The notes beneath the pieces were generated by a model. It was given only the letters and a program-made list of their open reading frames with translations. It was not told the DNA's origin and did no database searches. Shown piece after piece: positions 1 through 64,000 of a stretch of DNA of 64,000 bases. Positions within the stretch are counted from its first letter, which is position 1. Each line of letters begins with the position of its first letter. This DNA comes from Thermobifida halotolerans. Its GTDB lineage: Bacteria > Actinomycetota > Actinomycetes > Streptosporangiales > Streptosporangiaceae. The stretch is taken from the NCBI RefSeq assembly GCF_003574835.2, contig NZ_CP063196.1:1116001-1180000 (forward strand), written 5' to 3'. A program made the position numbers and the translations under genes.

Positions 1-127
1 ACGACACCGCCGCCGCCCGGCGGGACCTCGGCTACCGGCCCCTGGTCGACCGGAGCACCGGCCTGGAGGGGCTGCGCTCCTGGGTCGAGGAGATCGGCGG
101 TCCCGGGGTCTGGACGGAGGGCGCACG

Positions 128-131
<4 letters not shown>
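1..131 (+). CDS. C-terminal end of an NAD-dependent epimerase/dehydratase-like protein (partial)
   Basis: The window opens inside a reading frame that ends at a TGA at 129-131. The visible 42 residues contain RRDLGYRPLVDRSTGLEGL followed by a Trp-Val-Glu-Glu stretch. This is the usual tail of extended short-chain dehydrogenases (3-beta-HSD/NAD-epimerase type), where 'LGYRP...G' precedes the last helix. The Rossmann core and catalytic residues lie outside the window, so the substrate cannot be judged. The stop overlaps the GTG of the following NRPS gene (GTGA), which suggests translational coupling and a shared pathway. The family is inferred from a short tail only. Confidence 0.6.
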
Positions 132-3148
<3,017 letters not shown>

Positions 3149-3193
3149 GGGCGGTTGTCGAGTTCGGTCGCGGTCTGCGCCGGGACGCGGACG

Positions 3194-4039
3194 TCACTGG
3201 ATGTTGACGCGGTGCGGGTGGGCCAGGGAGGTCGGGCAGCGGTAGACGCTCAGCGAGTAGCCCCGGCCCAGGAAGATAAGTGTCTCACCGAGACTGATGG
3301 TGTCGATCTGCAGCAGGTGTTCCAGGTCGGTCCCGCACTCGGCGCAGTGCATGGGGAAGGGGTCGGTCACTCCCCAGCTCGGGTGTCCACCGAGTTTCAG
3401 CCCCGAAAGCGACGCCGTGTCGTCGATGTAGCGGCCCACCGCGCCGGTCTCCTCCTCCCAGGCGCGGATCCGGTCGGCGAGGGAGTCCGGCAGGGCGAAG
3501 ACCGAGGGGTGGTCGACGGTGCTTTCGGGGGTCAGTGTGCCGCCGGGACAGCCGGAGAGGTCGTAGCTGGGATCTCTCGTGTGCGGGACGGGGGGGTCCT
3601 CCAGGGGATCGGCGAGGCCGGTGCCGTGCCACCAGCGGATGGCGATCGAGGGGGCGAAGAGGTTCCCGAACGACTCGGGTGTCTCGGCGTGCTCGTTGGG
3701 GCACCACAGCACCTGCAGCACTGCGGCCCCCTCGGGCAGGCTCCAGCCCTCGGGCAGGTCGCGGGCGAACAGTTGCAGCACCGGCTGCAGGGCGACCGGT
3801 TCGTCGAAGACCACCTCCTCGGTGCCCGGGGGTTCGGGCAGTTTCACGAGGTGTGCCAGCGAGCAGGTCGGCCAGGGCGCGTCGGCGGGCCACAGCAGCG
3901 GGCCGCCCACCGAACTGTCGCGCGGGGTGAGCGCGCGGCCGCTCAGCCGCGGATTCAGCAGCAGCGCGGGGCGGCCGAATTCCCGCAGTTCCGGAAAGAC
4001 CTCCAGGGGGTCCGGCACGGAGTCGGCGGAGGGGGACAC
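3194..4039 (-). CDS. DUF1963-like / YwqG-type protein
   Basis: This 281-residue cytoplasmic protein has the features of the DUF1963 family. The N-terminal half has 'GGPLLWPADAPWP', the typical phrase about sample quality of Trp/Pro-rich DUF1963 folds. A long middle follows, and near the C-terminus there is CAECGTDLEHLLQID, a possible two-Cys site. I chose the GTG at 4039 because a GAGGAG lies just upstream and the residues before it are Arg/Pro-rich and look non-coding. The biochemical role of the family is not established. The gene stands alone, convergent with the NRPS gene and divergent from the STAS gene. Confidence 0.75.
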   Translation of the reverse strand: MSPSADSVPDPLEVFPELREFGRPALLLNPRLSGRALTPRDSSVGGPLLWPADAPWPTCSLAHLVKLPEPPGTEEVVFDEPVALQPVLQLFARDLPEGWSLPEGAAVLQVLWCPNEHAETPESFGNLFAPSIAIRWWHGTGLADPLEDPPVPHTRDPSYDLSGCPGGTLTPESTVDHPSVFALPDSLADRIRAWEEETGAVGRYIDDTASLSGLKLGGHPSWGVTDPFPMHCAECGTDLEHLLQIDTISLGETLIFLGRGYSLSVYRCPTSLAHPHRVNIQ

Positions 4040-4266
4040 GGCACTCCTCGGGGGTCGTCGCCCCGGCACGGCAACCGGAGCGGAAGGAAACGGTCGGTTC
4101 AGACAATCACGTCGACCACGGGGAACGCCAGAATGCACCAATCAGTGAAGAACGGCCGCAAATCCCTTCGGTTTTGTGCTTCTCGCGGTGCGGCGGCCCC
4201 CGGACGGATACGATCGTGGGTTACGGGGGGAACGGCGAGCGTTGTCGAGAGGGAGGGCGTGGCGGC

Positions 4267-4665
4267 GTGTCCGGACAGAGTCAGGAGTCTTTTCCGTGTG
4301 GTGAGGCGGTCGTTTTCGCCGTGCGCGGCGAGATCGACATCGCCAACGCCACCCAGTTGTGCGCTGCGCTGCTGCACGCCACCGACCGCCCCGAATGCCA
4401 CTGTCTGGTCGTCGACCTGTCCAGGGTGGAGTTCATGGACGTCAGCGGCGTGCGCGCGCTGATCGAGTGCTGCCGCGTCATGACCTGGGAGGGGCGGCAC
4501 ATGGTGCTGGCCGAGCCGTCGGCCGCGGTCGAGCGCATCCTGAGCGCGCCGCTGGGCCTGGACCGCGTCTTCGAGGTCTACCCGATCGTCGAGGCGGCCC
4601 TGGTCCACACCGCCCACCAGCGCTACGAGGAGGGGCCCTTCACGGGCGTCCGCGGCTACGAGTGA
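4267..4665 (+). CDS. STAS-domain protein (anti-sigma factor antagonist type)
   Basis: This protein of about 132 residues is one STAS domain. A beta strand (AVVFAVRGEIDIANATQL) is followed by LVVDLSRVEFMDVSGVRAL, which holds the conserved Asp-x-Ser-Gly; the Ser is where anti-sigma kinases phosphorylate this family. By family knowledge it would bind an anti-sigma factor of the RsbW/SpoIIAB type and free a sigma factor. No kinase or sigma gene adjoins it, so its partner must be elsewhere. The GTG at 4267 has GGGAGG ten bases upstream; residues upstream of it are low-complexity. The C-terminal tail after the domain is short. Confidence 0.85.
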   Translation: MSGQSQESFPCGEAVVFAVRGEIDIANATQLCAALLHATDRPECHCLVVDLSRVEFMDVSGVRALIECCRVMTWEGRHMVLAEPSAAVERILSAPLGLDRVFEVYPIVEAALVHTAHQRYEEGPFTGVRGYE

Positions 4666-4776
4666 CCGGTGCGCCTGCCGGGCCGCGCCGTGCGGCGGGC
4701 GGTCCAGCCTCCCTCTCCGCGGCGCGGCATCCGAGACGGCAGCGGCCCGGCACGGCGGGCCGCCCTCTCCGGGTCC

Positions 4777-5349
4777 TCAGGCCCCCGACAACTCCAGTTC
4801 GAGGATGTGGGAGACCAGTTCGATCATCACCCGCTTGACCGACTCGCGCTCCCTCGCGTCGCACAGCATCACGGGGACGTTGGGGTCCACGTCCAGCGCG
4901 ACCCGCACATCCGCGGGCATGTGGGTGCGCACGCCGTCGAAGCAGTTCACCGCGACGATGAACGGCACGTCGCGCTGCTCGAAGAAGTCGATCGTCTCGA
5001 AGCAGTCCTCCAGACGGCGGGTGTCGGCGAGGACGATCGCCCCCAGCGCGCCCTCGGCCAACTCCTCCCACATGAAGGCGAAGCGGCGCTGCCCCGGGGT
5101 GCCGAACATGTAGATGACGGTGTGCTCGTCCAGGGTGATGCGGCCGAAGTCCAACGCGACGGTGGTGGTGGTCTTGGCCTCCACCCCGTGGAGGTCGTCC
5201 ACACCGATGCTCTCGGCGGTGACCAGTTCCTCGGTGTGCAGCGACTCCACCTCGCTGAGAGCGGACACCAGCGTGGTCTTCCCGGCGCCGAACCCGCCGG
5301 CCACCAGGATCTTCAACGCGTCGGGAACGGCCCCGACCCTATCGGACAT
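4777..5349 (-). CDS. cvnD: CvnD: conservon GTP-binding protein
   Basis: This 190-residue Ras/MglA-like GTPase has the P-loop GGFGAGKTT and the G3-like motif TPGQRRF. An IVAVNCFDG stretch sits where the usual NKxD base-recognition motif lies, so NKxD is not canonical. It is the fourth gene of a cvnA-B-C-D cluster read on the minus strand. In Streptomyces such conservon proteins form membrane-associated complexes resembling eukaryotic G-protein relays. The ATG at 5349 is preceded by AAAGGAG and lies 14 bases after the CvnC stop. Confidence 0.93.
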   Translation of the reverse strand: MSDRVGAVPDALKILVAGGFGAGKTTLVSALSEVESLHTEELVTAESIGVDDLHGVEAKTTTTVALDFGRITLDEHTVIYMFGTPGQRRFAFMWEELAEGALGAIVLADTRRLEDCFETIDFFEQRDVPFIVAVNCFDGVRTHMPADVRVALDVDPNVPVMLCDARERESVKRVMIELVSHILELELSGA

Positions 5350-5363
5350 GAAGGGGTCTCCTT

Positions 5364-5726
5364 TCACAGCGCACGGATGCGGTCGAGGACCGTTCTCAGG
5401 GTGTGCACATCCGGTCGCCTCCGCTGCCACTGCGACTCGTGCACCATGACGTGTCCGCCGTCGAGGAGGTCGGACAGCAGGATGCGCAGGACTCCCAGCG
5501 GCAGGCCGGTGCGCGAGGCCAGTTCGGCCACCGAGGCGGGAGCGGCGCACGAGCGCAGGATCAGGTGGTGCTCGGGTTCCAGGTCGGTGGGCGGCGTCAC
5601 GGTCGGCACCGCCACGACCTGGGAGGTCATCGCGAAATCGGAACGCGAGGGACGGGTGCGTCCCCGCGTCAGCGAATATGGTCGGATCAGCCGACCAGCG
5701 TCGTCGGGGGAGCCGGGAGCGGACAC
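5364..5726 (-). CDS. cvnC: CvnC: DUF742 protein
   Basis: This 120-residue protein has the family signature near its start (RLIRPYSLTRGRTRPS). It is followed by a winged-helix-like region with EHHLILRSCAAPASVAELA and GVLRILLSDLLDGGHV. DUF742 proteins sit between the Roadblock protein and the GTPase in conservons and are thought to be adaptor-like. The GTG at 5726 lies five bases after the CvnB stop, and the family signature begins 12 residues in, which fixes the start. The protein was assigned by both sequence and position. Confidence 0.9.
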   Translation of the reverse strand: MSAPGSPDDAGRLIRPYSLTRGRTRPSRSDFAMTSQVVAVPTVTPPTDLEPEHHLILRSCAAPASVAELASRTGLPLGVLRILLSDLLDGGHVMVHESQWQRRRPDVHTLRTVLDRIRAL

Positions 5727-5731
5727 GGCGC

Positions 5732-6175
5732 TCAGAGCCCCTCGGCCGGGCGGCCGTGCGCCGGACGCCGGTGCCGGGGCAGCGTGGACAGGTGCGGCCC
5801 CACCTGGCGCACCAGCCGGTTGATCTCGTAGGCGACCAGCCCCACGTCGCAGGTGGAGTCGGCCACCAGGGCCAGGCACGCGCCGTGGCCCGCGGAGAGC
5901 ACGAACAGGAAGACGTTGTCCATCTCCACCACGGTCTGGCGGACCTCGGTCGCGCCCAGCTGCTTGCTCGCTCCCCGGGCCAGGCTGGAAAAGCCCGAGG
6001 CGATGGCGCTGATCCGCTCGGCGCGCTCCCGGTCCATGCCGTTGGAGGCCGACAGCAGCAGCCCGTCGGCGGACAGCAGCACGGCCTCGCGTGCCCCGGC
6101 GACCCGGGACACCAGATCGGTCAGCAGCCAGTCCAGCTCGGAGGAGGTGGAACGGGTGGTCGTCTGCTCGGTCAT
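5732..6175 (-). CDS. cvnB: CvnB: Roadblock/LC7 protein
   Basis: This 147-residue Roadblock/LC7 domain starts with 'ELDWLLTDLVSRVAGAREAVLLSADGL', the usual opening of CvnB proteins, and continues with SAGHGACLALVADSTCDVGLVAYE. These proteins regulate small GTPases, in this case presumably CvnD. The ATG overlaps the CvnA stop (ATGA), so the two are translationally coupled. The last 25 residues are His/Arg/Pro-rich and look disordered. Confidence 0.93.
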   Translation of the reverse strand: MTEQTTTRSTSSELDWLLTDLVSRVAGAREAVLLSADGLLLSASNGMDRERAERISAIASGFSSLARGASKQLGATEVRQTVVEMDNVFLFVLSAGHGACLALVADSTCDVGLVAYEINRLVRQVGPHLSTLPRHRRPAHGRPAEGL

Positions 6176-8499
6176 CGCGTCTCCCTGTTGGGCTGATCGG
6201 TGTTGCCTTCGGCGCGTCCGGTCCGGGTGCCTCGCTGGAAGGCGTTCATCATCTGCCGGATCTCCTCCAGCGACCGGTCGGTGCTGACCGGTCGGGAGAT
6301 GGACGGTGCGGGTGCCGGTGGAGTCGGTTGGGAACGTCGGTGGGAGCGCCTGCGACGCGGCAGGCCCTTGTAGGTGTCGGGGTCGGCGGAGGCCCCGGGG
6401 GAGGGCGGCGCGGTGGACTCGGCCGGGGCCGTGGGCACCGGGGCGGTGGGAGCGGGTTCGGTGGCCGCCGCGGCGGGCGCCTCCAGTTCGGCGGGGGCGC
6501 TGCGCGCGGGCTCGACCGCGGGCGGGGACGCGGCCTCGGTGTCGACCGCCTCGGGCGGGAACACGATGATCGCCTGGGTCCCGTTGTAGGGGGAGGGGCG
6601 CAGGGTGACCTTCAGGCCGTGCCGCTGGGCGATGGTGGCGACCACGATCAGGCCCAGTTGGGAGTCCTCGCGCATGTCGGCGAGGTTGAACCGCTGGACG
6701 GAGCCGCTGAGCAGTTCGTTGGCGTCGGCGTAGCCCTGGGGGAGCATGCCCAGGCCGCGGTCCTCGACCTCCAGGGCGTAGCTGCCGTGGGGCAGCGCCT
6801 CGCCGCGCACCGTGACCGTGGTGTTGGGCGGGGAGAAGGAGGTGGCGTTCTCCAGCAGCTCGGCCAGCAGCCGCACGGTGTCCCCGGCGACCTGTCCCCT
6901 GATCCGCACGTTGGGCATCGGCAGCAGCTTGACCCGGGAGTAGTCCTCGATCTCGCTGGAGGCCGCGCGCGCCGCCTGGGCCAGGCTCAGCGGTTCACCG
7001 GCCTTGCGGGACGGCCGGTCGTCGGTCAGCAGCATCAGGTTCTCGGCGTTGCGCCGCATCTGGGTGCTCAGGTGGTCGATGCGAAACAGCGACTCCAGCA
7101 CCTTCGGGTCGGTCTCGGACTGCTCCAGGGAGTCCAGCAGGCTGAGCTGGCGGTGCACCAGGGTCTGGGCGCGGCGCGCGATGTTGCGGAAGACGTTGCG
7201 CACGCCCTCGCGCAGTTTCGCCTCCTGGGTCGCCGAGTCCACGGCGGCGCGCTGTGCGGTGTTGAAGGCCTCGGTGACCTGGCCGATCTCGTCGTTGATC
7301 TCGACGGGGATCGGCGGGGCGTCGGTGGCGACGTCCACCTCCTCCCCGGAGCGCAGCCGCGAGGTGATCGACGGCAGGCGGGAGTGCGCGTAGTCCAGGG
7401 TGGCCTCGCGCAGTGCTCCGAGACGCCGGTTGAGCCAGGTGACGGTCCGCGAGCTGAAGACCACGGAGGCCACGGTCACGGCCAGGGTCACGAGGCTGAG
7501 CAGTGCGAGGAGGAGGGTGAGTCGCAGGGCGGAGGCCTGGCTCTGCTCCACGAGGGCGGCGGCGCGGTCCTCCTCCAGCTTCTGGAAGGACTGGTCCAGT
7601 GTCTCCCGGGCGGACTCCCAGGACTGGATGTCGATGGGGATGCCCTCGGCGGTGGCGCCGATCCGGACCGTCTCGTTCTCCAGCGTCTGCACGGTGCGGA
7701 AGTGGGAACTTCCCATGACGGCGTCGTAGGCCGACCGGTCCGTCCCGCTGAGTTCGGGGGCGATCTGGGTGTACAGGTAGCGCTGGGCGCCGACCGCGGC
7801 CGCGAAGTCGATGTGGTCGGCGGCGGTGAACGTGCCGGAGGCGCTGGCGTAGGTCAGCAGGCCGTCCTCCTGGGAGAGCAGTTCGCGCGCCCGGACCAGG
7901 GAGGTGAGGTTGCGCACCTCGTGGGTCAGCCCGCCGTCGACCAGTTTCTCCTGGATGTCCCACAGTTGCAGACCGGCCTCGATCGCCTCGTCGTAGGTGG
8001 AGGCGGCGCCCGACCGGACGGGGGTGGACGAGTCGAGGACGTCGCGGTGCGGGGAGAGGACCTCCAGGGTGGTGAGGAACCGGTCGATGCGGTCGCGGGT
8101 CTCCCCTGGGAATCCGGACAGGCCGGCCTCCTCGATCCCGGCGCGGAAGTCGGCGACGGCCGTGTCGGTGGCCAGACGGTCCTGCCGCAGCTCGGGAGTG
8201 AGGATGTTCTCGCCGCTCTCGGCCTCGGAGAGGGCGAGGTACTCCATCGTGGAGTGGCGCTCCGCCTGGAGCGCGGAGATGACCTCCAGAGCGGGCACCC
8301 CCGCCTCCTCCACGAACGTGGTGCTCTGGTGGAGGGAGAAGAGGGTGCTCACCGGTGTGACGATGGTGCCGACCCAGAAGATCAGCAGGGCACTGCTCGG
8401 GATGAGCGCCAGCGCGAGGAGGCGGGCGCGGATGGTACCGCGCTGTTCTTTGCTCAGGAGACGCACGCGGTGGAGGGGACGGCGCTGCTCTTTCGTCAT
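6172..8499 (-). CDS. cvnA: CvnA: membrane sensor histidine kinase-like protein of the conservon
   Basis: Counting from the ATG at 8499, this is about 775 residues. A first membrane helix (LLALALIPSSALLIFWVGTI) is followed by a roughly 300-residue extracytoplasmic sensor (nitrate/nitrite-sensor-like helices) and a second helix near LTLLLALLSLVTLAVTVASV. Then come a HAMP-like linker and a GHKL ATPase domain with ELLENATSFSPP and DRGLGM. The C-terminus is Pro/Ala-rich. The dimerisation segment FRNIARRAQTLVHRQLSLLDSLE lacks an obvious phospho-His in the HExxxPL context, as is usual for CvnA. Start choice is uncertain: an ATG at 8544 and an upstream GTG at 8655 are also in frame, and none has a strong ribosome site. 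It heads the cvnABCD operon. Confidence 0.9.
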   Translation of the reverse strand: MTKEQRRPLHRVRLLSKEQRGTIRARLLALALIPSSALLIFWVGTIVTPVSTLFSLHQSTTFVEEAGVPALEVISALQAERHSTMEYLALSEAESGENILTPELRQDRLATDTAVADFRAGIEEAGLSGFPGETRDRIDRFLTTLEVLSPHRDVLDSSTPVRSGAASTYDEAIEAGLQLWDIQEKLVDGGLTHEVRNLTSLVRARELLSQEDGLLTYASASGTFTAADHIDFAAAVGAQRYLYTQIAPELSGTDRSAYDAVMGSSHFRTVQTLENETVRIGATAEGIPIDIQSWESARETLDQSFQKLEEDRAAALVEQSQASALRLTLLLALLSLVTLAVTVASVVFSSRTVTWLNRRLGALREATLDYAHSRLPSITSRLRSGEEVDVATDAPPIPVEINDEIGQVTEAFNTAQRAAVDSATQEAKLREGVRNVFRNIARRAQTLVHRQLSLLDSLEQSETDPKVLESLFRIDHLSTQMRRNAENLMLLTDDRPSRKAGEPLSLAQAARAASSEIEDYSRVKLLPMPNVRIRGQVAGDTVRLLAELLENATSFSPPNTTVTVRGEALPHGSYALEVEDRGLGMLPQGYADANELLSGSVQRFNLADMREDSQLGLIVVATIAQRHGLKVTLRPSPYNGTQAIIVFPPEAVDTEAASPPAVEPARSAPAELEAPAAAATEPAPTAPVPTAPAESTAPPSPGASADPDTYKGLPRRRRSHRRSQPTPPAPAPSISRPVSTDRSLEEIRQMMNAFQRGTRTGRAEGNTDQPNRETR

Positions 8500-8862
8500 G
8501 GACTCGCTCTGAGTACGGGTGGGGGATAGCTGTGCGGAGGACATACGGAAGGTGCGGTCCGGATGTCCTTTCGGGAAACGGAAAACTCCGTCTGAGCTTC
8601 CTGAGCTAACCGTTGTTGGCGGAATATGGCAAGCCCAGTTTAGGAGGTAAGTCACTACCGTCGGTGACTCAGACCACCGGAAATCTCTGACAGTTGGTGT
8701 ATTTGGTGCAAACTACCAGGTGGTTGTTGCAATAGTGCTCTGGTTGCCGTCAAGTTGTCGTCAAGGAGGGCTCGTCGCCGCGGGTTCGGGGAAGCGGTGG
8801 CGGGACGGTCCCCTCTGTCGGGGACCGGGAAGTGGCGGCGTGGCGTCGGAGGGTAGCGCTCG
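8500..8862. other. Divergent intergenic region between cvnA and the lipoprotein gene
   Basis: This region of about 360 bases has locally lower G+C around 8570-8760 than its surroundings. It should hold the cvnABCD promoter (minus) and the promoter of the solute-binding gene (plus). A clear GGAGGG at 8848-8853 serves the GTG at 8863. I could not pick out a convincing -35/-10 pair or operator, and it contains no gene. Confidence 0.5.
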
Positions 8863-10023
8863 GTGACGTGGTGTGCGCGCATGCGAAACCGACCGGAGGG
8901 CTCGGTCCGGGCGCGGACGGTTCCCGTCGTGTTGGGCGTTCTCCTGCTCACGGCGTGCGCGTCTCCCCCGCCGCGGACCGACGGCTCCGGACGCGACGCG
9001 GTGGCGACCGCGGCGTCGGCCGCGGAGCTCGGCGGGATGGACGAACTCATCCGGGCCGCGCAGGCCGAGGGAGAACTCAACGTCGTCGCCCTGCCGCCGG
9101 AGCGGACCGACCACGGGGAGATGGTCGCCGCCTTCGAGCGGAAGTACGGCATCAAGGTCAACCCGGCCGCCCCGGACGCCTCCGACGAGGAGCAACTCGA
9201 CGTCGCGGCGCGCCGGGCGGGAACCGACCGCGCCCCCGACGTGTTCGACCTCCGCCTGGCGTCCGCCGCCGACGCCGCCGCGCGCCTCGCCGAGTACCGG
9301 GTCGAGACCTGGGACGACGTTCCCGAGGACAGCAGGCACCCCGGCGGCAGGTACGTCGGGGACCACACCGTCCGCATGTCGGTCGGTTTCGACGCCGACG
9401 AGGTCCCCGCCCCCGAGGGGGTGGAGGACCTGCTGGCGACGGCCCGCCGGGGCGCGGTGGCCCTCGACGGCGACCCCAGGCGGGACGAGTCCGCGTTCTT
9501 CGGCGTGGTGATGGCCGCCCTGGGCAGCGGTGGCGACGCCGACGACGTCGCTCCGGGCGTGCGCCTCCTCGCCGGACCAGCCCGGACGGGCCGCCTCCGC
9601 ACGGCCGCCCCGTCCCCGGACGCCATCGCCTCGGGCGAGGTCCCCGTCGTCGTCGACTGGGAGCACGCCAACCTGCGGCGGGCGGCCGAGCTGGCCGGCC
9701 GGGCCGACTGGCGGGTGGTGGTCCCCGAGGGTGCGGCCGTCGGCTTCACCTCCTGCCAGGCGATCAACCGGGACGCCCCGCACCCGGCGGCGGCCCGCCT
9801 GTGGCAGGAGTTCGTCCTCTCCGACGAGGGGCAGAACATCCGCCTCGGCGGACTCGTCCGCCCGGTGCGTCTCGAGGCGATGGCGGCGCAGGGCAGCGTC
9901 GACACCCGGGCGCTGGCCGCGCTGCCCGCCGCCGAGGAGCCGCTGGTGACGCTGACGGCCGAGCAGACCGGGCGCGCCGAACGCCACCTGGCCGAGCACT
10001 GGATCGACCCGCCGGCACGCTGA
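8863..10023 (+). CDS. ABC-transporter solute-binding lipoprotein (iron(III)/spermidine-type fold), orphan
   Basis: The protein is 386 residues. The N-terminus is basic, then hydrophobic, and ends in a lipobox LLTAC, so it is exported and lipid-anchored. The mature part has the periplasmic-binding-protein pattern: AAQAEGELNVVALPPE, AFERKYGIKV, then DVFDLRLASA and a late ASGEVPVVVDWEHAN. These are typical of the type 2 fold used for iron, polyamines and similar ligands. No permease or ATPase gene adjoins it, so the transporter partners are elsewhere or it works alone. The GTG at 8863 was chosen because GGAGGG lies nine bases upstream; an in-frame ATG at 8881 is the alternative. Ligand unknown. 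Confidence 0.8.
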   Translation: MTWCARMRNRPEGSVRARTVPVVLGVLLLTACASPPPRTDGSGRDAVATAASAAELGGMDELIRAAQAEGELNVVALPPERTDHGEMVAAFERKYGIKVNPAAPDASDEEQLDVAARRAGTDRAPDVFDLRLASAADAAARLAEYRVETWDDVPEDSRHPGGRYVGDHTVRMSVGFDADEVPAPEGVEDLLATARRGAVALDGDPRRDESAFFGVVMAALGSGGDADDVAPGVRLLAGPARTGRLRTAAPSPDAIASGEVPVVVDWEHANLRRAAELAGRADWRVVVPEGAAVGFTSCQAINRDAPHPAAARLWQEFVLSDEGQNIRLGGLVRPVRLEAMAAQGSVDTRALAALPAAEEPLVTLTAEQTGRAERHLAEHWIDPPAR

Positions 10024-10071
10024 CGCCGACACCGGAGCGGGACCGCACCGGCGTCGGCGCCGAGGGAGGAG

Positions 10072-10887
10072 TCAGACGTCCCTGCGGTGCAGCGCCCACA
10101 GGGCCGCGCCCAGGCAGAGCGCGATCCAGGCGGCGACCACTCCCAGCGCGGGCCAGAAGTCCATGTGCCCCGGCAGGTCGGGGGAGGTGATGCCCGTGAC
10201 GTTGTCCCAGGCGCTGGCCGGGAGGTAGCGCAGGACGTGCCGCTGCACGTCGGCGGGCAGCAGGCCGCCGAACATCGGGGGAAGCAGCATCACCGCGAGG
10301 GAGGCGGTGATCGCGCCGGCCGAGCCGCGCAGCAGGACGCCCAGGCCCAGGGTCAGCAGCGGGAAGAGCGGGAACGTCGCGCCCAGCAGCAGGGTCGTGC
10401 GCAGCCGTTCGGCGTCGGTCAGGCCCGCCGTGGGCATGTCGAAGGCGTCCAGGACGGCCTGGGAGGCCAGGAAGGCGGAGAAGGCGGTCACGAATCCGGC
10501 GGCCAGGGTGACGGCGAGCAGGACCGCGGTCTTGGCGGCCAGCACCCGCCAGCGGCGCGGGTGCGCCGCGAGGGTGAGCCTGATCTGGCTCGGGTACTCC
10601 CCGGCCGAGAGGTGGGCGGCGAGCACGACGAGCGCGATCACCCCGAAGACCGGACCGACGTAGGCCAGTGCCGCGGCCTGCCCGGTCAGGTCGGTTCCCT
10701 CCGGGAAGGCCTCGGGGCCGGTCGCGCCGACGCCCAGGGCGACCAGCGAGCTCAGCCCGACGCCGATCACCGGGGTCAGGACGAGGCAGACGTAGGTGGA
10801 GCGCAGCGACCAGAGCTTGGTCCACTCCGCGAGGATCGCCGCTCCCAGGCCGGAGGCGGGGGCGTGCGCGGCGGTGGTCGTGGTCAA
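10072..10887 (-). CDS. ABC-2 type exporter membrane subunit
   Basis: This membrane protein of about 271 residues has six hydrophobic helices. The first region, ILAEWTKLWSLRSTY, is the characteristic entry of actinobacterial ABC-2 permeases. A later loop has SAGEYPSQIRLTLAAHPRR. The start is taken as the TTG at 10887, which overlaps the stop of the ATPase gene (TTGA) and has AAGGGAG six bases before it. No other start near the first helix fits. With the upstream ATPase it forms a two-gene exporter of unknown substrate. Confidence 0.88.
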   Translation of the reverse strand: MTTTTAAHAPASGLGAAILAEWTKLWSLRSTYVCLVLTPVIGVGLSSLVALGVGATGPEAFPEGTDLTGQAAALAYVGPVFGVIALVVLAAHLSAGEYPSQIRLTLAAHPRRWRVLAAKTAVLLAVTLAAGFVTAFSAFLASQAVLDAFDMPTAGLTDAERLRTTLLLGATFPLFPLLTLGLGVLLRGSAGAITASLAVMLLPPMFGGLLPADVQRHVLRYLPASAWDNVTGITSPDLPGHMDFWPALGVVAAWIALCLGAALWALHRRDV

Positions 10888-11816
10888 GACGGTCTCCCTT
10901 CGGGGGTCGGGGCGGAACCGGAGCGGTGTTCGACGCTTCCGGCGGTCAGTTCCATGAAGGCGGCCTCCAGGCTGGTGCGCTGGGGGGTGAGCTCGCGCAG
11001 CGCGATGCGGCGGTGCAGGGCGATCTCGCCGACGCGCGCGGCGTCCAGGCCGCCCACCAGCAGTGCGTCGCCGTCGCCGGAGCGGACCGAGGCGCCCTCC
11101 TCGGCGAGCGCCGCGGTCAGGGCGGCGGGGTCGGCGCTGGCCACCCGCACGCCGCCGGAACCGCCGCGCGCGGTGAGTTCGGCCACGCCCATGTCGGCGA
11201 TCAGCCGTCCGCGTCCGATGACGAGCACGTGGTCGGCGGTGGCCTGCATCTCGTTCATCAGGTGGCTGGAGACGAGGACGGTGCGCCCCTCGGCGGCCAG
11301 GTCCCCGAGCAGCCCGCGGACCCACAGGATGCCCTCGGGGTCCAGGCCGTTGACGGGTTCGTCGAACAGCAGCACCCCGGGGTCGCCCAGGAGCGCGGCG
11401 GCGATGCCCAGACGCTGGCGCATGCCCAGCGAGAAGCCGCCCACGCGCCGTCCCGCGACCGAGGAGAGGCCGACCAGGTCGAGCACCTCCTCCACGCGGC
11501 GGCGGGGCAGGCCCGCGCCGCGCGCCAGCCACAGCAGGTGGGCGTGGGCGGTGCGTCCCGGATGGGCCGCGCCGGGGTCCAGCAGCGCGCCGACCTCGTG
11601 CAGCGGCGCGGACAGGTCGCGGTAGCGGCGGCCGTTGACCGTGGCCGTGCCGGAGGTGGGGGTGTCCAGGCCGAGGATCATCCGCATGGTCGTGCTCTTG
11701 CCCGCGCCGTTGGGGCCGAGGAAGCCGGTGACCACACCGGGGTTGACGTCGAAGGTGAGGTGGTCGACGGCGAGGGTGTCGCCGTAGCGCTTGGTGAGTC
11801 CGCGTACTCGGATCAT
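10884..11816 (-). CDS. ABC exporter ATP-binding subunit (BcrA/DrrA-like)
   Basis: This 310-residue ATPase has Walker A GPNGAGKST at about residue 35, a signature region GFSLGMRQRLGIAAAL, and Walker B VLLFDEPVNGLDPEG. About 90 residues follow the ATPase core, as is usual for ABC-2 systems. The 'F-S-L-G-M-R-Q-R-L' signature is the bacitracin/daunorubicin-exporter variant. It is co-transcribed with the permease, whose start overlaps its stop. The 88-bp gap to the divergent SPFH gene must contain both promoters. Confidence 0.92.
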   Translation of the reverse strand: MIRVRGLTKRYGDTLAVDHLTFDVNPGVVTGFLGPNGAGKSTTMRMILGLDTPTSGTATVNGRRYRDLSAPLHEVGALLDPGAAHPGRTAHAHLLWLARGAGLPRRRVEEVLDLVGLSSVAGRRVGGFSLGMRQRLGIAAALLGDPGVLLFDEPVNGLDPEGILWVRGLLGDLAAEGRTVLVSSHLMNEMQATADHVLVIGRGRLIADMGVAELTARGGSGGVRVASADPAALTAALAEEGASVRSGDGDALLVGGLDAARVGEIALHRRIALRELTPQRTSLEAAFMELTAGSVEHRSGSAPTPEGRPS

Positions 11817-11840
11817 CGCGGTCCGTTCCTTCCTGACTGG

Positions 11841-11870
11841 GCTAGAAAAAGTGATATCACAATGCTAGCT
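11841..11870. promoter_or_regulatory. Palindrome GTGATATCAC between the exporter and SPFH genes
   Basis: A perfect 10-bp palindrome at 11851-11860 lies in an A/T-rich stretch in the 88-bp divergent gap. It is flanked by GCTAG on both sides (11841-11845 and 11864-11868). Its position suits an operator. The downstream ribbon-helix-helix protein is a natural candidate binder, but this is inference. Confidence 0.45.
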
Positions 11871-11904
11871 TTGAGTCATCACACGGCAGAGAAGGGAAGA
11901 CACG

Positions 11905-12843
11905 ATGAACCTGGAAGCCACTCCGGGGGTGGAGATGCCCGAGCCCCAGGTGCGGGAGCGGACCGCCGACGGACTGCCGGGACTGGCGATGTTCGCGCTG
12001 GCGCTGGCGCTGGTGCTGGCCGGGGGCGCCGCGGCCGCCGGGGGCCTGTACACGGCCGCCGTCGACGCCATGGGCGCGGGCGCCGTGGTGCTCCTCGTCG
12101 CGGGCGTGCTGCTGCTCCTCGTCGGCGTCCTTCTCAGCTTCGGGCTGACGGTCGTCGCCCCCAACGAGGCACGGGTCGTCCAGTTCCTGGGCCGCTACAC
12201 CGGCACCGTCCGCACCGCCGGACTGCGCTGGGTCAACCCCATCAGCACCCGCAAACCCGTCTCCACCCGCATCCGCAACCACGAGACCGCCGTCATGAAG
12301 GTCAACGACGCCGGCGGCAGCCCCATCGAGATCGCCGCCGTCGTGGTCTGGCAGGTCCGGGACACCGCCCGCGCCGTGTTCGAGGTGGACGACTTCGTCC
12401 AGTTCGTCAGCACCCAGACCGAGGCGGCCGTCCGCCACATCGCCAACAACTACCCCTACGACAACCACGACGACACCGACCGGCTGTCCCTGCGCGACAA
12501 CGCCGACGAGATCACCGAGAAGCTGTCCACCGAGATCGCCGAGCGGGTGGAGTCCGCGGGCGTGCGCATCATCGAGTCGCGGCTGACCCACCTGGCCTAC
12601 GCCCCGGAGATCGCCCAGGCGATGCTGCAGCGCCAGCAGGCGGGCGCGATCATCGCCGCGCGCCAGCGCATCGTCGAGGGCGCCGTGGGCATGGTGGACT
12701 CGGCGCTCAGCCACCTGGCCGAGCAGGACGTGGTGGAACTGGACGAGGAGCGGAAGGCCGCGATGGTGAGCAACCTGCTGGTGGTGCTGTGCGCCGACCG
12801 GGCCACCCAGCCCGTCGTCAACACGGGAACGCTCTACTCGTAA
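11905..12843 (+). CDS. SPFH/Band 7 (slipin-like) membrane protein
   Basis: The product is 312 residues. Two N-terminal membrane helices (about residues 25-50 and 58-85) are followed by an SPFH domain starting at [27 protein letters not shown] helical region at the C-terminus contains [28 protein letters not shown] proteins scaffold membrane microdomains. Ten bases after its stop lies a small RHH protein gene, a pairing seen repeatedly in actinomycetes. The ATG follows GAAGGGAAGA. Confidence 0.9.
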
Positions 12844-12853
12844 GGTCGGACCG

Positions 12854-13093
12854 GTGGCAAGTGAGCGCAAGAAGATCCTGCTCCGGCTCGACCCGGCGGT
12901 GTACGACGCGCTCGCCCGATGGGCCGGTGACGAACTGCGCAGCACCAACGCGCAGATCGAGTTCCTGCTGCGTCGTGCGCTGACCGACGCGGGCCGGATG
13001 CCCAGACAGGCCGGGGCCATCCCCCGACGGGGCCGCCCCCCCAAACAGGCCGACCCCGAGGCCCATCCCCCCGACGACGACCGCCGCCCCTGA
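12854..13093 (+). CDS. Ribbon-helix-helix (toxin-antitoxin/Arc-like) DNA-binding protein
   Basis: This 79-residue protein begins KKILLRLDPAVYDALARWA and continues QIEFLLRRALTDAGR. This is the beta-alpha-alpha ribbon-helix-helix pattern with alternating strand residues (LLRLD) that contact DNA. The C-terminal third is Pro/Arg/Asp-rich and probably disordered. The GTG is 10 bases after the SPFH stop, so the two form one operon. No toxin gene adjoins it. It may regulate the SPFH promoter through the GTGATATCAC site. Confidence 0.85.
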   Translation: MASERKKILLRLDPAVYDALARWAGDELRSTNAQIEFLLRRALTDAGRMPRQAGAIPRRGRPPKQADPEAHPPDDDRRP

Positions 13094-13106
13094 CCCCGGC
13101 GACCGC

Positions 13107-13143
13107 GAACGGCCCCGCCGGCACCCGCCCGGCGGGGCCGTTC
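13107..13143. terminator. Bidirectional hairpin terminator
   Basis: A perfect 15-bp stem, GAACGGCCCCGCCGG against its complement at 13129-13143, has a 7-base loop. It lies between the convergent RHH and acyl-CoA synthetase genes. It lacks a U-tract, as is common in high-G+C actinomycetes. Confidence 0.8.
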
Positions 13144-13156
13144 GGCCCCGGTGCGG

Positions 13157-14914
13157 TCAGTCGGCCAGCGTCCAGGCCACCTCGTCGCGCATCCGCCGCT
13201 TCAGCAGCTTCCCGGCGGCGTTGCGGGGCAGTTCGTCGGCGGTGGTGATGATCCGCGAGGGGATCTTGAAGGCGGCCAGCCGCCCGGACAGGAACGCGCG
13301 CAGTTCCTCGGCGTCCGGCGGCGTCCCGGCGACCACCCGCACCACCGCGCCGACCTCCTCGCCCAACTCCTCGTGCGGTACGCCCACCACGGCCGCGTCC
13401 AGCACCGCGGGGTGCTCCTGGAGTGCGGCCTCCACCTCGGCGCAGTACACGTTCTCGCCGCCCCGCAGGATCATGTCCTTGGCGCGGTCCACGACGTAGA
13501 GGAACCCCGCGTCGTCGAGCCGCCCCAGGTCGCCGGTGCGCAGCCAGCCGTCGACGAAGGTCGCGGCGGTCTCCTCGGGACGGTTCCAGTACCCGTGCAC
13601 CACCCCCGGACCGCTGATCCAGATCTCCCCGACCCGGCCGGGCGGCAGGTCCGCGCCGTCGGGGCCGACGATGCGGACGTCCACCACCGGGACGGGCATG
13701 CCGACGCTGTCGGGACGGGCCAGGTAGTCGGGGCCGTAGCTGACTGCGGCCGTCGCCGAGCACTCGGTCAGCCCGTACCCGGCACCCAGCAGCGTCGCGT
13801 CCGGCCGCAGACCGCCGCGCAGGGCCCGCTCCACCAGCGCGGGCGCGGCTGGCGCGCCCCCGCTGCCCAGCGACACCAGGCTGGAAAGGTCGCGTCTGGC
13901 GAAACTCGGCGCGGCGAACAGCTGCGTCAGCATCGTGGGCACCCCGGTCATGCCGCTGACGCGCTCCCGCTCGATCACCTCCAGCGCAGTCTCGGCGTCC
14001 CACCTGCGCATCAGCACCAGGGCACCCCCCGCGGACAGGGTGGGCAGCATGACCGCCTGCGCGCCGGTGACGTGGAACAGCGGCAGCGCGCACAGCACCT
14101 TCGAGGGGGCCGCGTCGAAGGTCAGTGCGAGCGCGTCGTCGAGGTCGGCGCCCAGCCGCAGCAGGGTGCGGGCCTTCATGAACGCCATGGACAGCACGTT
14201 GCTCACCATGTTGCGGTGCGAACCCAGCGCGCCCTTGGGGTTGCCGGTGGTGCCCGAGGTGTAGAAGAGCGTGGCGGGGTCGTCGGGGGCCAGGTCCGTC
14301 TCCGGCAGGGCGGCGTCGTCGGCGACCTCACCGAGTATCTCCTCCCAAGCGCGCACGCCCTCGGGCAGCGGGCGCGCGCAGCGCACCGCGATCACCGGGA
14401 GCGGCAGCCTCCCCAGCACATCGCCGAGCCGGTCCAGGCGTTCGGCGTCGGCGACGAGCACGCTCGCCCCGCTGTCGCGGAGGACGAACTCCATTTCGGG
14501 GGCGCTCAGCCAGGCGTTGACGGGCACCGCGATCGCGCCGACGCTCGTGGCCGCGAAGAACGCGGTGACCCACTCGGGGTAGTTGCGCATCGCCAGGGCG
14601 ACCCGGTCGCCCCTGGCCACGCCGTAGTCCTCGACGAGTCTGCGGGCCAGGGCCGCGGCGCGGCGGAAGTGCTCGGCGTGGGAGATCCGCTCTTCCCCGA
14701 AGACGAGCGCGGGACGGTCGCCGTGCTCCAGGCTGCTCTCCAGCACGGCGCGCAGGTGGGGTCTGGCGTCGGCCCAGACCCGGGTGGGCACCCCGGCCAC
14801 GTCGACCCGGGCCATCTCGAACCGGGACCCCGAGTACAGCAGTTGGACGGTGGCCGAGTTCATCGATCGGAGTGCGGACGGAGAGGCGGGAGACGGGGAC
14901 TCGGTGGCGCTCAT
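13157..14914 (-). CDS. AMP-dependent acyl-CoA synthetase/ligase
   Basis: The protein is about 585 residues. It is a member of the ANL adenylating superfamily: FYTSGTTGNPKGAL (P-loop) near residue 250, GYGLTEC (A5), RTGDLGRLD (A7/A8 hinge region), and a terminal PRNAAGKLLKR carrying the A10 Lys. FKIPSRIIT precedes it. The order and spacing fit fatty-acid or aromatic-acid CoA ligases of about 550 residues. The N-terminal 40 residues are an extension that may not be conserved. The ATG at 14914 is preceded by a GGAG; a second ATG (MNSATVQ) about 17 residues in is possible. It stands alone, so the substrate is unknown. Confidence 0.88.
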   Translation of the reverse strand: MSATESPSPASPSALRSMNSATVQLLYSGSRFEMARVDVAGVPTRVWADARPHLRAVLESSLEHGDRPALVFGEERISHAEHFRRAAALARRLVEDYGVARGDRVALAMRNYPEWVTAFFAATSVGAIAVPVNAWLSAPEMEFVLRDSGASVLVADAERLDRLGDVLGRLPLPVIAVRCARPLPEGVRAWEEILGEVADDAALPETDLAPDDPATLFYTSGTTGNPKGALGSHRNMVSNVLSMAFMKARTLLRLGADLDDALALTFDAAPSKVLCALPLFHVTGAQAVMLPTLSAGGALVLMRRWDAETALEVIERERVSGMTGVPTMLTQLFAAPSFARRDLSSLVSLGSGGAPAAPALVERALRGGLRPDATLLGAGYGLTECSATAAVSYGPDYLARPDSVGMPVPVVDVRIVGPDGADLPPGRVGEIWISGPGVVHGYWNRPEETAATFVDGWLRTGDLGRLDDAGFLYVVDRAKDMILRGGENVYCAEVEAALQEHPAVLDAAVVGVPHEELGEEVGAVVRVVAGTPPDAEELRAFLSGRLAAFKIPSRIITTADELPRNAAGKLLKRRMRDEVAWTLAD

Positions 14915-15436
14915 GGCTGCTCCGGAATCTCTCGCAACGGTGGGGCCCGGAGGCGTCCGGTGGTCGTCGACACGCGGAACCGACTGGTCGGTCGCCCTGG
15001 TTCTCCGTGATGTCTATCACAGGGGGGTGGCGGTCGCAGTCGGTGAAACCACCCGTCCTCCGGCGGGTGCGCGGCCCCGTTCCGCGGTCGCCCCGCGCCG
15101 CAGCGTGTCGAGAACGCCGGGAGGAACGCGCGCGGGCCGGCGGTGCCAGGGGCGAAAGTCCCGAAGGCCGAGGCGGCGCGCCCGCCCGGAAAAGGCCTTA
15201 TGTCCCGGAGGTTGCACTCGGGTGAACCCGGTGTGAAGCAACGGTTTAGGGTCTTTTCCGGAACGGCGTCACGCCAGGTGGAGAAGGTTCTTTGGGGTCA
15301 TTGGACATTCTCCGGAAAAGGGAGCGGGCGGTTTCTCCGGTGGGATTTCCCGAAATCGGGCCGATCCCGCGGGAAACACCGGCCGGATGGCGCCGGAAAA
15401 GTTCCGGCAGAACTGGAAGAAGGAGAAGAAAGCGCT
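14915..15436. other. Intergenic region upstream of the globin gene
   Basis: This region of about 520 bases contains no convincing gene. It has short palindromes near the globin start, including CCCGAAATCGGG at about 15349-15360 and TCCCGCGGGA just after. It ends with AAGGAG upstream of the globin ATG. The two palindromes are candidate regulator sites for the globin promoter. I recognise no known riboswitch. Confidence 0.4.
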
Positions 15437-15988
15437 ATGTCTGTCGCGGTGCCCCGTGGACTGCCTCCCCTCGGACCCAGGACCCTCGAGGCGGTCCAGG
15501 CCGTCTGCGCGAACCTGCTGGAGGAGCCGGAACCGCTGGCCGAACGCTTCTACCACCACCTGTTCCGGCTGCTGCCGAGTTGTGAGAGGCTGTTTCCCCC
15601 GGACATGGAGACGCAGCACGTCCGCATGGCCAGGGTCCTCGTCGAGGCGGTCCGCCACCTCGACGAGCCCGGTGACACCTGGGACCGCCTGCGTGAACTG
15701 GGCGGTCACCACTACATGAGGTGGGGCCTGGGCCCGGAGGAGTACCGCTGCGTGGGCCACGCCCTCGTCGAGGCGGCCCGGGACGTCTCCCCGGAGTGGA
15801 CGCCCTCGGTGGGCTCGGCGTGGGTCACCGTCTACGAGTGGATCTCCGCGGCCATGCTCACCGGCGCGGCGGAGGCCGCCGCCCGCTCCTCCGGGCGGAT
15901 GCGTCCGGAACACGAACTTCGACGGTTCGGCGGGCATGCCGGTCCGCGTTCGGGTGAGGGGAATGGTAAACCTACAGTGGCTTCTTGA
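15437..15988 (+). CDS. Single-domain flavohaemoglobin-type globin
   Basis: The protein is 183 residues. Helix B has ERFYHHLF, with the B10 Tyr typical of NO-detoxifying globins. Helix F has LGGHHYMRWGLGPEEYRCVGHAL, where His followed by '...GxxPExYxxVG' is the flavohaemoglobin proximal-His pattern. The globin fold ends near residue 145. The rest is a basic tail, and there is no FAD/NAD reductase domain. It is therefore a single-domain homologue of the flavohaemoglobin globin module. The ATG at 15437 has AAGGAG at 15419-15424; in-frame residues upstream look non-coding. A role in NO or O2 chemistry is inferred. Confidence 0.85.
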   Translation: MSVAVPRGLPPLGPRTLEAVQAVCANLLEEPEPLAERFYHHLFRLLPSCERLFPPDMETQHVRMARVLVEAVRHLDEPGDTWDRLRELGGHHYMRWGLGPEEYRCVGHALVEAARDVSPEWTPSVGSAWVTVYEWISAAMLTGAAEAAARSSGRMRPEHELRRFGGHAGPRSGEGNGKPTVAS

Positions 15989-16187
15989 GCGGTCTTCTCC
16001 GTGCCCCACCGCGGGCGGGCGCGGATGTCCCTTATCCCCGGTTCTTCCGCACCCGTCCGGGTTCGCGGCGGCTGACCGTGCTGAGCGAGGGTGGATCGCA
16101 CGGTAAGGGGCCGTTGTGAGCGCGGGGTGAGGCGCCGATGCCTTCGGCCGGTCCCGTGCGTCCGTGTCAGAGACGAGGAGCCGGAAC

Positions 16188-17873
16188 ATGACCGAGAACA
16201 CCGTTGACGAACAGTTCGGCTTCGCCGACCTGGGACTCCGACCAGAACTGCTGGGAGCGCTGTCCGACCTCGGTTACGAGGAGCCCACGGCGATCCAGCG
16301 CGAGGCGATCCCACCCCTGATGGAGGGCCACGACCTGCTCGGCCAGGCCGCGACGGGAACCGGCAAGACCGCCGCGTTCGCCCTGCCCATCCTGCAGCGG
16401 CTGCCCGACGGCGCCCGGGGCGACGCCCCCTCGGCGCTGGTGCTGGTCCCCACCCGCGAACTGGCGCTGCAGGTGTCGGAGGCACTGCACCGCTACGGCC
16501 GCAACATCGGCGCACGGGTGCTGCCCATCTACGGCGGCCAGCCCATCGGACGGCAGCTTCGGGCGCTGGAGCGCGGCGTCGACGTCGTCGTCGCCACCCC
16601 CGGACGCGCGCTCGACCACATCGGCCGGGGCACGCTCGTCCTGGACGACGTGCGGATGGTCGTCCTGGACGAGGCCGACGAGATGCTCGACATGGGCTTC
16701 GCCGAGGACATCGAGGCGATCGTCGAGGAGGTCCCCGCCGAACGGCAGATGGTGCTGTTCTCGGCGACCATGCCCGAACGCATCGACGGCATCGCCCGCC
16801 GCCACCTCCACGACCCGGTCCGGGTGCGCATCGCCCGCGAGGCCCCCGCCCCCGGCGAGGAGCCGAAGGTCCGCCAGAACGCCTACGTCGTGGCGCGCCC
16901 GTACAAGCCCGCCGCGCTGGGACGGGTACTGGACGTGGAGTCGCCCACCGCCGCGCTGGTGTTCTGCCGCACCCGCGAGGAGGTCGACCAGCTCACCGAG
17001 ACCCTCAACGCCCGCGGCTACCGCGCCGAGGCGCTGCACGGCGGCATGAGCCAGGAGCAGCGCGACCGCGTCATGGGCCGGCTGCGCAGCGGCACCGCCG
17101 ACCTGCTCGTGGCCACCGACGTGGCCGCCCGCGGTCTCGACGTCGAGCACCTCACCCACGTGGTCAACTACAACGTGCCCTCGGCGACCGAGACCTACGT
17201 GCACCGCATCGGCCGGGTGGGCCGGGCCGGGCGCGAGGGCGTGGCGATCACCCTGGTGGAGCCGCGCGAGCACCGGATGCTCAAGACCATCCGGCGCGAG
17301 ACCAACGGCCAGATCACCGTCGAGAAGCTGCCGACCGTCGCCGACCTGCACGCCCGGCGCATGGAGCTGACCCGCGCCGCGCTGTACGAGAGCCTCGTGG
17401 AGGAGGACCTCGACCTCGAGCGCTTCCGCGTCGTGGTGGAGCCGCTGGCCGAGGAGTTCGACATCATGGAGATCGCGCTGGCCGCGGTGAAGCTGGCGCA
17501 CGAGGCCGGCGGTGCCGTCACCGAGGACGAGGAGATCCCCGAGCCCACCCTCCGTCCCGAACGCGACCGTCCGGGACGGGGAGGACGGCGCAGCGGACCG
17601 GGCCGCGGGGACCGGCGCGGTCGGGGACCGTCGGACGGCATGACCCGCCTGTTCGTCGGTATCGGCCGCAACGCCCGGGTGCGCCCCCAGGACCTGGTCG
17701 GCGCGATCGCGGGGGAGACCCAACTGAGCGGGCGCGACATCGGCGCCATCGAGATCGCCGACCGCTTCTCCCTGGTCGAGGTACCCGAGAACACCGCCGA
17801 CGGGGTGATCGCCGCGCTGAAGAACAGCACCATCAAGGGCCGCCGCACCGTGGTGCGCCGCGAGCGCTTCTGA
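16188..17873 (+). CDS. DEAD-box ATP-dependent RNA helicase (DeaD/CsdA-like)
   Basis: The protein is about 561 residues. Motifs run in the usual order: Q motif 'YEEPTAIQREAIPPL', ATGTGKT, PTRELALQ, VLDEADEMLDMGF, FSATMPE, then HRIGRVGRAGREG. The last 75 residues (TRLFVGIGRNARVRPQDLVGAI to the end) are a DbpA-type RNA-binding domain, preceded by an Arg/Gly-rich linker. This is the DeaD/CsdA architecture, a cold-shock and ribosome-assembly helicase. The ATG at 16188 follows GAGGAG with 7-base spacing. Confidence 0.93.
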   Translation: MTENTVDEQFGFADLGLRPELLGALSDLGYEEPTAIQREAIPPLMEGHDLLGQAATGTGKTAAFALPILQRLPDGARGDAPSALVLVPTRELALQVSEALHRYGRNIGARVLPIYGGQPIGRQLRALERGVDVVVATPGRALDHIGRGTLVLDDVRMVVLDEADEMLDMGFAEDIEAIVEEVPAERQMVLFSATMPERIDGIARRHLHDPVRVRIAREAPAPGEEPKVRQNAYVVARPYKPAALGRVLDVESPTAALVFCRTREEVDQLTETLNARGYRAEALHGGMSQEQRDRVMGRLRSGTADLLVATDVAARGLDVEHLTHVVNYNVPSATETYVHRIGRVGRAGREGVAITLVEPREHRMLKTIRRETNGQITVEKLPTVADLHARRMELTRAALYESLVEEDLDLERFRVVVEPLAEEFDIMEIALAAVKLAHEAGGAVTEDEEIPEPTLRPERDRPGRGGRRSGPGRGDRRGRGPSDGMTRLFVGIGRNARVRPQDLVGAIAGETQLSGRDIGAIEIADRFSLVEVPENTADGVIAALKNSTIKGRRTVVRRERF

Positions 17874-17879
17874 GCCGCG

Positions 17880-17904
17880 GCCCGCGCCCCGCCGGGGCGC
17901 GGGC
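17880..17904 (+). terminator. Terminator after the DEAD-box helicase
   Basis: Stem GCCCGCGCCCC pairs perfectly with GGGGCGCGGGC at 17894-17904 through a 3-base loop. It begins six bases after the stop codon. Confidence 0.75.
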
Positions 17905-18488
17905 CGGCGCGCCGCCTCGGGCGGAGCGCCTCCGGGAGCCGATCGGTGCTGCCGGACTCCGGGTGGGGAGCGACTCCCGGAGGCCGGTCGGGATGCGCGC
18001 CGCCGTCCCGTGCTCGCGGCCGAGCCGGTCCAGTGCCGGACCGGGGGTGGGAAAGCGGTCGCGCGGCCGGGGAGAAGAGCCGGGTGTCCTCACCCGCTCG
18101 CGGAGACCGGACCGCCCCCGTCCGGCGGATGGAGAGGCCTTCGGCGCGATCGGCCGGTCCGCCACTGAGCCTTCCGTGGCCCCGCCGTGCGGTGGGCACC
18201 GGAGGATCCCGCCCCGGGCGCGACGGAGTAGCATGCGGGAAACGCCAGGTGAGACGCTGCTGCCAGGCTCAGCGACGCCGTCGTCCCCCGCCCCGCCCGT
18301 GGCCGGGGCGGACGGGAGGTCGGCGATCCCGCCAGCCGCCCCACCCGGCTCCTGCCCACACCCCGCCCGACCGGGACGGCCCTGTGGACGGTTCACGATC
18401 TCGGCGGCAGGCTCCTCCCCTCCCGGTGACCGCGTGGCGGCGGGAGCGGAAGAAGGGGAGCGCCCGTCCCCAAGCGGTAGGGAGCGAC
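17905..18488. other. Intergenic region upstream of the ThDP enzyme
   Basis: This G+C-rich region of about 580 bases has no credible gene in either strand. It contains several imperfect hairpins around 18160-18300 and a GGGAG-type ribosome site immediately before 18489. Structured leader RNA is possible but matches no known riboswitch consensus I recall. Confidence 0.35.
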
Positions 18489-20051
18489 ATGAACGGTGCA
18501 CAGGCGCTGATCCAGACCCTCGTCGACAGCGGGGTGGAGGTGTGTTTCGCCAACCCCGGAACCTCGGAGATGCACTTCGTGGCCGCCCTGGACCACGTCC
18601 CGCGGATGCGCGGCACGCTGTGCCTGTTCGAGGGGGTCGCCACCGGGGCGGCCGACGGCTACGCGCGGATGACGGACCGGCCCGCGGCGGTGCTGCTGCA
18701 CATGGGCCCCGGCCTGGGCAACGGGCTGGCGAACCTGCACAACGCCAGACGCGCCGACTCCCCCGTCGTCGCCGTCGTCGGCGACCACGCCACCCACCAC
18801 AAGCGCCTGGACGCCCCCCTGGAGTCCGACATCGACGCGATGGCGGGGGCGGTGTCGGGCTGGGTACGCCGCTCGCTGCGCAGCGCGGACGTCGCGGCGG
18901 ACGCCGCCGAGGCGGTCGCCGCGGCGGCGGCCCCTCCCGGAAGGGTGGCCACGCTCATCCTCCCGGCCGACGTGTCCTGGAGCGAGGGCGGACGGCCCGC
19001 CCCACCGGTCGGCGTCCGCCGGCCCTCGCCGGCCCCCGCCGAGACGGTCGAGTCGGTCGCGAAGGCGCTGCGTTCGGGGGACCGGTGCGTCCTGTTGCTG
19101 GGCGGACGGGCCCTGCGCCGGCCGGCTCTCGACGCGGCCGACCGTATCGCGCGCGCAACCGGGGCGCGGCTGTACGCCGAGACGTTCCCCGCCCGCCAGG
19201 AGCGCGGGGCGGGGGTCGCGGCGGTGCCGCGCCTGGCCTACCGGGGGGAGCAGGCCCGTGCCCAGTTGGCCGGGGCCGAGCACCTGGTCCTGGTGGGCGC
19301 GCGCTCCCCGGTGGCGTTCTTCGCCTACCCCGGCGAATCCGGCGACCTGCGGCCCGAGGGCTGCACGGTGCACGTCCTGGCCGCGGACGGCGACGACGCC
19401 GACGGCGCGCTCGCGGACCTGGCCGACCTCGTCGGCGCGCGCACCGGTTCCGCCGCGCGGCCCGTACGGCGGCCCGACAGGCCCGGCGGCGCGCTCACGG
19501 TCGCCTCGCTCGCGGCCGCGGTGGGCGCGCTGCTGCCCGAGGACGCGGTCGTCGTGGACGAGTCGGTCACCGCGAGCGCCGCGATGCTCGCGGCGACCGG
19601 GGGCGCCCCGCCGCACGACTGGCTCGCCCTGACCGGCGGAGCGATCGGCCAGGGGATGCCGCTGGCCGTCGGCGCGGCGGTCGCCGCGCCGGGGCGCAGG
19701 GTGGTCAACCTGGAGGCCGACGGCAGCGCCATGTACACCCTCTCGGCGCTGTGGACCCAGGCCAGGGAGGGCCTGGACGTGACCACCGTGGTGGTCAACA
19801 ACGGCTCCTACGGCATCCTCACCGAGGAGTTGCGGAAGGTGGGGGCGGCCGCCTCCGGCACGGCGGCGCGGAGCCTGCTCGACCTGGGCGACCCGGCGCT
19901 CGACTTCGTCGCGTTGGCGAGGGGCATGGGAGTCCCCGCCGTACGGGCGCGCACCGCGGAGGAGTTCGCCGCCCACTTCGCGGCGGCCGTCGCGGAGCCG
20001 GGCCCCCGGCTGGTCGAGGCCGTCGTGGCGCCGACCCCCCAGGTGTTCTGA
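18489..20051 (+). CDS. Thiamine diphosphate-dependent enzyme (acetolactate synthase/benzoylformate decarboxylase-like)
   Basis: This 520-residue enzyme has all three ThDP-family domains. The N-terminal pyrimidine domain has FANPGTSEMHF and LFEGVATGAADGYAR with the conserved catalytic Glu. A middle domain follows. The C-terminal ThDP domain has GGAIGQGMPLAVGAAV and EADGSAMYTLSALWTQ...VVNNGSYG, the metal-binding GDG...N(N) motif with Ala-Asp-Gly-Ser. Actinobacterial homologues are usually annotated as acetolactate synthase large subunit, but there is no small subunit here. The exact substrate is open. It is followed by a strong hairpin. Confidence 0.87.
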   Translation: MNGAQALIQTLVDSGVEVCFANPGTSEMHFVAALDHVPRMRGTLCLFEGVATGAADGYARMTDRPAAVLLHMGPGLGNGLANLHNARRADSPVVAVVGDHATHHKRLDAPLESDIDAMAGAVSGWVRRSLRSADVAADAAEAVAAAAAPPGRVATLILPADVSWSEGGRPAPPVGVRRPSPAPAETVESVAKALRSGDRCVLLLGGRALRRPALDAADRIARATGARLYAETFPARQERGAGVAAVPRLAYRGEQARAQLAGAEHLVLVGARSPVAFFAYPGESGDLRPEGCTVHVLAADGDDADGALADLADLVGARTGSAARPVRRPDRPGGALTVASLAAAVGALLPEDAVVVDESVTASAAMLAATGGAPPHDWLALTGGAIGQGMPLAVGAAVAAPGRRVVNLEADGSAMYTLSALWTQAREGLDVTTVVVNNGSYGILTEELRKVGAAASGTAARSLLDLGDPALDFVALARGMGVPAVRARTAEEFAAHFAAAVAEPGPRLVEAVVAPTPQVF

Positions 20052-20088
20052 TCATGGAGGCTGGTGACACCCGCCCCGGCTGACACAC

Positions 20089-20153
20089 GCAGAGGGGGCC
20101 TTCGGGATCGGTGTGGATTGCGGCGTCCACCCGAACCGGAAGGCCCCCTCTGC
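20089..20153. terminator. Long inverted repeat downstream of the ThDP enzyme
   Basis: A perfect 15-bp inverted repeat runs from 20089-20103 to 20139-20153, built on AGAGGGGGCCTTC. The intervening 35 bases also pair partly, so the hairpin is about 60 bases long. It may be a terminator. It also abuts the IS481-like remnant, so an element end is possible. Confidence 0.5.
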
Positions 20154-20293
20154 CCCACACCGCCCACGCCAACGCCCGCCTGACCCCCGCCGGACGCCTC
20201 GCGCTGGCCCGCTGCATCGTCGGGGACGGCCCCGTCCGCTCACCGACGCCGGACCGGTGGGGCAGTGGTCCAGGTACCGCCGCGCTGCGATGA
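20138..20293 (+). pseudogene. IS481-family transposase N-terminal remnant
   Basis: The reading frame gives PHTAHANARLTPAGRLALA and then RCIV. This matches the opening helix of IS481-type transposases (family pattern HxNAxLTxxGRLxLxxxIV). The similarity ends after about 25 residues. No DDE catalytic core follows, and the DNA to 20770 has no coherent transposase reading frame. I regard it as a decayed insertion sequence left between the ThDP gene and the catabolic locus. The remaining sequence up to 20770 is unassigned. Confidence 0.5.
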
Positions 20294-20776
20294 CGGGCGC
20301 CGGTGGCCGCGTCCGGCCCCGCACCGGAGGGGTCACCCCTTCCCACGCCTGCCCTGCCGCTCCGGGGCTACCGGCAACCGCGTGCCCCGGCGCCCGTGAC
20401 GCTGCGGCCGACCGCGCGGTCGGGGCCTGCGCTGGTCCGCCCCGTGCGCAAGGACGGGCCCGCCCCGGCGGCGGAGGTCTCCTCCTGGCTACGCCGGCGC
20501 AGCCGCGCGCCCGACGCCACGATCCGGCGCGACTGGCTGATCGACGCGCCCGTCGAACGCTCACTCACCGCCTGCGGCCACTGACCGGCACACACCCCGT
20601 TCTCGCCAACGGTCGAGAGCCGGTACGGACGGGGAGAGGCGGCGGGGCCGAGTCCGCCGCCTCTCTGTCTTCCCCCGTGGAGCGCCTGTTCAGGGCCACT
20701 GTGCCCGAATTCGTGACTGAGGGGTGTCCGAAACGAGATGCTCCCGAAACATGAATCTAACAGCAAAAAGTTCTTA

Positions 20777-20838
20777 TTGACTGAAGAGATGTTCAGTGTT
20801 AGTTTACCCGTTCAGTAAAGACAATACTGGATACAGTA
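20777..20838 (+). promoter_or_regulatory. Promoter and operator-like repeats of the XRE-cupin catabolic locus
   Basis: TTGACT (20777-20782) and TAGTTT (20800-20805) are spaced by 17 bases and form a good sigma-70-type promoter. Overlapping it is ACTGAA-N6-TTCAGT (20780-20797), then another TTCAGT (20811-20816) and TACTG-N4-CAGTA (20825-20838). The sites share an ACTGA/TACTG half. The neighbouring XRE regulator would be the natural ligand (autoregulation). The region is markedly more A/T-rich than its surroundings. Confidence 0.65.
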
Positions 20839-20852
20839 AGGATGAAGCCGAG

Positions 20853-21431
20853 GTGTCGAATGATGGCCTGGAATCCCTGGGGCCGCGGATCCGTACTCTG
20901 CGGCAGCAGCGTCGACTGACCCTCAGGGAGATGTCGCGGCAGACCGGGCTTTCGCAGAGCTTCCTCAGTCAGTTCGAGCGCGGCGCCACACAGGCGAGCA
21001 TCTCCTCGCTGCGGCGCATCAGTTCCGCGCTGGGCATCCCACTGGGGGACCTCTTCGACACCGGGAAGGGCAGCGGGAACGGCGTGCTGCGCGCCGAGGA
21101 CCGCCCGCGCATCCCCTTCGGTGAGAACGCGGTCAAACTGCTGCTCACCCCGAGGCCGCTGGAGCACATCGAGGTCTTCCACGTGGTGATGGACGTCGAC
21201 GGATCCACGGGAAGCCAGCAGTACACGCACGGCGACTCCGACGAGATCATCGTTGTCCTCACCGGAAGGCTTCGCGTGGAACTCGCCTCAGAGGTTTTTG
21301 TCCTGGGCAAGGACGACTCGATCAGTTTCCGAAGCGGCATCCCGCACAAGGTCGTCAACGTGGGCTCCGAATCAGCCGAAGCCCTGTGGATCATCGGGCC
21401 GCCAGGACACAAGAAGGAAGAAGAGGAATAG
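20853..21431 (+). CDS. XRE-family HTH regulator with C-terminal cupin domain
   Basis: The protein is 192 residues. The N-terminal helix-turn-helix is LRQQRRLTLREMSRQTGLSQSFLSQFERG (shown in part), typical of PuuR/SutR-like regulators. The C-terminal cupin has GDSDEIIVVLTGRLRV and 'FRSGIPHKVVN', with His residues that could bind metal or ligand. The order HTH-cupin usually senses a metabolite that the adjacent operon consumes. I chose the GTG at 20853 because AAGGA lies 11 bases upstream and the HTH starts soon after. It precedes the transporter gene by 3 bases, so it is first in the operon and probably autoregulated. Confidence 0.92.
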   Translation: MSNDGLESLGPRIRTLRQQRRLTLREMSRQTGLSQSFLSQFERGATQASISSLRRISSALGIPLGDLFDTGKGSGNGVLRAEDRPRIPFGENAVKLLLTPRPLEHIEVFHVVMDVDGSTGSQQYTHGDSDEIIVVLTGRLRVELASEVFVLGKDDSISFRSGIPHKVVNVGSESAEALWIIGPPGHKKEEEE

Positions 21432-21434
21432 TTC

Positions 21435-22523
21435 ATGGACTTCCGAAAGAAGAGAGGGGCCGCGGCCAAGAGCGCGGCGGTCACCCTGTCGGTGGTCGTG
21501 CTGGCCACGGCCTGCGGCGGCTCCGACTCCGCCTCCGGTGAGCAGGAGACCCTCGTCGTGGCCAGCTGGGGAGCCTACTTCACCGAGGCCACCCGCACCC
21601 ACCTCGCCGACCCGTTCACCGAGGAGACCGGGATCGAGGTGGAGATCGTCGACGCTCCCGGCAAGTACGCGGCCAACCTGGAGGCCCAGCAGCAGGCGGA
21701 CAACGTCCAGTGGGACCTGCTGGACTCCACCTCGGCTCCCGACGCCTACCAGATGGCGCACGACGGGCTCATCCAGCCGCTGCCCGAGGACCTGCGGACC
21801 GAACTGGAGGGCGTCCTCGGCGAGGAGGCGGTCGAGGAGTTCGGGTTCACCTTCTCCAACCTCGGCTACGTCATCGCGTGCAACACCGAGGAGGTCGCCG
21901 ACTGCCCCGACAGCCAGGAGGCGTTCTTCGACACCGACGCCCACCCGCAGCGGCGGCAGATGATCTCCACGCTCCCGCTGCTCAACCTCAGCCTCGCGGA
22001 GATGGCCGCCGGAGTCCCGGCCGAGGACATCCCCACCCACGAGATCGACATGGACCGGGCCTTCGCCACGCTGGAGGAGATCAAGCCCGAGGTCAAGGTC
22101 TGGTGGGAGTCGGGCGACCAGATGGAGCAGGCGTTCCGCAACGGCGAGGTGGACATGGGCATCGCCTACAGCGGACGCGCCTTCGGGCTCGCCGAGAACG
22201 GGCAGCCCATCGAGGTGCAGTGGAGCGGCGGCGTCTACAACCCCGGCTTCTGGAACGTCGCGACCGACGCCCCCCACAGCGAGGCGGCCTTCCAGTTCCT
22301 GGAGTGGGTCGCCAAGAACCCCGAGGCGCAGGCCAAGTGGGCCGAGCACACCAAGTACTCGGTGCCCCACCCCGAGGCCTTCGACTACATGGACGACGAG
22401 TTCAAGACCCAGCTCGCCGACTGGCCGGACAACCGCGCGCAGCTCACCACGCTGAACTACCAGTGGTACGCCGAGAACTCCGAAGAGGTCAACCGCCGCT
22501 GGCAGGAATTCCTCCGCGGTTAG
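21435..22523 (+). CDS. Polyamine-type ABC transporter solute-binding lipoprotein (PotD/PotF-like)
   Basis: The protein is 362 residues. A basic then hydrophobic signal ends in ATACGG, a lipobox with Cys at residue 27. The mature protein has VVASWGAYFTEATRTHLADPFTEETGIEVEIVD and FNLGYVIACNT-type elements (NLGYV), characteristic of the PotD/PotF family. The terminal Trp/Tyr-rich motif (YQWYAENSEEVNRRW) fits a pocket for a cationic or aromatic nitrogenous ligand. It is followed by both permeases and the ATPase, so a full importer is present. The ligand need not be a polyamine. Confidence 0.9.
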   Translation: MDFRKKRGAAAKSAAVTLSVVVLATACGGSDSASGEQETLVVASWGAYFTEATRTHLADPFTEETGIEVEIVDAPGKYAANLEAQQQADNVQWDLLDSTSAPDAYQMAHDGLIQPLPEDLRTELEGVLGEEAVEEFGFTFSNLGYVIACNTEEVADCPDSQEAFFDTDAHPQRRQMISTLPLLNLSLAEMAAGVPAEDIPTHEIDMDRAFATLEEIKPEVKVWWESGDQMEQAFRNGEVDMGIAYSGRAFGLAENGQPIEVQWSGGVYNPGFWNVATDAPHSEAAFQFLEWVAKNPEAQAKWAEHTKYSVPHPEAFDYMDDEFKTQLADWPDNRAQLTTLNYQWYAENSEEVNRRWQEFLRG

Positions 22524-22547
22524 CGGTGACCTGACGGAAGGGCCACG

Positions 22548-23456
22548 ATGATGAGTCTCACAACCGAGCGCCCGGTCCCCACCGGGCGTGGCACGACCGA
22601 AAAGACGAAGCCCTGGAGCAGCACGCTTCCCCTGCGTACGGCCCTCTTCATGGTGGCTCCCCTGGGCGTCGCGATCGCGCTCTTCGTCATCTACCCCCTG
22701 ATCACGCTGGTCTGGGACTCGGTGACGATGGGGGACGGACCGGGCAACTACGGCGCCGCGCTCTCCTCGGGAGCCGTCCGCCGCGCGATCGGGGTCACCC
22801 TGCTGGACTCCGCGGTCGTCATGGTCCTCGCGGTGGTCGGCGGCACGGCCATGGCCTGGACGCTGCGCACCACGCGACGGGGATGGGTCAAGGCACTGGT
22901 CTGGGCGGCGGTGCTGCTGCCGTTCTGGATGGGCGTGGTGGTCAAGAACTACGCCTTCGCCCTCCTGCTGGCGCGCGAGGGACCGATCAACTCCCTCCTG
23001 CTGCGGGTCGGCGCGGTCCAGGAGCCGCTGGAACTGATGTACACACCCACCGCCGTCGTGCTCGGCATGACCTACACGATGCTCCCCTACGCCTTCCTGG
23101 CGGTGTATCCGAGCGTGTCCATGGTGAACCTGGACCTGCTCAACGCGGCCAGGGGCATGGGGGCCTCGGAGCGGCGCGCCTTCGGCGGGATCGTGCTCCC
23201 GCTGATCCGGCCCGGTCTCATCGCCGGCTGCGCCATCGTCTTCGCGATGTCCATCGGGTTCTACGTGACCCCGGTGCTGCTGGGCGGTGCGCAGACGCCG
23301 TTCATCGCCACGGTGATCAGCGACGACATCTTCCGCTTCTTCGACTATCCCCGAGCCGCCGCCACCTCGGTGATCCTGCTCGTCATCGCGTTGACGACGC
23401 TGGCGGTCACCATCAGGGCGGTGGGTCTGAAAGCGATCCGGGGAGGACTGGGATGA
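22548..23456 (+). CDS. ABC importer permease (PotB-like)
   Basis: The protein is about 302 residues with six membrane helices. The cytoplasmic coupling-loop motif is AARGMGASERRAFGGIVLPL, where E-A-A-R-G-like residues contact the ATPase. The stop overlaps the next gene's start (ATGA). A second ATG follows the first directly, so the start may be one codon later. Confidence 0.9.
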   Translation: MMSLTTERPVPTGRGTTEKTKPWSSTLPLRTALFMVAPLGVAIALFVIYPLITLVWDSVTMGDGPGNYGAALSSGAVRRAIGVTLLDSAVVMVLAVVGGTAMAWTLRTTRRGWVKALVWAAVLLPFWMGVVVKNYAFALLLAREGPINSLLLRVGAVQEPLELMYTPTAVVLGMTYTMLPYAFLAVYPSVSMVNLDLLNAARGMGASERRAFGGIVLPLIRPGLIAGCAIVFAMSIGFYVTPVLLGGAQTPFIATVISDDIFRFFDYPRAAATSVILLVIALTTLAVTIRAVGLKAIRGGLG

Positions 23457-24262
23457 CGACGACCACGAGCGTCGACAGGCTGCTCGACGGGCTGGCCAGG
23501 TTCGCCGGTCGGGCGGTGGTGGCGGTCTTCCTGGGATTCATGGTCCTGCCGGCGGCCTTCATCGGAGTGCTCTCCTTCTCCGAGGATCCCTACATCATGT
23601 TCCCGCCGCAGAGCTGGGGGACCGACCGCTACGTCGAGGTGATGACTTCGGACACCTGGATTCGTCCGATCACCCTGTCGTTGGAGATCGCGGCGGCGAC
23701 GGCGGTGGTGGCCCTCGCCGTCGTGGTCCCGGCGATGTTCGCCCTGAAACGGGGCAGGGTTCCGGGCACCATGGCGGTGGAGTCGGCGGGGGTCGCCCCC
23801 ATGCTGTTCCCCATCGCCGCCTACGCGGTCGGCATGTACGCGGTGTTCGCCGAGTTCGGCCTCCTGGGCACCTTCTGGGGCATCGTCGTGGCCCACGCCG
23901 TCCACGCGATCCCGCTGGTGATCATCCTGCTGAGCACCGCCATGGACCAGATCCGCCCCGAACTGGAGCTCGCCGCGATGACGATGGGCGCCAGCCGGGT
24001 CCGCGCCTGGACCGGGATCACCGCCCGGCTGCTGCTCCCCGCGATCCTGGCCGCCGCCATCTTCGCCTTCATCCTCAGCTTCGACGAGGCGGTGTTCATC
24101 ACCTTCCTCGGAGGTCCCGGGCTGGTCACCCTGCCGAAGTACATCTTCGACTCGGTCCAGTTCGGTGTGGACCCCGCCATCACCGCGGTGGCCACCCTGC
24201 TGATGGTGGTGACCGCAGGACTCATGCTCGGCGCGACTGTTCTCCGAGGGAGATCACGATGA
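23453..24262 (+). CDS. ABC importer permease (PotC-like)
   Basis: The protein is about 269 residues with six helices, and the coupling loop is LAAMTMGASRVRAWTGITARLLLP. This is the second membrane subunit of the importer. ATGA overlaps lie at both ends: its ATG overlaps the PotB-like stop and its stop overlaps the ATPase start. Confidence 0.9.
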   Translation: MTTTTSVDRLLDGLARFAGRAVVAVFLGFMVLPAAFIGVLSFSEDPYIMFPPQSWGTDRYVEVMTSDTWIRPITLSLEIAAATAVVALAVVVPAMFALKRGRVPGTMAVESAGVAPMLFPIAAYAVGMYAVFAEFGLLGTFWGIVVAHAVHAIPLVIILLSTAMDQIRPELELAAMTMGASRVRAWTGITARLLLPAILAAAIFAFILSFDEAVFITFLGGPGLVTLPKYIFDSVQFGVDPAITAVATLLMVVTAGLMLGATVLRGRSR

Positions 24263-25371
24263 CCTACACGCTCAACGCCCCGCAGAGGACAGAGATGGAC
24301 CACACCACCGCGGATCCCGACATCGCGCTGCGTATCCGCTCCCTGTGCAAGTCGTTCGGCGACCACGAGGTGCTGCGCAGCGTGGACCTGGACCTCGGCG
24401 CCGGAGAGTTCCTCACCCTGCTGGGGCCCAGCGGCTCCGGCAAGACCACCCTCCTGCGCATCCTCGCCGGCTTCGACACTCCCGACAGCGGGCGGATCCT
24501 GCTGCGCGGTCGGGACATCTCCCACCTCAGCCCCGCCGAGCGCGACCTGGGCATGGTGTTCCAGCAGTACGCCCTCTTCCCGCACCTGACCGTCGCCGAC
24601 AACGTCGCCTACGGTCTGAGGATGCGCGGCTGGAAACCGGCCCGCCGCACCCGGCGGGTCGCCGAGATGCTGGAGCTGGTGGGGCTGCCGGACAAGGCCA
24701 GGAGCAAGCCCCAGCAGCTCTCCGGCGGCCAGCAGCAGCGTGTCGCGCTCGCCCGGGCCCTGGCCTACGAGCCGCAACTGCTGCTGATGGACGAGCCGCT
24801 CGGCGCCCTCGACCGCAGCCTGCGCCTGCAGATGCAGGAGGAGATCCGGCGGGTCCACCGCGAGGTGGGAACCACGATCATCTTCGTCACCCACGACCAG
24901 GAGGAGGCGCTCGCGCTGTCGGACCGGGTCGCGATCATGCACGAGGGCGGACTGGCGGGCCTGGCGCCGCCCAGCCAGCTCTACCAGAACCCTCCCTCGA
25001 CATTTGTCGCCCGCTTCTTCTCCAACGCCAACCTCGTCCCCGCGACCGCGGCCGACGGCGGGCAGTCGGACACGGCCGAGATCACCGCGGCCGGGACCTC
25101 CTTCACACTGCCCACCGCGCGACGGGGAGAGGTCACCCTCGCGGTGCGCCCGCGCAGCCTGCGGCTCAGCGTCGACGACGACGCCCTGCACCTGACCGGT
25201 GAGGTCATCGAGTCGCTGCTGCTGGGTGAGGAGCGCCAGGTCCGCGTGCAGGTCGACGGGGTCGGTCCCGTCACCGCGTTCGTGGACTGGCGCGGCACCG
25301 ACGACCTGGTCGCCGGGCGGACCTGTCGACTGTCGGCCCCCGCGTCCGAGATCACCGTGCTCACCGAGTAG
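24259..25371 (+). CDS. ABC importer ATPase (PotA-like)
   Basis: The protein is 370 residues. Walker A is GPSGSGKTT, the Q-loop is FQQYALFPHLTV, the signature is LSGGQQQRVALARAL, and Walker B is LLLMDEPLGALDR. The H-loop is FVTHDQEEAL. A C-terminal TOBE-like domain follows (residues about 270-370). All catalytic elements are present, so the transporter should be functional. A second in-frame ATG at 24295 (MDHTTAD) lacks a better ribosome site. Confidence 0.93.
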   Translation: MTYTLNAPQRTEMDHTTADPDIALRIRSLCKSFGDHEVLRSVDLDLGAGEFLTLLGPSGSGKTTLLRILAGFDTPDSGRILLRGRDISHLSPAERDLGMVFQQYALFPHLTVADNVAYGLRMRGWKPARRTRRVAEMLELVGLPDKARSKPQQLSGGQQQRVALARALAYEPQLLLMDEPLGALDRSLRLQMQEEIRRVHREVGTTIIFVTHDQEEALALSDRVAIMHEGGLAGLAPPSQLYQNPPSTFVARFFSNANLVPATAADGGQSDTAEITAAGTSFTLPTARRGEVTLAVRPRSLRLSVDDDALHLTGEVIESLLLGEERQVRVQVDGVGPVTAFVDWRGTDDLVAGRTCRLSAPASEITVLTE

Positions 25372-25528
25372 GAGGCGCGCGAACCGGTGGACCGCCGGCC
25401 ATATGACCACTCCCTCCGCGCGACCACCGTCCGGACGGCGGAAACCGCCGGTCACGCGAGGAGCGGCCACCGGATCGCCGCACCGAGCACCTTCCAACCC
25501 GTCTTTCCTGATTGGAGACCTGATCATC

Positions 25529-26665
25529 ATGCCTACCGTCGCTGTCGCCGGTGCTGGCATCGCGGGCTTCGCGGCTGCTGCGGCGCTCGCCCGCAGGGGA
25601 TTCGACGTCCGCATCTACGAACGCTCCCAGGAGCCGCGCGAGTTCGGCGCGGGCATCTACCTCAAGGAGAACAGCCTTCCCGTCTTCGACGCCCTCGGTG
25701 TCGGCGAGCGCATCGCCGAGCGGGGGGTGCGCATCCGAGCCGCGCGCATCGTCGACGAGACCGAGACGATCATCGTCAACCGCGACCTCGGCCAGGAGCG
25801 GCTCCTCGTCGCCCTGCGCGCCGACGTGCACAACCTGCTGCGCGAGGCCGCGGTCGAGGCGGGCGCCGAACTCGTCACCGGTCGCACCGTGACCGGCGCC
25901 GACCCCGAGGGCGTGCTCCGCCTCGCCGACGGTGAGGAGGTCCGGGCCGACCTGGTCATCGGCGCCGACGGCGTGCACTCACCGGTGCGCGACTCCCTGG
26001 GACTGCTCAGGGTCCGCGGCATGTTCGGGGACGGTGCGACCCGTGTCGTCATTCCCCGCACCGAGGCGGACGGGCCCTACAGCACCGAGTACTGGTCGGG
26101 GCAGCACCGGGTGGGCGTCGCCCCGTGTGCCGAGGACCAGACCTACGTCTTCATCATCGGCCCCGAGAGCGAGGAGCGCGTCGGTCGGCTGCCGCTGGAC
26201 CGGGAGTACTGGACCGAACAGTTCCCCCACCTCAAGCACGTCTTCGACCGGGTCGGCGACGACGTGGGTGTGCACCACACCCACCCCTACGTCGAGTGCA
26301 CCTCGTGGACGGCCGGACGCGTGGCCGTCATCGGCGACGCCGCGCACGCCCAGCCGCCGAACTTCGGCCAGGGCGCCGGGGTGGCCATCGCCGCGGCGTG
26401 GCGGATGGCCGACATCCTGGCGGACGCCTCCGACATCACCGAGGGCCTCACCGAGTGGGAGCGCCAGGTGCGTCCGGGCATCGACATGGTGCAGCGGCTC
26501 ACCAGCATCTACGACGTCGCCGGGTACGCCTGGCCCGCCGAGCTGGCCCCGGTCCGCGCCTCGATCTTCCACGACATGTCACTGCACCCCGCGATCTCCC
26601 CGCACTGGGAGTACTGGTGGCGCGGCGGCGTCGAGGTGCCGCAGCAGGAGGAGTCGGCCCGGTGA
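25529..26665 (+). CDS. FAD-dependent aromatic/N-heterocycle monooxygenase (MHPCO-like)
   Basis: The protein is 378 residues. An N-terminal Rossmann motif (GAGIAGFAAAAALARRG) for FAD is followed by IYERSQEPREFGAGIYL, a middle DG motif (DLVIGADGVHSPVRDSLG) and a late GDAAHAQPPNFGQGAG. This is the class A flavin monooxygenase layout. The FGAGIYL, VRDSLG, VIPR and SWTAGRVAVIGDAAHA segments resemble 2-methyl-3-hydroxypyridine-5-carboxylate oxygenase, an enzyme that opens pyridine rings. That resemblance is from memory of the family and is not a search result. The GTG of the amidohydrolase overlaps its stop. The ATG follows GGAGA; the 157-base gap from the ATPase gene contains no gene. Confidence 0.85.
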   Translation: MPTVAVAGAGIAGFAAAAALARRGFDVRIYERSQEPREFGAGIYLKENSLPVFDALGVGERIAERGVRIRAARIVDETETIIVNRDLGQERLLVALRADVHNLLREAAVEAGAELVTGRTVTGADPEGVLRLADGEEVRADLVIGADGVHSPVRDSLGLLRVRGMFGDGATRVVIPRTEADGPYSTEYWSGQHRVGVAPCAEDQTYVFIIGPESEERVGRLPLDREYWTEQFPHLKHVFDRVGDDVGVHHTHPYVECTSWTAGRVAVIGDAAHAQPPNFGQGAGVAIAAAWRMADILADASDITEGLTEWERQVRPGIDMVQRLTSIYDVAGYAWPAELAPVRASIFHDMSLHPAISPHWEYWWRGGVEVPQQEESAR

Positions 26666-28266
26666 CGGCCCAGGTCACGGAGCGGGGCGCGGAGCTGCAG
26701 TTCGTCAACGGCACCGTCCTCACCATGGACGCGGACCGGCGCGTCGCCTCGGCCCTGGCCGTGGACGGCGGCCGGATCGTGCTGGTCGGCTCCGACGAGG
26801 AGGTGCTGGCGACCCGCCGCCCGGCCTCGCGCGTGGTCGACCTGGGCGGCCGGACCGTCGTCCCGGGGCTGATCGACGCCCACACCCACGTCGAGCTGAC
26901 CACCTACTCGCGGCATTTCTGGACCGACGTGCGCGGCCGGTCCCGGGCCGAGGTCCTGCGCACCGTCACGGACCTGGCCGCGGGACGGCCCGCCGGCGAG
27001 TGGGTGGTGCTGCAGGGCACGTTCGGCCAGGACCTGCCCGACCGCGCGGAACTGGACCGGGCCGCCCCCGACCACCCGGTGGCGGTGCGCTGGTCCATGC
27101 ACAAGTTCCAGTTGAACTCGGCGGCGCTGGCGGTCAGCGGCATCGACCGGCGCACCGTCGCCGAGCCGGGCATGCGGCTGAACCGGGACTCCGGCGGGGA
27201 GCTGACCGGCCTGGTGGAGGAGGGATGGGACCTGCTGGCCTGGGAGCCGCCGCTGCGCGACGCCCTGCGTCCGGCGATCGCCGAGACCCTCACCGAACTG
27301 TTCCTGCGCAACGGGGTGACCAGCATCAACGAGGTCGCCGCCAGCGCGGCGGGGGTGCGGGTCTACCAGGAGCTGGGGCGGACCGGGAACTACCCGCGCA
27401 TGGGGCTGGCACTCACCGCGGCCCCCGGCCACCAGGCGCTGGTCGACACCCGGAACTTCTCCGGACTGGGGTTCGCCACCGGGTTCGGCGACTCCCGCTG
27501 CCACCTCCAGGCGGTCAAGATCTTCCTGGACGGAGGCAGGGACGGCGCCTTCCGGTCCAACGGCATCGGCGGCCCCGCCGACTCGTGGGGCCTGCTCAGC
27601 CGGACCCTGCCCGGTCTGACCGCGGAGCTCGCCGCGGCGATGGACGCCGGACTCCAGGTGTGGGTGCACGCGATCGGCGACCTCGCCCAGGAGTGCGCGG
27701 TCAGCGCGATCGAGCAGGCCGCGCGCAGCCGTTCGACCACGGGCCACCGCTTCCGCGTCGAGCACTTCGGCAACGAGATGTACGAGGCCGACCGGCTGCG
27801 CCGACTGGTGGACGCCGGGGGCATCCCGGTGCCCAACCCCAGTTTCGTGTTCGCCGAACCCGACGATCCGGGCAGGCGGCTGCCCCCGCACACCGTCAAG
27901 TACGGGCTGCGGACGCTGCGTTCGCTCACCGGCGTCGTCGTGGGCAACTCCGACACCGCCGGGGCGCAGCCGTTCGCCTGCAACCCGTGGTTCGTGATGC
28001 AGTGCATGATCCTGCGGCGCAACCGCAACGGCGTGGTCGTCGACCCCGAGGAGGCGGTCGGCATCGACGAGGCGCTCGCCGCGTTCACCCGTGACGCCGC
28101 CTACGCGACGTTCCAGGAGGAGCAGAAGGGCACACTGGAGGCGGGCAAGCTCGCCGACTTCGCGGTGCTGGAGACCGATCCCCGGTCGATGCCCGCGCAG
28201 GAGCTGGACTCGATGGTCACCGCGGCCACCGTCATCGGAGGCCGCGTCGTCCACGGCGGGCTCTGA
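26662..28266 (+). CDS. Metal-dependent amidohydrolase (YtcJ/amidohydrolase_3 type)
   Basis: The protein is 534 residues. It has the amidohydrolase N-terminal beta sandwich with VDLGGRTVVPGLIDAHTHVE, the first metal-binding HxH. A later WVHAIGDLAQE carries another His and is followed by FRVEHFGNEMY. The end has GKLADFAVLE, typical of amidohydrolase superfamily members. The YtcJ/NfdA group includes N-substituted formamide deformylases. The GTG overlaps the monooxygenase stop (GTGA), so it should act on the product or the precursor of that enzyme. I infer an amide or cyclic amide hydrolysis step after ring oxidation. Confidence 0.87.
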   Translation: MTAQVTERGAELQFVNGTVLTMDADRRVASALAVDGGRIVLVGSDEEVLATRRPASRVVDLGGRTVVPGLIDAHTHVELTTYSRHFWTDVRGRSRAEVLRTVTDLAAGRPAGEWVVLQGTFGQDLPDRAELDRAAPDHPVAVRWSMHKFQLNSAALAVSGIDRRTVAEPGMRLNRDSGGELTGLVEEGWDLLAWEPPLRDALRPAIAETLTELFLRNGVTSINEVAASAAGVRVYQELGRTGNYPRMGLALTAAPGHQALVDTRNFSGLGFATGFGDSRCHLQAVKIFLDGGRDGAFRSNGIGGPADSWGLLSRTLPGLTAELAAAMDAGLQVWVHAIGDLAQECAVSAIEQAARSRSTTGHRFRVEHFGNEMYEADRLRRLVDAGGIPVPNPSFVFAEPDDPGRRLPPHTVKYGLRTLRSLTGVVVGNSDTAGAQPFACNPWFVMQCMILRRNRNGVVVDPEEAVGIDEALAAFTRDAAYATFQEEQKGTLEAGKLADFAVLETDPRSMPAQELDSMVTAATVIGGRVVHGGL

Positions 28267-28280
28267 ACCACCGGACCGGG

Positions 28281-28319
28281 ACGGCCGTCGGCGGGGCAGC
28301 GGAGCCCGCCGACGGCCGT
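28281..28319 (+). terminator. Strong terminator ending the catabolic operon
   Basis: Stem ACGGCCGTCGGCGGG pairs perfectly (15 bp) with 28305-28319 through a 9-base loop, 14 bases after the amidohydrolase stop. Confidence 0.8.
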
Positions 28320-29380
28320 TCCCGTGTCCACGTGGTCCCCGGTGGCCGCGGCCCCGCCGGGCGCCCATGTCCTCCGGCGGGAACGGCCGCACCTCCTGCC
28401 TGCTCGGCAAGGCCGCCGCCTCCACCGCCGGCGGAGGCGGCGGACGGAGCGGAGGACCGACGGCGGGACCCGTTCCCACGTGCCTTCCGCGGCCCCGCGA
28501 ACACCTCCGGTGTCGACGGCCGCACAAGAAGGACAGGTAGGCGCCCGGAAGCCCCCCGGGTACGGGCCGCCCGGCGACGCTCCCGGAAAAAGGGGCGGGG
28601 AACCGGGACGAGTCGGCCGACCGGAACTGCGGGGACGCCCGCGAGACGGGCGGCGAAAAAGCGTTCGCACGTCGGAGAGGCTGCGGCGGCTCCGGCCGAC
28701 CGCGCCGCAGAGGACGGCGTATTCCGGACGCGGGCCGGCACCGGAGCCACCATTCGGAATACTCACCGAACCGGTCGAAACGCGTCCGTCGGCGGCGTGG
28801 GCCCGGTGGAGTCAACAGCACTTTCCGGGGCCTTCGCGGCCAGCGGCCCGGCGAGCGGCGGGAGGGGCCACCCAAGCGGGGCGGATGTCGCGCCCACCGT
28901 CCCGCTCCCCGGGAAAGGGCGGCGGAGGGGCCGCGTCCAGCCGCGGACACGGGCTGCCGCCGGGATGTCCCCCCGGCGGCAGCCCTCGCCGTTTGGGCAC
29001 CTGAGGGCAGGTCAGCGGCATGGCGGCACCGGATGGCGGGGGACCGGTCCCCGGCCGGGCGCGGTGCGGCGCCCACGCGGCCGCGCCGGAATCCCCGAGG
29101 ACCCCGCGGCGCGATGCCGGGACCGGTGAGGCGGGGAAGTGGACTGCGGCACCGCCGGGCGACAGCGGTGCCCTCCGTGTTTCCCGACGGCCGGACCGCG
29201 GAAAACCCCGTCCGAAAGCCCAGGTGATCGCCGCCGTGATTTCCCATACGATGATCCTGTCGGAAACGGCGCGAATTATCGTCCATCCTGGTGATCCTGA
29301 CGGTACGGGCGTTGAAAATGTGGGGGAACGCCCAATAACGTCAATGTTGACAGAATTCTGCAGAGGAGCAGAGCACAGCG
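28320..29380. other. Long intergenic region without a supported gene
   Basis: This region of about 1.06 kb has many overlapping reading frames but no recognisable protein. The composition of all frames looks Arg/Pro/Gly-random. It contains a strong hairpin at 28951-28985 and becomes A/T-richer after 29220. There TTGAAA at about 29312 and TTGACA at 29346-29351 are possible -35 elements for the PQQ gene. AGAGGAGCAGAG precedes its ATG. Confidence 0.4.
28951..28985. terminator. Isolated 14-bp hairpin
   Basis: GGGCTGCCGCCGGG (28951-28964) pairs perfectly with 28972-28985 over a 7-base loop. It lies in gene-free DNA, so it may end an unrecognised transcript. Confidence 0.5.
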
Positions 29381-31225
29381 ATGTCTCCCCCTCCCTCGAC
29401 CCCCTCCCGTCCGCGGAAATCCGCGCGGCGTTTTCTCACCTGGTTCGGGGTGGGGATACTGGCGACGGGACTGCTGGCCACCCTGGTCGCGCCGCTGTTC
29501 GGGCACGACGGCAGCGGCCACGATCCGCGCCCGGTCATCCGCGTCTTCTTCTGGGCGCTGGCCGGTCTGTGCGGCTGGCTGATGCTGCTGCAACTCCTGG
29601 AACGGGTCCCGGAGGAGGAACAGCAGCAGGCGGCACGGCCGCCGGTGGCCCTGGGCGCGGTGCTCGCGGTGGCCGCCGCGGGGATGGCCTGGCTGGAGAC
29701 ACCGGTCTGGCTGCTCGGGCTCGCGGAACCGGAGCGCGGAAGCACACCCTGGCCGGTGCTGGGCTGGGTCGGGCAGGTGGCCGTGGCCGTCGGCGCGACC
29801 GTCGTGGCGGCGGTCGGACACAGCCACCGGCCCCGGTGGACCGGGCCGCTTCCGGGACTGGCGAGCGGGGCGGCGGTGACGCTGCTGCTCGCCGCCGCGG
29901 GATGGATGGGCGCCACCGAGGTCCTGGTGCGGCACACCACCGTCGACGCCGCCGCGGCCGAACCGGTGCCGTCCGTGGTGCGTGAGGTGGCCTGGACGTG
30001 GCATCCCCCGGAGGGAAGGGAGGCCCGCCGGGTACTGGCCACGAGCGCGGGCGCGGTCGTCGACGTCGGCGACGGGGTCGTCGCGCTGGACACCGCGACC
30101 GGCGAGGAGACCTGGTACTACCGCAGGCCCGGCAGGAGGGTGGAGGTCAACGTCACCCCCGACGGGCGGACCGTCGTCCTCGCCTTCACGGTGCACCACC
30201 GGGACGTCCGGGGCGGACTGCTCACGCTCGACGCCGCCACCGGACAGGTGCGCGGCGACGCCCTGGCCCCCTCGGACCTGCCCTTCCGGAGGTCGGGAAT
30301 CCCCTCGGAGAAGGGACTCCCGGACATCGACCTGCTCACCTCCGACGCGCGGATCCTGCTGGAGGAGGGCCGCGGACAGCTCGTGGCGCGGAGTCTGGAG
30401 ACCGACGAGGTTCTCTGGACGGCCGCGCTGGACCCCGGCTGCCTGGTCGACATCCAGCCCCACGGCTGGATCCGGACCTTCTCCGACATGGTCGTCGTCT
30501 CCCAGAACTGCCACGAGGACCTGGCGGAGTTCGGCGCCGGTGCCCGGTGGAAGCAGGCGGCCCTCGACCTCAGAGGAGGAACGAACCGCCTGACGGCGTT
30601 CGACGCGGCCACCGGCGCACCGGAGTGGCTCGTGGAGCGCCCCAAGCAGGGACCGCTCGGAGCCAACCCCGAGATCACGTACCACCGGGACGGCAGTCGC
30701 TCCTACCTCCACCCGGTCACGTCGGACGGTTCGGTGGTCGCCGTGGAGAAGTGGGGGTCCGGCAGCCGGTACCTGGTGGTGGACCGGATGACCGGCGAGG
30801 TGCTGGCCGACGACCTCGACCTCACCGAGAACGGCAAGAGCATCCATTTCACGGCGGACTCGGTCTCGGTCGTGCGCATCGACGAGGAACTCGGAGGGAC
30901 CCTGGTCCACGAACGGCGCACGCTGGACGGGGAGCTTGCGGCGAGCGCCGCGAGCAACGCGCTGTTCCCGCACGTCTTCGCCGGAATCGAATGGGTGGAC
31001 CTGGCCGATGCCGCCGTCGTGGTCCACCTGGGCGAGGACACGGGCACCACAGACGCCTACGACATCGGTGTGGCGCCGTGGGACGGCAGCGCCGAGCCCT
31101 TCAGCGTTCCGTTCGACGCCGGGAGGCCGGACGCCGAGATCTCCCGGGTGCGCCTGGTGCCCGCCCCCGGTGCGCTCGTCGTCTTCCTCGACGATCCCGA
31201 CCGGCCGATCTCCGGCCTGCGGTGA
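29381..31225 (+). CDS. Membrane-anchored PQQ-like beta-propeller protein (paralogue 1)
   Basis: The protein is 614 residues. Residues 15-175 contain four or five hydrophobic helices. A long outer domain follows, with repeating 'LDTATGEETWYY', 'LDAATGQV' and 'FDAATGAPEWLV' motifs, which are the strand-turn features of PQQ-type propeller blades. The domain is probably extracytoplasmic. A paralogue at 55058-56848 has the same helix and blade layout and identical phrases such as LLQLLERVP and EVAWTW. No cofactor-binding catalytic residues are visible, so it may be a scaffold or sensor. The ATG follows GCAGAGGAGCAG. Confidence 0.82.
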   Translation: MSPPPSTPSRPRKSARRFLTWFGVGILATGLLATLVAPLFGHDGSGHDPRPVIRVFFWALAGLCGWLMLLQLLERVPEEEQQQAARPPVALGAVLAVAAAGMAWLETPVWLLGLAEPERGSTPWPVLGWVGQVAVAVGATVVAAVGHSHRPRWTGPLPGLASGAAVTLLLAAAGWMGATEVLVRHTTVDAAAAEPVPSVVREVAWTWHPPEGREARRVLATSAGAVVDVGDGVVALDTATGEETWYYRRPGRRVEVNVTPDGRTVVLAFTVHHRDVRGGLLTLDAATGQVRGDALAPSDLPFRRSGIPSEKGLPDIDLLTSDARILLEEGRGQLVARSLETDEVLWTAALDPGCLVDIQPHGWIRTFSDMVVVSQNCHEDLAEFGAGARWKQAALDLRGGTNRLTAFDAATGAPEWLVERPKQGPLGANPEITYHRDGSRSYLHPVTSDGSVVAVEKWGSGSRYLVVDRMTGEVLADDLDLTENGKSIHFTADSVSVVRIDEELGGTLVHERRTLDGELAASAASNALFPHVFAGIEWVDLADAAVVVHLGEDTGTTDAYDIGVAPWDGSAEPFSVPFDAGRPDAEISRVRLVPAPGALVVFLDDPDRPISGLR

Positions 31226-31296
31226 GTCCCGAGCCTCCGTGTGCGAAAGGACCGGCGCTGCCGCGGCTGCGCGGCCCGCACGGCCAACCGTGCGGC

Positions 31297-31725
31297 TCAC
31301 GGCCGCCGGTCGGGCGTCTCCCCGTCGTCGGAAGGGGCGGGGGGCGTGCTCCTGCCGGTGACCGGGCCGTGGAAGGTGCCGCCGCGGAAGTCGACGTGGT
31401 CGCCGCCGTAGGAGCCCGCGGTGATGTCGCCGTGGAAGTCGCGGCCCTGGATGAGGGTGCCGGAGACGTGGCCGGTCACGGTGTTGGTGACCGCGCCTGC
31501 GCCGGAGTCCCGCCGCTCGGGTGTCTCGGGGTTCCTGCCGTCCGCGAGCGCCCACCGCACCACCAGGACGAGGGGCACGAGGGCGGCGAGGACTCCCGCG
31601 ACCCAGCCCGCGGCCTCCCACCCGGCGCGGCTGGCGGGGCCGCCGCCCAGCAACAGCGCCGCCGCGAGCGCACCGGCCACGGCGACAACGGAGATCCCCA
31701 CCCACACCCACCGTGAAGCGCTCAT
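31297..31725 (-). CDS. Small membrane protein with GGDHxDFxxGxFHGPVxG motif
   Basis: The protein is about 142 residues. Two N-terminal helices (VWVGISVVAVAGALAAALLL and LAALVPLVLVVRWAL) are followed by a Gly/His-rich tail: VTNTVTGHVSGTLIQGRDFHGDI, then YGGDHVDFRGGTFHGPVTG. The motif 'YGGDHxDFxxGxFHGPVxG' recurs at the N-terminus of the NB-ARC remnant at 51959. In actinomycetes related 'GxxxG-Q-G' beta-turn tags accompany NB-ARC/STAND proteins. The real start may differ; no strong ribosome site is visible. Confidence 0.65.
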   Translation of the reverse strand: MSASRWVWVGISVVAVAGALAAALLLGGGPASRAGWEAAGWVAGVLAALVPLVLVVRWALADGRNPETPERRDSGAGAVTNTVTGHVSGTLIQGRDFHGDITAGSYGGDHVDFRGGTFHGPVTGRSTPPAPSDDGETPDRRP

Positions 31726-31944
31726 ACCGCGATTCTGCCCCGGCAGGGCCCGAAACGACAGGGGAATCGGCGACACCGCCGCACCACGCGCCCGCATACC
31801 CCGACACAGAACCCGTATCCGGGAGGAACCACACCGCTTTGCGGCGCATCGAAGCGGCGTGGGGGACGCGACCGCGACCCTCCCGTGCCCGCGGACCGGG
31901 CCCCGGCCGACCGGCCGCCGGACGCTGACGAACGGGGTGTGCCG

Positions 31945-32760
31945 ATGCGCGCCGACTCCTTCTTCGGGAAACTGACCCGGACCCTGACCGGTGACCCCGG
32001 TCCCACCGCTCCGCAGTCCGGCGGGACCCGCCCCAAAGACCTGCGCCGCGCCAGGCTGAACGACGCGGTCCTGGCCGGTGAGAGCCTGGTCGGCGCGCTG
32101 CTGACGGACGCGGGCATGGCACGGGCGAACCTGAGCGGAGCCGACCTGACCGGGGCGGACCTCAGCCGGGCGCGACTGCCCGGAGCGAACCTGGCGCGGA
32201 CGACCCTTGTCGGGGCCAGACTGGTCGGCGCGGACCTGAAGGGCGCGGTGCTGGCCGACGCCGAACTGACCGGCGCGAAACTGACCGGCGCGCTCCTGAC
32301 CAACGCGAACCTGTCGGACGCGGAGTTGACCGACGCCGACCTGACCGAGGCCAACCTGGCGGGCGCCAACCTGACCAGCGCGCTCCTCGGCAGGGCCGAC
32401 CTGTCCGGCGCGGACCTGTCGGACGCCTACCTGACCGACGGACACCTGCCCAACGCGAAGCTGCGCGGCGTGGACCTGGCCGGGGTGAACCTGACGGAGG
32501 CGGCGCTGGTGGACGCGGACCTGACCGGCGCGAGCCTGACCGAGGCCAACCTGGGCGGCGCGGACCTCACCAGGGCCGACCTGTCCGGCGCGGACCTGAC
32601 CGGGGCGGCCGTGTTCGAGGTGCGGTGGACGGCCGGGACCCGCTGGCCCGACCGCGAGGTCGAGGAGCGTCTGCGTGCCCTGTCCCAGGAGGTGGAACCG
32701 GGCGTCTGGACGGTGGTCGGCGACACGGGCCGCTCCCGGGGCCTCCGCCTGGGGGACTGA
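31945..32760 (+). CDS. Pentapeptide-repeat protein
   Basis: The protein is about 271 residues. From residue 30 to about 235 it is made of A(D/N)LxxAxL-type pentapeptide repeats (ANLSGADLTGADLSRARL and so on), which fold as a right-handed quadrilateral beta helix. Some members of this family mimic DNA and block gyrase. The C-terminal 40 residues (VFEVRWTAGTRWPDREVEERL) are non-repetitive. It ends close to a perfect 22-bp palindrome. I took the ATG at 31945; an upstream GTG at 31885 is possible. Confidence 0.88.
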   Translation: MRADSFFGKLTRTLTGDPGPTAPQSGGTRPKDLRRARLNDAVLAGESLVGALLTDAGMARANLSGADLTGADLSRARLPGANLARTTLVGARLVGADLKGAVLADAELTGAKLTGALLTNANLSDAELTDADLTEANLAGANLTSALLGRADLSGADLSDAYLTDGHLPNAKLRGVDLAGVNLTEAALVDADLTGASLTEANLGGADLTRADLSGADLTGAAVFEVRWTAGTRWPDREVEERLRALSQEVEPGVWTVVGDTGRSRGLRLGD

Positions 32761-32790
32761 GGGTCCCGGCCCGGAAGAGTCCCGCATGCC

Positions 32791-32812
32791 CCGCATGCCC
32801 CGGGGCATGCGG
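32791..32812. terminator. Perfect 22-bp palindrome after the pentapeptide gene
   Basis: CCGCATGCCCC and its exact inverse occupy 32791-32812, preceded by a partial repeat GCATGCC at 32783-32790. It lies 30 bases after the stop and may be a terminator or protein site. Confidence 0.6.
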
Positions 32813-32820
32813 CCTCGACT

Positions 32821-32859
32821 CCGGGGGAGGGCGGGACAGTGTCGAGGAGACCTCCGCCC
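32821..32859 (-). repeat. Dispersed repeat copy A
   Basis: On the minus strand this reads GGGCGGAGGTCTCCT, then GACACTGTCCCGCCCTCC. The same core occurs on the plus strand at 35236-35276 with about 85% identity over 40 bases. The two copies, in opposite orientation, flank the maleylpyruvate-isomerase and LLM genes. Confidence 0.55.
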
Positions 32860-33130
32860 AAGGGGTGGGCTGGTGGCGGAGCGGGGAGGCCGACCCGCCC
32901 GCGCCCCGGAGGCGGTCGCGCACCACGGGGGGCGGGAGGGACTCACGCGGCGTCTCGCCCCGGGGCGCCGTGTGCAGGCGTCCCGGCCGTCCGCCTCCAC
33001 CGGCAGATCAGGTGAGAGGGCATCCCGGCCCCGGGGCCCCGCGCCGCCACCCCTCCACCGCGGAGGGACGGAGGGGGCGGGGTCCCGCCGGTGCACGGCC
33101 GCTGTCACCGCCGTCGCCTAGCCTGCCCCC

Positions 33131-33874
33131 ATGGCTCCTCTCAGCTACGACCGCTACCGCGTCGAAGTCGTCCACCAGACCGGCCTGCTCCGGGACGTGC
33201 TGCAGGGCGTCGACCCCGCCACCGAGGTGCCCACCTGCCCGGGGTGGACGCTCGCCGACCTCGTCGGGCACATCGGCGGCAACCTGCGTGCCGTGGGGGC
33301 GGCCGTCCGGGACGCGACCGGGCAGGCCGACGACGCCACAGCCCTCGACGACGATCCGACCGCGTCGGTCGACCGGATCAGCGAGGAGGCCGACAGGTTC
33401 GCCGCCGCGCTGCGGGCCGCCGAACCGGGGACGGCCGTGGCGGTCTGGTCGGTTCCCGGAACCGCGCTGTCCTGGGCCCGCCGCGCAACCCACGACCTGG
33501 TGGTCCACCGGGCGGACGCGGCCGGTGCGGTGGGCGCCGACTACACCGTCGCCCCGGAGGTCGCCGTGGACGCCCTCGACGAATTCCTGGAACTCCTCCA
33601 GGAGGTCGGTGCCGTCGCGCTGCCCGGGCACCGGGGCGGTGGCATCCGCCTGCACGCCACCGACACCGAGGGCGCCGAGTGGCTGGTCGAACCCGCGGAG
33701 AAGGGCTTCACCTGGCGCCGCGGCCCCGGGGAGGCCGCCGTCACCCTGCGCGGCCCGCTCACCGACGTGCTGCGGGTCTTCTACCGTCGACTGCCCGCGA
33801 CCGACACACGGGTCGAGGTGTCCGGTGACGCCGCGCTGCTGGACCGCTGGCTGGAGCAGGCGTCCCTGGGATGA
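33131..33874 (+). CDS. Mycothiol-dependent maleylpyruvate isomerase-type protein
   Basis: The protein is 247 residues. The N-terminal half is a DinB-like helical bundle: VPTCPGWTLADLVGHIGGN carries the metal-binding His of the MDMPI family. A WARRATHDLVVHRADA segment carries two further His. The C-terminal half (from about residue 170) is the alpha/beta domain found in this family. Mycothiol use is known for the family and consistent with an actinomycete. A putative -10 (TAGCCT at 33119-33124) lies six bases before the ATG, so the mRNA may be leaderless. No partner enzyme of an aromatic pathway adjoins. Confidence 0.87.
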   Translation: MAPLSYDRYRVEVVHQTGLLRDVLQGVDPATEVPTCPGWTLADLVGHIGGNLRAVGAAVRDATGQADDATALDDDPTASVDRISEEADRFAAALRAAEPGTAVAVWSVPGTALSWARRATHDLVVHRADAAGAVGADYTVAPEVAVDALDEFLELLQEVGAVALPGHRGGGIRLHATDTEGAEWLVEPAEKGFTWRRGPGEAAVTLRGPLTDVLRVFYRRLPATDTRVEVSGDAALLDRWLEQASLG

Positions 33875-34046
33875 CCGCTCGACGCTGACCCCCGCGGCCA
33901 CGGTCGGCCGCCGGAGGCGGCCGCAGCGGCAGGGCGGGGAAGGCGCGGGGAAATAACCGCTTCGCCGCCGCTGTTGTAGACCGAACGTCCCGGGGCGCCC
34001 GCCCCGGGACCCGCCCTGTCCGCCGCGACGAAAGGCCCGCACCGCA

Positions 34047-35036
34047 ATGGCCGTCCCACTCTCCATCCTCGACCTGGCGCACATCGGCCCCGGAGAAACG
34101 GCGGGGGACAGCCTCCGCGCCAGCGTCACCCTGGCCCAGCACGCCGAGGAGTGGGGCTACCGGCGGATCTGGTACGCCGAGCACCACAACATGCCCACCA
34201 TCGCCTCGTCGGCGACCGGCGTGCTCATCGCCCACATCGCCGCGCACACCAGCCGCATCCGCCTGGGAGCGGGCGGCGTCATGCTGCCCAACCACGCGCC
34301 GCTGACCATCGCCGAACAGTACGGCACCCTGGAGACCCTGCACCCCGGCCGCATCGACCTCGGCCTGGGCCGGGCGCCCGGCAGCGACCAGAAGACCATG
34401 TGGGCGCTGCGCCGCGACGCCGCCTCCGCCGACCGGTTCCCGCAGGACGTGCTGGAACTCCAGGGCTACCTCACCGGAGAGTCCCGCGTGCCGGGCGTGG
34501 ACGCCACCCCCGGCAGGGGCACGGGCGTGCCGCTGTACATCCTCGGCTCGTCGCTGTTCGGCGCCCGCCTCGCCGCCGCTCTCGGCCTGCCCTACTCCTT
34601 CGCCTCCCACTTCGCGCCCGGCGCGCTGACCGAGGCCGTCGCCCTGTACCGGCGCGAGTTCCAGCCGTCGCAGCAGTTGGCCGAGCCCTACGTCATCGCC
34701 GGGGTCAACGTCATCGCGGCCGATGCCACCGAGGCGGCGCAGCGGCTGTTCACGGAGGTCAAGCGGGCTCGGGTGGGACTGCTGCTGGGGAGGGGACGCA
34801 CCTTCACCCCCGAGGAGGCCGACGCGGTCCTGGCCGCCCCGGCCGGACGGCAGATCCTCGACATGGTCCGGTACACCGCCGTGGGCGACCCGACGGAGGT
34901 GCGGGACTACCTCACCTGGTTCACCGGGCACGCCGGGGCCGACGAGCTGATCGTCGCCTCGTCGGTGACCGACCGCGAGGCGTGGCTGCGCTCCTTCGAA
35001 CTGCTGGCCGACACCTGGGAGCCGGCCTCGGCCTGA
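34047..35036 (+). CDS. LLM-class flavin-dependent oxidoreductase
   Basis: The protein is 329 residues of the luciferase-like TIM-barrel family: [21 protein letters not shown], then [37 protein letters not shown]. These are the substrate and FMN-binding loop phrases. It uses reduced FMN or F420, and actinomycete members vary in both, so the cofactor is not decided. It stands alone. Confidence 0.88.
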
Positions 35037-35235
35037 GGTCGCACACCCCGGTGGCCGCCCGTCCCGCGCCGGCAGGTGAGGAGCCCGGCGGGGCATTCCG
35101 GGGCGGGGTGCCAGGGGCGGCGGCGCGTCCGTCCGCGCCTCCGCCTCCCCGCGCCGTGAGGACGATCCCGCCCCACGGGCGCGGGTGCCGCGGTGCCCCG
35201 TGTCCGCCAACCGGTCCGTCCGTGGAGGCACGGGT

Positions 35236-35276
35236 GGGCGGAGGTCTCCTGGACCATGTCCCGTCCTCCTCCCGGG
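35236..35276 (+). repeat. Dispersed repeat copy B
   Basis: Reads GGGCGGAGGTCTCCT, then GGACCATGTCCCGTCC, closely matching the copy at 32821-32859 in the opposite orientation. Both are outside recognised genes. Confidence 0.55.
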
Positions 35277-35354
35277 GCTGGGGCCACCGGACCCCCCGGG
35301 ACGGGGACATCTGAGACCTCCTTCCCCGACCGCCCGGCATCGGTCCCCGCCCGG

Positions 35355-35700
35355 AGCCTCACCGTGGGCGCGGGCGGCGTGGTCACCACGGCCGGGGACG
35401 TGGCCCGGTGGCTGGTCGCCCAGAACAGCGGCGGGGTGGGCGCGGGCGGCGTCCGCGTACCCTCCCGGAGGGTGCCGCGCTGACGCGTCGGCCGCAGGCG
35501 CCCGGCGACAGCCCCGACAACGGCCACGGCCTCGGCGGGCACGGCACCACGCGCCGCCCGCCGACGCGGTGCTCACCCCCGACGCTGGCCACCGTCGCGC
35601 CGGTCGTCGCGGCGTGGCTGGCCTCGGTCGCGCTGTCCCGCCTCCCGGTGACGGTCGCCAGGCTGGTCCGGCTGGGACGGGCGCGCCGACCCGGGCCGCC
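35355..35700 (+). pseudogene. Remnant of a membrane-anchored serine hydrolase (class C beta-lactamase family)
   Basis: One frame gives VGAGGVVTTAGDVARWLVAQ, the typical C-terminal-half phrase of CubicO/beta-lactamase family hydrolases (family form GAGGVVSTAxDMARWL). After a frame change, a Gly/His-rich stretch (HGLGGHG) and a hydrophobic tail (APVVAAWLASVAL) follow. This matches the membrane tail that many actinomycete members carry. The N-terminal SxxK domain is absent. Decayed by truncation and frameshift. Confidence 0.5.
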
Positions 35701-35710
35701 GCGGCGGAGG

Positions 35711-38134
35711 TCAGCCGCGGACCCGGTGGAAGCGGACGACCTCGAGTCCCGGACCCTCACAGCTTCCGATGTCCGTCCGGGAGTCGGGCACGTGGTAGAG
35801 GCTGCAACTCCAGCCGCCGGAGTCGACCAGGAAGACGCCGCCGTCGTGGGGGCCGCGGCCGGACAGGAAGTCCTCGACGGCCGCGGCGGCTGCCGAGCAG
35901 GTGGTGCGTTCCAGGCCGCTCAGGTGCCACGTGCCGTCGTGGGAGAGTGTGCAGCCGCTCTCCGCCACCCACCCCGGAACCCAGGGGATGTAGTAGGAGA
36001 AGGCGGGGCCGCCGCGGCCGCACCCGCCGTAGGTGGCATCGACGACGGGTTCCAGGTCGACGAAGCAGGTCCAGCCGTCGAACTCGGCGAACGCGCCGCT
36101 GCCCTGCGGTTGGGTGTCCGGTTCGGTCAGGTACCCGTCGAGCACGCGCAGCGCCTCCTGGCAGGAGACTCCCGGCGAGGAGGCGTCGACGAGCCACTCG
36201 CCGTCCAGGGACGGTCCGCACGCGCCCGCCACGGTCGCGTCGGGCGAGGGGGCCGCGACCGTCACCGGCTCGTCGAAGGACTCGAACACCACCTCGTACT
36301 CGACCAGGTCGGTGGTGTAGGCCAACCGCAGCGGATGCCCGTCGGCGGCGACCACGAACTCGAACGGGGTGCTGGGCAGGGTCTGCTCCAGCGGGGTGCC
36401 CGCGTGGGACACCGCGTCGAAGAGCCCCGAATAGCGGGTGCCGGGACGTCCCGACACCTCCGCCCTCCCCTCGTCGGTGAGAGAGGCCGCCTCGGGGAGG
36501 GCGCGCAGCGGCGCGGTGAACGCCTCCACGGCCAGGGCGCCCGGTGCGACGGGGTCGCTCCCGTGCCAGTTGAGCAGCCAGACGTCGGTGAGGCCGCGGT
36601 ACCGCGCGGTGTGCAGGTAGGACTCGCCGTCCACCTGCCGGTAGGTGGCCGTCTCGCCCGCGCCGTCGGTGACCGCCGCCTCGACCGCCGCCCCGGGAGA
36701 GGACGCGTAGGTGTAGGAGACGCTGCGCTCCCCGGCGGCGACGAGGTCCGCCACCTCCGCGCCGGAGGCGCCGGGATGCTCCCGGCGCACCGCCTCCTCG
36801 GTCGGGCGCTGCCACTGGGTGGCGCGGAACGAGGACGCGTTCTCCACCAGCGCCACCGAGTCCGCGACGATCTCCGCGGGCTGTGACTCGGCGGCGAGGT
36901 AGCCGCCACCGCCGATCGCCGCGGCGCCGACGACCGCGGCGGTCACCGCCGCCGCGACCTTGCCTCCGGTGACACCCGCGCCCACGGCGACCGCGCCGCC
37001 CGTGGCCGCGCCGCCCGTGGCCGCGCCGCCCGTGGCCGCGCCGCCCGTGGCCGCGCCGCCCGTGGCCGCGCCGACGGAGCCCGTCCCGGTCCCTCCCGTC
37101 GCCACGCCGACGGCCCCCGGACCGGTGGCGGTGCTGGCCGTGGCCGCCGCCGAGACGGCCGACGCCGCGGCGACCCACAGCGCGGGGCGGTGCCAGGACG
37201 CGTCGATGCCGCGCCAGTGCCGGGCCAGGCGGAGGCGGAGCCGTTCGGTCAGCGCGTCCGGTCCTTCGCCGCGGGTCTCCTCGCCCTCGCCCATGAGCGC
37301 CAGGACCACGCGCAGCGCGTCCCCGGCGGTGGGCCGCACCGCCGGGTCCTTGGCGAGCGCGCGCTCCACCAGGGGCAGCAGTTCCTCGGGCACGCCCGCG
37401 GTGTCGGGAGGGTCGTGCAGGGTGCGCCGGGCCAGTTCGGCGGTGCTCCCCGAACCGAAGGGGCTGCGTCCGGTGGCGGCGAACGCGACCATCCCGCCCC
37501 AGGCGAACATGTCCGCGGCCGGGGTGGGGGCGTGCCGGGCGTAGCGTTCCGGGCTCATCCACCCGGGGGAGCCGAACAGCGCCCCCTGGGCGCGCACCCC
37601 CTCGTCGGCGAGTCGGGCGATCCCGAAGTCCAGGACCTTCGGGCCGTCGGGCGCGAGGATGACGTTGCCGGGTTTGAGGTCGCAGTGCACCACTCCGGTC
37701 GAGTGGATCGCCGCGAGCGACTCGGCGACGCCCGCCGCGAACCCCAGCAGCAGGTCTCCCTCCAGAGGGCCGTGTTCGCGCACGTGGGCGCGGAGCGTCC
37801 GCCCCGGCACGAAGTCGGTGGCCACCCACGGCCGTTCGGCGTCGGGGTCGGCCGCGTGCACGGCGGCAGTGCACAGCCCGCCCACCCGGCGCATCAGCGC
37901 GACCTCCCGGGCGAAGCCCGCCCGAAACTCCGCCTCGGCGGCGAACTCGGCGTGCACGACCTTGACCGCGACGCACGTGTTCCGCCCGTCCAGCGCGCCG
38001 AACACCGTACCCATGCCGCCCTGCCCGAGCCGCCCCACCACCCGGTAGGGGCCGATCCGGGCAGGATCGCCCGGCCGCAGCGGACGCAGCTCGGGGGGCA
38101 GGCCGGACAGGCCGTGAGGGGCGGGGGAAGTCAT
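35711..38134 (-). CDS. Transmembrane serine/threonine protein kinase with extracellular sensor
   Basis: The protein is about 807 residues. The kinase domain (residues 35-285) has LGQGGMGTVF, VAVKVV, HCDLKPGN, DFG and SPGWMSPE, so it should be active. A Gly/Ala/Thr repeat linker (AATGG units) follows, then a hydrophobic helix near 400, then about 390 residues of probable extracellular domain. That domain has several Cys (CGPSLDGEWLV, SCQEALRVL, CGRGGPAF). It resembles PknB-like sensor kinases but without PASTA repeats. The ATG at 38134 was chosen because a GAGG lies nine bases upstream. A perfect 24-bp palindrome lies just upstream (38164-38187). Confidence 0.9.
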   Translation of the reverse strand: MTSPAPHGLSGLPPELRPLRPGDPARIGPYRVVGRLGQGGMGTVFGALDGRNTCVAVKVVHAEFAAEAEFRAGFAREVALMRRVGGLCTAAVHAADPDAERPWVATDFVPGRTLRAHVREHGPLEGDLLLGFAAGVAESLAAIHSTGVVHCDLKPGNVILAPDGPKVLDFGIARLADEGVRAQGALFGSPGWMSPERYARHAPTPAADMFAWGGMVAFAATGRSPFGSGSTAELARRTLHDPPDTAGVPEELLPLVERALAKDPAVRPTAGDALRVVLALMGEGEETRGEGPDALTERLRLRLARHWRGIDASWHRPALWVAAASAVSAAATASTATGPGAVGVATGGTGTGSVGAATGGAATGGAATGGAATGGAATGGAVAVGAGVTGGKVAAAVTAAVVGAAAIGGGGYLAAESQPAEIVADSVALVENASSFRATQWQRPTEEAVRREHPGASGAEVADLVAAGERSVSYTYASSPGAAVEAAVTDGAGETATYRQVDGESYLHTARYRGLTDVWLLNWHGSDPVAPGALAVEAFTAPLRALPEAASLTDEGRAEVSGRPGTRYSGLFDAVSHAGTPLEQTLPSTPFEFVVAADGHPLRLAYTTDLVEYEVVFESFDEPVTVAAPSPDATVAGACGPSLDGEWLVDASSPGVSCQEALRVLDGYLTEPDTQPQGSGAFAEFDGWTCFVDLEPVVDATYGGCGRGGPAFSYYIPWVPGWVAESGCTLSHDGTWHLSGLERTTCSAAAAAVEDFLSGRGPHDGGVFLVDSGGWSCSLYHVPDSRTDIGSCEGPGLEVVRFHRVRG
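36991..37074. repeat. Tandem 15-bp repeat inside the kinase gene
   Basis: Five exact copies of CCGCGCCGCCCGTGG (36991-37065) and a partial sixth. Unit length is a multiple of three, so copy changes keep the frame. They encode the AATGG linker between the kinase and membrane parts. Confidence 0.9.
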
Positions 38135-38163
38135 CGACGCAACCTCGAAGATTCCGGTCATCG

Positions 38164-38187
38164 AATGGTGTTCGGCCGAACACCATT
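38164..38187. promoter_or_regulatory. Perfect 24-bp palindrome upstream of the kinase
   Basis: Half-site AATGGTGTTCGG is followed directly by its exact inverse complement. It is 30 bases before the kinase ATG on the minus strand and 178 bases from the membrane-protein ATG on the plus strand. A dimeric repressor site is likely; no regulator gene adjoins it. Confidence 0.6.
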
Positions 38188-38364
38188 CTTCTGCCCTCCT
38201 CGCGGCAGGGGACCGCGAGGTGACCGAAGGTGGCCGGAAACGGCCATGCCGTTACCGGGAGAAAGGGAGGACCTGCGCGTCTGCGGTGAGCCCTCCTCCG
38301 TTCGGATCCGTTCGGTAACCGGTCGGCGGTTTTCCGTGAACGAGGCTGGGGAAGAAGGGCCGGT

Positions 38365-38952
38365 ATGAATTCATCCCCCATTCCCCAGGAGAACACAGAG
38401 AATTCCACGAGACCGCGGGGCGTGATCCTCATGACGGTCCTCGCGTTCCTGTGGGCGCTGGGCGCCAGCGCCGGGCTCGTCGACACCATGTCAATGCTGC
38501 TCGGTATCGGCGCGTCGATGCTGGTCACCGTCGTCGTCCTGATGATCGCGACGAGGATGGGGTTCTCGGAGACGCCGGAGACGCCGGTGTCGGCCCGCCA
38601 GGGGCGCCGGTTCACCCTCGTCGGCGTCCTCCAGGTGGTGGTGATCGCCGCGGTCGTGGTGGTCCTTGTCCTCCTCGGCCTCCCGGAGTTCGTCCCCGCG
38701 GGTGTCTGCCTGGTCGTCGGCGCGCACTTCTTCCCGCTCGCCGCGGTCTTCGGACGGTCGCTGTACGTGTGGACCGGCGTGCTGCTGTGCGGGATCGCCG
38801 GGGCGGGAGCGGCGTTGGCGCTGAGCGGGGACGCGGAGCTCTCGCGGACCGCGGTCGGCTTCGCCGCCGCCGGCGTGCTGTGGGTCTCGGCCCTGTTCGT
38901 CTCGCGTCCCCACAGGGACCGCAGCGGCAGCGGTGTCCGCGAGACCGTGTGA
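38365..38952 (+). CDS. Hypothetical multi-pass membrane protein
   Basis: The protein is 195 residues with about five hydrophobic helices: residues 11-32, 36-55, 82-102, 108-150 (probably two), and 160-180. No family was recognised. A RQGRR turn precedes the third helix. It follows GAAGAAGGG and diverges from the kinase. Real gene by composition and start context; function unknown. Confidence 0.6.
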   Translation: MNSSPIPQENTENSTRPRGVILMTVLAFLWALGASAGLVDTMSMLLGIGASMLVTVVVLMIATRMGFSETPETPVSARQGRRFTLVGVLQVVVIAAVVVVLVLLGLPEFVPAGVCLVVGAHFFPLAAVFGRSLYVWTGVLLCGIAGAGAALALSGDAELSRTAVGFAAAGVLWVSALFVSRPHRDRSGSGVRETV

Positions 38953-39072
38953 CCGCGAAGATCATCGGGTTAGGTCCCCCCTCCACGGGATAGCGGGCGC
39001 ACCGAGTCCGGCGTTCGGTACAGCCCGGATCAGGGTTCGGGGCTGGCGCCGGTTCTGAGAGGAGGGACCGCC

Positions 39073-39477
39073 ATGAGCGTTGCGGGACAGATGCTGGAGA
39101 CCTATCCCGAGAGCCTGGGCGGAGTCGACCGGGAGAAGCTGCGGGCCTGTATCGAGGCGTGCTTCGAGTGCGCCCAGGCGTGCACCGCGTGCGCCGACGC
39201 CTGTCTCAGCGAGGACACGGTCGCCGAGCTCACCAAGTGCATCCGCACCAACCTCGACTGCGCCGACATCTGCGACACCACGGGACGGGTGCTGTCGCGG
39301 CACACCGGCTACGACGCCAACCTGACCCGCGCGGTCCTGGAGGCGTGCGCCCAGTCCTGCAAGACCTGCGGTGACGAGTGCGCCCGCCACGCCGAGCACC
39401 ACGAGCACTGCCGCGTGTGCGCCGAGACGTGCCGCCGCTGCGAGATGGTCTGCCGGGAGCTCATCGCCTCCCTGTGA
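39073..39477 (+). CDS. Four-helix-bundle Cys-rich copper-binding protein (Csp/DUF326-like)
   Basis: The protein is 134 residues with 17 Cys residues in spaced motifs: CIEACFECAQACTACADAC, then TKCIRTNLDCADICDTT, CAQSCKTCGDECARHAEHHEHC and so on. The last helix adds CAETCRRCEMVC. This is the copper-storage Csp pattern of Cys-lined four-helix bundles. There is no signal peptide, so it is cytosolic (Csp3-type). Cu(I) storage is inferred from the family. The ATG follows GAGGAGGG. Confidence 0.88.
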   Translation: MSVAGQMLETYPESLGGVDREKLRACIEACFECAQACTACADACLSEDTVAELTKCIRTNLDCADICDTTGRVLSRHTGYDANLTRAVLEACAQSCKTCGDECARHAEHHEHCRVCAETCRRCEMVCRELIASL

Positions 39478-39492
39478 CCGCGACATCCTGAC

Positions 39493-39538
39493 GGCGCGGC
39501 CCCGCCCCGGGAGCACACCGGGAGCGCGGGGCCGCGCC
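39493..39538 (+). terminator. Terminator after the Csp gene
   Basis: Stem GGCGCGGCCCCGC (39493-39505) pairs perfectly with 39526-39538. Confidence 0.75.
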
Positions 39539-39568
39539 CCGGTTCCCGTGCGTGGGGGAGGGGCCCGG

Positions 39569-40364
39569 TCAGGATGGGCGCACGTCCTCCCCGCTCCATC
39601 CCCGGTGGCGGACCAGCGCGGCGAGGGCAGAACGCCGCCGGGCGGGGTCGCCGAAGACTCGCTCGAACTCGGCGCGGTCGACGGTGGGGATGCCGTGGTC
39701 GCCCAGGACATGCGGCGGGGGCGCGGGAGGCGGCGGCCCGTGTCCGCTCCCGTCGCCTCCCGTGGCGGCGAGTTCGGCGATGACCGCCCTGGTCCGCGCG
39801 ACCGCGAACCCGTCCAGCCGGTGCTCCACACCCGCGGACAGGCCTCCTCCGGCGTCCCACCCGGCGCGTTGACGAGCACGGCCGGGGAGCGCTCCTCGAC
39901 GACCGCGCTGACCAGCGAGCTGACGTGGGTGGGGATCAGCGTCACCAGGGTCAGGCCGGTCGCGCTGGTCAGGACCGTCGCCACCTGCCAGGCGGGGCCG
40001 GTGGGCCGGACCCCGCCGTTGCCCGGGGCGGTCAGGCTGTATCCCACGGAGCAGAGACGCTCGCGTCCGCCGGATGGCCGGTCGTCGAGGTCTCCACCGA
40101 CGTGCCGGACAGGAACACCAGCCCCCGGCCCGGCGACGCCCCGCCGGTCCACAGGAACAGCCCGCTGAAGGCCACGACCGGTCCCAGCGCGGAGAGGACG
40201 CGGTGCGAACCGCCCGCCCGGCGGCGCGGCAGCCGTCACGCCTGCGACGTCACCGCGCTGGTGACCGGACCGCCCCTGCTGGTGGTGATGAGCGCGGTCG
40301 TGAGCACCTCCCACGCGACGAGGAGGAGGATCGCGACCCCTGCCGCGAGCACCACGACGGCCAT
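39569..40364 (-). pseudogene. Decayed ion-channel paralogue
   Basis: Minus-strand translation gives the start MAVVVLAAGVAILLLVAWEVL, which matches the start of the intact channel at 49614. It stops after TSQA, then resumes in another frame (GPVVAFSGLFLWTGG). After a second frame change it reads GYSLTAPGNGGVRPTG and VATVLTSATGLTLVTL. It ends in a clean C-terminus (DHGIPTVDRAEFERVFGD). The intact gene has GYTLTTLGNGEFRPTG at the same place. About 75 residues between VLVNAPGG and MEHRLDG are missing. It is a duplicated copy that has lost the frame and part of its cytoplasmic domain. Confidence 0.8.
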
Positions 40365-40780
40365 CAGCTCCCACCTTCCGGCACACGTGCTCGGACACCG
40401 CGGCCCCGCGGCGTTCGGCCCGCGCCCTCGGGGACTCCCGCCGCGCCCCGCTACCCCTGGAGCGCCGCCCAATCGCGGGAGCCGTCCGGGGACCGCCGGG
40501 ATTCTGCGGGCGGCCCGAGGGAGACGACGGCGGTGGCGGTGGTGGCCGGGAACGGAACGTCCCGGCGGGTGCGGTGCGGCCGGGGATCGCGTCCCGTCCT
40601 TCCGCCCCCGTGACCGGGGCTGTTTCGTGCGCGGGGCCATCCGTGCCCGGTGCCGGCGGAATCCGGCCCGGGAGCGGGGTGTGCACGGTGCGCCGTACTG
40701 CGGTTTGCTGTGTTCTGTGCGGTCGGGTGCGGTGTACCCGCGGCACGGGCGGGACAGCCGTGGGAAAGGAGCGTGGACCG
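40365..40780. other. Upstream region of the pseudokinase gene
   Basis: This region of about 415 bases carries no gene. Part of it (around 40450) resembles the DNA upstream of the intact channel near 49780 (CTACCC..GAGCGC..CCAA.CGC), so the duplication includes upstream DNA. AAAGGAG at 40765-40771 serves the GTG at 40781. Confidence 0.45.
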
Positions 40781-42235
40781 GTGTGGTCGGGAAGAGTGCT
40801 GGGCGGTCGCTACCGGTTGGGCCACCTGCTGGGCCGGGGTGGAACGGGCGAGGTCTGGCAGGGCTTCGACCCGAAGTTGCACCGGCCGGTGGCCGTCAAA
40901 CTCCTCCCCGCCGGTACGGTCGCGGACGACGCCCGGGCGCGGCGGTTCGAACGGGAGGCGCGCGTCGCCGCCGACCTGCACCACCCCGGCATCACCGCCG
41001 TCCACGACTTCGGCCGCGACGACACCCACCTGTTCGTGGTCATGGAACTGCTGCGCGGCCGTGACCTGGCCGCGGTACTGGCCGACCACCCCGGCGGACT
41101 GCCGGTGACGCAGGTGGCCACGGTCGGAGCGCAGGCGGCCGAGGCGCTGCGGGCCGCGCACGCCCAGCGGGTGGTGCACCGCGCCCTCAAACCCGCCAAC
41201 CTGTTCCTGTGCGACGGCGGCCACGTCAAGATCTGCGACTTCGGCATCGCCCGCATCGCCGACGCGCTCACCCAGCCCACCGCGGCCGACACCGTGTCGG
41301 GCACCCCGGCGTTCACGCCGCCCGAGCAGTGGGACGGCGCCGAGGCCGACGCGCCCGGCGACGTCTACGCCTTCGGCTGCCTGCTGTACACCCTGCTGGC
41401 CGGACAGCCGCCCTTCACCGGCGGCCGCACCGCGCTGCCGCGCCAGCACCTCACCCAGCCCCCGCCTCCGCTGCGCGCCGTGCGCGCCGACATCCCCGAC
41501 GCCCTGGCCGACCTCGTCACGCGGATGATGGCCGAGAACCCGGCCGACCGGCCCGCCAGCACCGACCTGCCCGCCCTCCTGCACCAGGCCGCGCCCCAGC
41601 CCCCGCCCGCACAGCAGGAGAGCCCCCACACCGAGCAGCGGCACGCCGACGCCATGTTCGACACCGGTTTCCTGCTCTATGAGCGGGGTGAGACCGCCGA
41701 GGCCGAGACCTGGTACCGCCGCGCCGCGGAGAGCGGCCACGCCAGGGCCATGAACAGCCTCGGCGCCCTGCTCTACGAGCGAGACGAGGTCGCCGAGGCC
41801 GAGGTGTGGTACCGCCGCGCCATGGCCAACGGCGACACCGACGCCGTGCACAACCTCGGCCTCCTGCTCTGCGAGCGAGACGAGGTCGCCGAGGCCGAAG
41901 CCCTGTGGCGGCGCGCCGCGGAGGACGGCGACATCGAGGCCATGCACAACCTCGGCCTCCTGTTCGAGGACGAGGGCGAGACCGCGGAGGCCGAGGTCTG
42001 GTACTGGCGTGCCGCGGCCCAGGACCACGTCGACGCCATGGTCGACCTCGGCCTCCTGCTCCACGGGCGGGGCGAGGCCGCGGGGGCCGAGATCTGGTAC
42101 CGGCGCGCCGCGGGGAACGGCGCCGCCGACGCCATGGAGCGCCTCGCCGCGCTCTGCGCGGAGCAGGGACGGAACGCGGAGGCCGCGCAGTGGCGGCGGC
42201 GGGCCGAGGGGGCCGGCGGCTCGGGGACCGGTTGA
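40781..42235 (+). CDS. Predicted pseudokinase with Sel1-like repeats
   Basis: The protein is 484 residues. The N-terminal 265 residues have a kinase fold: LGRGGTGEVW, VAVKLLP, catalytic loop HRALKPANLF, metal motif CDFGIA, and a substrate-binding TPPEQWDG. The catalytic Asp of HRDLKP is Ala, so phosphotransfer should be weak or absent. Residues 345-475 hold about six Sel1-type repeats (LGALLYERDEVAEAEVWYRRA and so on) that bind proteins. I infer a non-catalytic signalling scaffold. No membrane helix is visible. The GTG has AAAGGAG with nine-base spacing; earlier starts would add a Cys/Arg-rich stretch. Confidence 0.87.
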   Translation: MWSGRVLGGRYRLGHLLGRGGTGEVWQGFDPKLHRPVAVKLLPAGTVADDARARRFEREARVAADLHHPGITAVHDFGRDDTHLFVVMELLRGRDLAAVLADHPGGLPVTQVATVGAQAAEALRAAHAQRVVHRALKPANLFLCDGGHVKICDFGIARIADALTQPTAADTVSGTPAFTPPEQWDGAEADAPGDVYAFGCLLYTLLAGQPPFTGGRTALPRQHLTQPPPPLRAVRADIPDALADLVTRMMAENPADRPASTDLPALLHQAAPQPPPAQQESPHTEQRHADAMFDTGFLLYERGETAEAETWYRRAAESGHARAMNSLGALLYERDEVAEAEVWYRRAMANGDTDAVHNLGLLLCERDEVAEAEALWRRAAEDGDIEAMHNLGLLFEDEGETAEAEVWYWRAAAQDHVDAMVDLGLLLHGRGEAAGAEIWYRRAAGNGAADAMERLAALCAEQGRNAEAAQWRRRAEGAGGSGTG

Positions 42236-42318
42236 GTCCGCGTCCGCGCCGCCCGGTGCTCTCCGGTCGCTGACGGCCGCACGGTTGTGCCCGACCGCCG
42301 GGCGGGGCCGTCGCCGCC

Positions 42319-43152
42319 TCAGCGCAGCGGCACGCCCGAGGCCAGCAGCGCCACGTCGATCAGGGCGACCAGCAGCACCGAGGAGAACGCGGTCCGGGAC
42401 CCCGGGCGGCGACCCGCGACCATTCCGGCGGCCACGATCAGCACGGCGGTCGGCAGCGCCACCAGGCCCACCCCCGACGCCCCGCCCGGGGGGCCGAGGA
42501 CCAGCAGCGCCGAGGCGGCCAGGACCAGCAGCGCGGCCGCCGCGTGGCTTCCGGTGCCGCCCAGCCGGTGCGGCAGTCCGCGCACACCGGTGGCCAGGTC
42601 GTCGTCGAGGTCGGGCAGCACGTTGACGAAGTGCGCCGCGCAGCCCAGCGCCGCCGCGGCGAGCACCAGCCACACCGGCGGCAGCGGCGAGCCGGGAAGG
42701 CCCAACGTCACGAACACCGGCAGCAGTCCGAAGAACACCGCGTAGGGCACCACCGACCACGCCGTGGCCTTGACCCCGAGATCGTAGGCCCACGCAGCCG
42801 CCAGGGCGACCAGGTGCACCACCGTCGCGGGCACGCCGGACGGCAGTGACAGAGCCACCGCGGCCAAAGCCGCGACCAGCACGCCGACGAGCACCGTCCG
42901 CCGGGAGAGCTCACCGGTGGCCACCGGCTTGCCGGAACGCCCCGTCCGGGCGTCGCGCGAGGCGTCCACCAGGTCGTTGAGCCACCCCACGGACAGTTGA
43001 CCGGCCAGCACCGCGGCGGTCACGGTCACCAGACCACCGGCGGAGCGGCCGGAGGCCGCCGCCAGCCCGGTGGCGACCGCGGTGACCGTCAGCGCGGGCC
43101 ACGGGTGCGAGGCTCTGATCAGCGCCGACACTACCGCGACAAGGTTTCGCAT
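42319..43152 (-). CDS. UbiA-family prenyltransferase
   Basis: The protein is 277 residues with about eight hydrophobic helices. The first Asp-rich motif is NDLVDASRDARTGRSGKP (NDxxDxxxD), and the second is DLDDDLATGVRGLPHRLG. These bind the Mg2+-diphosphate. It transfers an isoprenoid to an acceptor, perhaps the type III PKS product of the neighbouring operon. Only 27 bases separate its ATG from the divergent methyltransferase ATG. Confidence 0.9.
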   Translation of the reverse strand: MRNLVAVVSALIRASHPWPALTVTAVATGLAAASGRSAGGLVTVTAAVLAGQLSVGWLNDLVDASRDARTGRSGKPVATGELSRRTVLVGVLVAALAAVALSLPSGVPATVVHLVALAAAWAYDLGVKATAWSVVPYAVFFGLLPVFVTLGLPGSPLPPVWLVLAAAALGCAAHFVNVLPDLDDDLATGVRGLPHRLGGTGSHAAAALLVLAASALLVLGPPGGASGVGLVALPTAVLIVAAGMVAGRRPGSRTAFSSVLLVALIDVALLASGVPLR

Positions 43153-43179
43153 GGCAGGCCATTGTGCCAGCCTGAGCCC

Positions 43180-43896
43180 ATGGCACCCACCGACCCGCCC
43201 GGACGACACGGCGACCCCGACCTCTACGAGCGGCTCGCCGACCAGTGGTGGCAGCCGCGGGGGGTCTTCGCGATGCTGCACTGGCTGGCCGCCTCCCGCG
43301 CCGCGCTGGTACCCCCCGCGCCGCGTCCCGGCGCGGTGCTGGTGGACCTCGGCTGCGGCGCCGGCCTGCTCGCCCCCCACCTGGCCGACAGGGGATACCG
43401 GCACGTCGGGGTGGACCTCTCGCCGAGTGCGCTGCGCCAGGCCGACGAGCACGGCGTGCGGGGGGTGCTGGGCGACGTACTCGCCGTTCCCCTGGCCGAC
43501 GGCTGCGCGGACGTCGTCGCCGCCGGGGAGATCCTGGAGCACGTCACCGACCTGCCGCGGGCGGTCGCGGAGGCGTGCCGACTGCTGCGCCCCGGCGGTC
43601 TGCTCGTGCTGGACACCCTGGCGGCCACCGCGCTGTGCCGGTGGGTGGCGATCGAGGCCGCCGAGCGCCTGCCGGGGCTCGCCCCCAGGGGCGTGCACGA
43701 CCCCGCGCTGCTGGTCGACCGGACACTGCTGGTCAACGAATGCGCACGCTTCGGTGTGCGGATGGCGTTGCGGGGTATCCGTCCCTCGGTGATCGACCTG
43801 CTGGCCTGGGCCTTCAGACGCAGGGACACGGTACGGATGGTCCCGGTGGCCACCACCGCGGTGCTGTTCCAGGGCCTGGGCCGCAAGGAGGGGTGA
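43180..43896 (+). CDS. SAM-dependent methyltransferase (UbiG/Methyltransf_11-like)
   Basis: The protein is 238 residues. Motif I is VLVDLGCGAGLLAPHLADRG and the later acidic strand is HVGVDLSPSALRQA. Motif IV-like EILEHVTD and 'LLRPGGLLVLDT' follow. The N-terminal phrase LYERLADQWWQPRGVFAMLHWL is typical of UbiG-like O-methyltransferases. It leads an operon with the dehydrogenase and PKS. O-methylation of the polyketide ring or side chain is an inference. Confidence 0.88.
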   Translation: MAPTDPPGRHGDPDLYERLADQWWQPRGVFAMLHWLAASRAALVPPAPRPGAVLVDLGCGAGLLAPHLADRGYRHVGVDLSPSALRQADEHGVRGVLGDVLAVPLADGCADVVAAGEILEHVTDLPRAVAEACRLLRPGGLLVLDTLAATALCRWVAIEAAERLPGLAPRGVHDPALLVDRTLLVNECARFGVRMALRGIRPSVIDLLAWAFRRRDTVRMVPVATTAVLFQGLGRKEG

Positions 43897-43899
43897 ACG

Positions 43900-45108
43900 A
43901 TGGTGCTTCCCGTCTCCACCGGAGCCGGACCGGCCTCCGACCCGGAGGCCGCACGTGCCCTGGCCGCCGAACTGGCGCCCCGACTGGCCGCGCGGGCCGC
44001 GGCCCACGACGCGGCGGGGACGTTTCCCGAAGCGGACTTCGCGGACCTGCGCGCCTGCGGACTGCTCGGCCTGATGACGCCCGCGCGACTCGGCGGGTGC
44101 GGGGCCTCCTTCGCCGACTACACCGCTGTGGCGGTCGAACTCGCCCGCGGGGCGGGTGCCACCGCCCTGATCTTCAACATGCACTCCTCGGTGACCGGCG
44201 CCCTGGCGCACACCCCCGACGACCTGGTCCGGCAGATGGGTGCACCCGACAGCTTCCTCGCCGCACGCGACCGGCTGCTCGCCGACGCCGCCGCGGGCGC
44301 CCTGTACGCCGTCGCCATGAGCGAGCGCGGCACCGGGTCGCGCCTGTCGCGGACCTCCACCGTCTACCACGCCACCGGCAGCGGCTTCCGCATCACCGGA
44401 AGCAAGACCTTCGTCTCCGGAGCCGGCCACGCCGACGCCTACCTGGTGACCGCCAAGGACGCCGGAGCCTTCGACCCCCGGGTGTCCTACTTCCTGGTGC
44501 CGGCGGGCGAGGGCACACGGGTGGAACCCACGTGGGACTCCATGGGCATGCGGGCCACCGGAAGCCACGACGTCCACCTCGACGTGGAGGTCGGCCCCGA
44601 CGCGCTGCTGGGCGGCGTCGAAGGGGTGACGCTGCTGCTGGCCGAAGCCATGCCGCAGTGGCTGGTGGCCTCCTACGCCGCGGTCTACGTCGGCGTGGCG
44701 CGTGCGGCCCTCGACGCGGGCGGCGCCCACCTCCGGGAGCGGGGACTCCACACGCTGCCGACCGTCCGCTCGCGCATGGGCCGGGCCGACGCCGCCGTCT
44801 CCGCCGCGGAGCTGGTCGTCACCGAGGCCGCGCGCCGGGTGACCGAGCAGCCGGGAACGCCGGAGACCAACCGCTGGGTGTGGCGGGCCAAGTTGACCGC
44901 CGGAGACACCGCGGCCGCGGTGGCCTCCTCGGTGCTGGAGGCCGCCGGCGCCTCGGCGACCCGGCGCGGCCACCCGCTGGAGCGCATCTACCGGGACGCC
45001 CGCTGCGGCGCGCTGCAGCCCGCCACCTCCGATGTCTGCGCCGACTGGCTGGGGGTCGCGGCCCTGGACGGCGACCCCCACCGCGACGCCGAGGTGCCGC
45101 GGTGGTGA
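43900..45108 (+). CDS. Acyl-CoA dehydrogenase-family flavoprotein
   Basis: The protein is 402 residues. It has the family layout: an N-terminal helical domain, then AMSERGTGSRLS (substrate loop with 'SERGxGS'), the GSKTFVSGAGHADAYLVTA strand, a middle barrel, and a C-terminal helical domain ending RIYRDARCGALQPATSDVCADWLG. The catalytic Glu position is not obvious to me. The gene starts three bases after the methyltransferase stop with AAGGAGGGG. It could introduce unsaturation or hydroxylate a polyketide; the latter is known for some members of the family. Confidence 0.88.
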   Translation: MVLPVSTGAGPASDPEAARALAAELAPRLAARAAAHDAAGTFPEADFADLRACGLLGLMTPARLGGCGASFADYTAVAVELARGAGATALIFNMHSSVTGALAHTPDDLVRQMGAPDSFLAARDRLLADAAAGALYAVAMSERGTGSRLSRTSTVYHATGSGFRITGSKTFVSGAGHADAYLVTAKDAGAFDPRVSYFLVPAGEGTRVEPTWDSMGMRATGSHDVHLDVEVGPDALLGGVEGVTLLLAEAMPQWLVASYAAVYVGVARAALDAGGAHLRERGLHTLPTVRSRMGRADAAVSAAELVVTEAARRVTEQPGTPETNRWVWRAKLTAGDTAAAVASSVLEAAGASATRRGHPLERIYRDARCGALQPATSDVCADWLGVAALDGDPHRDAEVPRW

Positions 45109-46202
45109 CCGCCGCGATCACCGGGCTGGGTTCGGCGCTGCCCTCCGCCGTCGACCAGCAGGCGCTGTGGGACGCGTTCTTCTGTCGGCACTTCGCCGCG
45201 AGCCGAGCCGCCCGACGGATCTTCACCGGGTCGGGGGTGCGCCGTCGGCACACCGTCGTCAACCCCCTCAGCGAGGACCTGACGGGCTGGTCGACCGCCG
45301 CCCGGATGCGGCGCTACGCACAGGAGGCCCACCCCCTGGGACACCGGGCCGCGGCGGCCGCCCTGGCCGCCGCGGACGTCGCCGCCGACGAGGTCGGACT
45401 GCTCACGGTCGCCTCCTGCACCGGTTACGGCACCCCCGGGCTCGACATCGGGCTGGCCGCGTCGCTGGGACTGCGCCCCGACGTGCAGCGGCTGCTCGTC
45501 GGGCACATGGGGTGTTACGCGGCACTGCCCGCCCTGGGCAGCGCCGCGGACTTCGTGGTGGCCCGTCGGCGGACCGCCGTGCTGGTCTGCCTCGAACTCA
45601 CCTCGCTACACCTGCAGCCGCCGACGGCCGACCCGCAGCAGGTGGTCGCGCACGCCCTGTTCGGCGACGCCGCCGCGGCCCTCGTACTGCGGCCGCGATC
45701 CGGGAACACCCCGTTCACCGGCCCGCCCCGGCTCGAACTGGTGGACGTCGCGGCGTTCACCGACTTCGGCTCGGGCGACCACATGACGTGGACCATCACC
45801 GACCTGGGCTTCCGCATGGAACTGTCCCCGCAGGTGCCCGACGTGCTGGCCGAGCACGTGCGGCCGGGCGTCAAGAGTCTGCTGGCCCGCAACGGACTCG
45901 ACCTGCCCGACGTGCGGGCATGGGCGGTGCACCCCGGCGGTCCGCGCATCCTGGACGTCGTCCAGGACCGACTGGACCTGCCCGAAAGCGCGCTGGCGGC
46001 GTCCCGGACCGTGCTCGCCGACCACGGCAACTGCTCGTCGGCGACCCTGCTGCTGGTTCTGCAGGAGCTCACCGGCGGCGGCGCGCTGCGCGAGGGCGGC
46101 CCGGTGGTCGCGATGGCCTTCGGACCGGGACTGACGCTCTACACGGCACTGCTCCACGCCATTCCGGAGCCTCGGGCGGGCGGCGCTCCGCCCGCCCGGT
46201 GA
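45105..46202 (+). CDS. Type III polyketide synthase (chalcone/stilbene synthase family)
   Basis: The protein is about 365 residues. The catalytic triad is visible: Cys in LLVGHMGCYAALPAL, His in AWAVHPGGPRILD, and Asn in ADHGNCSSATLLLVL. SCTGYGTPGLDI is a further family phrase. It builds a short polyketide from acyl-CoA starters and malonyl-CoA. The preceding gene's stop overlaps its GTG (GTGA; an equivalent GTG lies three bases earlier), so it is the third gene of the operon. Product class (alkylresorcinol, alkylpyrone or other) is not decided by sequence alone. Confidence 0.92.
   Translation: MTAAITGLGSALPSAVDQQALWDAFFCRHFAASRAARRIFTGSGVRRRHTVVNPLSEDLTGWSTAARMRRYAQEAHPLGHRAAAAALAAADVAADEVGLLTVASCTGYGTPGLDIGLAASLGLRPDVQRLLVGHMGCYAALPALGSAADFVVARRRTAVLVCLELTSLHLQPPTADPQQVVAHALFGDAAAALVLRPRSGNTPFTGPPRLELVDVAAFTDFGSGDHMTWTITDLGFRMELSPQVPDVLAEHVRPGVKSLLARNGLDLPDVRAWAVHPGGPRILDVVQDRLDLPESALAASRTVLADHGNCSSATLLLVLQELTGGGALREGGPVVAMAFGPGLTLYTALLHAIPEPRAGGAPPAR
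46174..46199 (+). terminator. Hairpin at the end of the type III PKS gene
   Basis: CGGGCGGGCGG (46174-46184) pairs perfectly with 46189-46199 across a 4-base loop. It overlaps the final codons of the gene. Confidence 0.65.
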
Positions 46203-46586
46203 CCGCGGAGAGGGCGGTGGTTGCGCCGGGATCCGGTACGGCAGCGGATCGGCACGGCTTCCGTCGGCTGTCAGGACCCCCTCACCGGTTACCGCTCCAA
46301 CCTCTCCCGCGACCTGCGCGGTGCCGCACTGCTCGGCGTCGCTCTGCTGCTGGCGTCCCCCGGCGGAGGGGCGTGCCGCCGGGGGCCGCTGCGGACCCGG
46401 GGCGCACTGGCCCTCGCCGTCCCCGGCTCCGTCGCCTTCACCCCCTGGGAGCGCGGCCCGGCCGCGACCGGCGGTGATCCCCCGGCGCCGCAGGTCGCCG
46501 ACTTCGGCGAGGGACCGGGGGTGGGTCCGCTGTTCGGTGCGGTCCTGCCGGGCGCCGGTGCGGGGAGCGCTCCGGATCCCCCCGTC
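46203..46586. other. Possible degenerate coding DNA after the PKS gene
   Basis: The plus strand gives an open frame with DPLTGYRSNLSRDLRGAALL then VALLLASPGGG, but no recognised family. It could be the broken start of an unrecognised gene or chance. No claim of function. Confidence 0.3.
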
Positions 46587-47531
46587 CTACGAGGCGGGCC
46601 GTCCGGAGACCCCCGTCGGCTCCGCCGGCGCGGGCCGGAACTGGCCGGTCGCGAACAGCACGGCGACCAGCAGGAGCGGGACGATCCAGCCGCTCCAGCC
46701 GAGGATCGTGGCCCGGGTCGTGTCGATGGTCTCCCCGGCCTGCGCGAACACGAGGGAGAACCCGGCCGCGGCGTTGAGCGAGCCGTGCGCGAGCGCGGCC
46801 GGCCAGACCGAGCCGGAGCGCAGCCGCAGCCAGCCGAACACGGCGCCGAGGACAACGCAGAAGCCCGTCATCATGAGCAGGCCGAGCCAGGGCGGAGCGG
46901 TGGGGTAGTTGTAGCCGAGCAGGATCAGCGGCGCGTGCCACAGCCCCCAGATGACGCCGGAGACCAGCAGCGCGGCAGCGGTCCCGAACCGCTGCAGGCG
47001 CGGCAGCAGCCAGCCGCGCCAGCCCAGCTCCTCGCCGAGCGCGGGAACGAGGTTGACGAACGCGCCGATGACCACGTTCACGAACTGCACGGCGACGAGC
47101 ACGCCGATCGGGATCTGCGGCCCTGTGGCCCCCGCCGCCTCCAACTGGGCCTCGACCTGCTCCCGGAACGCGGAGAAGTGGGTGAAATCCGCCGGATACA
47201 CCCCGATCGCGGCGCCGACGGGCAGGGCCGCGAGGACCAGGACGACGGGGACGACCAGGCCGAGTGCGAGGTAGCCGACCAGGCGCCCGGCCGGGCGCAG
47301 CGGCCACAGGCCCAGCGCCCGCGCCCGGTGCTCGGGGCGCTCCACGAAGAACACGACCACCAGTGCCGCGATCGCGGGTGTGGCCATCATGGCGAGGGTG
47401 ATGGGCATGAAGAGCGGGTGGTCCAGCCCGTCACCGAGCCAGAGGGGCGTCGCGAGCAGCCACGACAGTCCGAAGGCGATCAGCAGGAACACGGTCAGGG
47501 GCAGGGCGAGAGGTCTGCGGTCGGTGGTCAT
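46587..47531 (-). CDS. CPBP-family intramembrane metalloprotease
   Basis: The protein is 314 residues with about eight hydrophobic helices. GEELGWRGWLLPRLQRF carries the EExxxR motif, and GLWHAPLILLGYN and LAHGSLNA carry the second and third His-containing motifs. This is the CPBP/Abi (CAAX protease-like) family. Members process peptides or confer self-immunity to bacteriocins; no such substrate gene is visible here. The ATG follows GCAAGG. Confidence 0.88.
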   Translation of the reverse strand: MTTDRRPLALPLTVFLLIAFGLSWLLATPLWLGDGLDHPLFMPITLAMMATPAIAALVVVFFVERPEHRARALGLWPLRPAGRLVGYLALGLVVPVVLVLAALPVGAAIGVYPADFTHFSAFREQVEAQLEAAGATGPQIPIGVLVAVQFVNVVIGAFVNLVPALGEELGWRGWLLPRLQRFGTAAALLVSGVIWGLWHAPLILLGYNYPTAPPWLGLLMMTGFCVVLGAVFGWLRLRSGSVWPAALAHGSLNAAAGFSLVFAQAGETIDTTRATILGWSGWIVPLLLVAVLFATGQFRPAPAEPTGVSGRPAS

Positions 47532-48148
47532 CCTTGCTCTTTCGTGGTTCTTCCGGGGGATGGGGGTGCTGCCCCCGCCGCGGAGGGGAGTGCGAGCGCG
47601 GCCGGGCTGCTCGATCGCGACGGCCGACTCCGGTCGGCCGGGTCCGTGCGGCACGTCGAGCGGGGCGGGGTCACGCGCGGTTCCGTGGACGGCGTGGTGA
47701 CGCGGGTGCGCGCGGACAAGGAGACGGTGCGGTCGGACTGCGTCGCCGGCCGTCCGTCGGCACGGCCCGCGCCACCGTGGACGTGCGGTTTTCCCCAAAC
47801 AGCATGCCTCGATCGTAGAAGGTCCTCTTTGTGGTGGGATGTCCGAGGCTGGGGTGGCCTTGACCCCGGGGGGCGTGTGGCCTTCATCCCCCCGGGGGCT
47901 AGGCCGCCTGGGATCTTCCTCCGGGGGTGAGGTTCCATGACCGGTGCCGGGAAGTCGGGCGGGCGGGGCATTCCACCCCGGCATCCGAGGTGGCCCGCCA
48001 CGGGTCGGCGCTGGGGCGGCGACCGACTGACACGCCCGGCGCGCGACCACGGGAGCAGTCCGGGAGCCGCGGCTGCGCCCCGCGGAGTACGCCGGATGCC
48101 GCCTCGGGGCCGATGCGGTGAGGCGGGTTCCTCCCCGATGCTGGGACC
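47532..48148. other. Intergenic region, about 620 bases, without a supported gene
   Basis: A paired GGCCTT..CCCCGGGGG element occurs near 47857-47900 (TGGCCTTGACCCCGG and TGGCCTTCATCCCCC). The rest shows only chance reading frames. G/C-rich hairpin potential around 47860-47900 may terminate transcription. Confidence 0.35.
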
Positions 48149-48574
48149 ATGGCCTCTGATGAGAACCGATCGACCGCTCCGCTGTGGCGGCGGCTCAACT
48201 GGCCGCTCGTGGCCGCCCTGGTCGCCGTCGCGCTCGTCCGCCCCCTGTCCTCCATCACCGGTCTGAGTGACGCGCTCGGCAGACCGGCGACCCCCGTTGT
48301 CCTCACCGTGGCCGTCTCGCTGGTGTGGATTCTCGCCGTCGGTCTCAGCCGGGTGCGCCACCCCCTGGCGACGCTCGTCGTCACCGGTCTCGGATACGCG
48401 CTGGCCTCCCTCGTGCTGAGCGCCGTCCTCTCACCCCTGCTGACCGGGCAGTTGCGGGGACCCCTGGTGACGCCGCTCGCGGTGCTGCCGCTCTTCGCCG
48501 TCAACGCCGCGTGGGGCGCGCTGTGCGGACTCTGCGCGCTGGGACTGCGCCGCCTGCGCGGAGTCCGCCCGTGA
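48149..48574 (+). CDS. Small hypothetical membrane protein
   Basis: The protein is 141 residues with four hydrophobic helices (about residues 14-32, 46-62, 69-92 and 107-128). No family was recognised. A LRRLRG end is basic. It is convergent with the channel gene. Likely real, by hydrophobic pattern and clean start. Confidence 0.55.
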   Translation: MASDENRSTAPLWRRLNWPLVAALVAVALVRPLSSITGLSDALGRPATPVVLTVAVSLVWILAVGLSRVRHPLATLVVTGLGYALASLVLSAVLSPLLTGQLRGPLVTPLAVLPLFAVNAAWGALCGLCALGLRRLRGVRP

Positions 48575-48624
48575 ACGCGCGCCCGGTTCCGCGGCCGCCG
48601 GATGGGACAAGCCCCGGCCGGCGG

Positions 48625-49614
48625 TCAGGCGGGGTGCACGTTCTTCCAGTCCCACCCCTGGTGGCGGAGGAGCGCCGCCAGGGCCGAACGCCGCTGGTCG
48701 TGATCGCGGAAGACCCTCTCGAACTCGGCGGGGTCGACGGTGGGGATGCCCTGGGAGTCCAGGACGCGCGGCGACGGGACGGGAGGCGGCCCGTCGCCGT
48801 CTCCGCGGACCCCCGTGGCGACGAGTTCGGCGATGGCCGCCCTGGTCTGCGTGACCGTGAATCCCCGCAGTTGGTTGTCGGGGGGAACCGCGTGGCACAT
48901 GAGGGTCAGGGCCTCGTCGAGGACCGCGAGGTTGGGCGCCGACGCTTCTGCCCGGTGCCGGCTGTGGAAGTAGCTGAGGACCGGGTAGGCCGTGTGGCGC
49001 CGGGCGAGCGCGGCGATGGCGGAGTTCAGCGAGTTGAGTTGCGGCACGATCGCCGTGAAGTCGTCGCCGTTCCACGCGCGGGCGCAGATCCGCTCCGGCC
49101 TCTCACCCAGTGCGTGGACGAGCACGGCCAGAGAGCGTTCCTGGACGACCGCGCTGACCAGCGAGACGAGGTAGCTGAGGATCAGCGTCGCCAGGGTCAG
49201 TCCGGTCGCGCTGGTCAGAACGGTCGCCAACTGCCAGCCGGGGCCGGTGGGGCGGAACTCGCCGTTGCCCAGGGTGGTCAGGGTGTAACCCACGAAGTAG
49301 CAGCGCTCCCACGCGTCGGCGGGATGCCCGGTCGTGGAGGCCTCCACCGACGCGCCGGAAAGGAACACCAGCCACCAGCCCAGCCACGCCGCGCCGACCC
49401 ACAGCAGCAGTCCGCTGAAGGCCACGGCCGGCCCCAGTAGGGAGAGGAGGCGGTGCGAGCCGCCCGCCGCGCGGCGCAGCAGCCGCCACAGCCATGACGT
49501 CACCGCGCCGGTGACCGGACCGCCGCCGCCGGCGGTGACGAGCGCGGTCTGGAACACCTCCCAGGTGAGGACAAGAAGGATCACAACTCCCGCCGCGAAC
49601 GCCACGGCCGCCAT
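48625..49614 (-). CDS. Two-pore/ion-channel-family membrane protein
   Basis: The protein is 329 residues. The N-terminal helix (AVAFAAGVVILLVLTWEVF) is followed by a helix at GPAVAFSGLLLWVGAAWLG, then CYFVGYTLTTLGNGEF. TTLGNG sits where TVGYG-like selectivity filters lie. A membrane helix then follows (TSATGLTLATLILSYL). The cytoplasmic C-terminal 150 residues are mostly helical. Resemblance to potassium-channel pore regions is clear, but the filter is non-canonical. A decayed paralogue lies at 39569-40364. The ATG at 49614 has GGGAG before it. Confidence 0.75.
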   Translation of the reverse strand: MAAVAFAAGVVILLVLTWEVFQTALVTAGGGGPVTGAVTSWLWRLLRRAAGGSHRLLSLLGPAVAFSGLLLWVGAAWLGWWLVFLSGASVEASTTGHPADAWERCYFVGYTLTTLGNGEFRPTGPGWQLATVLTSATGLTLATLILSYLVSLVSAVVQERSLAVLVHALGERPERICARAWNGDDFTAIVPQLNSLNSAIAALARRHTAYPVLSYFHSRHRAEASAPNLAVLDEALTLMCHAVPPDNQLRGFTVTQTRAAIAELVATGVRGDGDGPPPVPSPRVLDSQGIPTVDPAEFERVFRDHDQRRSALAALLRHQGWDWKNVHPA

Positions 49615-49875
49615 CCACTCCCGCCTTTCGCCACGCGTGTCCGGACACCGGGGCCCGGTGGCGTCCGCCTCGGTTCCGTGCGGCGTTCCCGCCGTCGCGC
49701 TCCGCACCGGCTTCCGGAACCCTCCGGACCACTCCCGTTCCGGTTCGGGAGAAGACCTCCGTTCCCCGTCGCGGGCCCACTACCCGCGAAGCGCGGTCCA
49801 ACCGCCCCGAGTCCCCGCCCGTGCCCCGCACCCGCCGCGTCTGGTCCGCCCTCTGGCCAACAGGGGCGTGAGGGG

Positions 49876-50859
49876 TTACCGGCCGGTGGCGCCGTACTCG
49901 GTCAGGAGCGCGAATCCGTGGCGGTCGACCGATCGGGCGGTGGCCGAGAGGACGACGACGCCGGTGGAGGCGGCGCGGTCGATGCCGAGCCAGGACCGGA
50001 AGCCGCCGGTGCCGCCGTTGTGCCAGGTGACCGGTCGGCCCCGCACGGGAGTCGTGATCCACGCGGCGCCGATGCGCGCGCCCGCGCCGAAGGAGGTGAC
50101 CGGGTCCAGTGCGGCGATGCCCGGGGCGGTGCCCTCCAGCAGCGCCGCGGTGAGGCGGGCCATGCCGGTGATGGAGGCCCGGATGCCGCCCGCCGGTCCG
50201 AGCGCCTCGCCGGTCCAGGGCTCCTTCGGCCGTCCGCGCCTGCCGGTGCCGGTGAGCGCGCCGGGCCGCAGTTGGTCGGCCGTCGCCGGGACGTAGCAGC
50301 GGTCCAGCTCCAGTGGGGCGGCGATGCGCCGGTGGAGGAGTTCGGCGTAGGTGGTGGCGGCGGCGCGGGCGAGGGCGTGGCCGAGCAGTTCGAACCCGAA
50401 GTTGGAGTAGCGGGGCCGAGGTTTGCCCAACCGGACCTTTCGGGCCTGGTCGAGAAGCTGGGCGAGGTTCTCGCCGTAGGGGTTCGTTCCGTGCCGCCAC
50501 AGGGCGAGGGTGCGCCGCCACGGGTGGGCGGACGCCGGCAGGGAGGGCAGGCCGGAGCGGTGCGTGCTCAGCGAGGCCAGCGTGACCTCTGCAGCGGGGG
50601 TCCCGTCCAGCGGCAGCAGGTCCCCCAGGGTGGTGTCGGGGCCGATCTCGCCTCGTGCGAGCGCGTCGGCGTACAGCAGTCCGGTGACGCCCTTGGAGAT
50701 CGAGCCGATCTCGAAGTCGGAGTCGGGGCCGGTGCCGCGACCGGCCACCGCCGTGCCCCGCGGGGAGACCACGGCCGCCGCGACGACCGGATGGCGGGGA
50801 CCCAGCAGTTCCTCCAGCCGGGCGGCGAGTCGGTCGTCGCCGTGGGTCTCGACGGTCAT
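49876..50859 (-). CDS. Serine hydrolase, class C beta-lactamase/CubicO-like
   Basis: The protein is 327 residues. SISKG (SxxK nucleophile), YSNF (YxN base) and HNGG (HxG) are in the right order, so the fold and active site appear intact. No signal peptide is visible, so it may be cytoplasmic. It follows the HTH gene with an ATGA overlap, making a two-gene operon governed by the GTCAAC operators. The substrate may be an ester, a peptide or an antibiotic. Confidence 0.88.
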   Translation of the reverse strand: MTVETHGDDRLAARLEELLGPRHPVVAAAVVSPRGTAVAGRGTGPDSDFEIGSISKGVTGLLYADALARGEIGPDTTLGDLLPLDGTPAAEVTLASLSTHRSGLPSLPASAHPWRRTLALWRHGTNPYGENLAQLLDQARKVRLGKPRPRYSNFGFELLGHALARAAATTYAELLHRRIAAPLELDRCYVPATADQLRPGALTGTGRRGRPKEPWTGEALGPAGGIRASITGMARLTAALLEGTAPGIAALDPVTSFGAGARIGAAWITTPVRGRPVTWHNGGTGGFRSWLGIDRAASTGVVVLSATARSVDRHGFALLTEYGATGR

Positions 50860-51092
50860 GAGCGGCCTCCGAGCAGCCCCCGACCGGCGTGTTTCTTGTG
50901 GACGGCCTGCTTGGAGACACCCAGGGCGGCGGCTATCTGCGGCCATGTGGCGCCGCCTGCCCGGGCGCGGCGCACCAGCACCGCCTCGACGCGCTCGGTC
51001 TCGGCGCGCAGCCGCGCCACGGCCTCCAGGCCCGTCAGCGGGTCGCGGTCGGCTGTCGATGCCGCGAGTTCGGTCAACAGTGCAGCGTTCAT
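50856..51092 (-). CDS. Small helix-turn-helix regulator
   Basis: The protein is 78 residues. The C-terminal ATWPQIAAALGVSKQAVHKKH is a helix-turn-helix like that of MerR/sigma-region-4 proteins. The N-terminal half is a leucine-zipper-like helix (LEAVARLRAETERVEAVLV). It is first in an operon with the serine hydrolase. The ATG starts right at the putative transcription start, so the mRNA looks leaderless. Autorepression through the adjacent GTCAAC sites is an inference. Confidence 0.83.
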   Translation of the reverse strand: MNAALLTELAASTADRDPLTGLEAVARLRAETERVEAVLVRRARAGGATWPQIAAALGVSKQAVHKKHAGRGLLGGRS

Positions 51093-51094
51093 GC

Positions 51095-51138
51095 GTCAAC
51101 CGTAGTTGACCACCGACCGGCGGTCAACGAGGGTTGAC
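51095..51138 (-). promoter_or_regulatory. Leaderless promoter with two identical GTCAAC-N4-GTTGAC operators
   Basis: On the minus strand TTGACC (51127-51122) and TACGGT (51104-51099) are separated by 17 bases. The ATG follows six bases later (51092), so transcription should start at the A of the ATG. Two exact GTCAAC-N4-GTTGAC palindromes, 51095-51110 and 51123-51138 (centres 28 bp apart), overlap the -10 and -35. A third GTCAAC half lies at 51073-51078. Confidence 0.75.
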
Positions 51139-51959
51139 GACTTCCGCCCGGGGTCGCCCGGACGCTTCCGGCGCGCGGAACCGCGACCGCGGGCGGACGC
51201 GGCACCCCTCACCGCCAGCGGCAGCCCCGCGCACAGCTCGGCCACCCGGGTGAGCGCCGCCGGATCGGCTCCGGTACGCGGATCGGCGGGGTCGTTGACG
51301 CGCAGTTGCGCCACCAGCAACGCCACCGACGAGGCGGGGGAGAGGACGAACAGTTCCAGGCGGCGCGCGGGCAGCGGATGCAGCACGTCGCGGGAGGTGA
51401 TCAGCAGCCGGCCCCGGTCGTCGCCCGGCAGCAGCGGTTCGACCTGGTCGACGGAGGACGCGTTGTCGGCGACCACCAGGATCGGCCCGCCGTGCTCCGC
51501 GGCGCGCCGGTGCAGCATCGACCGGTACAGCACCGCCAGGTCGCGCGTCTCGGCGGGCAGTCGCTCCGCGGGGACACCGAGTGCGCGCAGCATCGAGCCG
51601 AGCGCGGTCTCCGGTGGGACGGGCGTGCTGTAGCCGAGCAGGTCCACGAAGAGCGCCCCGGCGAACCGGCCGCGCGCCAGTGCCGCGTGCCCGGCCGCCA
51701 CCGCCAGTGCGGTCTTGCCGACCCCGCCCATCCCGGCCGAGAGCACCACCCCGGCCCCGGAACCGCCGCCGGGGTCGAGCGCCGCCAGCACCGCGTCCAC
51801 CTCAGCGTCGCGGCCGGTGAACCCGGGAGGCCGCGGCGGCAGCCCGAACAGCGCGGTCGGCACCGCCGGAGAGTGGTGGTGCTCCTCGTGCTTTCCGACG
51901 ACCGGACCGTGGAAAACCCCGTTCTGGAAGTCCAGGTGGTCGCCGCCGTACTGTTCCAC
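51096..51959 (-). pseudogene. 3'-truncated NB-ARC (STAND) ATPase with GGDHxDF N-terminal tag
   Basis: About 287 residues remain. The N-terminus is EQYGGDHLDFQNGVFHGPVVG, the same motif as the 31725 membrane protein. The NB-ARC domain has GMGGVGKTALAVAAG (Walker A), ILVVADNASS (Walker B region), LLITSRD and CAGLPLAV (GLPLA). Sequence then loses the family after GLPLAV and runs 30-odd residues into the HTH operator region before a stop at 51096. The usual TPR or effector C-terminus is absent. Probably inactive. The GTG at 51959 is the likely start. Confidence 0.7.
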
Positions 51960-52569
51960 GCGGCCATCCTGCCGCCCAACGCCGCGGCCACGCGACCCCG
52001 CCCCCGCGGGCCGCATGGCAGCACCGACCGGAGTGTGCGGGGCGGGGCCGCCTCCGAAGAGCCAGGGGAGGGGTGTTTCCGCCGGGCGCCCGGTGCCCAC
52101 CCCCCGGGGGGCGGGCCGGAACACTCCCGGGCCGGGGTGCGGCGGCTCAGCGGTTTGGACCCGGACGTGGCCCGGGGAACCTCCCGCGCGGCGCCCGGTG
52201 CCGCCCGCTCGCGGCGACCGCCCGACAGGGTTCGCGACCGTGCCGCCGGGGGCACACCTCCGAAAGCAGCGGTCCGTGAGTCCGCCACAGACACCGACTG
52301 CTTTTCCCGTGCTGGAGGTGAACTGCCTGCCAGCCCCACCGGGCACCCACGCTCTGTTCACTCATTCCAATTCTTTCCTCCTGAGGTTGGAGTGTCCGCT
52401 TCTGAGACGAGTGAGGAAAGGTGGGACCGCTGTTCTCGACCGGATACATCGAGTGCCCCTGAGAGCAGCCAATACTGCCTGGTCATTCTGGTTGAGCGCG
52501 CTGATTGTCACCCCCTTCGTCTAGGGTGCCCTCCCGGAACCCGGTGGATGGGCGAAATCTGGGGGAGAA
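51960..52569. other. Gap between the NB-ARC remnant and the HNH island
   Basis: No gene seen. G+C falls after about 52300 (beginning of the low-G+C island), with a Trp/Thr-poor, mixed-codon sequence. GGGGGAGAA immediately precedes the GTG at 52570. Confidence 0.4.
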
Positions 52570-53022
52570 GTGGCCAAGCAGAGCAGGTACTACGGGTCGG
52601 GTACCGAGAGGGCGCTCTTCATGCTGAGCCGTGGGACGTGCTACGCGCCGCCCTGCAAGGAGCCGGTGTTGAAGATGGCCGAGAGCGGAACCCCTCGCGT
52701 CAATGTCCAGATCGCGCACATCCGGGCCCTCGTGGAAGGGGAGGCGCGGTACGACAAGAACTATCCTGAGAAGTTGCGCAACAGGTTCGAGAATCTGATC
52801 CTGCTCTGCAAGCCACACCACACCGAAGTCGACTCGGACCTTTGGGTTGAACAGTATCCGGCGGAGGTACTTCTCCGGTGGAAGGCCGAGGTCGAAGGTG
52901 GCGGGCTCGGGGATGCACTGAAAAACGTCCCACCCCTCAACGGAGACAAAGAGTTCGAGGGCATAATCGTCAAATCGGTTGAGACTGCGCGGCTGGAGAT
53001 CCTGGGGCGATCGACGAACTGA
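52570..53022 (+). CDS. HNH-like endonuclease domain, N-terminal part of a frameshifted gene
   Basis: The protein is 150 residues. Residues 20-75 hold CYAPPCKEPVL, then QIAHIRALVEGEARYDKNYP and RFENLILLCKPHHTEVD, a metal-finger/HNH arrangement (AHI...NLILLC..HH). The Cys pairs would bind zinc. The gene ends at a TGA right after a GGGG run (53004-53007); inserting one base gives a smooth helical continuation into the next entry. Codon use and G+C differ from the surrounding actinomycete genes. A nuclease effector is inferred. Confidence 0.7.
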   Translation: MAKQSRYYGSGTERALFMLSRGTCYAPPCKEPVLKMAESGTPRVNVQIAHIRALVEGEARYDKNYPEKLRNRFENLILLCKPHHTEVDSDLWVEQYPAEVLLRWKAEVEGGGLGDALKNVPPLNGDKEFEGIIVKSVETARLEILGRSTN

Positions 53023-53063
53023 AGGGCATCAGTGAGGAAACAGCAGAGACTGTCAAATCGCTC

Positions 53064-53675
53064 TTGACTGAATCCTTCAACCGCCCTTATCTGAACCAGG
53101 ACCAGATCGATTCGCTTGAGTACTCGGCCCGCGTCCTCTCCAGAATGGAGGACCAGACGATGCTGCTCCATGATTCTGCGGTGAGGATCCAGAGCATTCA
53201 GGACTACGAACACCTGCTGGTCAGGTCGGCTGATGTCTTTCGAGAGTTTCCCCACTACATTCCACAACTCGTGTCCGTGGCAGAGGCCATCCAGAGCATG
53301 CTGGACAACGTTAAGGCCATTGACAGTTCCACCGAGAGACTGGAAATTGCGAGGGCGGATATGAACAACCTGCACGATGCGGTCACCTCGATGATCAATG
53401 CGGGTTTCCGTGGACTCCCCTCGCAGGTTCAACAGGTCGAGTGGGCTGTGGATCGTTTCACCAGCGCTGCTGGAAGCATCGACCAGCTCCGCGAAGCAGC
53501 AGGTGCGCTAGAGGCCGCCTCGCAGGCATTGAATGTTGCGGAGACTGTGAAGGGGCGCGCAGGGATGGACAAGGAACTCTCGCGGAAGATCTTCTGGAAC
53601 GGATTCGCTTCCGGAATCGGCGCGGTTATCGTGATCCTGTCGCTGTGGACCTTCCTGATTAAGCAGGGGATGTGA
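53064..53675 (+). CDS. C-terminal coiled-coil/membrane part of the frameshifted HNH protein
   Basis: Reading in this frame is open from about 52983, and continuous across the G-run with +1 correction (LEILGAIDELKGISEETAET). It gives about 200 helical residues (LNQDQIDSLEYSARVLSRME, HDAVTSMINAGF) and a single membrane helix at the end (GIGAVIVILSLWTFLI). The TTG at 53064 is only a formal start. A full-length protein would be HNH-linker-membrane anchor. The frameshift could be real decay, sequencing error or translational recoding. Confidence 0.55.
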   Translation: MTESFNRPYLNQDQIDSLEYSARVLSRMEDQTMLLHDSAVRIQSIQDYEHLLVRSADVFREFPHYIPQLVSVAEAIQSMLDNVKAIDSSTERLEIARADMNNLHDAVTSMINAGFRGLPSQVQQVEWAVDRFTSAAGSIDQLREAAGALEAASQALNVAETVKGRAGMDKELSRKIFWNGFASGIGAVIVILSLWTFLIKQGM

Positions 53676-54040
53676 CTCCTTGGTTGTCGCTCGGAGGCCG
53701 TTGGGCGCGGTGGTCAGGAATCTTCCATGATTTTCGGAGTCGAGCTGTGCTTCGTGGGCGTGGTCCTGGGGGAGGAATGATTTTCTTTTGTCCGGAATCT
53801 CGGGATTTACGATGCTCGCCGTTTTTTGGTTCGCGGGCTTGTGTTGGATTGTCATGAGCGACACTGGTCCTCGGTGGTTGTGTAAACCCTTGAAGGATTG
53901 GAGTGGATAGGATTTTCGTTTTCCTCGTGCGATCCAGGTTGCAGTTGAGGACTTGGGCCTTAGTTCTGTTGAGTTTCTGTCATCCTCTCGGGAGGGCGAA
54001 CGAGGAGTGCCTGGGCTCAGGACTCGGGTAGTATACGGCC
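53676..54040. other. Low-G+C intergenic region before the second HNH gene
   Basis: About 365 bases, clearly A/T-richer than the bulk of the window. No coding frame was supported. TAGTAT at 54029-54034 ends seven bases before the GTG at 54041, which would give a leaderless transcript. Confidence 0.5.
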
Positions 54041-54754
54041 GTGCCAGAGAACCGTCCTGCAGTACCCCGTGGACTAAGAAGAGCGCTCTTTGTTGAAGCG
54101 GGTCACCGCTGTGCCATTCCCACTTGCCGTGCGACTCCCGTTGAGTTGGCGCATATCGTTCCCTGGGCGAAGGTGCGCGAGCACACCTTCGAGAACATGA
54201 TCGTCCTGTGCCCGAACTGCCATACGCGTTTCGACCGAGGAGAGATAGACCGGCTTTCGATGCTGGAGTACAAGGCCCAACTCAAACGGATCTCCCGGAC
54301 GGGTGCGGACGAGAAAACACGATCGGAGCGCGTACGGATCCTCGAAACCCACGGGGCGTTCCAGACGGTGATCGAAATCTGGTGGAGGGAAATCTACTCG
54401 GTTTCGCTCGCCTATCTCGACCTAGAAGAGACGCAGTCCACGATCGAAGAGACACGATCCACATACGTGGAGGAATTCCGTCACAGGGCTGAGGAAGCGC
54501 GCGCCCTCCTGGAGGATTTTACCCGTAGCGGGAGTACAGATATGGCTCGTGCGGCGGAGGAAGTCATTGATGCGATGCAGCAGTGGGCGGATGCAGCGAT
54601 CGAAGGAATCTGGCCGAGCAGCCATATCGATGCTTACACCTACTACGAGGACGACGTCGATCGTCCCCTGTCATCCCTGCAGTCTTGTGTCTACGAATAC
54701 CTGGGAATTGGTAGAGAAGACTTTTCACCGTCCATACAGCAGGGAAGAGATTGA
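54041..54754 (+). CDS. HNH endonuclease
   Basis: The protein is 237 residues. CAIPTCRATPVELAHIVPW, then ENMIVLCPNCHTRFDRG, is a classic HNH with two CxxC zinc ligands and HIVPW in the nuclease His position. The C-terminal two-thirds are helical (EETQSTIEETRSTYVEEFRHRAEE) and of unknown function. It sits in lower-G+C DNA with its own promoter-like -10. It is likely an acquired defence or homing nuclease. The GTG start places the HNH directly after a short basic N-terminus. Confidence 0.85.
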   Translation: MPENRPAVPRGLRRALFVEAGHRCAIPTCRATPVELAHIVPWAKVREHTFENMIVLCPNCHTRFDRGEIDRLSMLEYKAQLKRISRTGADEKTRSERVRILETHGAFQTVIEIWWREIYSVSLAYLDLEETQSTIEETRSTYVEEFRHRAEEARALLEDFTRSGSTDMARAAEEVIDAMQQWADAAIEGIWPSSHIDAYTYYEDDVDRPLSSLQSCVYEYLGIGREDFSPSIQQGRD

Positions 54755-54877
54755 CCCCCGCAACTGATCTGGTGCGCCCCCGGGACCGCGGCCCTGGACC
54801 TTTTCTTCCACAGGTTATGGAGGCGTGGGTCCTGGCATCGCGGCCGTGAGGTGCTGTTGCCATATGTGGCCAGTCGT

Positions 54878-54907
54878 TTGACGGTCGGTATCCGGTTTCG
54901 CTAGCGT
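54878..54907 (+). promoter_or_regulatory. Promoter of the second PQQ-like gene
   Basis: TTGACG (54878-54883), an 18-base spacer and TAGCGT (54902-54907) form a plausible sigma-70-type promoter. It is about 150 bases upstream of the gene. Confidence 0.55.
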
Positions 54908-55057
54908 TCGCGCGGAACGCGGCGGCAACCGCCTGTTCTGCCTGCACTTCTTGTTTCTCACCAGTCCAAACAAGCAGCACAGAGTTTCCGTGAACCCGTC
55001 GGGTCTTTCTGGCTGGAAAGGTCCCGCCCCGTCACACCACACGTTGGGAGAACCGTG

Positions 55058-56848
55058 ATGCCCGCCGATTCCTCCGGGGCTGTGTCCCGTGGACGGTCTT
55101 TCCTGATCTGGTCCGGTGTGGGACTGGTGGCGGTCGGACTGGTGGCCACCGTGACCACTGCTCTGGCAGGGGAAGGGTTGGTCGACCACCCGTTCCGGAT
55201 CGTCCTCTGGGTGCTGGCCGGGCTGGGTTGTGGGGCGCTGCTGCTGCAACTGCTGGAACGGGTCCCGCCCGAACAGCGCCACACCGTGCGGCGGCCGGTG
55301 GCCGCGAGCACGGTGGTGGCGGTCTCGGCCACACTCCTGGCGTGGCTGGAGCGGCCCGCCTGGCTGCTCGGCGGCCCCGCAGACAACACACTGCCCCACC
55401 TCGTGGGCTGGGCCGGATCGGTCGCGGTGGTGCTCGGCGCGGTGGTGGTGGCCGCGACCGGACACAACCACCGGCCCACGGTCCCGGTCCTGTCCGGCGG
55501 GCTGGTATCCGGAGTACTGGTCACGGTGCTGCTGGCGGCTGTCGCGTGGACAGGCGGGCAGGCCCTGTCCCGGCCGTTGGCGCCGTTGTCGCCGCTGTTC
55601 GACGGAGTCGACCACACCACCGCCGACGCCGACAGCCCCGGATCGGCACCGTTCACGCTCGGGGAGGTGGCCTGGACCTGGCAGCCGCCCGAGGAGGCCC
55701 GTCCGGTGCGCCTGCTGCCCACGGCCGGGGGCGCGGTGGTCGACCTTGGCCACGGCGTGATCGCGCTCGACACCGCCGCCGGCGAGCAGACCTGGCACTA
55801 CCTGCTGCCGGGCACCGAGATGACGGTCAACGTCACCCCCGACTGGGAGACCACCGTCCTTTCCCATGAGACCGAGGAGGGCAGTGTGGTGGTGGCGTTG
55901 AACTCGATCACCGGAAAGCCACGCGGCCACGCAGTGCTCCCCACACCCCAGGAAGCCGACATCGGGCTGCTCACCGCCGAGGCCCGCATCCTGCTGGAGC
56001 AGACCGACGAGGGCTGGCAGCTCACCGCGCGGTCACTGGCTGACGACGCCCATCTGTGGAGCAGGCCCCTGTCATCGCACTGCCTGGTGCAGCAGCAAAC
56101 CCGTTCCTGGATCCGCACCTACGATGACAGGATTGTCGTCGCCCAGCCCTGCCACCCCGAACTGCCCCGCACCCCTCCGGAGGAGCTCGCCGAGCTGTCG
56201 GGGGGCACGAACCGCCTGACCTCCTACGACGCGGACACCGGAGAAGAGGAGTGGACCCACGAGTGGGAGGCCGAAGAGCCCTTCGGTACCTTCCCCGAAC
56301 TCGCCCACCACCACGACGACACCCGTCTGGAAGCCCCGCCCTTCACCGCGTCCGGCCCGGTGGTCGCGGTCAAGCACCACACGGACGGCCACGAGTACCT
56401 GGTGCTGGACCTGGTGAGCGGCACGCGCCACATGGAGCATTTCGACCTCGCCGGATACGACGACCGCCTCCACTTCACCCCCGAGGGGGTCACGGCCCTG
56501 CGCCACGACCCGGAGACGGACACGCTCGTCTACGAGTTCCTCCTGTACTTCCCCGGCAAAGAACCCGAGATGGTCGCCCGGATGCCCGCCCCCGACGGAC
56601 CGGACGACCCCGACAACCATGAATGGGTGACACTGATGAATGCGGTCGTGGCGGTCCGGCCCGCAGCGGACTCCCCCGGGCGCTACCTGGTCGACGTGGC
56701 GCCGTGGAACTCCGCCGCCGAGCCCTCCCAGATCCCGCTCGACGGGGTGCGACTGTCCGAGGACAGCGAAGCCATCCGCCTCGTCCCCGTCCGAGGAGTG
56801 GTCCTCGTCACCGACACCGCGATGACGAACGTCGTCGCCCTGCGCTGA
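55058..56848 (+). CDS. Membrane-anchored PQQ-like beta-propeller protein (paralogue 2)
   Basis: The protein is 596 residues. Helices at residues 15-35, 45-65, 75-95 and others are followed by a propeller domain with LDTAAGEQTWHYLLP and YDADTGEEEWTHEW. It parallels the 29381 protein throughout: same helix order, LLQLLERVP, EVAWTWQPPE, TVNVTPD. There is no enzymatic signature. A GGGAGAACC lies upstream; a GTG three bases earlier is an alternative start. Convergent with the helicase remnant, separated by a 40-bp palindrome. Confidence 0.83.
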   Translation: MPADSSGAVSRGRSFLIWSGVGLVAVGLVATVTTALAGEGLVDHPFRIVLWVLAGLGCGALLLQLLERVPPEQRHTVRRPVAASTVVAVSATLLAWLERPAWLLGGPADNTLPHLVGWAGSVAVVLGAVVVAATGHNHRPTVPVLSGGLVSGVLVTVLLAAVAWTGGQALSRPLAPLSPLFDGVDHTTADADSPGSAPFTLGEVAWTWQPPEEARPVRLLPTAGGAVVDLGHGVIALDTAAGEQTWHYLLPGTEMTVNVTPDWETTVLSHETEEGSVVVALNSITGKPRGHAVLPTPQEADIGLLTAEARILLEQTDEGWQLTARSLADDAHLWSRPLSSHCLVQQQTRSWIRTYDDRIVVAQPCHPELPRTPPEELAELSGGTNRLTSYDADTGEEEWTHEWEAEEPFGTFPELAHHHDDTRLEAPPFTASGPVVAVKHHTDGHEYLVLDLVSGTRHMEHFDLAGYDDRLHFTPEGVTALRHDPETDTLVYEFLLYFPGKEPEMVARMPAPDGPDDPDNHEWVTLMNAVVAVRPAADSPGRYLVDVAPWNSAAEPSQIPLDGVRLSEDSEAIRLVPVRGVVLVTDTAMTNVVALR

Positions 56849-56860
56849 ACACGACGGCGA

Positions 56861-56900
56861 CGCCGGTGGGCCGTCTCCCGCGGGAGACGGCCCACCGGCG
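56861..56900. terminator. Perfect 40-bp palindromic bidirectional terminator
   Basis: The half-site CGCCGGTGGGCCGTCTCCCG is followed with no spacer by its exact inverse. It lies between the convergent PQQ gene and the helicase remnant. Confidence 0.85.
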
Positions 56901-56921
56901 TCACGAACGACAGGACCGGGG

Positions 56922-58878
56922 CTAGGCGCGCGGCAGGAACGGGCTGGGGTCCCCGTGCCAGGAGAACACCAGGTGGTCGCGGGCCCGGGTGGCCGCCACG
57001 AACAGCAGGGAACGGGACCGCTGCACCTCGCGCCGGTGGCGCAGTGGATCGCCGTCGCGGAGCCGTTCCACGTGCGGCGGCGGCACCAGGCCGGCGGCGA
57101 CGCCCACCACGGCCACGCTCCGGTACTCCAGGCCCTTGAACCGGTGCAGGGTGCCCACGTGCACCGCGTCGTCCGCCTTCGGCCCGTCCGGGCCGATGGC
57201 TGCGGCGCGGATCCCCTCCTCGTCCAGCCGCTGCTCCACCCGGGAGACCAGGTCGCGGGTGGGCGCGGCCACCGCGACCGCCGCGTCCCGGCTGTCCTGC
57301 CCGGCCTCCTCCAGCCAGGCCCGCACCTGGGCGACCAGGGCGTCCAGCTCCTCCTCCCAGGTCGGGGCGGGACGGAACTCGGGGACCGGGCCGCTCAGCA
57401 GCGACCGGTACCCGGCCAGGGTGTCGGTGGCGTCGTCCAGGTCGTCCCAGGACTCCTCGCCCAGCAGGCCCAGCGCCGACCGCAGGATCTGCCGGGTGGT
57501 GCGGTAGCTGAGCGTCAACCGCGCGGAGCGGCCCCGGATGTTGATGCCCAGCGCGCCCAGCGACACGTAGTTGTCGTAGATGCGCTGGTGGGTGTCGCCG
57601 ACGAGGAACATGTCGTCGGTGCCCTCGGGCACCAGGGCGCGCAGCAGCCGCCAGTGCGCCGGGGCGAGGTCCTGGGCCTCGTCGACGACGACGTGCCGGT
57701 AGCGGAACTCGCCGTGCTCGGCCCGCTCCGCCTGGAGGCGCGCGGCGGTCTCGGCGACCTGCCGGTGCGTCCACAGGCCCTTCTCGTCCAGCCGCATCGC
57801 GAAGCGCTCCGCCAACTGCCAGATCTGCGCGCGCTGGGCGCGGCTGATGCGCCGGCCCCGGCCCGCGCGGCGGGCACGGAAGTAATCGGCGCGGGTGGTG
57901 ACGGCCTGCCCCAGGATGACCTGGCTCCACTCGGCGTGCAGGAACTCGGCGTCCCAGGCGGTCTCGCCCAGTTCGTCGAGCATGTCCCGCCACTCGCGCA
58001 CCGCCCGGTCGTCGCCGATGCGTCGGCGTTGGCCGTCGGGTGTCGCCTCGGCGACGATCTGGGAGGCGAGCTGGTCGACGTTGGTGACGTCCACCCGGTC
58101 CACCACCTGTCGGCCGCCCAGCTCCAGCAAGCGTTCGCGCAGGTCGGCGGCGAGGTTGCGGTTGAAGGTGGTCAGCAGCACGGGCCGGTCGTCGCCGGGC
58201 GGCAGCCGGTCCACCAGGTGGGCGACCCGGTGCAGGGCCACGATGGTCTTGCCGGTTCCGGGGCCGCCGCTGACACGCGCCGGACCCCGGTGGCGGCGCC
58301 GCACGAGGGCGCGCTGCGAGGGGTGCAGGAACACCCGCCACCGGCTGAAGGTGTCCTCGACGGCTTCCTGCAGATCGACGTCCTCGGTGGTGACGCGTGT
58401 GGCGGGACGGGTCAGCGCGGTCGCGTAGTCGGCGGTGTCCACCGGTTCGGGGGCGGCGACCGGGCGGGTGACCTGCTCCAGGACCTCCTCGTGGGTGCGG
58501 CCGTCGGCGAGGGCGAGCAGCACCTCCTCGGTGAGCGCGGGCGCGTACTCCACCAGGCCGTACAGCTCCTCCTCGGTGCTGACGTGCAGCGCCAACGGGA
58601 TGAGCGGTTCGGCCACGCCCAACTCCCGCAGCTGCTCGGCGGTGCAGGCGGCCAGCAGGGGGGCGGGAGAAGGCGGCGGCGCGGGGGAGGCGGGGGCGTC
58701 CTCGGCGGTGACGGAGTCGATGACCTCCACGAACTCGATGGCGCCGGTGACCTGGTTGATCCGGGGGCAAAACCGGTCGAGGCGGTCGTAGACGTCCTGG
58801 CGGGGCCGTACCGCCACGAGGATGTAGTCGTGGTTTCCGGCGTGCACCAGCAGCGCCCGGTAGTCGTCGGTGACCCGC
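56922..58878 (-). pseudogene. 5'-truncated UvrD/Rep-type helicase
   Basis: About 650 residues remain. Motifs are intact: GGPGTGKTIVALHR (Walker A), VVVDEAQDLAPAHWR (DEAQ motif), VGDTHQRIYDN (motif III), LSYRTTRQI (IV), GTLHRFKGLEY and 'FVAATRARDHL'. The N-terminal frame (DDYRALLVHAGNHDYILVAV) resembles the region that follows a RelE-like N-terminus in related UvrD proteins. The upstream 80-100 residues and the start codon are missing because the frame joins the DEAD-family helicase directly. It may still be translated from GTG 58847, but truncated. Confidence 0.7.
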
Positions 58879-59952
58879 GCCGAGTTCCGCGGGCGACAGG
58901 CCGCGGCGGTCGGTGAACAGTGCGGTGATCTCGTCCATGGCGGCGTCGCGGTCGCCGTGCGGGTCGGCGACGGCGGCCACCCGGAGCGGGTCGGGCAGGG
59001 GCAGCGAGTAGTCGAGGGTGTCCATGAACTCGGCCGGGTCCAACCGGTCCTCGCCGACGACCGCGTCGGCGTCGAACTCCACGCCGAACACCGTGGCGGC
59101 CACCTCGCGGATCGCCTCGCCCGCGGTGTTGGAGGCGTCCTCGCCCAGGGTGGCGCTGGTGGCCACCGGACAGATGCCGCCCAGGGGGCGTCCCGGTTCG
59201 CTGTGGCCGGTGACCGAGGCCAGGCGGCGCAGCAGCATCGCCACGTCGGTGCCCTGCGCGCCGCCGTAGGTGTGGAACTCGTCGACCACCACGTAGGCCA
59301 GGCGGCTGCCCTCCCACAGCGCCGTGTCGTGCTCGCGCTGCAGCAGCAGGTCGAGCATCTTGTAGTTGGTGATGAGGATGTCGGGGCGGGTCCGGCGGAT
59401 CTCGCCGCGCCGGGTGGCCACCCGGGCGTATCCCGTCTCCGGGGTGTCGCCGATGTAGAGGCCCGCGCTCACCTGCGACAGGGCGGAATGCCTCAGGTAG
59501 GAGTTGATCCGCTGCGCCTGGTCGGTGGCCAGGGCGTTCATCGGGTACAGCAGGACCGCCTTGACGCCGTCGTGGCCGAGGGCGCGTTCGCGGCGGCAGT
59601 GGTCGAGCACCGGCAGGAGGAACGACTCGGTCTTGCCGGAACCGGTTCCGGTGGTGATCAGCGTGGGCTCGGCCGTGCCGCGCAGCGTCGACAGGCGCCG
59701 GAACGCCGCGGCCTGGTGCCGGTAGGGGCGGAACCCCTCCGGCGCCCACTCCAGGTGGTCGCGCCAGGAGTCCTCGGCGCGCCGGAACGGGGTGCGCACC
59801 CGCAGGTAGAGGCCGCGGAAGATGCCGTGGTCGGGGTCGTTGAGGAAGGCGGTCAGCGCGTCGCGTACCGGTTTGTCGGCCAGCGCAAACGTGGTGGACA
59901 GGTACTGGGTGAGGTTGCGCCGTACCTCGGCGGCGGCCAACGTCGGCTGCAT
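58879..59952 (-). pseudogene. N-terminal fragment of a large DEAD/DEAH-family helicase
   Basis: About 358 residues remain from the ATG at 59952: YRHQAAAFRRLSTLRG, TGTGSGKTES (motif I), LLYPMNALATDQAQR (Ia), VVVDEFHTYGGAQGTD (II with DEFH), and SATLGED (III). The end phrase TDRRGLSPAELG belongs to the family, then the frame passes into UvrD sequence out of frame. The second RecA domain and the long C-terminus of these large actinomycete helicases (usually over 1500 residues) are gone. An internal deletion removed them. Confidence 0.7.
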
Positions 59953-60026
59953 GGGGTGGTGTCGCTCCGGATTCCTGCTCGCTGCGTCCTCGCGGTCCAA
60001 CCCTACGGCGTTGCACACGGGAAGGA

Positions 60027-60049
60027 GTTGACAAAGTTAACGAAATTTC
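60027..60049. promoter_or_regulatory. A/T-rich repeat at the helicase promoter
   Basis: GTTGACAAAGTTAAC (60027-60041) contains GTTGAC and the palindrome GTTAAC, and is followed directly by the palindrome GAAATTTC (60042-60049). It is about 75 bases upstream of the helicase start on the minus strand. A distinct A/T-rich island in high-G+C DNA. Confidence 0.45.
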
Positions 60050-60288
60050 CACACAAAGGGGAAATGGGGGTCCCGGCGGGGCTGTCATTGCGCGCGGAAG
60101 CGTTCGAGAGCACTCCGTGGTCCGGCCGGACGGCCAGGTGGTGCGGTGGGGGACAGGTGTCCCCGCCTTCCTGTGCCCTCGAGGTGGTTGCGCGCCTCCG
60201 TACCCCTGCGCCACCGGAGCGGGAGAGCGGCACGGGCGATGCCCGTCCGCCACCGGGAGCCTCTCCGCCTCTGGCCCTGCGGCACCGG

Positions 60289-61278
60289 TCAGGAACCGTC
60301 CTCCGCGCTCCCGTCGGGGCCGTCCGCTGCGGTGGCACGCAGGAACAGCCCCGCGCGCTCGCGCAGGTAGTCGCGGAACTCGGGCGGGCCGACCACGGTG
60401 AACTCCGCGCCCAGCGACACCAGCACCAGTGTCGGCCAGTCGAAGGTGTCGACGTGCATCGTCAGGCGGCACACCCCGTCGCCGAGATCCTCGACCTGTC
60501 CCCACGACGCCACGGTCTGTCGCACCTCGGCCGCGTCCGCGTGGACGTCCACCACCATCCGGTGGCGCCTGGGCACGCTGCGGTGGCGGCTGCGCACGAA
60601 CTCCGCCGCGTCGCCGCCGGGAATCTCCCTGGGGGTGAAGCGCGCACCCGTGGCCTTCGGCTCACTGATCCGGTCCACCCGGAAGGTGCGCCAGTCGCCG
60701 CGGCCCACGTCCCAGGCCACCAGGTACCAGCGGCGCCCCAGCGGTACCAGGCGGTGCGGTTCCACCAGCCGCCGCGTCCACTCCCCGTCGCGGGCGGTGT
60801 AGGCGAACCGCAGCAGCTCGGTGTCCCGGCAGGTCTGCGCGATCGCCGTCAACGTGACCGCGTTGACCGTCGGGCCGGCGCCCAGCGCGGCGGGCGCGGT
60901 GGACTGCCGCAGCGCCTCCACCCGGTTGCGCAGCCGGGGCGGCATCACCTGCACGACCTTCGCCAGCGCGCGCACCGACGTCTCCTCGATGCCCTCCACC
61001 GCGCCCCCGGCGGCCGTGCGCAGCCCCACCGCGATGGCCACCGCCTCCTCGTCGTCGAGCAGCAGCGGCGGCATGGCCGTGCCCGACCGCAGCTGGTAGC
61101 CGCCCGCCACCCCCCGGTTGGCGTCGACCGGATAGCCCAGCTCCCGCAGCCGGTCCACGTCGCGGCGCAGGGTCCGCTCACTCACCTCCAACCGCTCGGC
61201 CAGCTCCCGACCCGGCCAGTACCGGTGGGTCTGCAGCAGGGACAGCAGCCGCAGCATCCGCGTGCTCGTGTTCGCCAT
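60289..61278 (-). CDS. WYL-domain HTH transcriptional regulator
   Basis: The protein is about 329 residues. The N-terminal winged HTH (TSTRMLRLLSLLQTHRYWPGRELAERLEVSERTLRRDVDRL) is the DeoR/YafY type. The middle has LRFAYTARDGEWTRRLVEPHRLVPLGRRWYLVAWD, which is the WYL domain, and an FRVDRISEP continuation. WYL proteins sense nucleic-acid or other ligands and regulate adjacent genes. It diverges from the exporter with a GGTCA-N5-TGACC palindrome between them, suggesting control of the exporter. Start at ATG 61278. Confidence 0.88.
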   Translation of the reverse strand: MANTSTRMLRLLSLLQTHRYWPGRELAERLEVSERTLRRDVDRLRELGYPVDANRGVAGGYQLRSGTAMPPLLLDDEEAVAIAVGLRTAAGGAVEGIEETSVRALAKVVQVMPPRLRNRVEALRQSTAPAALGAGPTVNAVTLTAIAQTCRDTELLRFAYTARDGEWTRRLVEPHRLVPLGRRWYLVAWDVGRGDWRTFRVDRISEPKATGARFTPREIPGGDAAEFVRSRHRSVPRRHRMVVDVHADAAEVRQTVASWGQVEDLGDGVCRLTMHVDTFDWPTLVLVSLGAEFTVVGPPEFRDYLRERAGLFLRATAADGPDGSAEDGS

Positions 61279-61301
61279 GACTCCAGAATGCCGCACATTG
61301 C

Positions 61302-61316
61302 GGTCAGAAAATGACC
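61302..61316. promoter_or_regulatory. GGTCA-N5-TGACC palindrome in the WYL/exporter divergent region
   Basis: A perfect 5-bp inverted repeat with A-rich spacer lies centrally in the 62-base gap. TAACGT (61328-61333) seven bases before the GTG at 61341 may be a -10 for a leaderless exporter transcript. Confidence 0.5.
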
Positions 61317-61340
61317 TGAGTGCTTTCTAACGTGGACCCC

Positions 61341-62339
61341 GTGAACGCGACAATGATCCACACCAGCGCGCTGACCAAGCACTTCGTCACCCGCAGACGC
61401 GCGGTCGAGGCCGTCCGCGGCGTCGACCTGCACGTCGAGGCGGGCGAGATGGTGGCCCTGCTGGGCCCCAACGGGGCGGGCAAGTCCACCACGCTGCGCA
61501 TGCTCACCACGCTGCTGGCCCCCACCTCCGGCAGCGCGGTCGTCGCCGGGTTCGACGTGCGCACCCGGCCGCGCGAGGTGCGCGCCCGCATCGGCTACGT
61601 CGGGCAGGGCAACGGGGCCGGGCGCACCCAGCGGGGCCGCGACGAACTCCTCAGCCAGGGCCGCGCCTACGGGATGAGTGGGGCCGCCGCGCGCGCCCGC
61701 GCCGACGAACTGGTCTCCTCCCTCGACTTGGAGGGCGTGGCCGACCAGGTCACCTCCTCCCTGTCGGGCGGCCAGCGGCGGCGGCTCGACATCGCGATGG
61801 GCCTGATGCACGCCCCCGAACTGCTGTTCCTCGACGAGCCGTCCACCGGACTGGACCCGCAGAACCGCGCCAACCTGCAGGAGCACATCCGCAGGCTGCG
61901 CGAGGAGCACGGCACCACGGTCGTCATGACCACCCACTACCTGGACGAGGCCGACCAGATGGCCGAACGGGTCGTGGTGATCGACCACGGCAGCGTCATC
62001 GCCGACGCCTCCCCCGAGCAACTCAAGGCCGAGCACGCGGGCGACCGCATCACCCTGTCCTTCGACCGCGCCGAGGAAGCGGCGGCGGCCCTGCCCCGCC
62101 TGCTGGGACTCGCGGCAGGAGCGCGCGGCGAACGCATTGGCGAGTGCGTCGTCCTGGAAGCCGACGGCGGCTCCCGGAGCGCCGCGAAACTGCTGCGCGT
62201 CCTCGACGAGGAGGGGGTCCAGCCCGTCGGCGTCGAGATCGCCCGCCCCACCCTCGACGACGTCTTCCTCAACCTGACCGGCCGCAGCCTCCGCGACGCC
62301 GCGGCCGCCCCGACCGCAGAACAGGAGACCGTGGCATGA
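61341..62339 (+). CDS. Drug-type ABC exporter ATPase (DrrA-like)
   Basis: The protein is about 332 residues. GPNGAGKST (Walker A), LSGGQRRRLDIAMGL (signature), LLFLDEPSTGLDPQNR (Walker B) and MTTHYLDEADQM. The C-terminal 90 residues, ending RPTLDDVFLNLTGRSLRD, are the DrrA-type tail. The start is uncertain: GTG 61341 with a possible leaderless -10, or ATG 61353. The stop overlaps the permease start. Confidence 0.92.
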   Translation: MNATMIHTSALTKHFVTRRRAVEAVRGVDLHVEAGEMVALLGPNGAGKSTTLRMLTTLLAPTSGSAVVAGFDVRTRPREVRARIGYVGQGNGAGRTQRGRDELLSQGRAYGMSGAAARARADELVSSLDLEGVADQVTSSLSGGQRRRLDIAMGLMHAPELLFLDEPSTGLDPQNRANLQEHIRRLREEHGTTVVMTTHYLDEADQMAERVVVIDHGSVIADASPEQLKAEHAGDRITLSFDRAEEAAAALPRLLGLAAGARGERIGECVVLEADGGSRSAAKLLRVLDEEGVQPVGVEIARPTLDDVFLNLTGRSLRDAAAAPTAEQETVA

Positions 62340-63088
62340 CCACCACGTTCCTCACCGACACCACCACCGTCTTCGTCCGGGAACTGCGGCCGGTGCTGCG
62401 CGACCCGTTCTCGGTGATCTTCACGATGGTGCAGCCGCTGTTCTTCCTGGCGCTGTTCGCGCCGCTGCTGCCCCAGACCACGGGCGGGCAGTCGGCGCTG
62501 CAGTGGTTCGTCCCCGGCATCGTCGTCATGTCGTGCCTGTTCGCCACGTCCACCACCGGATCGAACCTGCTGTTCGAGATGCAGACCGGGGCGCACGAGC
62601 GCATGCTGGTCTCGCCGCTGCGCCGCTCCGCGCTGATCGTGGGCCGGGCGCTGAAGGAGATCGTGCCGGTGCTCGCGCAGACCGCGCTCATCGTCGCCGC
62701 GACCGTGCCGTTCGGTTTCCGCCCGCATCCGCTGGGGACGGTCGGCGGGCTGCTGATCCTCGGCGTGTTCAGCATCGGGTTGGGCGCGCTGTCCTACACG
62801 CTGGCGCTGGCCGCGAAGAACACGGAGTGGCTGTTCTGGGCGGTCCAGCAGACCCTGCTGTTCCCGCTGATGCTGCTCGCCGGGATGCTGCTGCCGGTGG
62901 AGAACGGTCCCGGCTGGCTGCGGGCGCTGTCCCGGCTCAACCCGCTGACCTACGTCGTCGACGCGCAGCGCGCCCTGTTCAACGGCGACCTCATCACCCC
63001 GGCCGTCGCCTGGGGCGCGCTGGCGGCCGCGGCGACGGCCGCGGTGGGCCTGTGGGTGGGCATCACCGCGATGCGCCGCGCGAACTGA
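62336..63088 (+). CDS. ABC exporter membrane subunit (DrrB-like)
   Basis: The protein is 250 residues with six helices. LQWFVPGIVVMSCLFATSTTG and LNPLTYVVDAQRALFNG are the conserved DrrB/ABC-2 phrases. ATGA overlap with the ATPase gene. Substrate unknown; drug or lipid export is the family norm. Confidence 0.9.
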   Translation: MTTTFLTDTTTVFVRELRPVLRDPFSVIFTMVQPLFFLALFAPLLPQTTGGQSALQWFVPGIVVMSCLFATSTTGSNLLFEMQTGAHERMLVSPLRRSALIVGRALKEIVPVLAQTALIVAATVPFGFRPHPLGTVGGLLILGVFSIGLGALSYTLALAAKNTEWLFWAVQQTLLFPLMLLAGMLLPVENGPGWLRALSRLNPLTYVVDAQRALFNGDLITPAVAWGALAAAATAAVGLWVGITAMRRAN

Positions 63089-63193
63089 CTCACCCGGAAC
63101 GGTGCCGCCGCGCTGGAGGGGCGGCCCCGCCTTCGTTTCAGACCAGAGAGCGACCGTCGGGACCTCGACCAGCCAGAGCAGTGAAAGGTGACA

Positions 63194-63760
63194 ATGATGA
63201 GCGAGAAGAACGGGAACGCGGCCGCCAGCGAACCGGCCGACGCGCTGACCGCCGCGGACGAGCGCGCCGACCTGCTGGAGGCACTGGCCACGCAGCGGCA
63301 CTTCCTTCGGTTCACCACCCGGGGGCTCACCGACGAGCAGGCCGGGCTGCGGACCACCACCAGCGAACTGTGCCTGGGCGGGCTGGTCAAGCACGTCACC
63401 GCGATTGAGCGGACCTGGGTGGACTTCATCCTGGACGGTCCGTCGGCGATGGGCGACTTCACCGCCATGACCGAGGCCGACCGGGCCCGGAGGGCCGACG
63501 AGTTCCGGTTGCTGCCCGGCGAGACACTGGCCGGTGTGCTGGCCGACTACGCCGAGACGGCCCGCCGCACCGACGAGACGGTCGCCGCCCTGCCCGACCT
63601 GGACGCGGCCCGCCCGCTGCCGAGGGCCCCGTGGTTCGAGCCCGGCGCGCGGTGGTCCGCCCGCCGGGTGCTGGTGCACATCATCGCCGAGACCGCCCAG
63701 CACGCCGGCCACGCCGACATCATCCGCGAGTCCCTGGACGGCGCCAAGAGCATGGGGTGA
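63194..63760 (+). CDS. DinB-family (DUF664-like) protein
   Basis: The protein is about 188 residues. A four-helix bundle with LVKHVTAIERTWVDF (first His) and VHIIAETAQHAGHADIIRE (last two His) shows the three-His metal site of DinB/DUF664 proteins. Some of these are thiol-dependent transferases. It is 100 bases after the exporter genes and probably co-transcribed. A role in resistance to a compound exported by the ABC system is an inference. ATG 63194 chosen with AAAGG five bases upstream; ATG 63197 also possible. Confidence 0.85.
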   Translation: MMSEKNGNAAASEPADALTAADERADLLEALATQRHFLRFTTRGLTDEQAGLRTTTSELCLGGLVKHVTAIERTWVDFILDGPSAMGDFTAMTEADRARRADEFRLLPGETLAGVLADYAETARRTDETVAALPDLDAARPLPRAPWFEPGARWSARRVLVHIIAETAQHAGHADIIRESLDGAKSMG

Positions 63761-63779
63761 CCTGCCGCTGCCGACGCAG

Positions 63780-63818
63780 GGCGCCGCGGCCCCGCCGCGA
63801 AGCGGGGCCGCGGCGCCC
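63780..63818 (+). terminator. Strong terminator after the DinB gene
   Basis: A 16-17 bp stem, GGCGCCGCGGCCCCGC against 63802-63818, with a 6-base loop. Confidence 0.85.
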
Positions 63819-64000
63819 GCGCGGGCCGCGGGGTTTTGCGCTCGTCGAAGGCGACGTCGCGGGCATCGCCGTGGTGCCGGGCGGGGCTGGGCGGAGTCTG
63901 CGAGGGGTTCTCCGCGGGCCGGGGTCCGTAGGCGTGGAAGGCCCGGCGCCGCTCGGGGACGGTCGCGGGCGGGTCAGCGGCGGGACCACCGCGTTCGGGG
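63819..64000. other. End of window, no gene assigned
   Basis: One minus-strand frame gives Arg/Pro-rich low-complexity sequence with no family. A gene entering from the right is possible but unsupported. Confidence 0.3.

Follow-up and report, generated by a model that had tools for sequence, protein, structure and literature searches.

Organization and Conservation of the Locus

Within the window (the whole 64,000-nt stretch of Thermobifida halotolerans DNA analyzed here), seven co-oriented ORFs were read from the sequence at positions 20853-28266, encoding an XRE-cupin regulator, a PotD/B/C/A-type importer, a flavin monooxygenase and an Amidohydro_3 hydrolase, as an earlier sequence-only reading had claimed. 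The features of the locus are as follows:

17893-29419, no strand: extra DNA relative to three congeners (blastn vs. L058, L059, and L060), which contains a ThDP-enzyme gene besides the seven-gene unit
20777-20805, plus strand: possible weak promoter-like TTGACT-N17-TAGTTT, overlapping the predicted operator (8/12 consensus matches, below the scan threshold)
20780-20797, no strand: predicted operator ACTGAA-N6-TTCAGT (here ACTGAAGAGATGTTCAGT), 55 nt upstream of the regulator start codon
20853-21431, plus strand: XRE-family regulator with C-terminal cupin domain (Pfam HTH_3 6e-12, Cupin_2 2e-15)
21435-22523, plus strand: lipoprotein-type solute-binding protein of the GABA/opine/PotD group (Pfam SBP_bac_8 2e-34)
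22548-23456, plus strand: ABC permease, PotB/PotH type (BPD_transp_1; best NCBIfam PotB, 134 bits, cut-off 348)
23453-24262, plus strand: ABC permease, PotC/PotI type, with an ATGA overlap with the 22548-23456 gene (BPD_transp_1; best NCBIfam PotC, 97 bits, cut-off 326)
24259-25371, plus strand: ABC ATPase with TOBE_2, PotA/PhnT2 type (ABC_tran 1e-37, TOBE_2)
25529-26665, plus strand: group A flavin monooxygenase (FAD_binding_3), MHPCO paralogue (Pfam PF01494 1e-33)
26662-28266, plus strand: Amidohydro_3 (YtcJ-type) metal-dependent hydrolase, with a GTGA overlap with the monooxygenase gene (Amidohydro_3 1e-59)
28281-28319, plus strand: 15-bp GC hairpin behind the final gene, a possible terminator without a T-run (not called by the terminator scan)

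The GTGA overlap claimed for the two enzyme genes is present. The ATGA overlaps ascribed to the importer genes were found at the permease-permease and permease-ATPase junctions, but they do not form an unbroken chain, as 24 nt precede the PotB-type gene; with a further gap of 157 nt between the PotA-type and monooxygenase genes, no single overlap chain runs from the importer to the enzyme genes. The "strong terminator" placed behind the last gene is indeed a very stable hairpin (-56.3 kcal/mol, z -6.9, for the fold of 28267-28335), but it lacks a T-run and was not called by the terminator scan on that strand.

The gene-neighborhood check suggested by the earlier reading, done by tblastn, revealed the identical seven-gene order at three other loci (L029 and L040, both from Planosporangium flavigriseum, and L073) at 55-71% identity. 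Because the same seven genes recur there in the same order, the layout is more than chance. The view of a coherent uptake and catabolism unit with its own XRE-cupin regulator is supported. Rarity of the unit in the scanned genome collection is not established, since the contig scan used exact eight-residue patterns and missed two 58-65% copies in the very genome that it found; the further genome searches covered samples of genomes rather than full collections.

The genes flanking the extra DNA (16159-17892 and 29420-31186) lie 0.5-1.05 kb apart in L058, L059, and L060, and the cluster is absent from all three congeners. Judged by this comparison, the seven-gene unit was probably acquired horizontally as a block. 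The upstream ThDP-enzyme gene was rejected as a member of the unit: it had no match at L029, L040, or L042, and its sole match outside its own genome, among the loci compared without L073-L081, was a 27% stretch in L030.

Regulator and Predicted Operator

Orthologues of the regulator were found in L029, L040, L073, and L074 (48-57% identity), and residues H126, E131, and H165 were invariant in all six aligned rows. The XRE plus cupin architecture is common to this protein and PuuR, the XRE-cupin regulator of putrescine use, but the regulator scored only 49.1 bits against NCBIfam PuuR over residues 1-172, far under the 211-bit equivalog cut-off.

The exact palindrome ACTGAA-N6-TTCAGT has a single occurrence in the own 5.5-Mb genome, ahead of the regulator gene, and exactly two in the P. 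flavigriseum genome, both before the orthologous regulator; the reversed control gave no site in either genome. Single-mismatch versions were seen at the L073 and at the L074 regulator, and elsewhere in the 1.01 Mb of compared loci (overlapping ones counted repeatedly) no site with at most one mismatch was detected. When up to two mismatches were allowed, the window held this one site vs. 0.22 expected; sites of this looser kind turned up in 19 of 100 shuffles. At one mismatch or fewer, no copy was found in L040, L042, or any clade II locus, and L040 had none with fewer than three. From its position and conservation, the palindrome is likely the operator of the XRE-cupin regulator, kept at orthologues in three other genomes.

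The region 20741-20852 has a G+C content of only 39%. A sigma-70 promoter scan of window positions 20560-28700 found no promoter, and the same kind of scan gave one promoter before the L029 regulator.

Importer and Binding Protein

The importer had been called polyamine-type, which is not supported as a claim about the ligand. All four importer proteins scored below their Pot equivalog cut-offs (PotD 40.9/582, PotB 134/348, PotC 97/326, and PotA 331/482 bits), and the ATPase scored 353 bits for PhnT2 (cut-off 458) and 330 bits for the potA subfamily (cut-off 356). Among solved structures, the binding protein was closest to 4i1d (ligand not named, 9e-34) and 4eq7/4euo (2e-32), followed by the GABA sensors 9d57 and 6dgv and the mannopine (4e-30) and agropine (7e-26) binders, whereas solved polyamine binders matched at 6e-18 and weaker. 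There is a precedent in PA0222, reported to be a predicted polyamine protein of this kind that is nevertheless specific for GABA (PMC6829864); because of this precedent and the low Pot scores, polyamine import was rejected as a claim about the ligand.

The binding protein belongs to one solute-binding group with Atu4243 (PDB 4eq7/4euo) and PA0222, as the latter is described (PMC6829864). The Arg of the NGR/SGR motif is conserved in it, and Asp226 of Atu4243 is replaced by Gly, within an NPG motif. We take Arg203 and Asp226 to be ligand contacts of Atu4243, the latter presumably as the amine ligand. Sequence comparison suggests that the ligand is not a polyamine but a carboxylate-bearing compound of the GABA/opine class. 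A plasmid search with the binding protein gave no match at 1e-50. Since L074 keeps the regulator and both enzymes without matches to Pot-type or sugar-type importers, a Pot-type importer is not obligatory.

Flavin Monooxygenase

MHPCO (2-methyl-3-hydroxypyridine-5-carboxylate oxygenase; PDB 3alj and others), an enzyme of vitamin B6 degradation, shares superfamily and fold with the monooxygenase and was both its best solved-structure match (2e-55) and its best fold match (TM 0.85, 30% identity; predicted model pLDDT 91.8). The description "MHPCO-like" is therefore apt at the superfamily level, but not beyond it. In the tree, MHPCO grouped with L021, L024, L026, and L028 at 100/100, while the window's enzyme fell elsewhere. 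The alignment showed that Tyr54, Arg181, Arg211, and Tyr223 of MHPCO are kept in the window's enzyme, whereas Tyr82, Tyr270, and Cys294, all retained in those four relatives, are replaced by Ala, His, and Pro. The Tyr82 column is alignment-dependent, and the corresponding segment of the window's enzyme contains no Tyr at all. Tyr223 and Tyr82 are described as important for substrate deprotonation in MHPCO (PMC6180312). Unlike MHPCO, the window's monooxygenase has an Amidohydro_3 enzyme as its partner.

Hydrolase and Its Pairing With the Monooxygenase

The hydrolase fits the superfamily ligand pattern HxH, Lys, His, His, Asp, and its putative metal set (H74, H76, K286, H336, H368, and D431), whose ligand roles we presume from amidohydrolase superfamily motifs, was complete in 10 of 11 aligned rows; the L020 protein lacks K286 and H368. 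Its predicted model is of moderate quality (pLDDT 73.4) and the best fold matches, 3icj and 3igh, are both uncharacterised; solved-structure and fold searches returned no characterised close relative.

The sequence-only reading had made its case depend on the two enzymes being neighbors elsewhere, and the hydrolase was close by in 13 of 13 profile matches. In a 34-row tree, it lay within ~4 kb of the monooxygenase in all 18 rows of two clades vs. 1 of 15 other rows with known neighborhood. The MHPCO row, which has no neighborhood, is outside these 15; L002 and L004, paralogues from the own genome, were judged by that genome's single hydrolase, and L020 was counted as hydrolase-bearing despite its two absent metal ligands. 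Left out of the tree were L045 (a near copy of L034), the near copies L022, L023, and L025, and also L030, L031 (three rows), L032, and L003.

Distance matrices of the two enzymes were correlated over the 18 pairs (Mantel r 0.953, 0/5000 permutations as high), as well as within clade I (r 0.949, 1/720 permutations, the identity itself being among the 720) and clade II (r 0.943, 0/5000). The stop/start overlap of the two genes was seen at all six clade I loci, P. flavigriseum by itself has six of these pairs, and the importers next to the pair are swapped among loci. On these sequence comparisons, the monooxygenase-hydrolase pair is the core of the unit. To our knowledge, no relative in either clade has a known substrate or activity.

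A broader reading, to which we give somewhat less than even credence, is that the pair represents a ring-breaking module family not yet described: an MHPCO-type monooxygenase and an Amidohydro_3 hydrolase co-inherited across Actinomycetota and Pseudomonadota, to which the window's clade would add the XRE-cupin/ACTGAA-N6-TTCAGT switch. As the importer is exchanged (Pot-type, amino-acid-type, or sugar-type), different copies would serve different substrates. If true, the recurrent pair would give meaning to plasmid-record proteins named only oxidoreductase and amidohydrolase.

Outside the tree, L030 has a monooxygenase of 30% identity with a hydrolase match ~5 kb away. L050 has the hydrolase and no monooxygenase match.

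Proposed Catabolic Route and Alternatives

Several related loci contain further enzymes. L040 adds a class III aminotransferase and an alanine dehydrogenase, L042 a class III aminotransferase and an aldehyde dehydrogenase; in L073 an alanine dehydrogenase follows the hydrolase after 22 nt, and L034 and L045 carry an annotated succinate-semialdehyde dehydrogenase. Searches near the window's genes turned up neither the aminotransferase nor the alanine dehydrogenase of L040/L073, and the own genome's best match to the L040 aminotransferase reached only 38%. In the relatives, pyruvate may be the acceptor of the aminotransferase.

On balance, we favor with moderate confidence the view that the genes form a catabolic operon under repressor control, probably gained in one piece. 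Its products would take up a carboxylated and probably N-heteroaromatic compound, oxygenate it and hydrolyze an amide. With strong sequence support, the XRE-cupin protein would bind ACTGAA-N6-TTCAGT ahead of the operon's genes, and it may release the DNA once the substrate or an early intermediate occupies its cupin domain. Import of the substrate would, judging by protein family, fall to the lipoprotein and the PotBCA-type ABC transporter. The flavin monooxygenase would then use NAD(P)H and O2 to hydroxylate the substrate's ring, which is probably N-heteroaromatic; like its paralogue MHPCO, it may also open this ring. The metal-dependent hydrolase would next cleave the resulting amide or lactam. 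Judging from relatives, nitrogen and carbon could exit through a semialdehyde dehydrogenase, or else by a transamination that probably has pyruvate as its acceptor, together with alanine dehydrogenase. Literature searches of open-licence papers found no description of a catabolic route with such a gene combination. If the proposal is true, the locus supplies the regulator, operator, importer and two enzymes of a route undescribed in that literature, and the near-unique operator and the binding protein offer a handle for substrate identification.

The kpi cluster for 4-hydroxypyridine in Arthrobacter sp. IN13, as far as described in PMC7356986, likewise combines a PF01494 flavin monooxygenase with an amidohydrolase-superfamily protein in a single cluster serving an N-heterocycle. 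Its KpiC, reported as a ring-opening dioxygenase, is however Amidohydro_1 rather than Amidohydro_3, and unlike the window's unit kpi has the permease KpiP in place of an ABC importer, one FadR-family regulator, and a following alpha/beta hydrolase, KpiB.

The order of the enzymes could also be reversed. The hydrolase would then act on the imported compound, an amide or opine-like conjugate, and release an amino acid (e.g., alanine, passed on to alanine dehydrogenase) together with a ring compound for the monooxygenase to hydroxylate. We consider this unlikely. In its favor, the importer belongs to the opine/GABA group, alanine dehydrogenase genes are present in the L040 and L073 clusters, and an amidohydrolase-superfamily hydrolase adjoins the hydroxylating flavoenzyme. 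The class III aminotransferase of L040/L042, however, also accounts for the alanine dehydrogenase via transamination to pyruvate, and among characterised relatives of the monooxygenase the nearest, MHPCO, opens its ring.

A route of the histamine/imidazoleacetate type (from the amine via the aldehyde to imidazoleacetate, then to an imidazolone by an FAD monooxygenase, EC 1.14.13.5, and opening by the hydrolase) appears less probable still. The enzyme classes of the unit and its relatives agree with the hin pathway of Pseudomonas putida U as reported, which comprises the pyruvate aminotransferase HinC, the aldehyde dehydrogenase HinD, the FAD-monooxygenase HinF and amidases (PMC6467879), and both L042 (aminotransferase, aldehyde dehydrogenase) and L040 (aminotransferase, alanine dehydrogenase) contribute to this likeness. 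Yet the aminotransferase belongs to the present unit only in relatives, none having been found near the window's genes, and the source calls the Hin hydrolases amidases. In addition, hin differs in the permease HinA, the enamine deaminase HinL and the aspartase HinI (PMC6467879); neither a RidA-type enamine deaminase nor an aspartase was detected among the scanned window genes (part of the ORFs around the unit) or the 20 proteins scanned from L020, L040, L042, and L043, which cover part of each neighborhood.

It seems improbable to us that the unit detoxifies or tailors a metabolite, self-made or foreign, instead of using it as a nutrient. Antibiotic inactivation is also known from group A flavin monooxygenases, and tetracycline and rifampin types were among the matches, but the operon's ABC importer moves the compound into the cell, and the relatives have additional enzymes of central metabolism. 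Vitamin B6 degradation, with the monooxygenase as MHPCO itself and the hydrolase in place of acetamidomethylene-succinate hydrolase, would explain the closest solved structure but is very improbable and was rejected on the tree, in which the MHPCO group excludes the window's enzyme, and on the three residues that it lacks.

For the favored route of import, oxygenation and hydrolysis, the ring need not be pyridine, because the contexts of more distant relatives (L047 and L046) point to quinolone or carbocyclic rings.

The seven-gene unit and its distribution

The window (bases 1116001-1180000 of contig 1 in the 5.5-Mb Thermobifida halotolerans genome) holds seven genes, read from the sequence and from family matches, that probably form an undescribed catabolic unit.

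20853-28266, + strand: seven co-oriented genes in the order XRE-cupin regulator, lipoprotein-type binding protein, two permeases, ATPase, flavin monooxygenase (FMO, 25529-26665) and Amidohydro_3 hydrolase (AHY, 26662-28266)
28281-28319, + strand: 15-bp GC hairpin after AHY

ATGA overlaps occur at the permease-permease and permease-ATPase junctions, and a GTGA overlap joins FMO to AHY. The hairpin lacks the T-run asked for by the terminator scan, and a promoter scan of the window gave no clear promoter for the unit. The sequence-only reading had noticed these seven genes; the observation is real, and seven-gene copies and FMO-AHY pairing elsewhere support it more strongly than that reading could know.

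In a sample of 200 genomes of the family, FMO was matched at 1e-40 in 12 (T. halotolerans counted), the closest foreign protein being 41% identical. Among 394 genomes of the class, FMO at 1e-75 and AHY at 1e-130 each matched T. halotolerans alone, which was also the only one of 396 phylum genomes to pass a four-row FMO profile at 1e-90. By pattern scan, the public genome collection yielded a single close relative, locus L029 of Planosporangium flavigriseum, which carries all seven genes in the order of the window at 58-68% identity. Two more loci of that genome are related: L040 is again a complete copy, and L042 has a third close FMO-AHY pair, accompanied by a binding protein of amino-acid type and a regulator of PucR type. 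At 1e-110, AHY matched only P. flavigriseum among 250 genomes of its family, while the FMO profile at 1e-90 gave 13 matches in 7 of the 348 genomes of its order, P. flavigriseum counted. Nine new loci were fetched after this profile search, including a further complete seven-gene copy (L073); at L074, another relative's locus, regulator, FMO and AHY are present and the searched importer genes had no match.

FMO and AHY as a pair

The pairing of monooxygenase and amidohydrolase, from which a catabolic role had been proposed, recurs elsewhere: AHY lies close to FMO in 13/13 matches of the order-level profile search. The FMO tree (34 rows) contains clade I, to which the FMO of the window belongs (6 rows, support 100/100), and clade II (12 rows, 98/100), and AHY is found within about 4 kb of FMO in every row of both. 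Outside the two clades this holds for one of 15 rows with known neighbourhood (L020), and the AHY found there is missing two metal-set residues, the Lys and one His. Over the 18 pairs, the distances of FMO and those of AHY are correlated (Mantel r 0.953; 0/5000 permutations as high), which shows that the two are inherited together and does not show that they interact. Stop and start codons of FMO and AHY overlap in all six clade I loci. Most clade II loci carry sugar-type importers (none matched in L075), and members include Sinorhizobium fredii NGR234 and plasmids of Rhodococcus and Arthrobacter. On the Rhodococcus plasmids (L034, L045) the cluster lies near IS110 transposase genes, in L045 also near an IS256 transposase gene. 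P. flavigriseum has six FMO-AHY pairs in its single genome (L029, L040, L042, two in L043, L081), with Pot-type (spermidine/putrescine family), amino-acid-type and sugar-type importers.

The two enzymes

The best solved relative of FMO is 2-methyl-3-hydroxypyridine-5-carboxylate oxygenase (MHPCO) of vitamin B6 degradation, which is also the best fold match of the FMO model (TM 0.85, 30% identity; model pLDDT 91.8). In the alignment FMO retains MHPCO Tyr54, Arg181, Arg211 and Tyr223, whereas Tyr82, Tyr270 and Cys294 are replaced by Ala, His and Pro. The compared residues other than Tyr223, Tyr82, Tyr270 and Cys294 we take to be important. Tyr223 and Tyr82 of MHPCO are reported to be important for substrate deprotonation (PMC6180312). 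Mutants of Tyr270 and Cys294 appear in the titles of solved MHPCO structures. Four fetched loci that group with MHPCO in the tree (L021, L024, L026, L028) retain Tyr82, Tyr270 and Cys294. AHY carries the metal set of its superfamily in the alignment; solved-structure and fold searches gave no characterised close relative of it. On plasmid pAL1 of Arthrobacter sp. Rue61a (L047), a 38% FMO relative lies directly upstream of meqE, the gene of 3-hydroxy-2-methylquinolin-4-one 2,4-dioxygenase, so that by context the wider FMO family includes quinolone-acting enzymes.

Importer ligand and enzymes added in relatives

Among the solved relatives of the binding protein are the GABA binder Atu4243 of Agrobacterium (PMC6829864), GABA sensors, and proteins that bind mannopine or agropine; polyamine binders match less well. 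The importer proteins of the window fall below the Pot equivalog cut-offs of NCBIfam. Arg248 of the binding protein aligns with an Arg of Atu4243 that we take to be its carboxylate contact, whereas an Asp, presumably the amine contact, is replaced by Gly, within an NPG motif that L029, L040 and L073 share. With Arg248 kept and relatives of the GABA and opine type, we favour, by sequence comparison, a carboxylate-bearing ligand.

L040 includes an alanine dehydrogenase gene and one for an aminotransferase of class III. At L073 an alanine dehydrogenase gene lies 22 nt downstream of AHY, L042 has aminotransferase and aldehyde dehydrogenase genes, and the Rhodococcus copies have an annotated succinate-semialdehyde dehydrogenase gene. 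Among the best 25 matches per protein, the aminotransferases and aldehyde dehydrogenases met no substrate-naming NCBIfam cut-off. These additions suggest that amine nitrogen and a semialdehyde are released. The genes scanned around the unit in the window included no aminotransferase, alanine dehydrogenase or aldehyde dehydrogenase; for the L040 aminotransferase, the best match in T. halotolerans has 38% identity.

A predicted operator

The palindrome ACTGAA-N6-TTCAGT is a predicted operator for a repressor. In whole-genome searches, limited to exact sites, it occurs once in T. halotolerans (20780-20797) and twice in Planosporangium, both upstream of the L029 regulator; a reversed control palindrome had zero sites in either genome. 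Allowing up to two mismatches, 20780-20797 is the sole site in the window (0.22 expected). Across the 1.01 Mb of fetched loci, in which L051-L053 and L067 duplicate places already counted, further sites with up to one mismatch were found only at the L073 and L074 regulator genes. The L073 palindrome overlaps the longest possible regulator reading frame; the real start codon of that gene probably lies further inside the frame. At L040 any match to the palindrome has at least three mismatches; its regulator gene comes after the aminotransferase and alanine dehydrogenase genes.

Origin of the extra DNA

The genes flanking the extra DNA (16159-17892 and 29420-31186) are 11.5 kb apart in the window vs. 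0.5-1.05 kb in three congeners. In these three, FMO had no match at 1e-40. Besides the unit, the extra DNA includes:

18489-20051: ThDP-enzyme gene, upstream of the unit

Loci L029, L040 and L042 lack a counterpart of this gene. The simplest reading is that the extra DNA was acquired as a block; a possible alternative is loss from all three congeners. G+C differs only slightly between unit (70%) and flanks (73%).

The ThDP-dependent enzyme is of acetolactate-synthase-like type (NCBIfam PRK07586, 768 bits). The flank at 29420-31186 is a PQQ_2-repeat protein gene, also seen at the congener locus L058, and congener G086 has two more stretches like it (65-68% identity) within 20 kb. Elsewhere in the window, G+C dips to 63% at 52001-56000, with surroundings of about 73-74%.
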